Positions 1 through 64,000 of a DNA stretch of 64,000 nt are shown here, piece by piece. The position numbers and the translations under genes are program-made. The notes under the pieces are model-generated. The model did no database searches, was not told where the DNA came from, and saw only the letters and a list, made by a program, of their open reading frames with translations. Location: positions 105,963,367-106,027,366 of the forward strand of contig OZ038381.1 of NCBI GenBank assembly GCA_964036045.1, read 5' to 3'. The number at the start of each line of letters is the position of its first letter. Within the stretch, counting starts at the first letter, position 1. The stretch comes from Eutreptiella sp. 'Long Island Sound 2002' (lineage: Eukaryota; Euglenozoa; Euglenophyceae; Eutreptiales; Eutreptiaceae).

Positions 1-2
1 TG

Positions 3-738
3 CACCCTCCGGACCGCAAGCTTGAGTAAAGGGCATGCACGGTCGCAAATTGTTGCTTGCCAAGCCTCACGTAGCACAAGGAACAAACTTCATCAATTTG
101 ACATCACACGAATGCCCAAACGTATCACTATAATCAACATTTATGTGTTCGAAAGTGCAAATATAGCTGTTTTGGGCCTTATTTTGCAACCTCCGGACCG
201 CAAGCTTGGGTAAAGGGCATGCACGGGCACAAATCATTACTTGCGAAGCCTCACGTAGCACTAGGGACACATTTCATCAATTCCAAATCACACGACACCG
301 CGACCGTATCACTTTAATCAACATTTAAGTGTTCAAAAGTGCAAATATAGCTGTTTTGGGCGTTTTTTGGCACCCTCCGGATTATTATCTTGGGTAAAGG
401 GCATGCGCGGTCACAAATTATTGCTTGCCAAGCCTCACGTAGCACTAGGGACACATTTGATCAATTTGAAATCACACGACACCGCGACCGTATCACTTTA
501 ATCAACATTTAAGTGTTCAAAAGTGCAAATATAGCTGTTTTGAGCGTTTTTTGGCACCCTCCGGATTATTATCTTGGGTAAAGGGCATGCACGGGCACAA
601 ATCATTGCTTGCCTAGCCTCACAGGGTTCTAGGGATGCACTTGATCAATTTGAAATCTAGTGACACCACAAGGAGATCATTATAATTACCGTTTATGGCC
701 CAAAAGTTGCAAAAATGGGCAAAAATGGCGGTATTTTG
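3..738. repeat. Tandem satellite, 184-bp period, four units
   Basis: The block CCTCCGGA begins near 3, 187, 371 and 555, which gives a regular 184-bp spacing. Each unit carries the same landmarks in order: AAGGGCATGC, GCCTCACGTAGCAC, ATCACACGA and GCAAATATAGCTGTTTTG. The fourth unit drifts after about 640 and is recognisable only to about 738. The array runs off the left edge, so its true length is unknown. It has no credible ORF. It looks like ordinary satellite DNA. Confidence 0.9.
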
Positions 739-962
739 GGTTTATCTCGACATCCGGTAATGCAATCGGCGCCATTTCAATACAGCAGCTAGATAACGTC
801 GTGATCTACCGATTGCGCTATCTAAATCACGCCAGATGCGCACAGATTCGGCAGAAATCACCAAAATCCCGGCAAAATGGGGTTGCGGCGGGCCGTAAAT
901 CGCGACCGCGGCAGTTTTTGGACACTTCAGTTACGGGATTCCGGTACCTCATAAAATCCTAG
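739..962. other. Unassigned stretch between satellite and retroelement
   Basis: I see no gene, terminal repeat or structured RNA here. A 100-codon open frame crosses it but has no recognisable motif or biased composition and is probably chance. Confidence 0.5.
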
Positions 963-3016
963 GTGGATTATGATCTTTCTGGATGGGAGGAAGCCGAAAG
1001 ACAGAAATGGCAGTCTGTGCGTGATTACGTTAAAAAAGCGGAGCCCGGGGCCTTTTCCCATGAGCAAACCATGCTTAACCAGCTACAGGTAGCCACAGTG
1101 GCTGCACTACAAGCGGTTAGTTCCGTCAACACGGTTGAGGCCGAGGCGCCCTACGTCGCGACAGACGGGTCCAAGTTTACCACTCTGGAGGAGCTTTTCA
1201 TCGACTCCGTGGGGGATGAAAGCCTGGCAGGGCCACCAGGCCGCTGTCAGACGCGTCCCCACATCGTGACAGGTCGGAAGTGCACCCATGCTCAAAAGAA
1301 GAGACTTAATTTGGACTCTAAATGACAACACAAGGCACAATTGGCATCACTGAACATGATTGGGACTATGTCATCCATGAGCTGGCATATGCTGGGGTTG
1401 GAAACCCACGTTGTGGGAGACATAGAAGCCATTAAAGTGCCACCCGCAATCTCTGTCCTTTATGATGCCTGGTCCTCCCACTATGAGCTTGACCCGTTTC
1501 TTGCTCCCGGCTGGGATGCTTTACGGCAGCACAAGTTCATTGAGGTCGACGGACAGTCATAAACATTGCATAACGATGGGGTGCGAAGCAATGGACTTGT
1601 GTGTGCCCCATATGACTTGGTCAAACAAGTCATCAAAGCCTGCCATGAGTATGCACAGCCTGGCATCAGAAAAACCCTGGAAATTTTTAACCGAAAGTAT
1701 TCTTGTGCATATCAACCGAAAGAACTACACCAAATGGTGCAGTCAATTGTCAATAAGTGCAATATTTGCGGCTAAAATAAGGGCCGCAACGGTTTACAGC
1801 CAGAGGCCAATCATCCAGCACCAGTACCTGAGTACCCGTTTGCATCAGTCTGTGTTTACTTTTGTGACCTCAGCGGTTGTCCTTGTACCGCAAGCGGCAA
1901 CACGTATGATTATGTTTTGGTCGTCGTTTGCCCTTGAACGGGGTATGTGGTGGCAGTGCCATGCAGTAAGACCCTGACCGCACTTGCTGTAGCGGATCTA
2001 TATCTGGAGAGGCTGGTGCCCGTCATGGATATGCCCCAAGAGATCCTTTCAGACCAGGACCATCTGGTTACGGCCGAGTTCTTCAGTGTACTCTGTAAGG
2101 TATCAGGGATCAGCATGAAGCAATCCACCATTAAGAGACCCCAGTCAAACGGGCGTGCGGAACGAGCAGTTCAGGTAGTCATTGAGTCCCTCAGGCAGTG
2201 GCTGGTGAAAACAACTCAGCAAAACTGGGCGCAGTTGTTGCCACTAGCCATCTAGGCTTCCAACGACATCCCTGGGCGGATCAGTGGGTATTCGCCACAC
2301 TATTTAGTGTTTGGCCGCAATCCCATTGGATCTGGAGACTGCCCACCCATTCTTCCCCAATCTGAGTGTCGGGATGCAGTTGGATTCTTCCAACAGTTGG
2401 TGCAGGACCGCCGCTACGTACAGGACTCCCTGAATAAGATTCATGACCGTAAGGCGGAGGAATTTGGAGAGGCGCACCCTCCCCATGTCTATGTCTTTGG
2501 GAAGAAAGTCTTGTACAGGGACTACAAGACTAAGAAAGGTACTGATAAGCTGCATCGGTTCTCGGAAGGACCAGGTGAAGTCCTTCAGCAGCTAGGCAGC
2601 ACTACTTACTTGATAGCTACCGAAGGAATCGAAGTGGCGCTAGACACTATGCGTCTCAAGAACAGGATTTTCTGGTTGAGTCCGACAAGTACGTCATTGA
2701 GGGCATTGTTTCTCATACGACAGCCGGACGGGGGCGCCGTAAGCACATAGATTGGGAGGTCAAGTACCGGGGGTACCCACAGACTGAATTTCAGTCCGCT
2801 AGTGCATTCATGCACAATATTAATGATACCTCGACGGGGTACCACAAGAAGCATAAATATGAACTCCACCTTAGCGACATTTGCCAAGTGCTGGCCCGTT
2901 CGGCACCAAATTCTACATTGGATGCGGAGTTTGAGCTCCGTCTGGTTATCCAGACTACACAGCGTACGGCTTGGAGGGCCTTGGTAGCCTCATTTAAGAA
3001 TGATACACCTTTTTAG
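963..3016 (+). pseudogene. Family P chromovirus pol fragment A (integrase and chromodomain), decayed
   Basis: Ty3/gypsy-type integrase fragment, which in an active element joins cDNA to the host genome, followed by a chromodomain thought to guide insertion. One frame can be followed from 963 to about 2,660. It holds a zinc-finger half (CNIC near 1,760), the first catalytic Asp region (near 1,855, changed), SDQDH near 2,060, SNGRAE near 2,150, and the SPHYLVFGRN block near 2,300. The second Asp and the Glu are 35 residues apart. In-frame stops lie at 1,323 (TGA), 1,560 (TAA), 1,773 (TAA), about 1,935 (TGA) and 2,253 (TAG). Compared with the copies at 7,563 and 12,515, about 55 bp are deleted after MRLK (about 2,660), so the chromodomain continues in another frame. 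RT and RNase H are absent upstream. Clearly a dead copy; family assignment is firm. Confidence 0.85.
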
Positions 3017-3134
3017 GAGTACTTCACTACTTCAGGCTTAATTTGTGTGTCACCTGCTGTGTGTCTTGTTGCCCTTGTCATGCGCACACATCACCTTCCG
3101 TATGTGCAGAACTTTATATAGCCTTTATATAGCC

Positions 3135-3392
3135 ATGCATGTTCAATCCAAGCTTGGTGCCCATTCGCAGCTTATTGGTCCACGTTGCATTGGGATTCAT
3201 CAAGACCACCGAGCGCTCTGGGAAATGGTGTGTGCGAAGATGCGGAAGGAGGTCAACTTATACGTTGCTCAGGCCATGGTCATGGTAGTGGGGTTGTAGC
3301 AAGACGGGATAATACGGCTCTCCATGGGTAAAGGCAAGCCTGTGTGCCATGTCATGCCCATGAATATGCACTGGGTGGTGTTCTTCACACCC
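3135..3392 (+). pseudogene. Family P ORF3 remnant, copy A
   Basis: An ATG at 3,135 follows a doubled TTTATATAGCC and opens the same reading frame as the intact ORF3 copies at 9,052 and 14,005. A TAG at about 3,298 replaces the Trp (TGG) or Ser (TCG) codon found there. The homology stops abruptly at 3,392, where the (TAGG)n end of a dispersed repeat begins. Function unknown. Confidence 0.75.
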
Positions 3393-4162
3393 AGGTAGGT
3401 AGGGTAGGTAGGTCATCTCGGGACCTGGGGTTGCCCCCAGGGGGGTCTTACCAAGGGGCTTTTGCTCACCCACCCACGGCCCTACTTCACGTGCCCCCAC
3501 AAAGCGGCTCCCCCACATGGGGAAAAGGGGGCGGTCGCCGCGAGCAGTACCCTACTGCCGGTTCTGCCCAGAGAGGTAACCCATGTTCGACCGAAGTCTC
3601 ACAATCCTCTCCCTCGGGCGGATGATACGTGGGGGGGGGTCCCATCGCACATTCTCATCAATCTCCGTATTCTGGGGCCCAGGGGCCCGGAGCCAGGCCA
3701 AAGGCCCTGTCCTGCAGGCACCCCCACCTGGGTTGGCTTTCAGTAGGCGTGAGACGACTTGAAGAAGCAAGTACTACTGGATCCGCATGCCGTGACGCGT
3801 ACCCATGCCTCCTGACTCGGTCGAGCTTGCGCTCTCCCGGGGGGCAGGGGGTTTGACGTAGTTCGTTGCTGTAGGTTCGTCGGTTGTATAATTGTTAGGT
3901 TGCGGTGTTCTGTCGTGTCCGTGGGTATGGTCGTCAACGGGCGTGGCGCACCATGGTGTCGCCAACCCGTGGAACGCTGTTCCCATTTCGACCCTTGCAT
4001 GCTCGGCCGGTTCGGTGTCGGCCGGCTTGCGTGTGGTCTGTTTTTGGACGCATCGTTGTTGCTGCAGCGGTTAGGTTGGTGCATGGTAATGCTAGCTGCC
4101 TTATGGTCAGCTTGTTCTTCGTTGGGTCGTTGCTCCTGCTGCCGGTGCTGTCGTGTCTTGGC
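3393..4162 (+). repeat. Dispersed repeat with (TAGG)n terminus, copy 1
   Basis: This about 770-bp segment matches the reverse complement of about 29,757-30,529 over most of its length. Shared landmarks include GGGGTCTTACCAAGGGGC, CGACCGAAGTCTCACA, GACTTGAAGAAGCA and CTCTCCCGGGGG. Both copies end in TAGG/CCTA repeats and both abut a retroelement fragment at that end. No reliable ORF. It could be a non-autonomous transposon or an LTR piece of an unidentified family. Confidence 0.75.
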
Positions 4163-4258
4163 CTGTCGTGTAGAGGACGTCTGTGGTGGGGCGTGGTGTG
4201 GTGGTGTGTGGCCCCCTTCATGGTGGGGCGTGTTATGGCGGTGTGTGGCTCCCCGCTT
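4163..4258 (+). repeat. GT-rich minisatellite, first block of unit 1 (before retroposon)
   Basis: Same sequence as 11,116-11,210, the start of the second minisatellite array. The last 43 bp (4,216-4,258) recur at 6,219-6,261 on the other side of the 1.96-kb insertion and form its target duplication. The block is therefore the left end of an array that once ran on uninterrupted. Confidence 0.85.
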
Positions 4259-4779
4259 TTTTTTTTTTTTAGGCATGGCGGTTTCCCGCCCAAAGTGTAA
4301 CAACAAACTGAGTTCAGTGCTGGGTGGGTGGCAGTGACATAGGAATCTCCCATGCTAATCCGCCATTTCCCTAATTTACAGAGTAAATGAACACTGAAGT
4401 GCCGGAAAAAAAACTGAGTATCTGAATTCCTGCCCTGAAAAGTTGAAGGTGCAATGCACTGCCCTAATGGCACCAGAGGCTTGCAAAAATTCTGGGAGGC
4501 CACACAGTGGCTGGCTGCAGGGACCTGAAACCTCAGTAGAAAATCCTGCTGCTCAGAAAATGTGGTCGTGGTGGAAATGACTTGTTGTGCCAATGTTAAA
4601 AAGAAAACGAAAAAGCAAAGAAAAACCAACCGTATCCTCACTCCACCCTGCAGGGCATGCACTGGACCATTGATGCAAAGAAACCGCTTATCATAGCATC
4701 CCACAGTGTCTCATGGTGTCTGCGGCGATGGAAGCTTGAAGTACAGCAGTGCTGGATGTTGGTCTTGAATTCTAATGTA

Positions 4780-5532
4780 TCAGTTTGACTGAGAGATAGT
4801 GTATTTACGGCGTCTGAGAAGTAATTCGGCATGTCGTGCAGAATATGGCTTCGATTCCTCAAGTGAGTCGGTGGCGAATTGCCAAGCATCCCAAAAGGCG
4901 TAGTTGTGATTGTCATCGTGGATCGCTTGTTTCAGCTTTTGGAGTAATCTTTGATCTTTGAATCCCCAATCAATTAATGAACAGTACTTGGTAGGGATCT
5001 CTGCTTGGTCGTGTGCTTGATGGTTCTTCTGATGTTCGAAGAATTCAGTATCGTTGCCTCCCATGAATTCGTAGTCTCTCTGGGCATCGGTTTGTTGCGT
5101 GTCAGCGTGGTAGCTGTCGTCCTCTTCTTCGGAGTCATCTTCTAACCTTGGTATGGAGTTGTGCGTGCCTTCGGAGTCTCGGTCTCGAGGTGCGCTTCCT
5201 TCGGTTTGCGATTCGCTTCCGTCGTCTTCATCCTCGGATTCTTGGTCTCCAGATTCGTTTCCGTCGTCCTCATCTTCGGTTTGAGGGTCATCTTCAGACA
5301 TTGTTGCTGGTAATTTGTTCATCTCGTTGCATTCTTTGTCGTTGCCGTGTTTGAATTCATCGTGACTTGATGTCTCTGAGGGCGGCGAGGAGGAAGTTTT
5401 AGGTGACTCTTGACTGCGTGTTGACAGTGGCGATGTCCATTTGCGAGTGTTGAGTGAACTTTGATATTCGATGATCTTGGCTGGTGTCGGTTCTTTTGAT
5501 GGAGCGTGTTCTCTTCTGCGAGCACGGCACAA
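4780..5532 (-). CDS. Acidic low-complexity ORF inside retroposon
   Basis: Open frame of about 250 codons, extending slightly further upstream; it begins with a non-ATG codon, so the true start is unclear. The middle third is strongly acidic and Ser-rich (runs of E, D, S), with MNKLPATMSEDD as one plausible internal start region. The C-terminal third looks globular: KYCSLIDWGFKDQRLLQK, then AFWDAWQFATDSLEE and a basic end. I do not recognise a family. It lies wholly within the inserted retroposon, so it is either an element protein (ORF1-like) or the captured exon of a host mRNA. Confidence 0.45.
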   Translation of the reverse strand: MCRARRREHAPSKEPTPAKIIEYQSSLNTRKWTSPLSTRSQESPKTSSSPPSETSSHDEFKHGNDKECNEMNKLPATMSEDDPQTEDEDDGNESGDQESEDEDDGSESQTEGSAPRDRDSEGTHNSIPRLEDDSEEEDDSYHADTQQTDAQRDYEFMGGNDTEFFEHQKNHQAHDQAEIPTKYCSLIDWGFKDQRLLQKLKQAIHDDNHNYAFWDAWQFATDSLEESKPYSARHAELLLRRRKYTISQSN

Positions 5533-5622
5533 TTCGCAACGGAGTGGAACATTGAGTGATTTTGATAAGAACGGGTTGATGGTATCAGGAGAGAGGCGGA
5601 ATTTTTCCGAACAGTCCTTGCT

Positions 5623-6218
5623 TTTTGAAAAAGAAATGCCTTTGGCTGAAATACCCTCTATGGTTCAGGAAGAAGCCTCAAGACCTCAATTCACACCCAC
5701 AGGTAGCAATACAAGCCCACAAGAAGCAATGCAATGCGATCACAGAATCCTGGATAAGCGGCGTCCCCAACAGTACGCGTTTCGGCTTAAATTAAGCCCT
5801 CATCAGCGAAAAAAAATAGACACTCAGAAAGAAAATTCCCGGCCTCAAGCTCTTTGCTATTCTTCGCCCTCTGCCTAACATTAAGCGCTTGTTCAGGCGC
5901 TGGGCCTTGCGCGCGCTCCAGCAGCCCATTGGGTCATGACGCGCGTGCCTCCTCCTGTGGCTATATGTTTTGGCGCTATTTGTCGATTTGTCTATTTTTT
6001 TGGGCCTGCCGGATTGATTTTTGTTTGTTTTCAGCTGATGAGGGCTTAATTTAAGCCGAAACGCGTACTGTTGGGGACGCCGCTTATCGAGGATTCTGTG
6101 ATCGCATTGCATTGCTTCTTGTGGGCTTGTATTGCTACCTGTGGGTGTGAATTGAGGTGTTGAGGCTTCTTCCTGAACCATAGAGGGTATTTCAGCCAAA
6201 GGCATTTATTTTTCAAAA
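5623..6218. repeat. Large inverted repeat (185-bp arms, 226-bp loop)
   Basis: Arm 1 is 5,623-5,807 and arm 2 is 6,034-6,218. They are reverse complements of equal length with only a few mismatches (for example TTTTGAAAAAGAAATG against TTTTGAAAAATAAATG at the outer end). Each arm reads MPLAEIPSMVQEEA outward-in, so a coding-like segment was duplicated in inverted form. The outer end of arm 2 is exactly the 5' end of the retroposon. It could be a foldback/MITE or the product of template switching during insertion. Confidence 0.85.
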
Positions 6219-7556
6219 CTTCATGGTGGGGCGTGTTATGGCGGTGTGTGGCTCCCCGCTTGGTGGGGCGTGCTGCGTTCGTGTCTGGCCCCCCTCATGG
6301 TCGGGCGTGTTGTGGTGGTGTGTGGCCCCCCTCATGGTGGGGCATGCTGCGTCGGTGTGTGGCCCCCCTGATGATGGGGCGTGGTGTGGTGATGTGTGGC
6401 CCCCCTCATGGCGGGGCATGCTGCGTTTGTTTGCGGCCTCTCTGATGGTGGGGCGTGATGTGGTGGTATGTGGCCCCCCGCATGGTGGGGCACGCTGTGG
6501 TGGTGTGTGGCCTCCCTCATGGTGGGGCATGCTGCGCTGGTGTCTGGCCCCCCTCATGGTGGGGCATGCTGTGGGGGTGTTTGGTCCCGCGCATGGAGGG
6601 GTGTGGTGTGCTGGCCTGCGGCCCCCCTCATGGTGGGGCGTGATGTGGTGTTGTGTGGTCCCCCGCAAGGTCGAGCATGGTCTGGTGGTGTGTGGCACCC
6701 CTCATGGTGGGGCTGTGTTGCGTTGTGTTGTGTTTTGTCGCGTTGCAGTGCGGTGTGTTGTCTCACGTTGTGCTGTGTTGTGTGTTGTGGTGGTGTGTGG
6801 CCCCCCTCATGGTGGGGCGTGGTGCGTTGGGGTGCGCTGTGTTGTGTTGTGTGGCCCCGCGTATGGTGGGGCGTGCTGCGTTGGTGTGTGGCCCCCCTCA
6901 TTGTGGGGCGTGTTGTACTGGTGTGTGGCCCCCCTCATGGTGGGGCTGTGTTGCGTTGCGCTGTGTTGTGTCGCGTTGGGTTGCGGTGTGTTGTGTTGTG
7001 TTGTGTTGTGTTGTGTTGTTTGTGGTGGTGGTGTGTGGCCCCCCTCATTGTGGGGCGTGCTGCGTTGGTGTGTGGCCCTTCTCATGGTGGGGCGTGCTGC
7101 GTTGGGGTGCAGTGTGATGTGTTGTGTGGCGTTGTGTGTTGTGGTGGTGTCTGGCCCCCCGTATGGTGGGGCATGCTGCTTTGGTGTGTGGTGCCGCTCA
7201 TGCCGGGGCGTGTCGTGCTGGTGTGTGGCCCTCCTCATCTTGGGGCTGTGTTGCTTTTGCGTTGTGTTGTGTCCTGTTGCTTTGCGACGTGTTGTGTTGT
7301 GTTGTGTTGCGTTGTGTGTGCTGGTTGTGTGGCGCCCCCCTCGTGGTGGGGCGTGCTGCGTTGGTGTGTGGTCCCCCTCATGGTGGAGCGTGCTGCGCTG
7401 GAGTGCGGTGTGTTGTGTTGTGTTGTGTTGCGTTGTGTTGTGTGTGGTGGTGGTGTGTGGCCCCCCTCATGGTGGGGCGTGTTGCGTTGGTGTGTGGCTC
7501 CCCTCATGGTGGGGCGTGCTGCGTTGGGGTGCGGTGTGTTGTGTTGTGTGGCCTTC
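6219..7556 (+). repeat. GT-rich minisatellite array 1, 37-bp unit
   Basis: The motif CCCCCTCATGGTGGGG recurs with 37-bp spacing (for example 6,294, 6,331, 6,368). From about 6,715 on, the units are separated by runs of a 5-bp GTTGT/GTTGC repeat, longest near 6,985-7,020. The plus strand is strongly G/T rich and G-runs are frequent. The array is free of stops over long distances in several frames on both strands, so the long ORFs across it are artefacts of composition. It ends directly on a truncated retroelement. Confidence 0.9.
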
Positions 7557-7562
7557 TATGGG

Positions 7563-9038
7563 AAGTATTCTTGTGCATATCAACTGAAAGAACTACACCA
7601 AATGGTGCAGTCAATTGTCCATAAGAGCAATATTTGCGGCCAAACTAAGGGCCGTAAGGGTTTAAAGCCAGAGTCCAATCATCCCGCACCAGTACCTGAG
7701 CACCCGTTTGCATCAGTCTGTGTTGACTTTTGTGACCTCAGCGGACGTCTTTGTACCGCAAACGGCAACACGTATAATTATGTTTTGGTCGTTGTTTGCC
7801 TTTTAACGGGGTATGTGGTGGCAGTGCCATGCAGTAAGACCCTGACCGCACTTGCTGTAGCGGATGTATATCTGGAGAGGCTGGTGCCCGTCATGGATAT
7901 GCGCCAAGAGATCGTTTCAGACCAGGACCATCTGGTTACGGCCGAGTTCTTCAGTGTACTCTGTGAGCTATCAGGGATCAGCATGAAGCAATCCACCATT
8001 AAGAGACCCCAGTCAAACGCGCGTGCGGAACGAGCAGTTCAGGTGGTCGTTGAATCCCTCAGGCAGTGGCTGGTGAAAACAACTCAGCAAAACTGGGCGC
8101 AGTTGTTGCCACTAGCCATCTAGGCTTCCAACGACATCCCTGGCCGGATCAGTGGGTATTCGCCGCACTATCTAGTGTTTGGCCGCAATCTCATTGGATC
8201 TAGAGACTGCCCACCCATTCTTCCCCAATCTGAGTGTCGGGATGCAGTTGGATTCTTCCAACAGTTGGTGCAGGACCGCCGCTATGTACAGGACTCCCCG
8301 AATAAGATTCACCACCGTAAGGCAGAGGAATTCGGAGAGGCGCACCCTCCCCATGTCTATGTCTTTTGGGAGAAAGTCTGGTACAGGGACTACAAGACTA
8401 AGAAGGGTACTGATAAGCTGCATCGGTTCTGGGAAGGACCAGGTGAAGTCCTTCAGTGCCTAGGCAGCAAGACTTACTTGATAGCTACCGAACGAATCGA
8501 AATGGCGCTAGACACTATGCGTCTCAAGCCTCACGTGGCCGGTGAGGAGGGTACTCCTCCTCTGCACTACTATACGGAACAGGATTTTCTGGGTGAGTCC
8601 GACAAGTACGTCATTGAGGACATTGTTTCTCATAGGACAGCCGGACGGGGGCGCCGTAAGCACATAGAGTGGGAGGTCAAGTACAGGAGCTACCCAGAGA
8701 CTGAATTTCAGCCCACTAGTGCATTCATGCACGATATTAATGATATCTGGACCCATTACAACAACAAACATAAAATTGACCTCCACCTTGGCGACATTTG
8801 CCAAGTGCCGGCCTATTCGGCACCAAATTCGGCATTGGATGCGGAATTTGAGGCCCGTCTGGTTATCCAGACTACACAACGTACGGCTTGGAGGGCCTTG
8901 GTAGCCGCATTTAGAGTGATACACCTTTTTAGGAGTACTTCACCATTTCGGGCTGAATTTTGTGTGTCACCTGTTGTGTGTCTTGTTGCCCTTGTCATGC
9001 GCACGCATCACCTTCCGTATGTGCAGAACTTTATATAG
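7563..9038 (+). pseudogene. Family P chromovirus pol fragment B (integrase and chromodomain)
   Basis: Better preserved relative of the fragment at 963. It starts abruptly at AAGTATTC, where the minisatellite ends, so the N-terminal part of integrase is missing. Visible in order: CNICGQTKG zinc-finger half, VDFCDLSG (first Asp), SDQDH (second Asp), SNARAE (Glu, 35 residues later; Gly of the usual NGRAE is Ala), SPHYLVFGRN, then the chromodomain with YVIEDIVSH, EWEVKYRSY and the ensuing FQPTSAF. The frame is interrupted by one TAG at 8,121, shared by all three family P copies, and closes at a TAG at 9,036. The 5' truncation makes it non-functional. Confidence 0.85.
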
Positions 9039-9051
9039 CCTTTATATAGCC

Positions 9052-9555
9052 ATGGATGTTCAATCCAAGCTGGGCGCCCATTCGCAGCTTATTGGTCCCC
9101 CTTGCATTGGGATTCATGAAGACCACCAAGCGCTCTGGGAAATGGTGTGTGACAAGATGCGGAACGAGGTCAACTTATCCGCAGCTCAGGCCATGGTCGT
9201 GGTGGTGGGTTTGTGGCAAGACGGGATACTACGGCTCTCCATGGGTAAAAGCAAGCCTGTGTGCCATGTCATGCCCATACCTATGCACTGGGTGGTGTTC
9301 CTAACACCCAATCTATGGCACGGAGTATGGAAGGCCAACCCTGAAGCAACGGGAGCACGGGCGAGCATCACGTACCGTGTGTACCTCGCGCCGGAGTTCT
9401 TGAACGACTCGGTGGTGACTCAGCAAGATGCGATGCACTTGTTTGAAGTCTGGGTGGATCTTGAAGGCCCGGATGTCCAGGTCTCTACGCTGAGTGCCGG
9501 GTTTCCTCATTGCCGTGTCTCCACGCCGACACCACAGAAAACACCACTTCTTTGA
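9052..9555 (+). CDS. Family P ORF3 (167 aa, unknown)
   Basis: ATG at 9,052 in a CCATGG context, 13 bp after the pol stop and directly after two copies of TTTATATAGCC. The protein starts MDVQSKLGAHSQLIG and is predicted soluble: no signal peptide or membrane segment is visible, so it is not envelope-like. Recognisable stretches are HEDHQALWEMVCDKM, MPIPMHWVVFLTPNLW and ITYRVYLAPEF. The same ORF follows pol in all three family P copies, so it belongs to the element and is not a host gene. I do not recognise the family. Differences from the copy at 14,005 are largely amino-acid changing, so it is probably no longer under selection. Confidence 0.6.
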   Translation: MDVQSKLGAHSQLIGPPCIGIHEDHQALWEMVCDKMRNEVNLSAAQAMVVVVGLWQDGILRLSMGKSKPVCHVMPIPMHWVVFLTPNLWHGVWKANPEATGARASITYRVYLAPEFLNDSVVTQQDAMHLFEVWVDLEGPDVQVSTLSAGFPHCRVSTPTPQKTPLL

Positions 9556-11115
9556 GGAGTGGCAGATGTTGTGGGATGTGTTGCCGGAGTCCTGTCATTG
9601 TCCCGGTGACCGTCCAGCGTGCCAAGTGGGCCCCCAATCCAATTTCCGTGAAAGGGGGCGTCTCAGGCCATGTGGCCATCCCACCGGCCCTCGAGATCTC
9701 CATGGCACTGAGACCGCAAGCGGAGGCTAAAGCACTATAACCACACCTTCTTCCGCATTGGGGACCCAACGGTTCTTCCGGGCTTTGTTGGCATCGGGCT
9801 TCCGGGCGTGCCACGGTACCATCGTGTACCAATCATGGTCGTCACCCGGGTACCAGTTATAGATCGCCTGGTCGATCCAGAACCGGTAGTCACACATCGG
9901 AGGCCATGACATTGACCGAACCCTTTCCGGTAAAGTGTGTAGTGGCATAGTCCAATGATCTCGGCCCTTCCTTCGGGATTGTGAGTCCTGATCTCGTCCT
10001 ATTTGCGGAACTCTGCAGTCATGAGGGTTGGGGCGTCAGAATTTCAGGACCAGGCAGAGTGTGTGACCCGACATTCTGAATTTCAGGGCCAATCAGAGTT
10101 TTTCTTGACCTCGCACTGGCTTTCTGAATTTCTGTTGGCCCGGTAGGTAAAACTGCTGCACTGCTGACCTCCTGTCTTTATATTCGGCCCTTCTTGTGTG
10201 GCCCTACCGTCACGATAAGGATTCTGAGGCTCGGCCCTTTGCGTCATTATGACCCCGCCGTACGAATGTCATGCATGGATCCATTGTGCGTCACACTTGA
10301 GCCCTCTTTCTCTTTTTTCGGATCCAACAAGCATCAGAAATTTCAGTGACATGCCAACAAAAAGTACCCTGAATTTCTGAGGTATTGCATTGCTATCTTG
10401 TGAATCCCTGGCCCGTTCCTTTGGGAGTATGTGGCCTGGGGTTAGCTGGGTTCAAGCGGGGGGTTCGACCCCTTGCTTTGACGCATGAGTGGTCCTGCCG
10501 CACCCCTTACGAGTGATGAGGGGCCTCAGTCGCTATTTCTCCCTCTCCATGTGTTTGGTAGCATGTTAAGTTAGGGTTCATCACATTTGCAAACATGTCA
10601 TACCCTGCTCTGCACCCTTTCAGCCCGTGTATCGGAAAAGCGTGGCCCTAGGCGGTGTAGGGCACATTAGATTGCTCGACCCCTTCCTTATAACGTTGTG
10701 TGGTCCTGATTTTGCTTTGGTAGGGTGACAACATTCGTTTTTGTGCGATATCTCCTCCACATTTCTGCTCCACTCCCCTGAAACTGTCCTGAAATGTCGA
10801 GCAGTGAAGTACCCCCTTCCCATGGGTACGGGGTGCCGGTTTTGGCTACAGGGTAGCTACAATGGGTGGGGCTTGGTGCATTGGGTCCAAGGGCCCAGCA
10901 GAATTTCACCCCTGGTCGGTCCCAGGGGTCCAGCCAGCCAGTCAGTCAAATTCCTCATCCCCTCCCTTGTTCCCATCCCGATTCCCGTGCTCTTTGTCTT
11001 TCTCTTCGTTTTTTGTTCGTTGTGTTCGCCACCCGTGCCATTCAGGTTTCCAATGGCCGAAGCCGGGGTCCGCGTGGCCGAATTTCAGCTCAATCCTTCC
11101 CTGAAGTCCGGATTT
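9556..11115 (+). other. 3' non-coding region of family P in unit 1 (possible LTR)
   Basis: No ORF of note. The segment is shared with 14,509-16,065 and lies where the 3' UTR and LTR would be. The word CTGAATTT or GAATTTC recurs many times between about 10,040 and 10,380. I could not find a second copy on the 5' side, because that side is truncated, so LTR limits cannot be set. Confidence 0.5.
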
Positions 11116-12508
11116 TGTCGTGTAGAGGACGTGTGTGGTGGGGCGTGGTGTGGTGGTGTGTGGCCCCCTTCATGGTGGGGCGTGTTATGGCGGTGTGTGG
11201 CTCCCCGCTTGGTGGGGCGTGCTGCGTTCGTGTCTGGCCCCCCTCATGGTCGGGCGTGTTGTGGTGGTGTGTGGCCCCCCTCATGGTGGGGCATGCTGCA
11301 TCGGTGTGTGGCCCCCCTCATGATGGGGCGTGGTGTGGTGATGTGTGGCCCCCCTCATGGCGGGGCATGCTGCGTTTGTTTGCGGCCTCTCTCATGGTGG
11401 GGCGTGATGTGGTGGTATGTGGCCCCCCGCATGGTGGGGCACGCTGTGGTGGTGTGTGGCCTCCCTCATGGTGGGGCATGCTGCGCTGGTGTCTGGCCCC
11501 CCTCATGGTGGGGCATGCTGTGGGGGTGTTTGGTCCCGCGCATGGTGGGGTGTGGTGTGCTGGCGTGCGGCCCCCCTCATGGTGGGGCGTGATGTGGTGT
11601 TGTGTGGTCCCCCGCATGGTGGGGCATGGTGTGATGGTGTGTGGCACCCCTCATGGTGGGGCTGTGTTGCGTTGTGTTGTGTTGTGTCGCGTTGCAGTGC
11701 GGTGTGTTGTGTCACGTTGTGCTGTGTTGTGTGTTGTGGTGGTGTGTGGCCCCCCTCATGGTGGGGCGTGGTGCGTTGGGGTGCGCTGTGTTGTGTTGTG
11801 TGGCCCCGCGTATGGTGGGGCGTGCTGCGTTGGGGTGTGGCCCCCCTCATTGTGGGGCGTGTTGTACTGGTGTGTGGCCCCCCTCATGGTGGGGCTGTGT
11901 TGCGTTGCGTTGTGTTGTGTCGCGTTGGGTTGCGGTGTGTTGTGTTGTGTTGTGTTGTGTTGTGTTGTGTTGTTTGTGGTGGTGGTGTGTGGCCCCCCTC
12001 ATTGTGGGGCGTGCTGCGTTGGTGTGTGGCCCTTCTCATGGTGGGGCGTGCTGCGTTGGGGTGCAGTGTGATGTGTTGTGTGGCGTTGTGTGTTGTGGTG
12101 GTGTCTGGCCCCCCGTATGGTGGGGCATGCTGCTTTGGTGTGTGGTGCCGCTCATGGTGGGGCGTGTCGTGCTGGTGTGTGGCCCTCCTCATCTTGGGGC
12201 TCTGTTGCGTTGCGTTGTGTTGTGTCCTGTTGCTTTGCGACGTGTTGTGTTGTGTTGTGTTGCGTTGTGTGTGCTGGTGGTGTGTGGCCCCCCTCATGGT
12301 GGGGCGTGCTGCGTTGGTGTGTGGTCCCCCTCATGGTGGAGCGTGCTGCGCTGGAGTGCCGTGTGTTGTGTTTTGTTGTGTTGCGTTGTGTTGTGTGTGG
12401 TGGTGGTGTGTGGCCCCTCTCATGGTGGGGCGTGTCGCGTTGGTGTGTGGCCCCCCTCATGGTGGGGCGTGCTGCGTTGGGGTGCGGTGTGTTGTGTTGT
12501 GTGGCCTT
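11116..12508 (+). repeat. GT-rich minisatellite array 2, 37-bp unit
   Basis: Near-identical copy of the first array, without the retroposon. At 11,168-11,210 it retains the single 43-bp block that is doubled around the insertion in unit 1, so it serves as the empty site. The GTTGT run at about 11,938-11,972 is one repeat longer than in the first array. Confidence 0.9.
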
Positions 12509-12514
12509 CTACGG

Positions 12515-13991
12515 GAAGTATTCTTGTGCATATCAACTGAAAGAACTACACCAAATGGTGCAGTCAATTGTCAATAAGAGCAATATTTGCGGCCAAACTA
12601 AGGGCCGTAAGGGTTTACAGCCAGAGTCCAATCATCCCGCACCAGTACCTGAGTACCCGTTTGCATCAGTCTGTGTTGACTTTTGTGACCTCAGCAGACG
12701 TCTTTGTACCGCAAACGGCAACACGTATAATTATGTTTTGGTCGTTGTTTGCCTTTTAACGGGGTATGTGGTGGCAGTGCCATGCAGTAAGACCCTGACC
12801 GCACTTGCTGTAGCGGATGTATATCTGGAGAGGCTGGTGCCCGTCATGGATATGCGCCAAGAGATCGTTTCAGACCAGGACCATCTGGTTACGGCCGAGT
12901 TCTTCAGTGTACTCTGTGAGCTATCAGGGATCAGCATGAAGCAATCCACCATTAAGAGACCCCAGTCAAACGCGCGTGCGGAACGAGCAGTTCAGGTGGT
13001 CGTTGAATCCCTCAGGCAGTGGCTGGTGAAAACAACTCAGCAAAACTGGGCGCAGTTGTTACCACTAGCCATCTAGGCTTCCAACGACATCCCTGGCCGG
13101 ATCAGTGGGTATTCGCCGCACTATCTAGTGTTTGGCCGCAATCTCATTGGATCTAGAGACTGCCCACCCATTCTTCCCCAATCTGAGTGTCGGGATGCAG
13201 TTGGATTCTTCCAACAGTTGGTGCAGGACCGCCGCTATGTACACGACTCCCCGAATAAGATTCACCACCGTAAGGCAGAGGAATTCGGAGAGGCGCACCC
13301 TCCCCATGTCTATGTCTTTTGGGAGAAAGTCTGGTACAGGGACTACAAGACTAAGAAGGGTACTGATAAGCTGCATCGGTTCTGGGAAGGACCAGGTGAA
13401 GTCCTTCAGTGCCTAGGCAGCAAGACTTACTTGATAGCTACCGAACGAATCGAAATGGCGCTAGACACTATGCGTCTCAAGCCTCACGTGGCCCGTGAGG
13501 AGGGTACTCCTCCTCTGCACTACTATACGGAACAGGATTTTCTGGGTGAGTCCGACAAGTACGTCATTGAGGACATTGTTTCTCATAGGACAGCCGGACG
13601 GGGGCGCTGTAAGCACATAGAGTGGGAGGTCAAGTACAGGAGCTACCCAGAGACTGAATTTCAGCCCACTAGTGCATTCATGCACGATATTAATGATATC
13701 TGGACCCATTACAACAACAAACATAAAATTGACCTCCACCTTGGCGACATTTGCCAAGTGCCGGCCTATTCGGCACCAAATTTGGCATTGAATGCGGAAT
13801 TTCAGGCCCGTCTGGTTATCCAGACTACACAACGTACGGCTTGGAGGGACTTGGTAGCCGCATTTAGAGTGATACACCTTTTTAGGAGTACTTCACCATT
13901 TCTGGCTGAATTTTGTGTGTCACCTGTTGTGTGTCTTGTTGCCCTTGTCATGCGCACGCATCACCTTCCGTATGTGCAGAACTTTATATAG
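12515..13991 (+). pseudogene. Family P chromovirus pol fragment C
   Basis: Tandem-duplicate of fragment B, with the same truncation point, the same TAG (13,074) inside the integrase and the same domains: zinc-finger half, Asp, Asp, Glu with 35-residue spacing, and chromodomain. It differs from B at scattered sites; for example the basic GRGRRKHIEW becomes GRGRCKHIEW and several residues change near the end (SALDAEFEA to LALNAEFQA). Not functional because it lacks the front of integrase and everything upstream. Confidence 0.85.
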
Positions 13992-14004
13992 CCTTTATAT
14001 AGCC

Positions 14005-14508
14005 ATGGATGTTCAATCCAAGCTGGGCGCCCATTCGCAGCTTATTGGTCCACGTTGCATTGGGATTCACGAAGACCACCAAGCGCTCTGGGAAATGGTG
14101 TGTGACAAGATGCGGAACGAAATCAACTTATCTGCAGCTCAGGGCATGGTCATGGTGGTGGGGTTGTCGCAAGACGGGATGCTACGGCTCTCCATGGGTA
14201 GAAACAAGCCTGTGTGCCATGTCATGCCCATACCTATGCACTGGGTGGTGTTCCTAACACCCAATCTATGGCACGGAGTATGGAAGGCCAACCCTGAGGC
14301 AACGGGAGCACGGGCGAGCATCACGTACCGTGTGTACCTCGCGCCGGAGTTCTTGAACAACTCGGTGGTTACTCAGCAAGATGCGACGCACTTGTTTGAA
14401 GTCTGGGTGGATCTTGAAGGCCCAGATGTCCAGGTCTCTACGCTGAGTGCCGGGTTTCCTCATTGCCGTGTCTCCACGGGGACACCACAGAAAACACCAC
14501 TTCTTTGA
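14005..14508 (+). CDS. Family P ORF3, second copy (167 aa, unknown)
   Basis: Same length and start context as the ORF at 9,052. Changes against that copy include AQAMVVVV to AQGMVMVV, LWQDGIL to LSQDGML, LNDS to LNNS and AMHLF to ATHLF. No domain recognised. No frame damage, which is expected for a recent duplication whatever its function. Confidence 0.6.
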   Translation: MDVQSKLGAHSQLIGPRCIGIHEDHQALWEMVCDKMRNEINLSAAQGMVMVVGLSQDGMLRLSMGRNKPVCHVMPIPMHWVVFLTPNLWHGVWKANPEATGARASITYRVYLAPEFLNNSVVTQQDATHLFEVWVDLEGPDVQVSTLSAGFPHCRVSTGTPQKTPLL

Positions 14509-16065
14509 GGAGTGGCAGATGTTGTGGGATGTGTTGCCGGAGTCCTGTCATTGTCCCGGTGACCGTCCAGCGTGCCAAGTGGGCCCCCAATCCAATTTCC
14601 GTGAAGGGGGCGTCTCAGGCCATGTGGCCATCCCACCGGCCCTCGAGACCTCCATGGCACTGAGACCGCAAGTGGAGGCTAAAGCCCTATAACCACACCT
14701 TCTTCCGCATTGGGGGCCCGACGGTTCTTCCGGGCTTTGTTGGCATTGGGCTTCCAGGCGTGCCACGGTACCATCGTGTACCAATCATGGTCGTCACCCG
14801 GGTACCAGTTATAGATCGCCTGGTCGATCCAGAACCGGTCGTCACGCATCGGAGGCCATGACATTGACCGAACCCTTTCTGGTAAAGTGTGTAGTGGCAT
14901 AGTCCAATGATCTCGGCCCTTCCTTCGGGATTGTGAGTCCTGATCTCGTCCTATTTGCGGAACTCTGCAGTCATGAGGGTTGGGACGTCAGAATTTCAGG
15001 ACCAGGCAGAGTGTGTGACCCTACATTCTGAATTTCAGGGCCAATCAGAGTTTTTCTTGACCTCGCACTGACTTTCTGAATTTCTGTTTGCCCGGTAGGT
15101 AGAACTGCTGCACTGCTGACCTACTGTCTTTATATTCGGCCCTTCTTGTGTGGCCCTACCGTCACGATGAGGATTCTGAGGCTCGGCCCTTTGCGTCATT
15201 ATGACCCTGCCGTACGAATGTCATGCATGGATCCTTTGTGCGTCACACTTGAGCCCTCTTTCTCTTTTTTCGGATCCAACAAGCATCAAAAATTTCAGTG
15301 ACATGCCAACAGAAAGTACCCTGAATTTCTGAGGTATTGCATTGCTACCTTGTGAATCCCTGGCCCGTTCCTTTGGGAGTATGTGGCCTGGGGTTAGCTG
15401 GGTTCAAGCGGGGAGTTCGACCCCTTGCTTTGACGCATGAGTGGTCCTGCCGCACCCCTTACGAGTGATGAGGGGCCTCAGCCGCTATTTCCCCCTCTCC
15501 ATGTGTTTGGTAGCATGTTAAGTTAGGGTTCATCACATTTGCAAACATGTCATACCCTGCTCTGCACCCTTTCGGCCCGTGGATCGGAAACGTGTGGCCC
15601 TAGGCGGTGTAGGGCACATTACATTGCTCGACCCCCTCCTTATACGGTTGTGTGGTCCTGATTTTGCTTTGGTAGGGTGACAACATTCGTTTTTGTGCGA
15701 TCTCTCCTCCAAATTTCTCCTCCACTCCCCTGAAACTGTCCTGAAATGTCGAGCAGTGAAGTACCCCCTTCCCATGGGTACAGGGTGCCGGTTTTGGCTA
15801 CAGGGTAGCTAGAATGGGTGGAGCTTGGGGCATTGGGTCCAAGGGCCCAGCAGAATTTCAGCCCTGGTCGGTCCCAGGCGTCCAGCCAGCCAGTCAGTCA
15901 AATTCCTCCTCCCCTCCCTTGTTCCCATCCCGATTCCCGTGCTCTTTGTCTTTCTCTTCGTTTTTTGTTCGTTGTGTTCGCCACCCGTGCCATTCAGGTT
16001 TCCAATGGCCGAGGCCGGGGTCCGCGTAGCCGAATTTCAGCTCAATCTTTCCCTGAAGTCCGAAA
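14509..16065 (+). other. 3' non-coding region of family P in unit 2 (possible LTR)
   Basis: Copy of 9,556-11,115. It ends at about 16,062 in CCCTGAAGTCCG, after which the two units no longer match; this marks the right limit of the duplication. No gene seen. Confidence 0.5.
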
Positions 16066-19000
16066 TTTAATTTTTTGCCTCAACCGAGCTCCGACAGTTT
16101 GCAGTGCGTGTACCGTCTTGTCCACCAAAGCCATGTCCGCGTGTGCGCACGGTAAACCACATGTTTCAGTGCGTGTACCGACTTCATTAGCATCTCTATG
16201 CTCGCGTTAGCGCACGGTAAACAACGAGGGTCAGGGTCAGGCTAGGGTTCGAGCCCCCTCCCCGAGGCAATTCGGGCGCAAGAGGTGACAGCCCCCCAAC
16301 CCCTCACTACCCATAATTCAGGCTGCAGAATTTTTACAGCCCAACAGGGTCACTTTGGGAGGGTCACAGGGATCTACAGGCCGTTGCAGTCCGCCCGAAA
16401 TGGTTTCACACGCCTCAAAGAGGTCTCAAAGGACTCCCAGAACTTTACGAAGCCAATTTTCGACCAGTTTTCAATTTTTGGCGCGATTTCTGGTCGATAT
16501 CAGGAGACCAGCCAGCTGTCAGCAAGAATTCTGACAGCCCCCCCCCCCCCCTCCGGGCCGAAAGTATGGTTGGCACATCCGGGACCCGGGTGGGTGATAT
16601 AGGGTACACTCCCCATTATTTTAGGGATGACGAGTGCAACCGTAGCACTCTCTGCCCACCAATTGACATCTGAGCGGCACTGTGAGGTACACATTAGGTC
16701 CAGATTGACAGTTTTTTACTTTGTCAGAGCGAACACCAATTTGTGATGCGAAAAATGGGGCTTTTGCATTTTCCGTCCGAGATGGGTGATTAAAGTGTGG
16801 AAATCCCCTATTTTTAGTATGCTGAATTCAGTTCCGATGCCCCTTTGAACCCACAGGACACTGATTCCCCGACTCTCCCCTCCCGCTGCTGCAGATTCTG
16901 AGTTCTGGCTGGCATCAGGCAAAAACCGATTTTTTTTGACAAAAAATTCACTTTTTGTCAGGCGTTTGCCCCAGGGGGTCTGTTTCACATACAACCCCCC
17001 TGTTTTGAGGGTGTCTGACGCACTGGCGACCCTCGTTTGCCACCAGGTGAGGGCCTGTGACCTTCAGCAGGGTGCAGGAGGGTGCTGTTTGACAAATTTC
17101 AGCACCACACGTTTCCAAGTATTGACCTGGAGTGGTGTCGAAAACAAGGTTGGAACGCCATCTCCATGTGAGTATGATCGCATGTGAGTGCCCATTCTGT
17201 AGAATCCTGAATTCTCCAACATGCATGACGTCACATGTATGCATTTCTATGCACATGCATAATTCATGTTTCATAAATTCATGCATGATCATTCTCATTC
17301 ACTACACATGTGTCAAAGCATGGCATGTGTTCTCCAGTCCCCTCAGTTTTGGGTCACACCCCCCCATGGGCTTGGATATCAATTGAAGCCAAAAGTCACA
17401 TTTTGTTTGCATGAACATGCAGTATTTTGCTTTCATGACGCATGGTGAACAGTTTTGACTATGTGTCAACCTTTGGAGTTTTTGCATGACATTGGTTCAA
17501 TCACTTCACCCATGCTTACCTCTCTCTCTCTCTCTGCTTCTCTCTCTCCCATGATGTGTTGTCCCCTTTGTCACAAAGCATCTGCTCCATATCTCAGGAC
17601 CTCCTTGCCCATCAATTATGTTTCAATCTCCACTCGTCGCAATGGCCACAATGCCGTGAGTTCAAGTTCAATCAAGGAATCAGAATTTTGAGAACTTGTA
17701 TTGGTGACGTACCGAGGTTTTGAACCGCGTATCATCATTAGTTTGAGTTTTGTCTAGTGTCCGTTTGTGCTTCAAGGGATTGCTGAAATTTGCATATCTA
17801 GGGTGAGCCCCATTCAAAAAAACAGTAAGGCATCTCAATCACCACTTTCCATTTCCTAAAGTGCTTCTCTTAGGTTTTACATTACCTTACACTTTTTGGA
17901 TTGATTTCTTCGAAGGATTTTCTTTTTTCTGATTTTTTTACTCTGCATGGAGAATAAACGTTGATCCTGCGCTCCATGGCTCAAACAACACCACCCGCCA
18001 TGGATAAGATAATAAGCTCCTCTCCAAGCTTATTACAAAGTACCCACAGTGCAAAGGATGAAATTTAGGATCAAATCAACAACATGAAGGGCTACAGTCA
18101 ATGGTGAAAAGATAGACAGTGTATTTACACAAAGGAAATCACAAAGACTGCACATTTAGAAATGATAATTGAAAAACTGCCCACACGGGCTCTCTCTCTT
18201 TTTATAGTGCCATCCAGAGATCTGCACCCTTTGTTTTGGGTCCCATAGGTGCTGAAGTGGCATGGCATGTGGCGCTGAGGTCACTGCCATGTCACGTGGG
18301 ACCTTCCTACTTAGGTAGGCTGACTGGGCTTTGAACCCAGGACCTGTCAAAGAGATGTGCTCAGGTCGCCAGGGTGCAAACCATCAGGACAGCTAAGCAT
18401 TCATGAGAAAATATAGAAAAATGTAAAAGCTCTGAACTCAAAACAGCGCCTCAGTCGATCAGGAAAAAGGTGTTTATGTGAAACCACTTGGGGGGTCAGG
18501 GGTGCACACGACATCGTTGGTTTGGTGCTTGGTTTTATAGTTCAAAATGCTTTATCACCGGTTTGTGGTTAGGCCAATACTACCTCTAGGCATCTCTAAG
18601 ACAACTAAAGCTTACCTCTAGGCGTGGAAATACAGTTTTTCTTAGTGCCACCTTGTGCTGTGGTGGCCACCACTATCGCATTTTAAGGAAAAAAGGGTAT
18701 TTTTCTTGGCGTCCCCATGGTTTGAGCATCTTTTGAAAATTACCCATCACTCCCCTCACACTGAAGAGGGGCGCTGCAACAGGGCATTTGCCAGGTTTTG
18801 CCTTGTCGTAACATTCACCCACAGCCCCCATTGCGCTTGGTAGCGTCCCTGGGGCGGCTGTTGCTTGGTAGGGGTGTAGAATGGGCATGCAAAGTCATGT
18901 ACTCATACCTCTCTCTCTCCAAGTGGCAAAACGCAAAACCCAACGCAGGACACAGTCAGGGATAGTGCTCTGGGTCACTCTCGTAGCTGCAAGCGGTACC

Positions 19001-19599
19001 TGTTCCGTCCTTAGTGCGGGCAGGTGGGGTAAAAATTCATTGCCCCATCAATGGGGTCTTTGGATCCTGCACAGTCTTCTCTGAGGCCACGGTTCAGCCA
19101 GAACGCGGCCAACATCGCTTCGCCACTCAGATACATCTGAACAGAAGAGATGCAAAGGATGAGGGCCCGATTGCAAATCGGCCATTGACGATACATAAAA
19201 ATCTTTCAGACGACGGCCTGGAAAATTTTCTGAGGGCACATACCTATCCAGAATTGCAATGTGCATGAAATGCACATTTTTACGTCTTTTTGTGTCATCA
19301 CAGCAATTGTGAAATTCATGGATTCATACGCAGAGAAAAGCGGCGCGCAAGTGCACATCCTAATTCACGGCTGGAAAAACCAAATCAAATACAATTTCCA
19401 AGGTATTTCAGGTAGCCCTAAGGAAATGACGAAACACACACTAAATGATAAAGGTAGAGATTCCACCCTTGTTTATACAAAATTTGGGGAATCGAAAATT
19501 CAGGAATTCAAAAAAAAAAAACCACAAATGTTTCGTGGCTACGTGGTTATTGCTTTCACAATGCCTGCCTCGTGCTTTCGATGATTAGACATACACACT
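16066..19599. other. Unassigned region
   Basis: Nothing convincing. It holds a C-run at 16,540-16,552, a (CT)n tract near 17,520-17,550, ATGCAT-rich sequence around 17,220-17,290 and a tRNA-like B box near 18,330 (listed separately). A short open stretch at 19,014-19,268 reads like protein (EATVQPERGQHRFATQ, then NLSDDGLENFLRAHTY) and could be an exon, but no splice context can be confirmed. Confidence 0.4.
18312..18400 (-). other. Possible tRNA-derived SINE head (B box)
   Basis: On the minus strand CCTGGGTTCAAAGCCCAG folds as a T-arm, and GGTTCAAAGCC fits the pol III B box GGTTCRANNCC. ACCCTGG and GCACAT lie upstream in the same order as in the sequence near 36,000. No acceptor stem pairs, so this is not a functional tRNA. 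Confidence 0.35.
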
Positions 19600-20887
19600 C
19601 GCGTGCGGTACCCAACCCGTAAGATGGAAGGATAGATCAGAAGATCCCAGGGTGATTAGAACATACACACGAGTACATACTCGCTTCCTTTCGTTGTGTC
19701 CGCTTCTCTCGATATTTGCTCTCGCTCTCTAGCGGTAGGTAAGGTGAGTAAGCCCATGAGCCGCCACCCCCTGGTTGAGTTTCAACGCCGTGGTGGGTTC
19801 CTGATTGGGAGCTTATTTGGATTGCACAGATTAGGAGATCGGGAGAGATCGTGCACCCGGTACCCGGCCTTGTTCATGCATATTGCGCATTAAAGGGTAG
19901 GCCACCCGTGGTGCGCTCGGTAAAACCCTTGTTTAGGCTACCGCCGGGCTCCGCCCTACTTTCTTCAAGAGAACGGGCGGAGTTCCATGAGCTTGCTTGC
20001 TTGATAGCAAGGTTTGGCAATATTCAATTCTTTTCAGGGCAGAGACCCGTATAATACGGCGAGGCCTGTCAGGTTGCAGCGCCACCCTTTCTGCACGTGC
20101 ATCTTTCAGGTGGGGAAGGTTCCAGGTGAATTGGTGTCATTGCAAAGCCCTGCTAAACCGGGCCGCAGATCACACAATCACCAGTGGAAAAAACAACGTC
20201 TTCTTCATGGACAACACGTACACAGCCTGTGCACGCCAAGAGAGCACTCCTTCCCTCCAGGCTCTGGCAGGAAACCGTGTAGTGACGTTCCTGTTAGGCC
20301 ACAGCTGCTTCCTAGCGCTGTGCTCCCTTGCATTTTCACAGGTGGGCCACTAGGGCCTGGGCCCTCTTCATGAATGCCACCAAGTACCGTGTGAGAGTAG
20401 GTGTGGCAGGTCTGGCTGAGGGCTAGAGCACAGCAGTGCTCGCTCATACTTCGTGGGCTGGTGCCACAGTAGCCTGTGTAGGACCTGTAGTAGGTGTATC
20501 ACTGTCCCGCCTGTTTCCTGAAATTTGATCAGGGCTTTTCGGTAGGCAGTGGCAGCGGCAGTCCACGTTTTGGCCCCTTAGCAAACAGGCGTTCTCATGC
20601 GTCGTAGCTTTTGGCCACCCCTCCCTTGTAGTAGATAGGTAGATAGACAAAACCAATACCTTGGCGTTAGCGCTGGGTCTTTCCCTAAGGCTGCTGGTGC
20701 CAACACAGAAATTGGGCACCTTAGGGGCGGAGAGACCTGAAGCGTACCCCATCGCACCGTGTAAAGACATCCGCCAGGTTTAGCAAGGGTGCAGACCTGG
20801 GTACAATGCGGACACCACTTCTGCAGCTTGCTCGTAGGTCCTCATGCTCAGCACACTCACGGATACATAGGTAGGTATAGGAAGGGT
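19600..20887 (-). repeat. Family M LTR and 3' UTR, copy D (limits approximate)
   Basis: Lies just downstream of the family M pol stop and shares ordered blocks with 36,880-38,430: ATTAAAGGGTAGGCCA (19,889 and 37,001), CGTATAATACG (20,048 and 37,159) and GTTAGGCCACAG (about 20,296 and 37,452). The right part (20,478-20,887) also matches 30,530-30,926. Recurrence at the 3' side of three pol fragments suggests LTR plus 3' UTR. I could not see TG...CA limits or a 5' partner. Confidence 0.6.
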
Positions 20888-22538
20888 TCAGTCCCTAGGC
20901 TTCTTCTGCGAGGCAAGCGTTTCAGCGAGCCTCAGCATCTCTCCTAGGTTGTTCTTGGACAAGTAGTCAACCAGAACAGAATTCAGGCGTCCCTCAGGGA
21001 CCACAAAGGCAGAGAGGGGTTCCGAGGTAGCTTCCTCCACTACAAACCCTTCCCAGAGGGAGAAGAATCGCCACCCTTGGCAGTAGCGGTGTAGATGGAC
21101 AGACTTCACAATGTAGAAGCCTTCCTTGGCCATCTCCTCGGCGTTCATGTTGGGGAGTTCATCTTCCACTCCCATGGGGCTAGCAGCGCCCTGTATGTCC
21201 AGAGGGGCGATTTTCTCGTTGTTCAGTTCCCACTCTCCCCCACAGACGTCCTCAGGGTCGTAGTAGAGCTTCAGCTGCTTGGCTGCGCACACCAGGGCCC
21301 CCCCTAGTCGGGGAGAACACCGCACAGTGATGCGCTGACCGATCACGGTCAGGATCTTATAGGGCCTAAAGTAGGGGTCATCATTGGTGGAACGGGGCCA
21401 GGCGGGTAGTCGACTGGGGTGCACCAGCACCGAGTCACTCTCTTCGTAGGATGCAGGCTCTGGGTGTCTGTACTTCTTGGTCCACTGTCGCTCCCTAACC
21501 TTTTGGAGCATCGCTTTGTTTTTGTGCACCTTGTCTTCCTGCTCCTTCACCCATTTTTTCACCGTAGAGTAGGAATCCTCAGGATAGGGAGCGTGTAGGA
21601 ACCACGCCGGGCGCCCCATGAATAGGTCGTGGAGATGAGTAGCCGGTTGCTGAACTCTCGCGAGAGTTCATCATCAGGGAATTGACGGGGAGCTATCTCA
21701 TCCGGTCTTTGGTGCGTTCAGTCTTGCACCATGTCTTGACGTTCTCCTTGAGAGCTTGGATCTTTCGCTCACATAGGGGGTTACTCGCATGAGTGTACGG
21801 AATCACTGTAGACACTTGGACATGGAGGGACCTCAGGAATCTGTTGTACCAACCACCGTCTGAGCCTACTCTGAAGTCCCCGTCAGAATTGATCTCTTTG
21901 GGTGCCCCATAGACAAAGAAACATTCTTTGAGGAGTATCTTGATGGTCCCCTCCCTGGTGATGTGCTTGGTGCATGGGAACACTCTGGCAAACCAGGTCA
22001 ACCAACAGGTTACCACTAGGGCGAAGTCATAGCGCCTAAAATTCGGCATCTCCGTGTAGTCCACATAGAGAACACTGTTGGCACAGTGTGGGATAGGAAG
22101 GGTAGAATGGAGACCACTGTCCGGGATATCCCCAGGTTTACAGGACCTGCACGGGCACTTGTACACGATAGGCTGGAGGGCTTTTGGTAATTGATCATCA
22201 CTCCAAGTAGAGTGGAGTCACTTCTTGAACAGCATCAAGGTATGGTTAGCCCCAACATGACCACTAGACTCATTGGTCCACTTGAGGAGTCCCAGAAGAT
22301 GGTCGCTAGGCACGACTATCCGGTCCTCATGCCAGAGGTAGATCTTGTCACGCGTATACTGCTCTTGGTTGACCAGGACTGGTTCCTGACGCTTCTCCAG
22401 GTGTTTGTAGATATCCCCAAAATCCCTCAGGTACTCGACTTGTTGGAGTCCATCCAGAGGTCTTATCACGGTTATGTTCAGGTCACGGTGTACCTTCATA
22501 GGGCTGAACGCCTCCTTGGCTAGCTCCTCAGACCTGGC
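20888..22538 (-). pseudogene. Family M pol fragment D (integrase and C-terminal chromodomain)
   Basis: Minus-strand Ty3/gypsy integrase. N-terminal zinc-finger region with SGHVGANHT and CPCRSC (about 22,130-22,270), first Asp in YVDYTEMP, then the second-Asp region INSDGDFRVG. The C-terminal 243-codon block (21,619-20,888) has the FRPYKILTV beta-barrel part and a chromodomain-like segment with FYIVKSV, FSLWEGF and EATSEPLSAF. Damage: TGA in place of Trp after MLFKK (about 22,220), TAG at about 21,693 and a frameshift near 21,630. Homology to copy E ends at about 22,538, where a GC-rich sequence begins. Confidence 0.8.
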
Positions 22539-25500
22539 ACCACATAGGCCCACATCCCCACCGGGAGCCCCAGTCCCCAGGCTCCAGCGGCACCCTGCCC
22601 GTCGACCCCAGGGTGTCATCAACCAGCCCCGGCGCAAGCCGAACCGGCACCCCATCAACGCCACGACCCACCAGCCGGACCGGCAGTACGGCTCACGGAT
22701 GCGCCATCTGGCAGTCCCCCGGCCCCTAGCCCGGACCCGGACCCAGACCCGGCGCATGCCACTGTCCGGACCAACGCCCCGCGGGCAAACACGCCAGGCC
22801 ACGGGCTCCCGACGGGGGTCCCGCATCCCGAGGGCGGGACACCGGCAGCACGGTCCGCCCCCGCGGAGGGAAGCGGCAGCACGCAAGCACTGGCAAGCCA
22901 CATGGGAAGCCAGCCAAAGCCGGTACCCGTCCCAGATGCCCAAACCAGTGCGGCGACGCCAAGAAAAGGCGACGCAGCCGCGCCACCCGCACCGCCCGCC
23001 CAGCCACAACGTGAGGAGCCCATGGTGGACACGGGAGCTGGGGCCACGGAGGATGCGGAGGGACGCCTGCAGCAGAAAGAAGCACCGGTGCCAACAGTGG
23101 ACCTAAACGCCCAGGGACCCCCCAGAGCGGAGATACCTGGCGGGGTGACGGGCCAGCCGGGCGACCAGCACGCCGGCACGCCAGCCAATCGCCCGCCGGA
23201 CATGGCGCCACGGGAAAGCAGCGAGGCACCTGACACAGGCCAACCCGGTACGGGACCTCGGAGACTGACGCCGGGCGCCAGGCATGCCTCCGACCTTCCC
23301 CTCCCCACCACCCGACCACAAGGCACAGACCGCGGGTCACACAGGCACCGCTCCATCCACGGCCCCAGCACACCGCAGCGACACGGGCACATCGGGGGCC
23401 GCAACGTCCAGGGAGGCACCAACCCAGGGCCCACCTCAAGCCCACAAGGAGTCCGACGCCCGGGCAATAACCCCCAACATGCCCAAGCGCGCAACCGACC
23501 AGGGGCCGTCGCCCGGCAGACACACCTGCGACGACGATCCTTTCGACGCCTTCATGGCGTCCTGCAGAAGCGCCCCCAAAACAGACCCAGCGCCGACTGC
23601 CCCGCGCAGGCGCCCGGAGCCGCTGGGCGACCATACAGAGCCGGCACAGGGACCCCTGAGGGAACCCCTCGCAGTGTCCCGCCAGGCACACCTCCAGCGC
23701 GATTACGCCGCCCTGGAGGCGAGGACGGTAAACACCGCCGCCACGGATGACGGGCACGCGATCGCAAGCGGGGCAGCGGACCAGACCCCGGAGGAACCGC
23801 CCCGGCGCAGCGCCCAAGGGAGCGGAACACGTGTGGAGATGGGCACCAACACCGCTAGGGAGCCTGCCAAACAGCCACGGTGGGCCACCCCAGCCTGGGC
23901 ATGGGGGCATCTGGACTACGGACGCTCGGAAGGCGACGCCCGCCGCCCGAAGACCCAAGCGGAACAGGCGGCAGCCCAAGACCTGGAACTGTTGATCACC
24001 AGGGTCACCAAAGGGGAGCGGCTCGCCCTGGGAACCAGCATCTGATGGCTGCTTACTTCGCATTCAAGCCACCTCGAGGACGGAACCCGCACCATGGCGG
24101 ACGTCGCCTTCGGCCATCGGGCAGCACCGCACGCACCTCCCACAACCATGGACCACCCCACCCAGGGGCAGTACGTGGCCACTCGGGACCTATAGCCCGG
24201 ATGAAATGAACGGGCTACACTGATTGTGGCACCAACGCGCGGCCCTCCGCATCCGCGCAACCATGCAAAGGCACAACATCTGGGACATCGCTTGATCCCA
24301 GGGCTCCCAGGGACCACAGTCCCAAGAGGTCCCGGAGCCCCCAAGGCAAATGGCACGCCGTGACTCCCTGTGACGCCACCAGGGGCCACCACCCGGTTTG
24401 GGTTCCCCCTCCGGCACACGTGGAAGCCCCCTCCGACCATTCGCACCGCGGTCGGACCGAGGCAGCCCTCATGCCCCGGGGATGAAGGGCGGGGCGCCAG
24501 ACTGGCGCCAGGAAGCAAGGAACCCTGACCAATCCCGGCACGGCAGCTGCACGACACCCCCCGCAGCACGGCGAGTCGTCTTCCACGAGGAGGCGGACAG
24601 AGACCGTGGAGACCACAACAACACACCGGCCCGACATACATCATCTGCCGCCGATCCCCGGCGCCATTCCAAGCGGCCTCGCACCGAGCGGACACACATC
24701 CCCACCATTCCCACGCGGGCCGAGGGAGCGCGACAGGCAGCGCTCCACACTGGGCCCCATCAAGCAATAGACAGTGCGTCCAGCTCGTCCGCCGCCTCCC
24801 TCCCGGAGTCAGTGGCCGGTCCGCTACCGGGGGGACGGAACGCCGCGGACGCGTGGCCAAGGGGACCCGCAGCAGACCAGCAACCCGAACAGGGGGTGGG
24901 GGGACGAACCCCTTAAAGTCCCCCCCCCGCACCGCGGGCGTGGCAGCACCAGCCCCGGCCACGGGCACCGGCCACGCGACCAACTGGGTCAATGCGCCAC
25001 GGGGCTCCCCACCCTGGCTGTGACGCAGTCAAACCAACGGGACGCGGAGGACACACCACAACAGCGGGGCAGAAGGCAGGCGAAACGGGAGCGGACGAAG
25101 AAATGAAAGAGCCCTCCGGCCCTCAGGAGTCCGGTAGCCCCCCGCCAACCACTGCGCCCCATCTGATGTCCCCACAACAGGAGCCCTCCACGGGGAGCGT
25201 ACCTGAGGGACACCCTGACACCGCCCCAGGGCACTCCTCCCCAACTGGCACCACACCGGACCAGGACCGGGAGACCATGCCCCCCTCACCCCCCAGACTG
25301 ACCACAACGGAGGAAGACAAACCTCTTTGACGGAGAACTACTGAGGGCAACCTACGACATCCACGCCAACGACCCCCCGTGCGGGCTGGTGGCAGCCTTT
25401 CGGAGACACCTCCAGGAGGTCGACCCAAACCGGCTATTTGCCGTGGTCTGCCTGCCGCACGCCGCATCCGTTGACAGCTCCGTGCGGCAGCTCCAGTCAC

Positions 25501-26930
25501 TCGTCATCCCCGGGATGCAGATTGCAGACCACCTTGTCGACGCGTGGATCTGGTGGCCCAACTTCAACCAGCCGGACTAGGGAGGCTTGTGGGTCCCGCG
25601 CCTTGGCTGAGCGCACACGCTCATTGCGCCACCCACGGAGCCCAGGCCCGCGCCAAGCACCGGGGGCCGGGAACGGGCCGCCCCACAACCGAGGGCTAAC
25701 ACCCTCAACATCGCATCGTACAATGGCCCGGCGGACTGGGAAAGCAGGACGGCCCCCGACAGGGGGCGCAACCTGCGGGACATGGTGGAGCCCACCAGTG
25801 GCGGAGATGGCACGCGCAGGACCCCCACGACGGGAGGATGACCCCAGTACCATCTCCATGATCGTGTTGGAAAGTGGCCACTACTAACAGGCGCGGATCA
25901 CCCTGCACGCCCAGGAGTGCCACTTGAATCTGCAAGCCATCAACTCCATGCTCCTGGCGAGCGCAGCCCTGCCGGACGGCGCCACCCCGCTGCCTCAAAA
26001 CCAGCCCGCAGACCCCCTGACGGCCGTCGTGTCGGGTGAAGCCCGCAGCTGGCACCCGGGGCATGCCCTCTACTGCCTCTGGCGGTGGGCTCAGCGCCGC
26101 TGGCCGCACACCAAGCACTGGGTGGCGATGTGGAGGTTCCATTTGGACGGCCGACAACATTCAGAGACCATCCCCCAACACGAACGAACAACGGAGACCC
26201 CCGCTACAGGAAACCCGTGCCCTGTTTTCGCGATCCACCAGATCCGGGTCCTGGCGCTGGGCGGACAACTGCTGCCTACCATCCGCACTGAGACGGAAGC
26301 CCAAGCAGCGCACACAGCCCTTGTGCACCAGATCTTCAGTGTTCTCGGCAGCGCCCTCGTGCAACGTCTGCGGAACCCCCCAGAGCCCGGACCCACCGCG
26401 AGCCGAAACCGGGAACACGCCCCCACGAACACGCAAGGCGGCACAATCGGGACCGCCGCGCCCCACCCAACAAGGCACACGCATGCCCTGTGCGCTGCAA
26501 CAGTTCACCGGCAGTGGAAGGGCACCATACCAGCCAGAGGACCCTCCAAGATATGAGACAACACACCGCCGAGCACATGTGGCACGGCCCCACGGCGGCC
26601 ACCCGCTGATGGAGAGAGAACACGGCATTCCTGGGACCGCCTCACCCCATCAGAAGCCCCGACGATGGGCGTCAAACCAGCGGCTGAGGGACCATCCATA
26701 AGCCGCTACGACCCCGGGCAGGCCAACCTTGTCTGGGAGGGCTCCCCACAAAACCTGACGACGCGCGGCCGCGCAGCGCACCCCGCCGACGCCTGTTGAT
26801 CGAGCGCACCGGCGAGGTTGGCACTGGGCTACCCGACTTCTGCAGCAGACGCCAGCGAATGCGGGCCAGCCTTGGCAGCCCTACAGCCCGTGCTGTAGAG
26901 CACGGACACTAACCCGATGGCCCCACGGAA
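22539..26930 (+). pseudogene. GC-rich decayed coding cassette; possible Ulp1/C48-like protease piece
   Basis: Very GC-rich; open frames switch repeatedly and stops interrupt them, as in an old coding region. The first part (about 22,900-24,045) encodes Pro/Ala/Arg-rich protein of gag or linker type. Between 25,330 and 25,950 short stretches look globular: LFDGELLRATYDIHAND, HLVDAWIWWPNFNQP and LWVPRLG. Further on, VLESGHYY is followed about 20 residues later by AINSML. In C48 (Ulp1) peptidases a His region is followed by a conserved Asp-Ser about that far away, so a degenerate C48 domain (Asp to Asn) is possible; some transposons carry one. This is inference from weak motifs. Confidence 0.35.
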
Positions 26931-26984
26931 CCCACTCCTCTCACGTATCAAGAGGGAGGGCCACATTCTTCACGCCCCCGCAAT

Positions 26985-27800
26985 CCATCAGCGTCAAGGA
27001 ACGAGAAAGGGACCCCGACACAGACCTTTTTTCCGCCTCACCTCCCTTTCCCACAAGCCAGACAAGAAGTGGACCAAGGGGTGCAGCCGAACACACGAGA
27101 ACCACAGGCCCGCCGGTGAACACCGGAACATTACGCCGCGATGACACAGCCCTCCGCGCCATGCGGGATCCCCCGACGTCAGAGCACATAATCCTCGAGA
27201 ATGTTACTTCCAAGGGCAGGGGATCAAGGGATGAATGTGCCACCAGACCCGACACGCATGACCTACGAGAAAGTTATATACCAAGGCACCAGGTCACAGG
27301 GCGCCCACAGCGGCACCACTGGGGCGACTTCAGCGCACGTGACCTGCGAGAATGTTGCGAGGGGCACGTTCCCCGCAGCCCCGAAAGCTATCAGCGTCAA
27401 GGAACGAGAGGGGGGCCCCGACGCTGACCTGTCCTTCTGCCTGACCTCCCTTTCCCACAAGCCAGACATTAGGTGGGCCAGGGGCCAAACACACGGGACC
27501 CACAAGCCCGCCGGCTCCCGCCGGCAAACACAGGAGTGTTACGCCGAGCCCAGCCCGCCTCGCCATACGGGGCTCCCTGACACCAGAGCACATCAGCCTT
27601 GAGAATGCTACCTCCCAGGGCGGGGGTCCAGGAACGAATGTACCAGCGGCACACATGACCTCCGAGAGAATCATGCACCAGGCCACCAGATCACGGGGTG
27701 GGCATTGCAGCACACATGGGGTCCCGATATCAGGGCACACCACCAGGGAGCATGTTTTATCCAAGGTCAGGGGGTTGAGGGACGAATGTGACACCACCAC
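26985..27800 (+). repeat. 403-bp tandem repeat, two units
   Basis: CAGCGTCAAGGAACGAGA starts at 26,989 and recurs at 27,392. Both are followed in the same order by CACCTCCCTTTCCCACAAGCC or its near match, an ACACACG block, an ACGCCG block, AGAGCACAT and a GAATGTTAC or GAATGCTAC block. The copies have diverged noticeably. No coding signal. Confidence 0.75.
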
Positions 27801-28625
27801 CAATGCGCGTGGCCTCCAAGAAAGTTGAACACCAGGGCACCGGATCACAGAACGCTTGTGGCGGCGATGACGGCAGGGGGCCCAGAGAACTGCCAAGCCA
27901 CGCTAAAGGCTGATGTGCCACCACGCCAAACCACCCTGATCTCCGGCAACCGCCCTGAGACACCGACGCCCACACCACCGGAGCTGCGAAGCATAGCACG
28001 GCACCGAACACAGCGAGCCTGGCACCCCGCGAACCAAGCCAAGGTGACTGGCCAACAGACACAGCAACAACAAAAAAACCAAATCCCAACTACTTAATTT
28101 ACTGTAACCACCCACATAGAAACACGTTACCCTAAAAAGCAATCGCTAAAAGAAACTAAGCTCCGCAAGCGACTGTCGGGTTTCTGCCCCGCTTTGGTCT
28201 CCGGGAGACGAGTCTCTTCCCCCCTTTTTTTCCTTTTTCTCTATTTCTTTCTCGTTTTACACTGTCCTCCTCATCTTCAGCACCTGCAATCTGCACCCCC
28301 CCCCCCTATTCCCTTGATACCATTTGACAGATCGACGAGATGGGACCACGTTCGTGTCAACGAATTATTGATGCTCTCTTCCAGCTCCTTTTCCAACACC
28401 ATTCAGGACTTTGGAGAACGGAATCCTATATAGCATGGTGATCCATGGTGATTTTTGAAGTGTGAGGATGTCATCCTTGATTCTCAGAATCTTTCCCCAG
28501 ACGTTTACCGGAGATCTACTGTGGACTTTCCCCGGATGTATGGAGAAGTCAGTGGATTCCACTTAACTGGAGGTCGTTTATGGTACCCCAGGAGATCTAT
28601 GGCCGGAGTTACTTGTTTGTTTGTG

Positions 28626-28668
<43 letters not shown>

Positions 28669-29220
28669 CCATTTTTTTTTCGATTCGTCTCGCACCACAA
28701 CACCAACCACAGGGCCAATTGCGAAGCCACAGCCCACAGTAACCAGGCCTTTGGGGCATTTTGGTGCAGGGTCACACCCCCTGAGTTACTGTACATATGG
28801 CTGCTGTCCTTCGATGAACTTCGGCTCGCCATGAACGCTCACTTTCCCGTGGTTAGGCCGCTTTTGTGTTATGCTTGCCGGGGGACACGAGCACGAACAC
28901 CGCAGCACAACGCAGGCACAGGACCCCGGGGATCCCATAGAGGGCACGGAGATGCGAGGAACAGGATAGCGAACCAAAGGGGCTTTGCCACCGGCGGGGG
29001 TGTACATACGATCGGCAGAGGCGAGACAGAAAGGAAAGCCGGAGGGCATCGCGATGTACAAGATGACAAGTTGTGCATGTAACGCTGGCTCCAGGGCAGG
29101 GCAGGGCATGTCGTACCAGCTTTTCAAAACCTTTCTCTGCAGGGGTCACAGATGAATCAAAACCAGAGGCCAGGCAGCACGTAACGACCTACGCGGCCGG
29201 CGTAACACACGGGGAACCCA
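27801..29220. other. Unassigned region with (TA)n microsatellite
   Basis: No gene seen. A (TA)n tract occupies about 28,631-28,666, followed by a T run. A pyrimidine-rich stretch lies at 28,215-28,310. Composition changes sharply at about 28,090, where the GC-rich cassette ends. Confidence 0.5.
28631..28666. repeat. (TA)n microsatellite
   Basis: Uninterrupted TA dinucleotides over about 36 bp, directly visible. Confidence 0.95.
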
Positions 29221-29224
29221 GACA

Positions 29225-30060
29225 AATCAGCCGCACCGGCCACACAGTGATGCGCCGCGCCCGCCGACCACCACAGCCATAAGCACAACAGCACATCGCA
29301 ACTCTACCAATACGCAACCGACCAACTACCATTAACACACTACACTACACTGCAATTGGACGAATCAAGACACAACTCACCAGCGCCGGCACGAACAAAT
29401 GGGCCACACAAACCACATCTGGCAGCAGAGCGACGAAACCCACGCTAACCAAGGCGACCATAGAGCGGCCAAAACCACGGCGCACCAACCACAACGCAGC
29501 TGCAGCCACAACCTGACGATCAACAGACCACATGCGAGCCTGCCAACACTAAACCAGCCAGGCGTTCATGGGTCGAAACAGGAACGGCATCAAATGGGTG
29601 GGCCACACCATTATGCGCCACACCCGCTCACCACCACTCCCACAGACACGACACAAAACCGCAACTCTACCAGTACACAACCGGCTGCACAACATAAACA
29701 CACTACACTACGCAGCAATAGGACGACCCAAGACGCGACTAACCGGCGCGGACGCCAACGAACCGGCTACAGGAACAACATCCGGCAGCAGCACGACGGA
29801 CCCCACGCTAACCAAGCCGACCATGAGGCGGCCAAGACCACTGCACACCAACCACACCGCAGCTGCAGCCGCAACCTGACCATAAACAGACCACACACAA
29901 GCCGCCGAACACTAAACCAGCCAGGCGTGCACGGGTCAAAACGGGAACAGCGTCGAATGGTTGGGCCACGCCGTGATGCGCCACACCCTCCGATTACCAT
30001 ACCCAAGGACACGACAGAACACGGCAACACTGCCATTACGCAACCAACCAACTAACATTG
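29225..30060 (-). repeat. 363-bp tandem repeat, about 2.3 units
   Basis: CACTACACTAC occurs at 29,338 and 29,701, and the block TGATGCGCC or TTATGCGCC recurs at about 29,249, 29,612 and 29,975. Each unit contains GCTGCAGCC, AGACCACA and AAACCAGCCAGGCG. The third unit merges into the dispersed repeat that also occurs at 3,393, so the tandem is an expansion of part of that family. Confidence 0.75.
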
Positions 30061-30529
30061 AGAAACAGCACCAAGCCCCCGGCCCCCCGGGAGAGCGCAA
30101 GCTCAACCGAGTCAGGAGGCTTGAGCACGCGTCGCGGCATGCGAGTCCCGTAGCACGTGCTTCTTCAAGTCGTCTCGAGCCTACTGAAAACCAACCGGGG
30201 TGGGGGTGCCTGCAGGACTGGGCCTTTGGCCTGGCTCTGGGCCCCCGGGCCCCAGAGTCTGGAGGTTGATGAGGATGTGCGATGGGACCGTCCCCCAAGT
30301 ATCATCCGCCCGAAGGAGAGGAATGTGAGACTTCGGTCGAACATGGGTTACCTCTCTGGGCAGAACCCGCAGTAGGGTACTGCTTGCGGCGACCACGCCC
30401 TTGCCCCATGTGAGGGAGCCGCTTTGGGGGCTCACGTGAAGTAGGGCCGTGGGTGGGTGAGCAAAAGCCCCTTGGTAAGACCCCCCTGGGGGCCAACTCC
30501 AGTCCCCAGATGACCTACCTACCTACCTG
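29757..30529 (-). repeat. Dispersed repeat with (TAGG)n terminus, copy 2 (inverted)
   Basis: Reverse-complement counterpart of 3,393-4,162. It ends at the CCTACCTACCTACCTG run (about 30,513-30,529), beyond which family M LTR-like sequence starts. That makes two independent junctions between this end and retroelement DNA. Confidence 0.75.
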
Positions 30530-30926
30530 TAGTGAGTGTGTCACTGTCCCGCCTGTTTCCTGAAATTTCATCAGGGTCTTTTGGTGCGCAGTGGCAGTGG
30601 CAGTCCAGGTTTTGGCCCCTTAGCAAACAGGCGTTTTCATGCTTCGTGGCTTTTGGCCACCCCTCCCTTGTAGTAGGTAGGTAGATAGACAAAACCAATA
30701 CCTTGGCGTTAGCGCTGGGTCTTCCCCAAGGTTTCTGCTGCCAACACAGAAATTGGGCACCTTAGGGGCGGAGAGACATGAAGCGTACCCCATCTCACCG
30801 CGTAAAGACATCTGCCAGGTTCAGCAAGGGTGCAGACTTGGGTATGGTGCGGACACCACTTTTGCAGCTTGCTCGTAGGTCCTTGTGCTCAGCACACTCA
30901 CGGATACATAGGTAGGTATAGGAAGG
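30530..30926 (-). repeat. Family M LTR or 3' UTR fragment, copy E
   Basis: Matches 20,478-20,887 closely, for example CACTGTCCCGCCTGTTTCC, GACAAAACCAATACC and ATTGGGCACCTTAGGGGC. The remaining LTR seen in copy D is missing; the dispersed repeat has replaced it. Confidence 0.7.
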
Positions 30927-33900
30927 GTTCAGTCCCTAGGCTTTTTCTGCGAAGCAAGCGTTTCAGCGAGCCTCAGCAACTCTTCTAAGTTGTTCTGGGA
31001 CAAGTAGTCAACCAGAACAGAATTCAGGCGTCCCTCAGGGACCACGAAGGCAGAAAAGAGTTCCCAGGTAGCTTCCTCCACTACAAACCCTTCCCAGAGG
31101 GAGAAGAATCGCCACCCTTGCCGCTAGCGGTGTAGATGGACAGACTTCACCATGTAGAAGCCTTGCTTGGCCATCTCCTCGGCGTTCATGTTGGGGAGTT
31201 CATCTTCCACTTCCATGGGGCTAGCAGCGCCCTGTTTGTCCAGAGCGGCGATGTCTCGTCGTTCTGGTCCCACTCTTCCCCACAGAGGTCTCGGTGTCAT
31301 AGTAGAGCTTCAGCTCCTTGGCTGCGCACACCAGGGTCCTCCCTAGTCGGAGAGAACACCGCACAGTGATGCGGTGACCGACCACGGTGAGGATGTTATA
31401 GGGCCCAAAAAGAGGGGTCATCATTGGTGGAACGGGGCCAGGCGGGTAGTCGACTGGGGGCCACCAACACCCAGTCACCCTCTTGGTAGGATGCAGGCGC
31501 TTGGTGTCTGTACTTCTTGGTCCACTGTCGCTCCCTAACCTTTTTGAGCATCGCCTTGGCCTTGTGCACCTTGTCTTCTTGTTCCTTCATCCATTTTTCC
31601 ACCCCGGAGTAAGAATCCCCAGGATAGGGAGCATGTAGGAACCACGCCGGGCGTCCCATGAATAGGTCATGGGGTGAGTAGCCGGTTGCTGAACTCTCCT
31701 GAGAGTTCATCATCAGGGAAATGACGGGGAGTAATCTCAGCCAGTCTTTGGTGCGTGCAGTCTTGCACCATATCTTGACGTTCTCCTTGAGAGCTTGGAT
31801 CTCCAGCTCACATCGGGGGTTACCCGCATGAGTGTAGGGAATCACTGTAGAAACCTGGACATTGAGGGACCTCAGGACTCTCCCGTACCAACCACTCTCT
31901 GAGCCTACTCTGATGTCCTCGTCGGAATTGATCTCTTGGGGTGCCCCATAGACAAAGAACCATTCTTTGAGGAGTATCCTGATGGTCCCCTCCCTGGTGA
32001 TGTGTTTGGTGCATGGGAACACTCTGGGAAACCAGATCAACCCACAGGTTACCACTAGGGCGAAGTCATAGCGTCCAAAATTCGGCATCTCCGTGTAGTC
32101 CACATAGAGAACACTGTTGGCACAGTGTGGGATAGGAAGGGTAGAATGGAGACCACTGTCCGGGATATCCCCAGTTTTACATGACCTGCACGGGCACTTG
32201 TCCACGATAGGCTGGAGAATTTTTGGTAGTTGACTATCACTCGAAGTAGAGTGGAACCACTTCTCGAACAGCTTCAAGGTATAGTTAGCTCCAACATGAC
32301 CACTAGACTCATGGCTCCACTTGAGGAGTCCCAGAAGACGGTCGCTAGGCACCACTATCCGGTCCTCATGCCAGAGGTAGGTCCTGACACGCGTGTACTG
32401 CTCTCTGTTGACCAGGACCGGTTCCTGACGCTTCTCCAGGTGTTTGTAGATATCCCCAAACTCCTTCGGGTACTCGACTTGTTGGAGTCCATCTAGAGGT
32501 CTTATCACGGTTATTTTCAGGTCAAGGTGTACCTCCATAGGGCTGAACGCCTCCTTGGCTAGTTCCTCAGTTCTGGCATCAATCATGTCGTCAAAGTTGT
32601 TGCGGCTTATGTAGTCCGCACACTAGTTCTTGACGGCCTGGATGTGGTGCACTGAGAGCTGTAGCTGGCTCAGGTAGGTGCACCAGTGTCTGAGCTTAGC
32701 AATTTCAGGCGGGGGTCCATTCTGGAAGGTGCGGACCGGTTCTTGGTCGCACAGCCAAACCACAGGGTTGCTCCCAAACAGTCGGGACTGAGAGGATAGC
32801 ACCAGCATACCCGCGAGCAGTTCTTGCTCATATGCAGAGTAGTTACCCCGGGCCTGGTTCCATTTCCAGTTCCAATCGCCCAGGGGAACCAGGACCCATT
32901 TGTCCTCAGGGTAACTGTGCTTCAGGGTTCCATCTCGGTTCAGTCCATCAGTACCCCATCCGGATATGGCCGAGATGAACTCCTCCTTCTCTAGTAGTTG
33001 CCATTGGAACAACGTTCCGCCTCTGCCCACATTGCTGGCGTCGGTCACAAGGTTAATATCACCTTTTGTCTTAGCCACGCCCAAGTATCTAGCGTTGGCC
33101 ACTTTGTCCCTGAGCTAGTCAAACGCTTGTTGCTGTTGAGGGCCCCAGCGCCAAGTAGTGCTCTTCTTGATAAGGTCCGTCAGGATGGCGCTGGTATAGG
33201 TGAAATTCTTTTCGTGGCGGCGGTAGAAGTTGCAGGCCCCAATGAAACTGCGTACATCATGGAGTGTTTTCTTGGGGTCTTCATGTCGTAGTTTAGCATC
33301 CATCAGGGTTTTGGCCTTACAGGCCGCCGGGGTCAACCGCCCATAGCCAATGTCGAATCTCGGGTACTGCATGATCTCCTGCATCCACTCACACTTCTCC
33401 AGCTTGAGTCGTGTATGGTTCTCCTTGCAGACCGCAAAGTGCTTGCCGAGCAGGATTAGGTGATCCTCTTTGGTGTTCGCTCCCAGGCATACATCATTGA
33501 TGTGTGCCCCCATCTTCGCACCTCGGGATATGACCTCTTGCACCACGGGTGTACGAAGTAGGCTGGACAAGATCTTGTTCATCAGCTCCTACAAAAGAGC
33601 GGGTGCGTTGGCCACGCCAAAGGGCATGAGCATCCACTCGAACACCCTCCTCTTAGGGGTGATGAATGCCAGTATCTCCTCGGCGCTGGGCGTCAAGTCC
33701 ACCTGCCAGAACCGACTTCACTTGTCCATCTTAGTATTGTAGCGGCAGGAGGCTATCTTCTCTAGGGTTGACTCCATGTTAGGAATGGACCCCGAGCGGT
33801 TCAAGGTTTTCTTGTTCAGCTCTCCATAGTCCACCACGAGCCTTTTGGCTGTAGACCCAGGCTAAGCCACCAGAAAACAGGGGCTGCAGTGTTGGGGCTA

Positions 33901-35060
33901 ATCCCCATCCTTGTACTCCAGGACCAGGCCGGCGTCGCTGCACACTTTTTTTTTTTAGGCACGGCGGTCCCCCTCCCAAAGCATTGCATCAAAGCGGCCT
34001 AACCATGGGCAGTGTGAGCGATCCTGGCGGACTGAAGTTTCCCGAAGGACAGCCGCGAGTAGTTGGAAACCTAGTCAGGGTGAAAAAACACTGCATGAGC
34101 TCTTGCATGAGAGGAGCGTCGATACACTCTTGTATCTGTCGCTCGACCTCATCAGCCTGCTCTTTAGGAGCCGGGTAGGGCCTCTGAAGTATTTTGTGAC
34201 CCACGAACTCGGGTTTTAGCTTGAAGTCCATCTGGACCAGCTTGTCACAGGAGGATGGAGCGGGTAGTTCGCCGAACCTCTCCAGGTAAGCCCTGATCAG
34301 CTTCTGTACTCTCGGGTTCAACAGTTTGATCTTGTCTTCAAGGTTCTGGTCAGAGTGTAGGTTGCTTGCCCCTTGGTGCATAGAAGCAGGGAGGTGATCC
34401 TCAACCGGCTCAGTGTCCTTAGCGGGGTCCTTCAGCCCTTGATAGGCGGATAGTAGGTCCCGCTCGACCGTCTCAGATGGTCGCTTGCAGCATAGGCACG
34501 CTCGAGAGGCTTCACATACGCATTCCTCTGAGAGTTCATCTTCTTCGGGGGTCCTCACTTGGGCACCCCACAGGCTCTTAATGAGCTTGAAGTCCACCTC
34601 TCGTTGCCAGTTGGTTATCTTGTGTTCCACGTCCTCCTTGAGCTGGGAACTATCTCCTATAGGTCCTTGCTTCAACGGCCATGAGCTGGGGGTAGGTCTA
34701 GCGTAACATAGCTTTTTCGCCACGGCTCCCCTCGTGGGGTCCACATACACTCGCAGCCTGGATTGGGGGTCCAGCCCCTCGTCCAATGGCTCCTATCCCC
34801 TCATGGAGAATAGGGGTTTCTCCGGGTGGCGTTCTCGGCGTTCTCCACTTCCTCCAGCCACGTCTGCACGAAGAAAGCGTCATGGTTGCTTCATCATCAG
34901 AGTGTATTCAGCTGGGTAGCTAGAAAAGCCCACCATCTGACACTCCATGAGGATTAGGTACATGGCTGGGGGTGTTGGAGGCAACAACTACCGACACAAC
35001 GTACTTGTCTTCCCCAGGAGTAGTCTCAGAAAGATGTCCTTGATTAGTGCCCTAGATACT
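30927..35060 (-). pseudogene. Family M Ty3/gypsy pol, copy E (RT, RNase H, integrase, chromodomain)
   Basis: Longest family M copy. Right to left: pre-RT and RT start (34,786-34,116, with FVGHKILQRPYPAPKEQ), a retroposon insertion, RT core (33,945-33,115, with RLVVDYGELN, FGVANAPA and GAHINDVCLGA at the catalytic site), RNase H (33,102-32,623, starting VTDASNVGRGG), integrase (32,586-31,396, with CPCRSC, YVDYTEMP, NSDEDIRV), then a decayed C-terminal and chromodomain part to 30,927. The RT site reads I-N-D where Y-x-D-D is usual, so the first catalytic Asp is Asn. Stops include TAG at 33,589, 33,115 and 32,623, two TAG and one TGA in the RT core, plus frameshifts in the chromodomain. Upstream sequence to about 35,060 is only faintly coding. 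Confidence 0.85.
33946..34115 (-). mobile_element. 170-bp poly(A) retroposon inserted in RT gene
   Basis: T run at 33,946-33,956 followed by AGGCACGGCGG. It is flanked by imperfect 12-bp duplications GCGTCGCTGCAC (33,932) and GCGTCGATACAC (34,116). Removing it plus one duplication rejoins the RT frame at the ECIDA/AGLVLEY junction, so it is a true insertion. Its 3' end matches that of the 1.96-kb retroposon at 4,259. It may be a SINE or a 5'-truncated copy. Confidence 0.8.
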
Positions 35061-36879
35061 TTGATGAAATCTTGCAGGTTTTGAAGGGGAAAACCCAAAA
35101 CAAAGCAGCAAGTAGAGCAAGAACAGGATGTTGATCGAGTCAATGAATAGTTTTGAAATCCAGTGTAACACAGAAGGGCTGCAGATAGACAAAGCAGGTA
35201 TAAACACAAAGATTGAATCACAAATGGATAATACAAAATATTTTATACGAAAACTGGACTGACTACAGCCTCCAAGATAGCATCAAGCACTTCATGTGCA
35301 CTCTTTTGGGTAAAATGGTGCTGATTAGTAATGTGGGGCATAGGTGTCAGGCAAAAACACAAAATAACTTGGCCAAGCAACTGAATTCAGAAACAATTAA
35401 AAAGTAGAACCACAATAAGTGGTAGAAACAATTGAGTATAGGGGTCGTGGGGTGGCAGACCACTAGGCTTAACCTCCAAGGCCTAAAGCATCAAATGCCC
35501 CTTTTATTTCGGTATATCCTCCATGAAGGAATGTACCTCCGATCAGTTGAGTGGTAGGGGTCAACTTCATGGGGGGGCTAGGGTTACAACCCTAGTTACT
35601 TTGAGAAAGTGTACTTAAAGCTTCAAAAGAGTAATAAAAATACCTAAGTTAGTCTTGGCATCAACAAAAGGGTTTTAAGGGGGCTTGGCCCGGATCAAGC
35701 CCTCCAAGAAAGACATGGCAGTGACTTTTTCTTACTCCCCCCTGGAGTACTAGTTAGCTAACCTAGTAGGACCAAGGAAAAAGGCTCGATTATTCCCAAA
35801 ATTACCTCCGAAAATGCATTAAACTTACCAAAAACATCCTCATCAGTTCATAGAAGCCTATCACACTGTAGGTACCCTCGAAAAAAAGTGTAATGTACCG
35901 TGAATGATGTCCCTTTGATGGAGCATTCCTCAAAAGTCGCCGGCGTGGGACGAAAACGTTTGGTAAAAATTTTGGGGTAGTGGGGTTTGAACCCAGGACT
36001 ACCCCCCTAGAGCACATGTGCATGCCCACCAGGGTACACTCGAACGCTCTGATGCGGACGGCGATCGCTGTATAAACAGCGTTTTAGTAAATGTCCTGAC
36101 CAAGGGCCAGGGCGGAGCAATACTCCCAATGGAGGACACAAATCTCCAGGAGCTGAAAAAAATATAAAACATAACCAACAGGGAGTGATTCCTGCGGTTT
36201 AGCGAAAGGGGTAGCAATTTAACAAGTCAAATCGCTAAAAATTGACAGAATCACGCGTGAAATCGTCATTTTTACACCAAACCCAAAGTCGCAGACAAGC
36301 GCAAAGGAAGCGGACTTCAAAAACAAGGTTGCGCAAGCGGAAACGGCTTTTGAAAAAGAAGGTATGAGCCGTAGTTTTTAAAGTTCTAAAGGAAATTTTT
36401 GCACAGTTGCATCAAAATGTTTGTAAACTTTAGAGTAAAGTATTCAAACTCAACCCACACCACAGAGCAGGTGGACAACCAACCTCTCAGGTATGCCAGT
36501 GTCATCTCACACGCATGCATTGCGTTTGTGTTGGTTGCTTCGTTAAAACGTTAGGGTTGTCAACGCTGTATTCGTTGGGGGTTCGGGCGATCATCTCCTT
36601 TGCTCTGCACAGGTCAAAACAGGAATGAAAGGTATGCGATGCGAATGGAGCGCGCAGCGCGCACGTAGGGTTAGAATATGCGCTGTCCTCGCGATGCATG
36701 TGCCTAATTGAGGCATTCACACGCTGTGACGCTTTCCCTGTACCCCAACATCCCTGTTCTCTATTCACAGGTAAGAAAAGAAAGTGTTTTCCCGTGTGTA
36801 GCCGTAGCGTTAAAGTAGGGTTGCTTAAAACGCTTAGGCTTGTTTATAACTCGTAATAGGGTTGTTTTGCGTTCGCTTC
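35061..36879. other. Unassigned AT-richer region
   Basis: I see no gene or terminal repeat here, apart from a B-box-like block near 36,000. Sequence complexity is normal, and the composition is clearly less GC-rich than the flanking retroelements. Confidence 0.45.
35975..36060 (-). other. Possible tRNA-derived SINE head (B box), second
   Basis: Minus strand GTCCTGGGTTCAAACCCCA contains GGTTCAAACCC, which fits the pol III B box, with ACCCTGG and GCACATGTGC upstream. The order of blocks resembles the sequence near 18,330, suggesting one family. No complete tRNA fold. Confidence 0.35.
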
Positions 36880-38430
36880 ACTTCGGCATTCACACGATGC
36901 ATGGTGAGTAAAGTAGGTAAGCCCAGGGGGAGCTCACCTCCCGGTTGAGTCAGTGTGGTCATGGTTCCGCCTCCCTTCCCTGCATGCGTGCACACGATGC
37001 ATTAAAGGGTAGGCCATGCAAAATGCGCACGGTAAACCTTGTTTAGGTTACCCAGGGGCTCCTCGGTACGTTCTTTAAGAGAACCTGGGGAGTCTCTTAA
37101 CGCTTGCTTGCTTGACAGGGGTGTTTGAGGACAGCGTGTTATAGGTCACACTGAGAAGCGTATAATACGTGGAGTGTGGCTTGGTTCCTCCGCCGCAAAC
37201 GCCCTTTCATTGGCCTTTGTTGTACAGGTGGGAGAGGTTCAGGGTGATTGGTGCACGCAGCAGCTGCCTTCGGCGGCTATCCCATTTTTCTTGCCCAGCT
37301 AAACAAGGGCGCTGATCACACAATCAATTGACTGCGCCTCAGCCAGGAGTGGCGTGGGCAGTTCGACTCCATCGACATCCGCGCTGTGCACGCAACAAGT
37401 GCACCCCTTCCCTCGAAGCCCTAGCAGGGAAATGTGTTGTGACGTCCCTGTTAGGCCACAGTTGCTTAGCAGCGCTGTGTTCTCTTGTCTTCTTCACAGG
37501 AGGGTCATTAGGACCCGAGACTTCATTGACAGCAACACCAAGTAGCTTGTGTAGGGGTTAGGGTCAGCAGGCCTGGCAGGAGTTGAGTGCAGGTGATAAG
37601 TGCTCACCCTGCTGGCGTTAGTGAGTGTAGTGTAGTGGTGTCTCCTGTCCCGCGTGCTTTCCCTCGTGGGCAGGGGAGTGTGTTAGCTTTTGGCCCTTAG
37701 CTGGGCGTTTTGTATGCCCTTAGCACACTTGGCCACCCCTCCTCTCTAGTAGGTAGGGCTTTTGCCGTCTTCCCCCAAAGATAGGCGTTAGCACAGAAAT
37801 CCGGCGCCATAGGAGTGGTAATAGTACCTGATTAGGACCTTCGGTCCGACGTCAGCAAAGCCCAGTCTCCGGGAGCCACGCCGGGGAGAGAAGTGAGACA
37901 CACACAGACATACGTAGCACACATAGGGGTATGGTAAGCCCTGTAAGGAAGGGTAGAACCCCATGGATCTGGACCAGTCAGGGGTCCTAACTGTGGGCTC
38001 GCTTGTCCCCAAGGAGGGAAGACACACCTTGCCTCATAACACCTTGCTTGTCATTCCCCCCTGGTGTAGTAAGCCACCGTTCTTTGTTGGCTCCCCAAGG
38101 TCATTACATCAGGGCAGTCCCCATGCAACACGTGGTCAACAAGGCATACCCTCGCTGGGTGGCTGCAATCCTGATAAGCGGCCACCTGGCCCACGCTGGA
38201 AACCACAGGCATGGGTCTGCAGGGCACAGACAGGGTCAGTGCAGTGCTCAGTAAGCAGTAGTCTGTGAAAAACCAATGGCCTTCGGCCAGGGAGTGGTTG
38301 TCACGGGGGGCTAACGGTCCTGTCCTGCGATGCAATGCGGGGCAACTGTGACAACTGCTCTTACACCCATACACAGGCATGTCTGCAGAAGAGTGCTCAC
38401 TGCACCTGTCAGTAGACTGACACAGGGAAA
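36880..38430 (-). repeat. LTR and 3' UTR of a family M relative, copy F (limits approximate)
   Basis: Shares the ordered blocks listed for 19,600-20,887 but is more diverged (many indels, extra 100-200 bp inserts). It lies directly 3' of a family M-like chromodomain ORF. The pair therefore marks a second subfamily. Confidence 0.55.
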
Positions 38431-39015
38431 TTAGTTTCGCTTTTTACGCTGGGACATAGTCTCAGCACGGGTTAGGAGCTGCCCCTCGTTGTTCTCAACG
38501 AGGTAGGTGCGGAAGATGGGGTTGATACTCCCGTCTGGTTGTATGAAGGCTGACATAGGTTCCCAGGTCGCCTCAGATAACCCATAGCCATCCCACAGGG
38601 TTAGAAAGTTCCAGCCCTGTTTATACTCGTGGCGAGCAATACCTGCCACCACGTAGTAACCATCGACTCCCATCTCATCGGCAGTCATCTCTTCGAGTTC
38701 ATCTGCCTCCTCTGGACTGGCAGCGTTCTCTAGGTCTATACGCTCGACCTCACTGTCGCTGAGGCGCCACTCATCCGAAGACAAATCGTCAGGGGAGTGA
38801 TAGTGCCTCAACTGTTTAGGTGCACACAGCAGTTCACCACTCAGACGTGGACTGCACCTGACATAGATCCTGGATTCATCTATCCTGATGATACGATAGG
38901 GTCCAAAAAAAGGGTCCTGTAGGCAGTTACGTGGCCAGGAGGGTAGGCGTGAATGGTGTACCAAAAGAAGGTCACCAACCTTGAAGCTGGTAGGTCGCTA
39001 GGATCGATACAACCA
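38431..39015 (-). pseudogene. Integrase C-terminus and chromodomain, copy F
   Basis: A 177-codon intact block ends at TAA (38,431). It starts FKVGDLLLVHHSRLP, continues FFGPYRIIRIDE and YVRCSPRLSGELLCAPKQL, and ends in a chromodomain-like segment (YYVVAGI, FLTLWDGY, EATWEPMSAF). Unlike copies D and E, this one keeps the aromatic/WEP residues of a good chromodomain. A TAG (38,998-39,000) aligns with a CAA (Gln) codon of copy E. Upstream pol is absent: homology stops near 39,015 and rDNA-linked sequence follows. Confidence 0.8.
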
Positions 39016-39849
39016 GAACGGGTCTTATCCACGTGGGGGCTGGGTTGATTTGTATAGCGGAGGTTGCAGCCTGCCTCACGCTGTGACCCAGGATCGCCTT
39101 CGGCGGTCTCAATCGCCTCCGGCGGTCTCGGGGCCGGGGCGCCATGCGACGCCGCCAGGGGCCTCCCCTCATGTATTAACAAACGGGCCCCGCGAAACGG
39201 GAGCTTTCCCCGCGCGATTCGGCCGGGCGAGCCGAAACGGGGATCCATGAAGGCTGCACATGATATCCATCTGGGATGGTGACAGGCTGCACTGGACAAG
39301 CACTGGAATCACCACGTGGCGACGTGCTCCAGAGGCAGATCCCAGTGCCAGCCCTGGACCAGAGGCAGAGAACCCACAGCACGCGGGGCCACTGCGGCTC
39401 ACAGGCTCGGACCGGTCCAAGTCTCATACGATTCATCTCCGGTGAAGCAACTTCCTCGCCTTAGTACACCAGCCCATGAGAGTCACGTGATATGCATGCG
39501 GGACCGTGTGCAAAGAGGCATGCACAATGGTAGGCCGGAGCCCACCACGTCTCACGCTATCTCATGCAACCTTGCCGCGGAATGTTTCGACTGCATCACT
39601 GCTGACTGGAGGGCGATGCCTCGGATCCAAAACCATAGAAAGGCATGCAATTGTCCAATCACGTCATCTTGCCTTCTCCGATCGGAGGCGTGCGCTGCTC
39701 TCGCTGTGCCGCGGCGAGGCCTCCGTGGGCCCTTCGAGGGACATCACCAGAGACTGAAGCCCAGGCCTCTTCACGGCATTCGAGACGCACGCCCCGGCAT
39801 TGGCCATCGGAGATCCAACCCCGCGCGGAACGCAGGGCACGCTAGCCTT
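39016..39849 (-). other. rDNA spacer downstream of LSU
   Basis: Lies between the retroelement fragment and the LSU 3' region. It contains CGCCTTCGGCGGTCTCAATCG and CGCCTCCGGCGGTCTC (39,096 and 39,114), a small direct repeat that forms hairpins, and a GC-rich palindromic block around 39,185-39,245. No ORF. The exact LSU 3' end is not visible, so some of this may still be transcribed. Confidence 0.5.
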
Positions 39850-40256
39850 ATTTGACAGTGCTTGTCCAAAGTTCGGTATGCGGAGGCGATCGGGCACTGA
39901 GCCCCATGGGGTGTTTGTCGGACACTCTGGTACAGGATGTACCGAGTCGCAACGAAGCCATGCGCTCGGATGCTGCTGCCCCATGGGGTGTGCACACGCC
40001 GGGTGCCCAGTTCAGACTTAGATGCTTTCAGCCAATATCCGCCATGTGTAGACTAGCAAGCCCCGGCCGCTCAGCCGACCACAGAAACCAGAGGCATGGC
40101 ACGAGGGTTCCTCTCGTACTACCACGCGCTGCCGTCGTCAAACCCAATCATCACAAGTGTGAAGGCAATCGCGAAGGATCGCCGTCGGGAAGCAAACCGT
40201 GCTCATCGGGAGTTCTGAAGACAGAATAGCGGTTGTTGCAGGAGGGTAAAACCAAG

Positions 40257-40293
<37 letters not shown>

Positions 40294-40342
40294 GTTGGTG
40301 GGTGAACAATCCAACTCTTCTACTCGGCTGCAGGTGAGAAGC

Positions 40343-40374
<32 letters not shown>

Positions 40375-41137
40375 AACGTCGCTTCGAACGCTTGGCTGCC
40401 ACAAGCCAGTTATCCCTGTGGTAATTTTTCTGACACCTCTGGCTTCAATATCCGGAACTCGCGTGCTTGACCAAAGGATCGCAAGGCCACGCTTGCACAT
40501 TGTGGACTCTTACTGAAAGTGACTGCATCAGCAGTGCCTTTGACCTGCTCCTCTGTGAGGGGTTTCCGTCCCGCTTGAGCAGTGCTTCGGGACACCTGCG
40601 TTGTCCTGTAACAGGTGTGCCGCCCCAGCCAAACTCCCCATCTGAGCAGTGTCCCGAAGCTGCGGCGAACAAAGCACCTGGGTCGCACACGGGCCCGAGG
40701 GCCCGAAACTGTGCTTGGCACACGAAGCTGTGAGGCCGTGAGGCATGACGCAAGGGACGTGCCTCTAGGTCGGGCACCAAGAGGTGCCAGCGGCTGCCGT
40801 ACCCGAATCATCCGATTAGTAAAGCGGCTGTGGAGGTAGTGGTATTTCATTGCAAGCTTGCGCGTAGCAGCGCGGAGCCTCATCATCCGGAAGGAAGGAA
40901 GAGCTGACAGTCAAGATGGCCGCGATGGCCATGATCAATGTCATGAGTTGGCGCGCACTTCCCACCTGTGCTACACCCTCCATGCTGCTGCACTCTGTCA
41001 GACTAGAGTCAAACTCAACAGGGTCTTCTTTCCCCGCTGGAACACCCAAGCCCGTTCCCTTGGCGGTTGGTTCACCAGCCAGCATCTAGGGACAGCAGGA
41101 ATCTCGTTGATCCATTCATGCGCGTCAATAATCAGTC

Positions 41138-41197
<60 letters not shown>

Positions 41198-44100
41198 GCT
41201 AAATCTCTTTGCATTGACAATCAGAGCACTGGGCAGAAGTCACCTCGCGGAACCAGCCAGCAGGTCCCATCGCAAAGCTGTGTTCCAATTAAACAGTCAG
41301 ATTCCCCTGCGTAGTACACAGTTCCGAGTAGACCACACGTGGGTGCCACGGATGGGGCCGACGTCTCAGGTCGGCCATCTCCCCGCCCACGGGAACTGAA
41401 GCCAGGCCGCACCTGAAGGCACAGCCTCTCTTCTTTGCACACCCAAAGCTGCGTGCCTCCACCCAAGAGCCGCGGCGGGGCGTGCTTGGCCGTTCCGAGG
41501 CACAAGGATCATGCCCGCTGGAGAAGCGGCCTTCGGCTGAGGTGGGGCCTGGACGCCCACGGCCAGAGGACGGCTGGGAAGCCAGCCCTGGCACAGGACA
41601 ACCAAGCCCCGGAGGGTTCCGTGCAATCCCGACAGACAGGCCTGACACCCTGGCCCTTGGAGCCACAGCATCTTCCGAAGGTACACAACCAGTTTGCCGA
41701 TTTCCCTTAGCAGCATTTGCACTGTTGACCAGCGGCGTCTAGCCGAAGAGACCAGCTGCGGTGATTCGGTACGGAGTCATTCCAATCGGATCAGAGCCCC
41801 CAGATGGGGGCTTGTCCCGGTTTGGTCACCAAGGGTTCACGCTTTGTTGCACAACTTCGCAGGGCGTTCCATGGAGTCGATGGCCACCAAAGGCATGGCG
41901 CATTCCGGGTCGGCCGAGGCCAAACCCTCAGAGCAGGGCACGCGTAAGTCCAATGGTAGCAATGCAGCACCATCTTGCCAAGCAGAGAGCTATGTCGCCA
42001 TGCAGCATGTCAGTGGATAGTCCACACACTCCAGCTGTCAGATGGAAAAGACAATTCAACAGGGGCGCCACCGAGACACGGCCCCGCAGCACCGGACTTG
42101 AGAACACCAGCGTTGCCACTGGCCCTTCCCAGCAATCTCTCCGAGAAAGCGTTCGGAGTATCATCAGCCAGAACCGTGGTACCAGCGTGTCGGAATATTA
42201 GATTCGTCTGCCTGTTCGCCACTCCTGCAAGGCAGAGCCCTGGCACCGAGCTTCACCCGAAGGGCACAGCGCCGCGCACCCCATGGCACCCAGTGGGGGA
42301 CCAGCACGGCGCCAGCCGCGGGACGGGCGACCCGGAGCCAGAGGCCCCGAACCTTGCAGCCTTTGCCGTATCCGTGAGCATTGCCATCTGGCTTACAATC
42401 GACTGACCCATATTCAACGGCTGTTGGTATGGAAGCCTGCTCCACTCCAGTCCTCAACCACTCAGGCCAGCAGCAGGCCTCTGCAAGAGAGAGCCTGCAT
42501 GAGCCACCAGAAAGAATACTCGCTACTGCAACCAAGATCTGCACCAAGGGATACTTCCCTCCGGGTCACCCCGGAGCCAGCACCGCGAACCCTTGCGTCT
42601 CGCCTACGCACTGCTGCACCAGCCCTGCTGCCACAGCAGCGGCGCGGTGTAAGTCAAACAACGCCTCTGGCTTGAGCATCATCCATTTTCGAAGCTGCCT
42701 GCTTCGGCAGGTGGGTTGTTACACACTCCTAGCGGATTTCAACCTTCATGGCCACCGCCCTGCTATCTCTAGCGGACAACATCCTTTGTGGATTCTATGT
42801 ATGAGCCAGCACTTGAACCCTGCAACCGCGCTCTCGGATCATCCCGCATCGCCAGCACTGCTTACCAGTAATGGCCCACATGGGGCTGCACACTGTTCCG
42901 GGTTGGGCCCCAGCGGCCTCAGCGGATGCCCGGGCAGAATGCCCCACCCCGCTGAGGCCGGAAGGCTGCCACCATCTCTCAAACACACTCAGGCACAGCG
43001 GACTGCTTTCGGCACGCCGTCGGCCAGGGATGGCCTTTGACGCGCCACACACAGACGCCGGATGCAGAGAAGTGTGCCTCCGATGCTTGCCCATTCACAG
43101 TTTGAGAATAGGTTGAGGACTGATAGACTCCCCAGAATGCCTCTCATGCATTGCTTTACCGGACAAAAGCCGCACCACGATCGACGAGTTCGGACACACT
43201 CCCAGCCCGAGCTATCCTGAGGGAAACTTGAGCGGAAACCAGCTACTAGATGGTTTGATTGGCCTTTCACCCCTATGCCCCGCTCAGACAACACGATTTG
43301 CACGTCAGGATTGCGACCGGCCTCCACCGCAGTTTCCCACGGCTTCGCCGTAGCCAGGTATAGTTCACCATCTTTCGGGTCCCATGGAGGACACCTCGCA
43401 CTCAGAACCAGTGTCCATTGGATTCAGGCTCGGCAGCTCTTGCATCAGATCGGTTTGCCATTGCACGCCATGGAGAAACATGCGGCACGCAGCACCGTAG
43501 ATCCCGCATGGATCCAAGAGGCAGCACCGCGGCGCAGAGTCCCCAGAGGCATGGCCACACGCTCTTCAGAGTCCCCAAAGGCGCGGTGAAACACAGTAGC
43601 ACCGCGGAGAAAGTGGTCCGTTCGCTTTAACCAGGCACCGTTCAGGAGAATCAGCAGCTGCGGCCACTGCTGCATGCCACGCCTGGGTCGGGTCGCGGAG
43701 GCCAAACCCCGCCAAGGCGGCGGCACAGCGGGCCCGGCCACCAGTTGCTCCGTACCAGCTTTGACTACACGCACAGCGTTGCCTGCGGCCTCCGATAGAC
43801 TCCTTGGTCCGTGTTTCAAGACGGGCAGGGGATGTCCCTGCCTTGCCAAGCCACTCTTGACACCTTTGCACGACTGTGCACCAACCGGGGTACCGAGAGC
43901 CGGGATGAGAGACCTGGAGGGCCTGCACACCACTAGCTCTCCCACTGATTGCACCCGGCGCGGTTGGTAGGCACATGCATCCGGTGCACCACACAGGGGC
44001 ACACCGGACACCAACAGGGCCATTCTGCCTTGCCACATTTGCCATCTCGAAGGATGATGCTCCGTGACATGGGTTACAGCTCCGGGCGGGACAGCAGAGC

Positions 44101-44328
44101 ACCAAAAAGCAAAGCCAAGCCCGGAAGCCATCCAGAATCCCAGCCAATGAAGCCTCTTCTCCGTTGGGGCATAGGTCACAGCGACCAAATTCATGCCCCC
44201 AGGTCCAGACAGGCGGAGTGCCTCTGCCAGAATGCCACTGCCAATCGATCCCACCAGAGAGTGGGGCTCTGCAGCCAGCCGCAGGCCAGACGCGAGGTCG
44301 CTTGTCCAAAAGCCGGGAAGGGCCCCAC
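39850..44328 (-). rRNA. LSU rRNA: Large-subunit rRNA, 3' part (after the insertion)
   Basis: Catalytic rRNA of the ribosome. Conserved landmarks on the minus strand: CCCGTCTTGAAACACGGACC (about 43,800-43,830), CTGACGTGCAAATCG and ATCTAGTAGCTGGTTTCC (43,240-43,310), CCACAGGGATAACTGGC of the peptidyl-transferase domain (about 40,405-40,425), the GACCGTCGTGAGACAG block (about 40,260), and the sarcin-ricin loop AGTACGAGAGGAAC (about 40,108-40,124). CTGAAAGCATCTAAGT (about 40,020-40,035) places the 3' end a few hundred bases further left; 39,850 is an estimate. The right limit is the target-site copy CCAC at 44,325-44,328. Several normally invariant CpG sites are TpG or CpA here. Confidence 0.85.
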
Positions 44329-47313
44329 TGACGCGTTCCCGCGGGGGGCCGGCCACGGGACGCTGCGGTGGACACGCGCAAGTGAGCAGGCAGGCAAAGC
44401 ACTACGCTCACAGGGGCATCAATGCGCTCATGTCATGTGACAAAGCGTTTCAGGATCCTTGCCACTCTGCAACAAGGGAACGAAAGTATGTACAGCAACA
44501 CATCGGGATGTGTACACATGGGGTTAAGACTGGACTGGGGTAAAGGCATCACAGGACAATAGACACTCAGTCCTAACTCGTATCCCAATCCCAGGTCCGA
44601 CCCTCTCAGTGGCTGGTGGGGGCGGGGGCTCAAACACAACCCATGCCCTGCTCAGTCCGGACCCTGAAATCCTGTCAATGGGAGAGGTGTCCCGCCCAGC
44701 CACAGGCGAGTTCCTGGGAACCAAGGGGCGCCAATGCGGACCCACAGTGGCTCCTTATGCTCCCTTAGTGGCAGGTCCCAAGTCCCCTCTGTGCGAGAGG
44801 AATGGCCCCGCCATTATCCCCTAGGAGTTGGTAGCTGAAAATGGGCTTTTTCAGCCCAAACTGGAATTAGCTCAAAAATCTGCAAAATTGATCTCTCGTT
44901 CGGACCCGCCAGAGGTAGGAACGAGGCAACTGACCCTATGCCCTTCCAGTACGAACTCCCTGGAGCCCTCACCCAACCTGGTTCCCTCTGAGGTCTCGGC
45001 ATCAGGGCAACACGGATGAGTCAAGTGGGGTCATGATGCCAAAATCACCAAAATTGGCCTCATTCCCACGCGTGGCTCGCCCCGCCAGGGCAAGGCCAAT
45101 GGCTCACAGGTTAGGAGGCAGGACCTAGGACTTTTATCTGAGTGTACAACTTGGATTTCAGTCCGAGCTCCCTGTGAGCATAGAGGAATGGGGCCGCCAA
45201 TTGACAACACGGAAGGGGGAAATTGGGGTCCTAAAATGGGGTCATTTTGGCTGCTTGAAATGAGCCAAAATTCGGTGTGCTCCCAATAGTCTATCTTCAC
45301 GCCGGCTTGGAGATCAGATCCGCCATTCCATACGCGATCCACCTGGAGTTCAACAGAGACTCGCATGCCTTTGGCGCTCGAAGATCTCCATGCCACTCGG
45401 CGTGGTGACGATCCCAATTGGGTCCACAAATGCCAAAATGGCAAAATTGCCCACACTCACTTTGGGCTAGCGCCTTAACGAGGGTTGCTCCGCTTCGCCC
45501 ACGTGGTGTATGAACCATGGGGACCAACATACAGAACACCCATGCCATATATGGTTCATTGGTCCATGCGTCTGGCGTGCACGGGTGGGCTCAACATAGT
45601 GCACGGCGGGCAGAAAGAGTGGAAAATTGTTCAAAATGGCCAAAAATGCGCACACTCATGGTTGGGGCAAATGAGGTACATGCCAGACTTGGACCGGAGT
45701 GTGCCATAGGATTGGTATGTGTCGTATGTGTCCAACATATCTTTTGGGTGTCGCCCAACTCCTCCGGTTTTGGGAATGGCAGGGTCGCCAAGTGAGCCCA
45801 TGATTTGGGATGGTCCCAAATCGCCAACATGGCGGCCACGGTATGCCAAGTCCACGAGGAGTTATTCGCTGGGTCCAAGATATGTTGGGCACCGAAGTAT
45901 GTACCCTCATAACAGACTCAGGTCATGATGTCAATTGAGCGCAACGTTGAGATACACGGTCGCCACTTGACATCATGACGGGCGAAAAACGGCAAAATTG
46001 GGACAAAGACACATAAAAGTGCATTGAAAGGTGCACAATTATATTGTAATATCTTCGGCTTGGATCGTGCAATCAACCAATCCTTCTAAACACAATGAGC
46101 TGACACCAATGACCTTCGATTCCACATATGTGCTCCACTTGGGGCGCTATGAAAGGTTACGAGCGCTACTTCCCAAGTGGGCACATGAAATTATGGAAAA
46201 TTGCAAAACACACACCTTGCTCCAAACGCATCGCTTCGGGATCGCCACACAAGCTTCTCTTCACGAAGGTTAGGCTTGCAATTGATCGTAGGGAGTATGG
46301 AGAAGGGGCTTGCACAATATGAGGTCCATTGGCGGGTTTGGCTTGGAGCGATAGACCCGCCAAATGGGCACGCAACACAACACAAGGCACATACTCCATA
46401 TTGCCCAAAAAGGTAGCTCCCCCCACGATATGTCATGCCCCTCCAAGGGCATAACTTTGTGTCAATCGCCCATAGGAACTCAAGGAGAGTTCCTATGCAA
46501 CACCAACACTCGCGCGCTACACTCGAAAGTTATCTTAACGCACGCAATATCATGGCCATAGAGTTACAAGGCAAACTCTACCCTCTTGACCATGATCCAT
46601 TACACTAGCGCGCACGTGTGGAGACGCAAGGCATATGATGCTTCCTAAACTACGTCGGGAGTATTGTGAATACATCCCACGATTCCTTATTGTCATTCCT
46701 CGCAGGCAACACGAGATATGACCTTCACAAGTGGCCTCACGAATCAACTTTGTTTTGCCCATATCTTTAAGACAAATGGAGGGCAGGATGAAAGGAAAGT
46801 TGATTCGTGCATAGGGAAGCACGTAGGTCTGCTCGAAAGAGGTCAAATCAAGTGCGGGGATGTCGAAGTCGAAAATCCGATTTCGACATCCTGAAAAATT
46901 CGGATTAAGGTTGCGAGTGTAGAATGTGAAAATTGCGGAAGCATCCATGCAGTTCCTGAAGACTTTGGAGCCTTCCTCACGGATAGCGTTAAAATTTCCA
47001 TTATAAACAGTTAAACTGGCGGTTACGGTAAAGTCGCGATCCAACCGCCAGCAGTCAAAACAGTGAGTATCAGAACGGAAGCGTAAAAATTGACGGAAAC
47101 AATATGAAAATAAAACCCTGTTGGTTCCTGATATTCTAATACACAAATCTCCGCTGGCGGTGCATCGGTTGCCGATGCGGGGCTTTACGGCACGGAACAC
47201 GCTCCCGCTGGGCTCGCACCGGGCGTCAATGGGCGCCTTCCGTACATGGGGTTAGTGGACCGGAGACCGGTTGTATGCCCTGCCCTAGCCATGGGGTTTT
47301 GGGTACCGCTTCA
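44329..47313 (-). repeat. Element R 3' LTR (2,985 bp)
   Basis: Begins (minus strand) TGAAGCGGTACCC at 47,313 and ends GGGAACGCGTCA at 44,329. It pairs over its full length with 58,516-61,505. Divergence from the partner is uneven: about 10% between 44,640 and 44,830, but only about 1% between 46,740 and 47,200. Contains hairpins such as TGTCGAAATCGG/CCGATTTCGACA-like arms at about 46,861-46,888 and ATAGGAACTC/GAGTTCCTAT at about 46,471-46,496. Confidence 0.92.
46550..47200 (-). CDS. Open frame inside the LTR (U3), 3' copy
   Basis: A 216-codon open frame, also open at the same place in the other LTR. It contains no ATG in the first 80 codons; the frame runs on from a TAA about 85 bp upstream. 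No family recognised: the sequence is Phe/Arg/Cys rich (LFSYCFRQFLRF, NPNFSGCRNRIFDFDIPAL). Over its first two-thirds the two copies differ by four silent and one replacement change, but replacements dominate in the last third. Could be a spliced element protein or chance. Confidence 0.3.
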   Translation of the reverse strand: MFRAVKPRIGNRCTASGDLCIRISGTNRVLFSYCFRQFLRFRSDTHCFDCWRLDRDFTVTASLTVYNGNFNAIREEGSKVFRNCMDASAIFTFYTRNLNPNFSGCRNRIFDFDIPALDLTSFEQTYVLPYARINFPFILPSICLKDMGKTKLIREATCEGHISCCLRGMTIRNRGMYSQYSRRSLGSIICLASPHVRASVMDHGQEGRVCLVTLWP

Positions 47314-47324
47314 CCCCCCCCCTT
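47314..47324 (-). other. Polypurine tract of element R
   Basis: On the minus strand AAGGGGGGGGG directly precedes the TG of the 3' LTR. This is the expected plus-strand DNA primer position in an LTR retrotransposon and fixes the LTR boundary. The corresponding site after the other LTR is host rDNA, so the tract belongs to the element interior. Confidence 0.85.
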
Positions 47325-48806
47325 AGAGCAAACCGTGGGGGGGGCTCGATAACACCCACGCATGGCAGCGGGTACCCAGGACCATATCCTGAAGGGGGGG
47401 TGTCACATCGTCACTTCAGGCTGACTCGCAGGTTGGGCTCCAAACTCCACAGTAGGATAGGTAGATGCTGTAAAAGCTCGTAGCACATGTATAGTATCAA
47501 GTATCAAGTCCCGGGTCCTGGCGGCGATTGTTCGGCATCCAAAGGACCCATAACCCATACCAGGCGCACCGGGTGCCGGCTGCTACGGTCACCACCACAG
47601 TGGCAGTGGCATACACGGCCAACATAGGCGACACACGACGACCGAGGTGGTCCCACAGGTCGAGAGCGACCACAAAGATCCATCAGGCTACCCCAAGCTT
47701 CCCAAGGCCCCCCGACTGGGGAGAGTCCCCACGGGTCCTTCCTCGGGCGCACCATGTCCATATCCATACGACGCGAGTCCAGAGTGATACAGCCGAACTC
47801 CTTAAGAGATCTTAAGGGAGCTCCTCCTTAAGGGATCGGGCATCAAGGCCGTCTTTTCCCTCGCCCTATTACCACGAAGGCCATACATGAGGGAGTCCTC
47901 ATGCAGTGTGGGCGGAGGCGTCGACTCCTCAAACCACCAGTTTCCCAGGCAGACTGACCGAGGTCAGGAGCACCGGAGGCCGCCATCCGACTGCAAGTGC
48001 GTCTGCGAATCGGTAGGCTCACACTGGGACTCACAGTGGCGGACCGCTGGGAGTGTAGTCAGGCAACTGGGCTTCCCGCTTGGCGCCATCAGGATCTCCA
48101 CACACAGCGAATAGGGCAACACGGTATTACGGGCACTCAAACAGAAGAATATGTAATCCGGTACTGGTCCAGGCTGGACCCTGTGTATAAACATGTACAC
48201 GGCGACTCAGGGCGCCTCTGTATTGCGATTCGAATCCCCTCGGGGGGGAGAAAACAGTCCATTTGTCGGTGATGGGCTGACAATCGTAACATACAAATGC
48301 ACATATCCTGGGGAGCAGAAAAGCAGAACAAGCGGGGTAAATAGGCGTGTAAACACACTCTGGACAGAGTGCCAAACCACGCCACGGTCAGGATAAGGCA
48401 AATGCAGGAGGGTGGACAGGAAAACGCCTGAGTTCAGGCCATATATAGTCTCGAGACACACGTCGACTGGTCTGGATTCCGCAAATGCCATGGAACCAGA
48501 CGACACACCAGAAATCGCAATGCCGATGACAGCGGCATCCGTTGCGCAACGTCGTATGGGCTTCAAGGCCCCAAGAGCTCAGAAATATGAAGGTCAGTCG
48601 CCCTACCTGGTTTCCCATGGATTCAGCAGGGGGGGAGTGACAAAGAGAAGAAGAGAGGGGCCATCCTCCTCTGGATTCAGCAGGGGGGGGTATATGGCCA
48701 CTCCGATGGCAGGTCACCGAAAGATGGAAGAGAGCAAGCAAGTAAGGGACGATCCGTCGACCTCACAAGCGCTGAAAACACATCAGGGGAGAGCTCAGGG
48801 CGCTGA
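47325..48806 (-). other. Element R 3' untranslated region
   Basis: About 1.5 kb between the chromodomain stop and the polypurine tract without a convincing ORF on the element strand. A 17-bp repeat TGGATTCAGCAGGGGGG occurs at about 48,619 and 48,673. Unusually long for this position, but no second gene is recognisable. Confidence 0.6.
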
Positions 48807-49754
48807 TCAGGCACCCCTGGCTGCAATCGCCCGGGTGAGTGCTGCCAAGTCCGAGACGTGGATCTTGGTCTTGTGCTTGCGGATGTACTCCATGAAGGGA
48901 GTATTGACCCGCGGCACGAACGAGGAGACGGGTTCCAGGGTGTCGTGGGACGGCCCATAGCCTCGCCAACGAACCTTGAACTCCAGACTTCCGGGTGCCG
49001 AGGCTTTCGGACGCTGAGCAAGGATCTTCTCGACTGTATAGTCGTCCTGCTCCGCATAATCGTCGTCCGAGTCAGCCTCATGTGCGGCATAGCTCAGGGA
49101 CACATGTTGGCCACGGAGGTCGGGTTCCCGCACACGGAGCTGACTCTCGTGGCGCTCCCGGAACTGTCTGTGACCCACCTTGATGCGGTAGGTGTCCTCA
49201 CCAATCCTGCGGACCACCTCGCCGGGTGTGAACCAGGTCTTGGTGCGGTGGGTGCCCATAGGGCGGGGTCTGATCACCCACACCGGGTCTCCCACCCTGA
49301 ACTTCTGCGCTGTCGAACTCGGGGCGGACTTCTGACGCCCAGCATGCTCCTTCTCGAGCTGCTGGCGGATGTCCCGCGCCGTTTGCTCTTGCCGCGCGAA
49401 GAATTCCTTGGCATCCATAGCCATGCCATCACCAGACAAGGGAAGTCCCCTACCCAGGGGGTCCCTGCCGAACAGAATCTGGTGAGGGGACAAACCGCCC
49501 GGAGTGGGGGTGTCATGATGGGCCCTCAGAGCAGGCCACATCTCCTCAAACCAGTTCCGACGTGGATTGGTGATGTGAATCTTGCGCAGCTTCTCGAACA
49601 GCTGCCGTCCAGCCACTTCAGCACGGCCGTTAGACCGGCTGAGATAGGCGACGCTCTCGGCATGACGTATTCCCATGAGGGAACACATAGCCTTGAACCA
49701 GCCACCAGGAAACCCCGGGCCCTCGGTCACTGCAAATGGTGCGGGGGATGTCAA
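48807..49754 (-). pseudogene. Element R integrase C-terminus and chromodomain
   Basis: Continuation of integrase after a frameshift near 49,745. The catalytic Glu is in SRSNGRAEVA; bridging the frameshift, it lies 35 residues after the second Asp, as in classic D,D(35)E enzymes. Then HQILFGRDPLG, a GDPVWVIRPRP barrel segment, and a canonical chromodomain (DDYTVEKILAQRP, LEFKVRWRGYG, DTLEPVSSF). A C-terminal tail of about 45 residues follows. The block itself is intact. Chromodomain presence places the element in the chromovirus branch of Ty3/gypsy. Confidence 0.9.
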
Positions 49755-50530
49755 AGACGGTCAGCCAGTGACGAATCATCATGACTGCCACTTCCTTGGC
49801 AAGCAACCCCTTTTTGCGTGCCGGAACGGCTACAACGTAGCCGCTGTGGCGGTCCACACAGAGAACCACACAGTCAAAGGTCTCCTTGCCAATGTGCACT
49901 TCGGGCATGGAGAAGACGTCCATGGCTACGCTCTCCATGGGCTGGTCAGGAACTGGGGTCCATTGGGCTTCCCCCTTGACGTTCCGGTTATCGGGACTGC
50001 AGGCCTGACAGACCGAGCAACCCTTCCTGACCATCTTGATGGCGGTGTAGAGAACGATATGGTCGACCTCGAACCGACACTGCATGTCAAGAGCTTGCTT
50101 CTTGACCCCTGGGTGCAGCATGTGGTGGTGCCAAGCTTCACACAGCTCGAGCACCCGGGACTCTGGTACTAGCAGCTTACCATTCCGGTAGAGCTTGCCA
50201 TCTTCCTCAGTCAGCCCCTTTGGCCAATTCTGCCCGTCATCAGGGTCGGTCACAGCCCTATACTCGGCCGCAAAGGCCTCAGACTTGGCGTAGTCGTCGG
50301 TCCAGTCGTCCTGGAGGCAAGACTCCGGAAAGAGGTGCTTGTTGGACTCAGCTCCATCAGGGGCGAGTACTCTGACCGCTCTGCTCACCCTCGACGCGAG
50401 GGGGGCATCTGCAGCCATGACGACGAAGCATTTAGCACCCTGCTCCTCCATCAGGCGCTCCATTTCGATGATCCTCTTGGCTTCAGCGGTCTCAGCCTCA
50501 TCGCCATGGGCAGAGATATCCGTCATGCCC
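49745..50530 (-). pseudogene. Element R integrase N-terminal and core
   Basis: Integrase zinc-binding region HHHMLHPGVKK followed about 31 residues later by CSVCQAC, then the catalytic core with the first Asp in VAMDVFSM and the second in TICSDRGPG. The frame is shifted against RNase H (near 50,530) and against the C-terminal part (near 49,745). Upstream of the zinc finger an acidic linker (DEAETAEAKRIIEMERLM) joins it to RNase H. Confidence 0.88.
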
Positions 50531-51030
50531 CTTGCTGGCGGGATAGGCCCACCTACTGAGACAGTCCGCCACGGTGTTATCCTTTCCAGGAATATACACA
50601 ACCGTGACGTCGAACTTGGCCAAGGTCTCATGCCATCTTGCCCGTCGGGAGGCGGGACCTGAGGTGGTGTCCACGTGCTCCTTGTGCCACGACTGCAGAC
50701 TCTGATGGTCAGTGCAGACGGTGATGGGATGGAGGGCTATGTACCCAGCCCATTTCCTGAGAGCCATGACGATGGCATACGCCTCCTTTTCACGGGGCGT
50801 CCACGTCAGTCTCTGGCCCTCCGCCAGGACTCGGCTCCAGAAGGCCACGGGCACGTGCCTCCCGTCGTCAAGCACTTGCTCCAACACAGCGCCAATGGCG
50901 TAGTCAGAAGCGTCGGTGCGCAGGACGAACCCTCGGTCGGGATCCACGAGTTGCAGACCCACTGCGGATAGCAGCGCCTGCTTCATCCCCTCAAAGGCAC
51001 GGTCGGACTCAGCTGTCCAGACCAGAGCCT
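50531..51030 (-). pseudogene. Element R RNase H domain
   Basis: RNase H degrades the RNA template during reverse transcription. Seen: LRTDASDYAIGAVLEQ with the catalytic Asp, EKEAYAIVMALRKW with the Glu, VCTDHQSLQSW with another Asp, and NTVADCLSRWA at the end. All expected acidic residues are present. A frameshift near 51,030 separates it from RT and another near 50,530 from integrase. Confidence 0.88.
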
Positions 51031-52509
51031 TCTTTGACCCTTCTTGGTCTCCTCTCGGTTGCCCTTGAGCATGGTCGTCATGGGGGCTGCATACTCGGCA
51101 TACATTTTGATATACCCCGAGTAGTAGTTGCAGAACCCCAGATACGGCCGTAGCTCAGAGACCGTCTTGGGCTTTTCCCAGTGCTCAATCGCAACCACCT
51201 TGCCAGGTATGGGCTTTCGCTGCCCGTTCCCGACCACGTGGCCAGCGAAGACCACCTCGCTTACCGCAATGGTGGCCTTGTCACTGCTGCCCGTGAGTTT
51301 GTGCCGAACCAGAAGGTCCAGCACTCGAGTGACGTCCCTCTCGTGTGCCTCCAGGAGCTCCTCGCAGCTCATACTGGGGTCCCCGGACGCGATGATCACA
51401 TCGTCCACGAAGGGGTCCGCACAGTCGCGCACCGGCTCAAGCAGGTTCTCCAGCATCCGCTGAAAAGCCGCATTGCCGTTGGTAACGCCCATGGGCATCA
51501 CCTTCCACTGGAGAGGTCCAAGTGGGGTGCTAATGGCTGTGCAGGCACGGGACTCCTCGGCGAGAGGCATCTGATTTTAACCATGTTTCAGGTCAATCAC
51601 CGTGAAGATCCTCCGCCGATGTTGCTTTCGCAGCATGTCCTCAATGAGGGGCAGCGTATAGCTGTCGTGCTGCGTTTGGGCATTCAGGCCGCGGTAGTCG
51701 ACCACGAGCCGCCATTCACCGGCCACCTTCTTGGGGACGACGAAGCACGGAGAGGCCCATTCGGAGTGGCACGGCTCGAGCCAGCCTCTCTGGATGAAGT
51801 CACGGAGGATCCTCTCCATGGCCTCTTTCCTCTCGCCCCTCAGGGCAAACTCCCGGTGCCGATACACACGGGGGTCCTGCTTCAGTCGTATCTTGGCCTC
51901 GCCATACGGTCCACGCACCGGTGGGGGAAACACAGGCTTTCCGCTGAAGAAGGTATCACCATACTTCTGCTTCAGCCTGGCCCTCAATGCCTGAATCTTG
52001 GGGCAATCGTCGGACTCCGCCTTGGCTTTTCCGGGCACTTGAACCACGGAGCTTACTTGAGGGGTAGCTACTCCGCTCGCTTTCGGCTCAGGTGGTCTTC
52101 CCAGGTGGCCCAAAGGGCCATCTCTGGTCTTGCCTCGGAACAGATTGCCGTAGGTGGGTGGGTTACCCCCGATTGGCTCGTCCTGGCTGGATAGGTGGTC
52201 CAGCACCCTCTGCACGAAGGTGTTCCCGTCATAGGAACCAGAGACGATCGAGTCCACTTCCCACCAGGCTTTGTCCTGGCCTTTGCCCTCACGCTGGTTT
52301 CCCCAGTCGTGAAAGGGCTGATCCATATACCCCTGAACCAGATCCCACTCCTCTTCAGTGAGGGGGTCTTCCGAATCCGATTCTTCGATGTCAACAGGGG
52401 GAACCGCAAAGCATTGCCGCCATGGCTCCGCTATGATGCGGTTGACACACACGAAGTCCGTGGCGTCGGCCTGATCAAGGCCCCCATCCACATAGTGGAA
52501 TTCTGTTGG
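51031..52509 (-). pseudogene. Element R reverse transcriptase
   Basis: RT fingers and palm are recognisable: RLKQDPRVYRHREFALRGE pre-finger, SPCFVVPKKVAGEWRLVVDYRGLN, IFTVIDLKHG with the first catalytic Asp, PMGVTNGNAAFQRML, and FVDDVIIASGD, the YxDD-type site with Phe first. An in-frame TAA (51,577) lies just after DLKHG, exactly in the catalytic palm, and cannot be tolerated. The about 150 residues before the RT are acidic and of unknown role. Confidence 0.9.
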
Positions 52510-53790
52510 CTATCTCTGGGGTGGCATGGGCTGTCCCTTAGCGTCCTGATAGACACTCTCTCCAGCCGGTAGGACGACGTTGTTTAAGGTCATGTTGGTC
52601 AATGAGGCTACCCAATGTCGGGTACTTTCCTCCTCGGTGCATCCCATAGGAACAACCAGCACTGCCTTGGAGCGGTCCTTGCGAATCTTCGCTATCGCTC
52701 TTGGAATGTCCCAACGGGGGCAATGGATCCACATCAATCCCTGATGCGGACCCCAGTGCTTCTTCCACGCGGAGTCCTGTGCGCTCCAGTACTTCTCACA
52801 AACCCGCAGATGGGCGGAGGTTCCTGAAGAGAACGCATCCAGGGCCAGATCCGAAGCTCCCAAGTCCGCGACAACTCGGCTCGCCACTTCCGGCCTTACG
52901 CCGTACTCCTGGTTTGCAGGACCAGTTGGCTCAGTGTCCAGCGCGGCCACTTCGAGCTGATTGCGTTCGGGGTGGATCCATTGGCATTCCACATGGTGCT
53001 CAGGTGACGAAAGCCACGGGAGTTGGTCGTCCTGGTACAGGGTCATGGAGGCCTGGGCCGGGAGGACGCCGGAGTCCGTCTCCATCATGAAGTCGTACCC
53101 AACGATCATGTCCCAGTCCATCTCGGCCTCGTAGAAGCGACCGTGCAGGAGTATTTCCTTGCCGAGGTCTGGGCGGCTCAGCTCACGATGGTTCACGAAC
53201 TGCAGCCCGATGGCCGCTTTCTTCGTGCCTCCCACCATGTACTGGCCGTTCGCCACCCTCAGCCTGACAGGTTTCCGACTGTCGGTCAGACACTCTGGTG
53301 CAAGTAGGCCAGCCTTGACCAAGCTGACTTGAGCTCCCGTGTCGACCAATACGTCGAAAACCTTTTCCACTTCCCCGCATAAGGCACGGACCTTAAGATG
53401 CAACTGCCGCTCGCGGCCGACACGGCGCACAGCGTGCAAACTCAGGATCTCTGGCCGTTCCAGAAGCTCAACAAGCGACTGGTGCAGGTCGTGGACAATG
53501 GGCTCAGGCTGCCCATCTGCAGCATCCAGCTGCGGTCCGGGTGTTCCTCCGATACTCTCGGATAGATCCTGTAGTACATCAAACACATTCTTGGTCGCGA
53601 AGGACGGACGGGTGCAAGGGTTCGTGCCTTCACTTGCCCTCACCCCGCCTCCGCGACTGGGTGCCGGACCGGGCCTTCCGCCCGCGGCAATCCCTTTGTG
53701 CTTATCGACTGCCGACTGGGATGGTTCGGCGGTTCCCACGTCACCATCCTGCGACCGCCCTAGCTGGGGCCCTTGGCTGCAGGGGCTCTG
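52510..53790 (-). pseudogene. Element R aspartic protease and Dam-like domain
   Basis: Open from just after the TAG at 53,791 to a TAG at 52,510, in the same frame as the Gag end. The retropepsin site is FDVLVDTGAQVSLV (about residue 145), with the second motif DMIVGYDFM about 95 residues later. The last 110 residues match a pattern I know from DIRS and some gypsy elements as a Dam-like methyltransferase-derived domain: LALDAFSSGTSAHLRV, KYWSAQDSAW, LMWIHCPRW, IAKIRKDRSKAVLVVP. The catalytic N/DPPY/F/W tetrad reads HCPRW, so it should be inactive even before pseudogenisation. The next frame (RT) follows in phase. Confidence 0.8.
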
Positions 53791-54790
53791 CTAGGGGGCG
53801 TCGGTTGTGGAAGAAGGGGTGTTCTCCTCCGCATCAACCTCGTTGACGCCCTTCTTCCTTCCACCTTTCTTACCCTTCTTGTCCTTGTCCTTGTTCTGGT
53901 CCTTCTGGTCGTTCTCCTTGTTCTTGTTGTCCGACCTGGGGACCCAGTTCCTCTTGATCTCCTGGATCTCCTTGGCCAACTCGGTCCCCTGCGACACCAG
54001 CTTGGAGAGCTCGTCCCTGTCCACCTCCACCTTGGCTTCCCGGATACCCGCGGGCGCACGCTTCTTCGACCCGTGCGCCTTCTTGTAAGCCTCCGTGTCC
54101 TTGTGGACGGGGCATGTCCGGTGGTCATGGTTGAAGCCTCGCTTCCTCCCATAACACACGAAACAGCCCTGAGGGTGAGCTCGTATGAACTCCCCAAAGG
54201 ACAGCGGAGGGTCGCCAATGCGGCGAGGGTCCCTCTTCTCCTGCTTCCTCCAACCCTGCTGCAGGGGCTTCCAGTTTCCCGGTTTGCTCCCCGCGCTCAG
54301 GTTCTTGGCCACGAAGGCACACACGGCCACTTCGGCGGGCTCATCGTTGTCGTCATCGTCGACGAGAGTCTCATCGCCGCCGGCTCCCGCTGGGTCCATG
54401 GCAGCTTCCCCGCCAGGTCCCTCGCCAACGTAGTTGACGTCGCGGTCGCCGGGCCTCAACCCGCGGGTGTGGTGGAGGTTCCGGTACTCCTTGAGCACTT
54501 CCTCTCCAACCCACTCCAGGATCTCGTCGCAGCTCATCCGCGCCGGGATGGCCTGCAGACGGATGGTCTGGCCGCTCAACTCACACTCGTCAAGGCGCCA
54601 CATCGCGGTCTTCTCGCGATCGCCCGAGACGGTGATGAGGAGAGCGTTCCGCAGGGAGTGCCGTTTGACATCCCGGGCCACGTTCTTCTTCGCCCAAGCC
54701 ACCACGTTCGTATGATACTCTTTGGGGAGCATCATCTTGACCGTGTGGTTGGACTTGGCCCTCTTGGATTCCTCCTTGGTGACCCTCTTG
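53791..54790 (-). pseudogene. Element R Gag C-terminal part with modified zinc knuckle
   Basis: A 314-codon frame reading KEYHTNVVAWAKKNVARD at its start, a helical DEILEWVGEEVLKEY region, an acidic DETLVDDDDNDEP stretch, and CFVCYGRKRGFNHDHRTC. The last is a CX2CX8HX4C knuckle, four residues longer than the retroviral CX2CX4HX4C. It ends in Lys-rich repeats (NKNKENDQKDQNKDKDKKGK) and TAG, followed by CAG. The frame is shifted against the upstream Gag near 54,795. Role: nucleic-acid packaging. Confidence 0.8.
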
Positions 54791-56618
54791 ATGCTTCCGG
54801 CAGCATGGAGGGCAGGCGAGCCTGCTCGTCACCCTCGTTCCAATCCTCCACGTTGCGGCGGTAGAGGGTGTATTTCCCTCGGAAGTCCCGCCGATCCCGC
54901 AGGCGGACCTCCCGTCCATCATGCTCAAGCTTGATGGACTGCCACCGCTTGGCAGCCCCCTGCGGAGCGTCCACCCGCTCCTGCTCGTTGAGCCACTTCT
55001 TGGCTTCCTTGAGGGTCTTGATCTTCCCCTCCTTGGTCGCCATGAAGTATAGCTCTCCGAGCACTTCCGGCAGGCGGTACCTGAACCGTCTGAAGACATA
55101 TCTCTCCGCATCCGCGTGAGGCATGTCTTCAGTAACGGTCAGCCCCCAATCGTCCAGCTTCTCCAAGAAGCGGTTGAGGTTGAGGGGGTTGCCATCGTAC
55201 ATGGGGGGCTTGATGTCCTTCAAATCTTCCAACACGGCGGCATCCGCGGCCTTAGAGACCATGAACGCCGGCCGCGAGGTCGACCGAGGTTCCCATCGGC
55301 CTCGCCCACGGACTCCCACGGCCGCCACGTCCATCTCCTCCATGGAATCCCTGTGGCTACGCCGTGGTTCCTCCATGTACGCTGAACCTAGATGTTCACG
55401 CCGTACTTCTTCCATGTACGCATCCTCATCACGGTGCCGGCGGCTGCGTTCAGCGGCCTCCCGTCGTACACCACGCGGCGGGCTGATGTCGAACTCTTCC
55501 AGGTCCAGATCCAGGTCCTCACCTTCACCGACATCCCACTCCACGTCTCCTCTGGGGACCTCATCCCTGAGTCCACCATAACGTCCACCAGCCATTGGGA
55601 TTGGCTCCAGGGCTGGTGCGGGGCGCCGGGGGCGTACCGGTGTCCGCGGGGGAGCACGGCGGTTGCAGTACTCCGCGCTGAGCCACTCATCACGCCAATC
55701 CTCACTGCCACTGCCGGGCGGCACGCGCTCGTTGCGGCGGCCCGCGCTGTGTTGAGAGGGGGCGGTGAGAGAGGCGGCACTGGCGCTGGGGCGACTCCTG
55801 GGGGCTCCGCCGGGGGCGTGGGGTCTGCCTGGACCTGGTCCGGGTCCCCAGCCGTCGTCCGACGAGCCAGACTCCAGGGGTGGGCGGTCGCTGCTGACGC
55901 TCCCACGGGCTTCCAGCGCGTCCAGCCTCTGCTGCAGGCCGCTGATGACCGTGTTCAGCTGTCTGATCTCGGCCCTGGCGATGTCCAGCTCTGTCTGCGC
56001 GCGCGCGGCGACCTTGGAGATGCGAGTCATCTCGCCCTTGCCCGTGTGTACCTCGCACTCGAGGGAAAAGACCCTCCTGCGGAGGTAGACAATCCACCGC
56101 CAGGTGGTATCCGGGTCGCCGTTCCCTGGTGGGTCGTCGGGGTCCCCAGGGGGTCCTCCAGGAGGGCCTCCGCCGGGTTCGCCCGGTCCAGGGGGTCCTA
56201 CCCTGCCCGGTGGTCCGCCTCCAGGGGGTCCACTTCGTGGGCGTCCTCCAGGGGGTCCTGATGGTCCTCCGCCAGGGGGTCCCGGTGGGCCTCCGCCGGG
56301 TCGCCTCGGTGGGTCCGAGGATGGGCGCTTCTTCGTGATGACGAAGTCCATGTCGTCATCCTCGTCCATGTCGCCCCACCTGGGCGTCTCGGTCTCGGAA
56401 GACTCCGAGCTCCGGTAAGGAGGAGGGAGATCCGCATCCTCACTTACCGGATCCATGGGGACGTCTCCGCCTCCTCCGGCCGTCCAAGCCACCACTTGGC
56501 GATGTCGGCGGCCTCGTTCATCCCCGTCACTGGCGGTGAAGAAGGGGTCACTGTCGTGGGGGTGTCCACCCGCTGGCCTCCGCGGCCTCTCGGGGGTCTT
56601 CCCCTTGCCCTTCCTCCG
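54791..56618 (-). pseudogene. Element R Gag main part (Pro/Gly-rich, coiled coil, capsid-like)
   Basis: 587-codon block; an ATG is at 56,456 but the frame is continuous with upstream blocks. Order: acidic stretch (DMDEDDDMDF), Pro/Gly-rich repeats of PPGGPPG type (encoded by 56,104-56,320), coiled coil (IARAEIRQLNTVISGLQQRL), Arg-rich linker with repeated YMEE, then a capsid-like region (IKPPMYDGNPLNLNRFLEKL, VFRRFRYRLPEVLGELY) typical of Ty3/gypsy Gag. A frameshift near 54,795 ends the block. Confidence 0.82.
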
Positions 56619-57479
56619 TCAATGGGCGGTGGGGCCACTGCTCCCACTGCTGCCCGTGTCCGCCTCATCCAGCGTCATCTTGGAGGAGGCGTCCCCTTCG
56701 AAAAGCTTTCCAGGGGTCTCCACTCGTGATCCTCCCGGGGGAGTCTCGCGGCGGAGTTTGGCCTCTGCCTCCTCCATTGCGGCGGCGGTGGCTGCGGCAG
56801 CCCGCACTTCGGCTTACTCCCGAGCACGAGCCGCCTCGGCTACCCGGGCCTGCTGCAGCCGCGCCTTCTGCGCTTCCAACGCCGCCAGCTCCGCCTCCGT
56901 CTTGGCCTTCTCCTCAGCGACCTTCCGTCGCGCGGCCTCGATGGCGTCCTTCTTGGCGGTGTCTGCCTGGGCCTTAGCCGTCGCTTCGGCGTGGGCCCTT
57001 TCCTCCGCCTTCTTCTTTGCCCTCCCTTGGGCAAGCGCCTCTTCCAGCGCCCTCATCTCGGCCTCCTTGCAGGCAATGGCCTCCTGCGTCAGGTGGGCTT
57101 CCTCGTCGGCTGCCGCCGACTCACCGTTGACCTGGGCAGTCGCTGCCCCATGGGCGGCTATGGCCGTGAGTCCGGCCGCAATGGCCGCCACGGTCTGGGC
57201 GTGGATGGCCATGCCATGCGCCCACTCCGCAGCCTCCTCCTGGGCGATGCCGACAGCGCCCTCCACAGCAGCGCTGTGCTGCCTGGCCCGTTGTCGGACA
57301 ACCCGAAGGTTGCAGGGCACCCCACAGGCGCGCTCACAGGCGCGCGCCACGTGCCTGTCGGGAGCAACGCTGCTGCTGGAGCTGGCCTGGTCGGCCGGCA
57401 TCCTCCCGCGGTGGGCCGACTCCACGTCGCTGCTGGGGCCTGCTGGGGCCTGCTGGGGCCTCAGGAGCAGCTGACGGGG
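56619..57479 (-). pseudogene. Element R Gag, Ala-rich coiled-coil block
   Basis: In phase with the blocks on both sides, separated by TAG (57,480) and TGA (56,619), with TAA (56,814) inside. Long Ala/Glu/Lys coiled coil (AKAQADTAKKDAIEAARR, AELAALEAQKARLQQ). The TGA corresponds to a likely ancestral CGA. It suggests that the original Gag was one frame of about 1,400 codons. Confidence 0.7.
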
Positions 57480-58100
57480 CTAGGCCTTGGTCTGCCTGGC
57501 GCCTTGGATGAAGTCGCTGAGGGTGGCGTGGCCGGGGTGATGACCACCATTGGCCCGTTGGGGACTGGGGGCTGGGGTTCCGCCCTTGGCGCCTTGGGCG
57601 GCTTCGGCGGCCAGGGACTCCTGGTACTCCCGCCACCTCCGGTCCCGCTTCCTGTCCCCGGCGGACTGCTTCTCCTTCCCCGGAGACGCGCTGCTGCTGC
57701 CCTGCAGCCTGCGCTCGCTCCCCGGTTCCGGGAAGTTCTTCTCGATCATGTCCCACATGGAGACATTGATCGAGGCGCCCGACGGGTACACGTTGGGCTC
57801 CTCGTCCTCCTCAATCCCGTCGGGGCGCAGGCCTTCGCCAGGCCTGTCCGGCCGGGTCCACGTCCTCCAGCGCCTCTGCTGGAAGCGGAAGGCGAACCCT
57901 TCCGCCCGCAGCCAGTCCTCCACGGCCTGCAGGCGGTCGGGGGCGATGTCGGTGCGGAGCTCGAAGCTCCCGGGCATGCCGCCTTCGCACTGGGGGTGGC
58001 TGTGGCGGTAGTGCTGGTCCCAAACCAACCCACGCAGTAGGCGCACTGCATGGGGGTGGGGCCGCGGCCACGTCCTGCCCGCTTCCTGCCAGTTTACCAT
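57480..58100 (-). pseudogene. Element R Gag N-terminal block
   Basis: First ATG after the leader (58,100) opens a 206-codon block: MVNWQEAGRTW, a globular SFELRTDIAPDRLQAVEDWL region, WRTWTRPDRP, VYPSGASINVSMWDMIEKN, and a basic tail. No domain recognised. It is in the same frame as the following blocks, so I treat it as the Gag N-terminus; it could instead be a separate accessory ORF. Confidence 0.65.
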
Positions 58101-58374
58101 GGCAGCGGGGGGCGTACTTGGTCTTGAGGTCCTTGGTGTGCACTCGCTCCACTCAACGAACTGGTGGTGGTTGTTGAAGCGGGTGCTGCAGCACTGGATT
58201 GGTAGTGCGGCTGGTGCTGGTCAGCCGGTGGTTGTGGAGGTGGTTGACGCGGCCTTGCTGGTCGGCCGATGGGTCTGGTCTGTGCACCTCTTTCACGGTC
58301 GCTGCGCGGTCAGGGCGATGCTATGGACGGCGCTGCTGGCTCCGTGACGAACTCGGCGCTGTCGCTGGGCGGCG

Positions 58375-58450
58375 CTGCGAGCCGCTGCGCTGCGCTGCGA
58401 GCTGCTGCGCTGCGCTGCGAGCTGCGAGCTGCGAGCTGCTGCGCCGCGCT
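58375..58450. repeat. GCTGCGAG simple repeat in element R leader
   Basis: Imperfect repeats of GCTGCG(AG/CT) over about 75 bp, immediately downstream (element strand) of the primer site. Strongly GC-rich; likely structured in RNA. Confidence 0.8.
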
Positions 58451-58504
58451 GCTCGGGGTTGGTGGCCCCGAGTGGCACGCGAGGGCTGGGTAACCCCGCG
58501 GCGG

Positions 58505-58515
58505 TGAAACGCTTT
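58505..58515 (-). other. Candidate self-primer binding site of element R
   Basis: On the minus strand the LTR ends ...CGCGTCA and is followed at once by AAAGCGTTTCA. This does not begin TGG, as a tRNA-primed site would. It is perfectly complementary (11 of 11) to TGAAACGCTTT at 58,639-58,629 inside the LTR, which recurs in the other LTR at 44,452-44,442. Tf1/sushi elements prime from an 11-nt 5' RNA end in this way. Confidence 0.7.
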
Positions 58516-58628
58516 TGACGCGTTCCCGTGGGGGGCCGGCCACGGGACGCTGCGGTGGACACGCGCAGGTGAGCAGGCAGGCAAAGCATTACGCTCACAG
58601 GGGCATCAGTGCGCTCATGTCATGTGAC

Positions 58629-58639
58629 AAAGCGTTTCA
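58629..58639 (-). promoter_or_regulatory. Candidate transcript start and self-primer of element R
   Basis: TGAAACGCTTT on the minus strand, 113 nt before the LTR end. In self-priming elements the first 11 nt of the RNA anneal to the site after the LTR; if so, R starts here, R+U5 is 124 nt and U3 about 2.87 kb. No clear TATA box is seen 25-35 nt upstream, so the start is inferred only from complementarity. Confidence 0.55.
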
Positions 58640-60741
58640 GGATCCTTGCCACTCTGCAACAAGGGAACGAAAGTATGTACAGCAACACATCAGGATATGT
58701 ACACATGGGGTTAAGACTGGACTGGGGTAAGGTCATCACAGGACAATAGACACTCAGTCCTAACTCGTATCCCAATCCCAGGTCCGACCCTCTCAGTGGC
58801 TGGTGGGGGCGGGGGCTCAAACACAACCCATGCCCTGCTCAGTCCGGACCCTGAAACCCTGCCAATGGGAGAGGTGTTCCGCCCAGCCACAGGCGAGTTC
58901 CTGAGAAAACCAAGGGGCGCCAATGCCAACCGACAGTGGCTCCTTATGCTCCCTTAACGGCTGGTCCCAACTCCCCTTCTGAGCCAGAGATATGGCCCCG
59001 CCATTATCCCCTAGGAGTTGGTAGCTGAAAATGGGCTGTTTCAGCCCAAACTGGAATTAGCTCAAAAATCTCCAAAATTGATCTCTCGTCTGGACCCGCC
59101 AGAGGTAGGGACGAGGCAACTTAACCAATGCCTTTCGAGTACGAACTCCTTGGAGCCCTCACCCAACCTGGTTCCCTCTGAGGTCCCGGCATCAGGGCAA
59201 CACGGATGAGTCAAGTGGGGTCATGATGCCAAAATCACCGAAATTGGCCTCATTTCCACGCGTGGCTCGCCCGGCCAGGGCAAGGCCAATGGCTCACAGG
59301 TTAGGAGGCAGGACCTAGGACTTTTCATCTGAGTGTACAACTTGAATCTAGGTCCGAGCTCCCTGTGGGCATAGAGGAATGGGGGCGACAATTGACCACA
59401 CGGAAGGGGGAAATTGGGGTCCCAAAATGGGGTCATTTTGGCTGCTTGAAATGAGCCAAAATTCGGTGTGCCCTCAATAGTGTATCTTCACGCCGGCTTG
59501 GAGATTGGATCAGCCATTCCATACGTGATCCACCAGGAGTCCAAAGTAGACTCCCATGCCCTTGGCTCCCAAAGGTCTCCATGCCACTTGGCGTGGTGAC
59601 GATCCCAATTGGGTCCACAAATGCCAAAATGGCAAAATTGCCCACACTCACTTTGGGCTAGCGCCTTCACGAAGGTTGCTCCGCTTCGCCCACGTGGTGT
59701 ATGAACCATGGGGACCAACATACATAACACCCATGCCATATATGGTTCATTGGTCCATGCGTCCGGCGTGCACGGGTGGGCTCAACATAGTGCACGGCGG
59801 GCAGAAAGAGTGGAAAATTGTTCAAAATGGCCAAAAATGCGCACACTCATGGTTAGGGCAAATGAGGTACATGCCCGACTTGGATTGGAGTGTGCCAGAG
59901 GATTGATATCAAGTCAGATGTGTCCAACATATCCTTTCGGCGTTGCCCAACTCCTCCGTTTTTGGGAATGGCAGGGTCGCCAAGTGAGCCCATGATTTGG
60001 GATGGTCCCAAATCGCCAACATGGCGGCCACGGTATGCCAAGTCCACGAGGAGTTATTCGCCGGGTCTAAGATATGTTGGGCCCCGAAGTATGTACCCTC
60101 ATAACACACTTGAGGCATGATGTCAATTGAGCGCAACGTTGAGATACACGGTCGCCACTTGACATCATGACGGGCCAAAAACGGCAAAATTGGCACAAAG
60201 ACACATAAAAGTGCATTGAAAGGTGCACAATTATATTGTAATATCTTTGGCTTGGATCGTGCAATCAACCAATCCTTCTAAACACAATGACTTGACACCA
60301 ATGATCTTCGATTCCACATATGTGCTCCACTTGGGGCGCTATGAAAGGTTACGAGCGCTACTTCCCAAGTGGGCACATGAAATTATGGAAAATTGCAAAA
60401 CACACACCTTGCTCCCAACGCATCGCTTCGGGATCGCCACACAAGCTTCCCTCCACGAGGGATAGGTTTGCAATTGATCGTAGAGAGTATGGAGAAGGGG
60501 CTTGCACAATATGAGGTCCATTGGCGGGTTTGGCTTGGAGCGATAGACCCGCCAAATGGGCACGCAACACAACACAAGGCACATACTCCATATTGCCCAA
60601 AAAGGTAGCTCCCCCCACGATATGTCATGCCCCTCCACGGGCATAACTTTGTGTCAATCGCTCATAGGAACTCAAGGAGAGTTCCTATGCAACACCAGCA
60701 CTCGCGCGCTACACTCGAAAGTTATCTTAACGCACGCAATA

Positions 60742-61392
60742 TCATGGCCATAGAGTTACAACGCAAACTCTACCCTCTTGACCATGATCCATTACACTAG
60801 CGCGCACGTGTGGAGACGCAAGGCATATGATGCTTCTCAAATTACGTCGGGAGTATTGTGAATACATCCCACGTTTTTTTATTGTCATTCCTCGCAAGCA
60901 ACACAAGATATGACCTTCACAAGTGGCCTCACGAATCAACTTTGTTTTGCCCATATCTTTAAGACAAATGGAGGGCAGGATAAAAGGAAAGTTGATTCGT
61001 GCATAGGGAAGCACGTAGGTCTGCTCGAAAGAGGTCAAATCAAGTGCGGGGATGTCGAAGTCGAAAATCCGATTTCGACATCCTGAGAAATTCGGATTAA
61101 GGTTGCGAGTGTAGAATGTGAAAATTGCGGAAGCATCCATGCAGTTCCTGAAGACTTTGGAGCCTTCCTCACGGATAGCGTTAAAATTTCCATTATAAAC
61201 AGTTAAACTGGCGGTTACGGTAAAGTCGCGATCCAACCGCCAGCAGTCAAAACAGTGAGTATCAGAACGGAAGCGTAAAAATTGACGGAAACAATATGAA
61301 AATAAAACCCTGTTGGTTCCTGATATTCTGATACACAAGTCTCTGCTGGCGGTGCATCGGTTGCCGATGCGGGGCTTTACGGCACGGAACAC
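60742..61392 (-). CDS. Open frame inside the LTR (U3), 5' copy
   Basis: Same 216-codon frame as in the other LTR, not interrupted. Replacement differences include Gly to Arg near residue 18, Ser to Leu in GHISCC/GHILCC, Arg-Asn to Lys-Lys, and Leu to Val near the end. No initiation codon in the first third, so coding potential is uncertain. Confidence 0.3.
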   Translation of the reverse strand: MFRAVKPRIGNRCTASRDLCIRISGTNRVLFSYCFRQFLRFRSDTHCFDCWRLDRDFTVTASLTVYNGNFNAIREEGSKVFRNCMDASAIFTFYTRNLNPNFSGCRNRIFDFDIPALDLTSFEQTYVLPYARINFPFILPSICLKDMGKTKLIREATCEGHILCCLRGMTIKKRGMYSQYSRRNLRSIICLASPHVRASVMDHGQEGRVCVVTLWP

Positions 61393-61505
61393 GCTCCCGC
61401 TGGGCTCGCATCGGGCGTCAATGGGCGCCTTCCGTACATGGGGTTAGTGGACCGGAGACCGGTTGTATGCCCTGCCCTAGCCATGGGGTTCTGGGTACCG
61501 CTTCA

Positions 61506-62084
61506 CCACGACCGCCAATGCCTGTGCGAGAGCCACGGATGGTCTCGCCAGCCACTTCACGGTCCGGGGCTGCATCGCAATCCTCTGTGTCAGGGAAGCA
61601 TCCACCACCGGTCGCCTGCCGCAGCTTCAGGCACTTTGAACCCTCTTTGCAGAGTCCTTTGCACGTTTCGATCAGTCTACTTGTTAGCTATCGGTCCCAT
61701 GTCTGTATGCAGCCTTGCCACGGACATGCCTGGCCGTTTGACCTACAGTCCCAAGCAGCTCTACTCCAGGGTCTGGCGTGTGTGCACACCATGGCTAAGA
61801 ACACCGACCAGTCCTCTTGACAGGAGGGCTGTAGCCCAGGTATCGCGGACCATCCCAGTCCACTCTGACTCTGGATCGGCGCCATAGTAGGTCTGTGCAG
61901 CCGTGACAGCCATCCCCATGCCAGCATTGCATCCCGGAGTGCACCCAGTGCTCACCGCATCAGGTGACCAACAACGATACGGGTAGACCGTGTCAATCTG
62001 GTTCATTCGCCATTACTGAAGCCATCACGATTGCTGTCTCTTCCTCTGCCAAGTGATATGCTTAAATTCAGCAGGTAGCTCTCT
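61506..62084 (-). rRNA. LSU rRNA: Large-subunit rRNA, 5' part (before the insertion)
   Basis: Starts at ACCTGCTGAATTTAAGCATATC (62,075-62,054), the universal LSU 5' signature, followed by CAGAGGAAGAG and AGTAATGGCGAATGAAC, which correspond to AGTAACGGCGAGTGAAC elsewhere. GACCGATAGCTAACAAGTA (about 61,685-61,705) confirms domain I. The insertion falls shortly afterwards in the variable D2 region. The first part is unusually diverged between about 61,720 and 62,000. Confidence 0.85.
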
Positions 62085-62559
62085 GTGCTTCAGGTCGCCA
62101 GCCGATGGCATTGCGAAGCAACGCAACCTGATGAATCATCCATCAGAGGCGTGCACCGGGAGTGTCAAACCCATCACCCGCGGCCGGAGAAGGCCCAACA
62201 CCAGCGCCGCGTGCCATGATGGTTCCAGCGCTGTGCAGGGCTTGGCCGCGGGTGATGCGACGGTTCAAATAACTCCACAATGCAGCATGCTCCAACGGTT
62301 CTCATCAACGGGCGTCGGAAGGCCAATCGGAGGGCAACACCACGGGTCTCTGTCTCCAGAGGCCGTTGGCACCGCCCCGCTCTGAGCCCGCGGAGTCGCG
62401 GCTGGGCCGCGGTCTGTGGGCTCCATGATCAAGCCTCTGCGCGCGGATAGGTGAAGGACACCCCTCCGCGCTGCTCTGCAAGCCAAATGACCCCATGATG
62501 AACATGGGATCCCGTGGCATCATTGCAGTCGTATTGGATAACGATTCCGACTCAGACAC
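62085..62559 (-). other. ITS2
   Basis: Spacer between 5.8S and LSU, about 475 bp, GC-rich, no ORF. Defined by its neighbours. Confidence 0.65.
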
Positions 62560-62745
62560 TGAAGCATCGAAAGGGAGAAACCGGCATTGAACCGCTGGTC
62601 TCCACTTGCCTGTTGCGTTCAAAGGTAGTCATCTCCACAAAGCTCACGAGTCTCTGCATTTCGCAATTCCCGTATCGAAGGCTACTCCGTTCTTCCACAT
62701 CACATGGACCAAGGCATCCACTGCAGCAGGTTGGACATCAACAAC
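62560..62745 (-). rRNA. 5.8S rRNA: 5.8S rRNA
   Basis: Minus strand shows CAGTGGATGCCTTGG, GAAGAACGGAGTAGC, TGCGAAATGCAGAGAC and TTTGAACGCAACAGGCA in the normal order and spacing of 5.8S rRNA (usual forms GTGGATGYCTTGG, GAAGAACGCAGC, TTTGAACGCA). Ends are estimated. GAAGAACGCAG is changed to GAAGAACGGAG, in keeping with the divergence of the whole unit. Confidence 0.75.
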
Positions 62746-62835
62746 CATCTATCTCTGCTCCCTGGCGCGGGAGAGCCCTCAGCGCCGTCACCCACTGGTT
62801 GACCAGCAGGTGGCGTTGCACAAAGCTTCGACAAT
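62746..62835 (-). other. ITS1
   Basis: Very short spacer (about 90 bp) between the SSU 3' end and 5.8S; limits depend on the estimated 5.8S start. Confidence 0.6.
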
Positions 62836-64000
62836 GATCCTGCTGCAGGTTCACCTACAGCAACCTTGTTACAACTTTTGCTTCCTCTAGCAACAGAACA
62901 TCGCCCAAATTCCATGACAAGACATTGATGTGCACGAGTGCCAATCAGCTTGAGTTCCTGAGGCCTTTATCATTCTGCCATCAGTAGCAACGATGGGCGG
63001 TGTGTATAAATGGCATCTGTGCAAGCTGATGACGTGCACATACCAGGCATTCCTTGTTCATGACAGATAGTTGCAAGCATCAATCCCAAACACGCACTCA
63101 CAGCTGCAAAGGTTGCCCGCCCACTTCTGGGCAGGACGGTCCCATGGATGGGACACCAAGGCTTGTTCACTGGACCAGTGAAGTGCGCGTGCGGCCCAGA
63201 ACATCTAGGAGCATCACAGACCTGCTGTTGGCTCTGGCTTGCGTGCACTTGGTAAACATGCACGGCACCCGAGAGAAGCAGCATACCCGGCACTCTCAGA
63301 CGGGTAATCCACGAGCCCCGGTGGGACCCGCAAGCCGACCCACGGGTCAGGTGTTCCGTCCTACATGAATGCGAGACCAGGGACTATTCAGAGGCAGAGG
63401 TCTCACTCGTTATCGGAATCAACCAGACAAATCACTCCACCAATCAGGAGCGGCCATGCACCACCGTCCAGAGGATCAAGAAAGAACCCTCAATCTGTCT
63501 ATCCCGACTGCGTCCGAACCTGGTAACATTCCCCGTGTTGAGTCAAATTAAGCCCCATACTCCACGCCTTGTGGTGCCATTCCATCAATTCCTTTAAGTT
63601 TCAGCCTTGAGACCGTACTCCCCCCTGAATCCGTAAGCTTTGATTTCTCGCTGCAGAGGAGTGGAACCGATGGCATCCTGTTGAAGAGATTATGGCCCAC
63701 CGACACCGAGCTGACATAGTTTACAGCGGTAGACTACGATCGTATCTGATCATCTTCGCTCCCCACACTCTCGTTCTTGATCGACGAACATGCTCCAGTG
63801 GAATGCCTTTGCCGCAGTTGATCCCACAGCGGTCTGAGAATTTCACCTCTGGCGTGTCAATATCCATCACGACGAACAGACCCATCACTGCCGTTCAGAG
63901 CCAGCACCGCCCAGCTGCCCGGTGAAGGCCACCGCCGGAGCGGATAGCCTCCGGCCATCTGGGGGCACCAGCACTGCGTTGCCCTTTGCGGACCCTGAGA
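62836..64000 (-). rRNA. SSU rRNA: Small-subunit rRNA, 3' part (runs off the window)
   Basis: The 3' end shows AACAAGGTTGCTGTAGG and GAACCTGCAGCAGGATCA. Other conserved blocks: ACACACCGCCC (about 62,996-63,006), GGCTTAATTTGACTCAACACG and AACTTAAAGGAATTGATGG (63,535-63,605), and CAGATACGATCGTAGTC (about 63,735-63,750). The helix-45 form with CTG/CAG pairing is what I associate with Euglenozoa. Changes at near-invariant sites: TTGTACACACCGCCCGTC reads TTTATACACACCGCCCATC, and GAATTGACGGAA reads GAATTGATGGAA. The 5' part lies beyond 64,000. Confidence 0.88.

Follow-up and report, generated by a model that had tools for sequence, protein, structure and literature searches.

A Ty3/gypsy chromovirus of a dispersed family, with a self-priming signature, in the D2/ES7 segment of an LSU rRNA gene of Eutreptiella

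Background

The non-LTR elements R1 and R2 as well as Pokey reside in LSU rRNA genes; R1 and R2 are site-specific, and their sites belong to the conserved LSU core. The first-pass annotation of the locus described here had named LSU insertion a habit of non-LTR elements and of some DNA elements. This view is incomplete, as chromoviruses within rRNA genes are already known, namely Beon1 of beet and TRRT of tomato, which both occupy 18S genes. Beon1 is a Galadriel-clade chromovirus at position 736 of the Beta vulgaris 18S gene and is flanked by a 5-bp target site duplication (TSD); its hybridisation signal was restricted to the rDNA chromosome, and its authors suggest a single original integration (PMC3605345). 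The element presented below resembles Beon1 in being a Ty3/gypsy chromovirus in an rRNA gene with a TSD. Unlike Beon1, for which many copies and a FISH signal in rDNA only are reported, it lies in an LSU gene, and its family is dispersed. TRRT is reported from position 781 of the tomato 18S gene, with a 4-bp TSD, and the authors consider that its spread is better explained by recombinational duplication than by new transposition (PMC2679016). Both TRRT and our element combine gag, RT, INT and a chromodomain, are located in an rRNA gene and have a 4-bp TSD; TRRT differs by its 18S position, by its length of 5.6-6.0 kb and by seven copies at the same place, which were amplified together with the unit. 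Furthermore, a Ty3/gypsy piece at a 28S end has been reported from a moth (PMC10257491). In the open-licence literature, we found no report of a chromovirus in the D2 segment of an LSU gene, which is no proof of absence.

With respect to the initiation of reverse transcription, primer binding sites (PBS) of tRNA-primed elements usually begin with TGG. In Tf1, the first 11 bases of the RNA pair with its PBS (PMC7175516), and the self-priming of Tj1 is similar to that of Tf1 (PMC4600332). A survey of plant elements regards self-priming as likely for the Tcn1 clade alone among the groups of plant chromoviruses (PMC6317226).

Results

The window, i.e. the whole stretch of 64,000 nucleotides that was analysed, belongs to a genome assembly of 2.28 Gb in 2,205 contigs. 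On its minus strand, Rfam detected the 3' part of an SSU rRNA gene, which extends past the window (62,832-64,000), a 5.8S rRNA gene (62,554-62,732), and LSU sequence on both flanks of the element. The 5' part of the LSU gene, which contains the start of D2/ES7, comprises positions 61,510-62,078, its beginning having been assigned by eye; the remainder, assigned by means of Rfam and the sequence itself, comprises positions 39,983-44,324. In the parts of the alignments that were displayed, many departures from the Rfam consensus of the family are matched by a compensating change in the pairing partner, which indicates that these rRNA genes are true but diverged. The entry point of the element is located about 570 bases past the LSU start, and the motif CCCGTCTTGAAACACGGACCAAGGAGTC at 43,798-43,825 is what we take to be the conserved core following D2. 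Based on these two landmarks, the insertion is in the variable D2/ES7 expansion segment of the LSU gene, a segment roughly 570 bases long. Rfam placed the resumption after D2 at 43,398, and a second insert in the LSU gene was considered for this reason; as the sequence puts the resumption at 43,798-43,825, the unaligned stretch is no insert. Since the R1 and R2 sites are found in the conserved core, D2/ES7 is a different kind of target. Some protists cut their LSU rRNA into pieces; if the host LSU rRNA were fragmented, the insertion site could be an internal spacer.

The element has a length of 17,177 bp (44,329-61,505, minus strand), and its transcriptional orientation agrees with that of the rRNA genes. 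Its 5' LTR (2,990 bp; 58,516-61,505) starts, in element sense, with TGAAGCGG and ends with ACGCGTCA; its 3' LTR (2,985 bp; 44,329-47,313) was delimited by LTR alignment and sequence. Both are bounded by TG...CA, and 2,860 of 2,985 aligned bases (95.8%) are identical. BLAST extended the 3' LTR by two bases to 47,315 due to chance identity; the true edge is 47,313. A polypurine tract, AAGGGGGGGGG (47,314-47,324, minus strand), adjoins the 3' LTR, and a putative PBS, AAAGCGTTTCA (58,505-58,515, minus strand), immediately follows the 5' LTR. The TSD is CCAC, with the upstream copy, in rRNA sense, at 61,506-61,509 and the downstream copy at 44,325-44,328. LTRs of the TG...CA type, a PBS, a polypurine tract and a TSD of fixed length are the features of a Ty3/gypsy element.

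The coding region, read on the minus strand, begins with a gag-like ORF (53,791-54,828), in which a C-x2-C...H...C stretch was seen by eye; its part 53,791-54,735 gave no Pfam match, and no gag family was found. Next comes an aspartic protease region (52,510-53,790; PF13975, E = 9.7e-4, below the curated cut-off), and then a reverse transcriptase (RT) in two parts. The first one terminates at an in-frame stop (51,577-52,509; RVT_1 positions 1-77, E = 5.8e-4, below the curated cut-off); the second one contains FVDD (50,983-51,576; RVT_1, E = 2.7e-10) and, in a comparison with solved structures, matches the Ty3 Gag-Pol 7q5b (E = 1.3e-14). RNase H (50,498-51,154; PF17917, E = 1.9e-27) is encoded in a frame that differs from that of the RT. 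The zinc-binding part of the integrase and the start of its core (49,630-50,736) gave a weak match (rve, E = 0.014), and the zinc-binding and catalytic residues were seen by eye; the C-terminal part with the chromodomain is found in another frame (48,807-49,760; PF00385, E = 1.3e-6, above the curated cut-off). The domain order protease, RT, RNase H, integrase, as deduced from Pfam with weak matches for protease (9.7e-4) and integrase (0.014), is that of Ty3/gypsy elements, and a chromodomain at the C-terminus of the integrase characterises a chromovirus. Due to one stop, which splits the RT, and two frame changes, one between RT and RNase H and one within the integrase, this copy looks dead. 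No relatives of the RT were found in genome-contig and viral-contig collections that may omit the window's own genome. Likewise, in collections from which the records of this genome may be missing, the LTR string had no match among viral contigs, and the SSU string had none among viral or genome contigs.

In order to describe the empty site, the 765 bases ending at the junction were used as a query, and the best 40 of 471 first-look candidates were scored. All 40 matches cover the full query up to the site; one is the window and 39 are other places, several of which are arranged in rows with a spacing of about 9.0-9.6 kb. Ten of these 40 loci were retrieved. In the window's own copy (L077), the alignment breaks at the junction; in all nine others (L078-L086), the predicted empty site aligned without a gap at 98.4-98.7% identity, over all 1,460 bases in eight loci and over 1,335 bases in L078. 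These gapless empty sites establish the insertion and the 4-bp duplication within the assembly; the insertion of an LTR element in the LSU gene is thus confirmed as real and resolved to the base. The first-pass annotation had read the locus as an LTR chromovirus with TG...CA ends, flanked on both sides by CCAC, in an LSU gene that becomes continuous once the element and one CCAC are removed, and this description agrees with the domains, termini and empty sites reported here. Folding of the joined flanks was uninformative, as the energy gain was within the range of the rotated controls for all four settings.

A 35-base pattern of the LTR end, allowing for up to two mismatches, has 6,830 matches in the genome (3,451 + 3,379) and none for the reversed control; given two LTRs per full element, there must be thousands of insertions. 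The corresponding LSU-LTR junction pattern consisted of 21 bases and was searched in both orientations with at most two mismatches, such that strongly diverged rDNA/LTR-end junctions escape it. It gave 14 matches (reversed control: 1), namely one exact match, which is the window itself, and 13 matches with two mismatches on 10 contigs. Counting junctions at this site with zero or one mismatch, to which these 13 do not belong, only the window is left. In each of two LTR searches, the best 40 places were scored, and one extra internal piece was added. With the exception of this piece, the matches at the other places stop at the LTR edge or within about 10 bases of it, and only the window's copy continues into LSU. 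From 42 distinct flank entries, we removed two of the window, L030 (internal, not genomic) and one of the two L026 entries (an LTR piece). None of the 38 flanks that remained, which represent 25 other insertion loci, contained rDNA when compared with the full rDNA unit plus spacer, in a sample that consists of the 40 best-scoring LTR matches per search and is non-random among thousands. Elements specific for rDNA have copies in rDNA at one position; the copies of this family are dispersed. On a rough scale, the 471 first-look candidates, if all were rDNA units of 9.5 kb, make up about 0.2% of the genome, and a few chance insertions in rDNA are consequently expected among thousands.

For 12 other elements both flanks could be read, the flanks being paired by distance. 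The 4-bp duplication is exact in eight of them, two differ at one base, and the last two at 2 and 3 bases; with the window's own element, 9 of 13 duplications are exact. A central pyrimidine-purine (YR) step is present in 15 of 20 other target 4-mers, compared to a flank background of 0.246 (24.6%; p = 3e-6); this measure was chosen after viewing the 4-mers, 12 of the 20 stem from one flank only, and L026, L030, the window and four elements whose two flank 4-mers disagree were excluded from the count. CCAC, with its central YR step, fits the family pattern. At 9 of the 25 other insertion loci, the flanks resemble either other sequence in the first 39 kb of the window or the gag region of the family itself, which indicates that nesting in repeats is common; past a spacer stub, these first 39 kb contain pieces of other retroelements.

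The PBS AAAGCGTTTCA lacks an initial TGG. It is the exact 11-nt complement of TGAAACGCTTT, a putative self-primer in the 5' LTR (58,629-58,639, minus strand; LTR positions 2,867-2,877), where R possibly starts. Among 11,189 internal 11-mers, a complement of this kind in the LTR exists for only two, one of which is the PBS. The 11-nt match is kept at nine of ten other places (14 rows from these 10 places); the exception is L002/L017, where the PBS is changed and the LTR shows no matching change. In this respect, the Tf1/sushi and Tcn1 chromoviruses (Tf1, Tj1, Tcn1) come closest, as the putative PBS of our element would pair with 11 nt of its own LTR in the way in which the start of the Tf1 RNA pairs with the Tf1 PBS. 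The self-priming group is characterised by a PBS complementary to the 5' end of the element's own RNA, an end that the LTR stretch TGAAACGCTTT would have to represent. Unlike these, our element comprises 17.2 kb with 3-kb LTRs and a 4-bp TSD. From this pairing, we infer that reverse transcription of the element would begin by self-priming of the Tf1 type.

The decay of the host unit was assessed with two reference units, L087 (from the row at C4:42.7-Mb) and L094 (C12), between which only 8 sites differ. In the unit of the window, 85 private substitutions were counted at 6,833 compared sites, with 15 gap columns set aside; 12 of 1,169 sites are affected in the SSU, 10 of 751 in ITS-5.8S, and 63 of 4,913 in the LSU. 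As the substitution rates of genes and spacers are similar, selection no longer seems to act, and the unit is a relic. Of the private C>T/G>A changes, 21 of 36 are at CpG, compared to 864 of 4,008 C/G sites (p = 1.8e-6). This enrichment is the pattern that methylated, silent DNA would show, and the host unit is presumably in that state. It is part of a cluster of at least three rDNA units; the next unit (L088) and L089-L090, about 60 kb away, are 96.8-97.6% similar to it. In the next unit, about 648 bp are missing, and this gap ends only a few bases away from the insertion position; an account by chance treats this as a coincidence.

The differences between the two LTRs can be assigned in a similar manner: 54 are private to the 3' LTR, 52 to the 5' LTR, and 19 are others, as judged against 13 other LTR copies, some of which come from one element. 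Decay in place would produce such an even split. Because the differences cluster, we also considered that an LTR might be mosaic or gene-converted; this was dropped, because simple decay suffices for evenly distributed private changes. The decay per LTR of about 2% is somewhat above the 1.2% of the unit, a gap that would be explained if other units had occasionally converted this one. The LTRs of another pair (C9) are 98.4-100% identical per 250-column block, which indicates that the family has younger copies.

Discussion

With a probability of about 0.92, the locus represents a single, ordinary event, in which a Ty3/gypsy chromovirus of a dispersed and very abundant family, bearing a self-priming signature, inserted in D2/ES7 of one LSU gene with a 4-bp stagger at the habitual kind of site; in a diverged rDNA cluster, both unit and element have decayed. 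For the order of events, we infer that the integrase would have used a 4-bp stagger at C-CA-C to join the element to the rDNA, at a kind of site the family favours elsewhere. The host unit, in a diverged cluster of at least three units, would have been outside effective homogenisation and selection, where both the unit and the inserted element have decayed. Chance and survival in a relic rDNA cluster explain the insertion.

That the assembly erroneously joined an LTR element to rDNA is very improbable. rDNA and high-copy LTRs are difficult to assemble, but the false join would have been needed twice at one point, where it would also have created the family's own 4-bp duplication, and both LTRs as well as the unit bear private changes. 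Even less credit can be given to an rDNA-directed chromovirus lineage, whose integrase or chromodomain would lead it to rRNA genes, where R1 and R2 arrive by other means. The first-pass annotation had offered such a lineage as the alternative to a chance hit on rDNA. Its own condition for refutation, namely random flanking sites of other copies, was applied to the sampled flanks, with a result that opposes targeting. The present insertion within an rRNA gene would suit it, as would the Galadriel-clade chromoviruses reported from the rDNA of beet and banana (PMC3605345). However, none of the 38 sampled flanks of other copies lies in rDNA, and a single LSU junction with zero or one mismatch is opposed by 6,830 LTR-end matches. 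In addition, nine of nine other rDNA loci are empty, all 40 scored rDNA matches, the own unit included, span the query up to the site, and the target is a variable segment. Compared with the site-specific R1 and R2 and their other machinery, this element with LTRs and integrase gives no sign of rDNA specificity; for this site, rDNA direction is refuted, and it is the chance hit that stands.

A bias for chromatin has to be judged differently. Here, the chromodomain would steer integration to methylated or heterochromatic DNA, and the diverged rDNA cluster would already have been such DNA when it was hit. This is consistent with the aromatic methyl-lysine cage residues, which were seen by eye at what we assume to be the cage positions of the chromodomain, with the 9 of 25 other loci whose flanks are like the window's repeat-rich part or the own gag region, with the CpG-biased decay of the unit, and with the other retroelement pieces in the window's first 39 kb. 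On the other hand, the genome may consist mostly of repeats, which would make nested insertions expected, and the CpG decay may postdate rather than predate the insertion. Altogether, we consider such a bias conceivable, though unlikely. More doubtful is the wider proposal that a giant chromovirus, high in copy number, self-priming and integrating with a 4-bp stagger, would be guided by its chromodomain to silenced chromatin, such that silenced rDNA and older transposons would be hit together and the insertion would help to fix the rDNA cluster as a permanently silent relic.

For the single ordinary insertion, which we prefer, the genuine empty sites mean that a dispersed LTR element can enter an LSU gene without specificity for rDNA. 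This example also indicates that a single junction is no basis for inferring targeting. Moreover, the locus offers independent clocks, namely the two LTRs and the unit in comparison with other units, with which one could date, given a rate, when an rDNA unit escaped from concerted evolution. The one feature deserving follow-up is that a chromovirus of 17 kb bears a self-priming signature. Being of the Tf1 type and from a eukaryote with a large genome, this signature may extend the range in which the mechanism is known.

The rDNA unit adjacent to the window (L088; G000:C4:106027367-106037000) lacks about 648 bp near L088:6750. This gap starts in ITS2 and stops only a few bases short of where the element is located in the window's own unit, which may reflect either chance or a shared history; no LTR match was found in L088. 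A further unit used for comparison, L087, contains a long and diverged SSU rRNA gene (L087:6335-8560), whose Rfam match spans 2,226 bases.

On the far side of the stub of rDNA spacer, the window is rich in repeats. A tandem repeat of 184 bp is located at its edge (positions 1-716), followed by a tandem duplication of 4.9 kb (6219-11116 and 11168-16068), whose copies are 97.6% identical and in which 37-bp repeats are abundant. The duplication contains two ORFs of the same length (8175-9038 and 13128-13991); a scan of the first of these gave a faint chromodomain match (0.084). Further along the window, two copies of a 2.06-kb direct repeat (20483-22542 and 30525-32581; 91.5% identity) lie 10 kb apart. 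An integrase-core match (7e-6) was found within the first copy, and matches to RNase H (9.8e-9) and RT (0.0018) adjoin the second one. This region is another Ty3-like element, which has apparently been duplicated in part.

Copies of the chromovirus family were also found in repeats at other sites of the genome. At L012 (G000:C4:26.95 Mb), one copy is nested in another copy of the same family, in the apparent gag region; the nesting site is 92% identical to window positions 54271-54570. Immediately past the rDNA spacer stub, the window contains a chromodomain-like ORF (38431-38964; 0.0045, below the cut-off). The flank of L031, a family copy located elsewhere, matches this ORF at 96% in reversed orientation; therefore, the family has also inserted into such sequence elsewhere.
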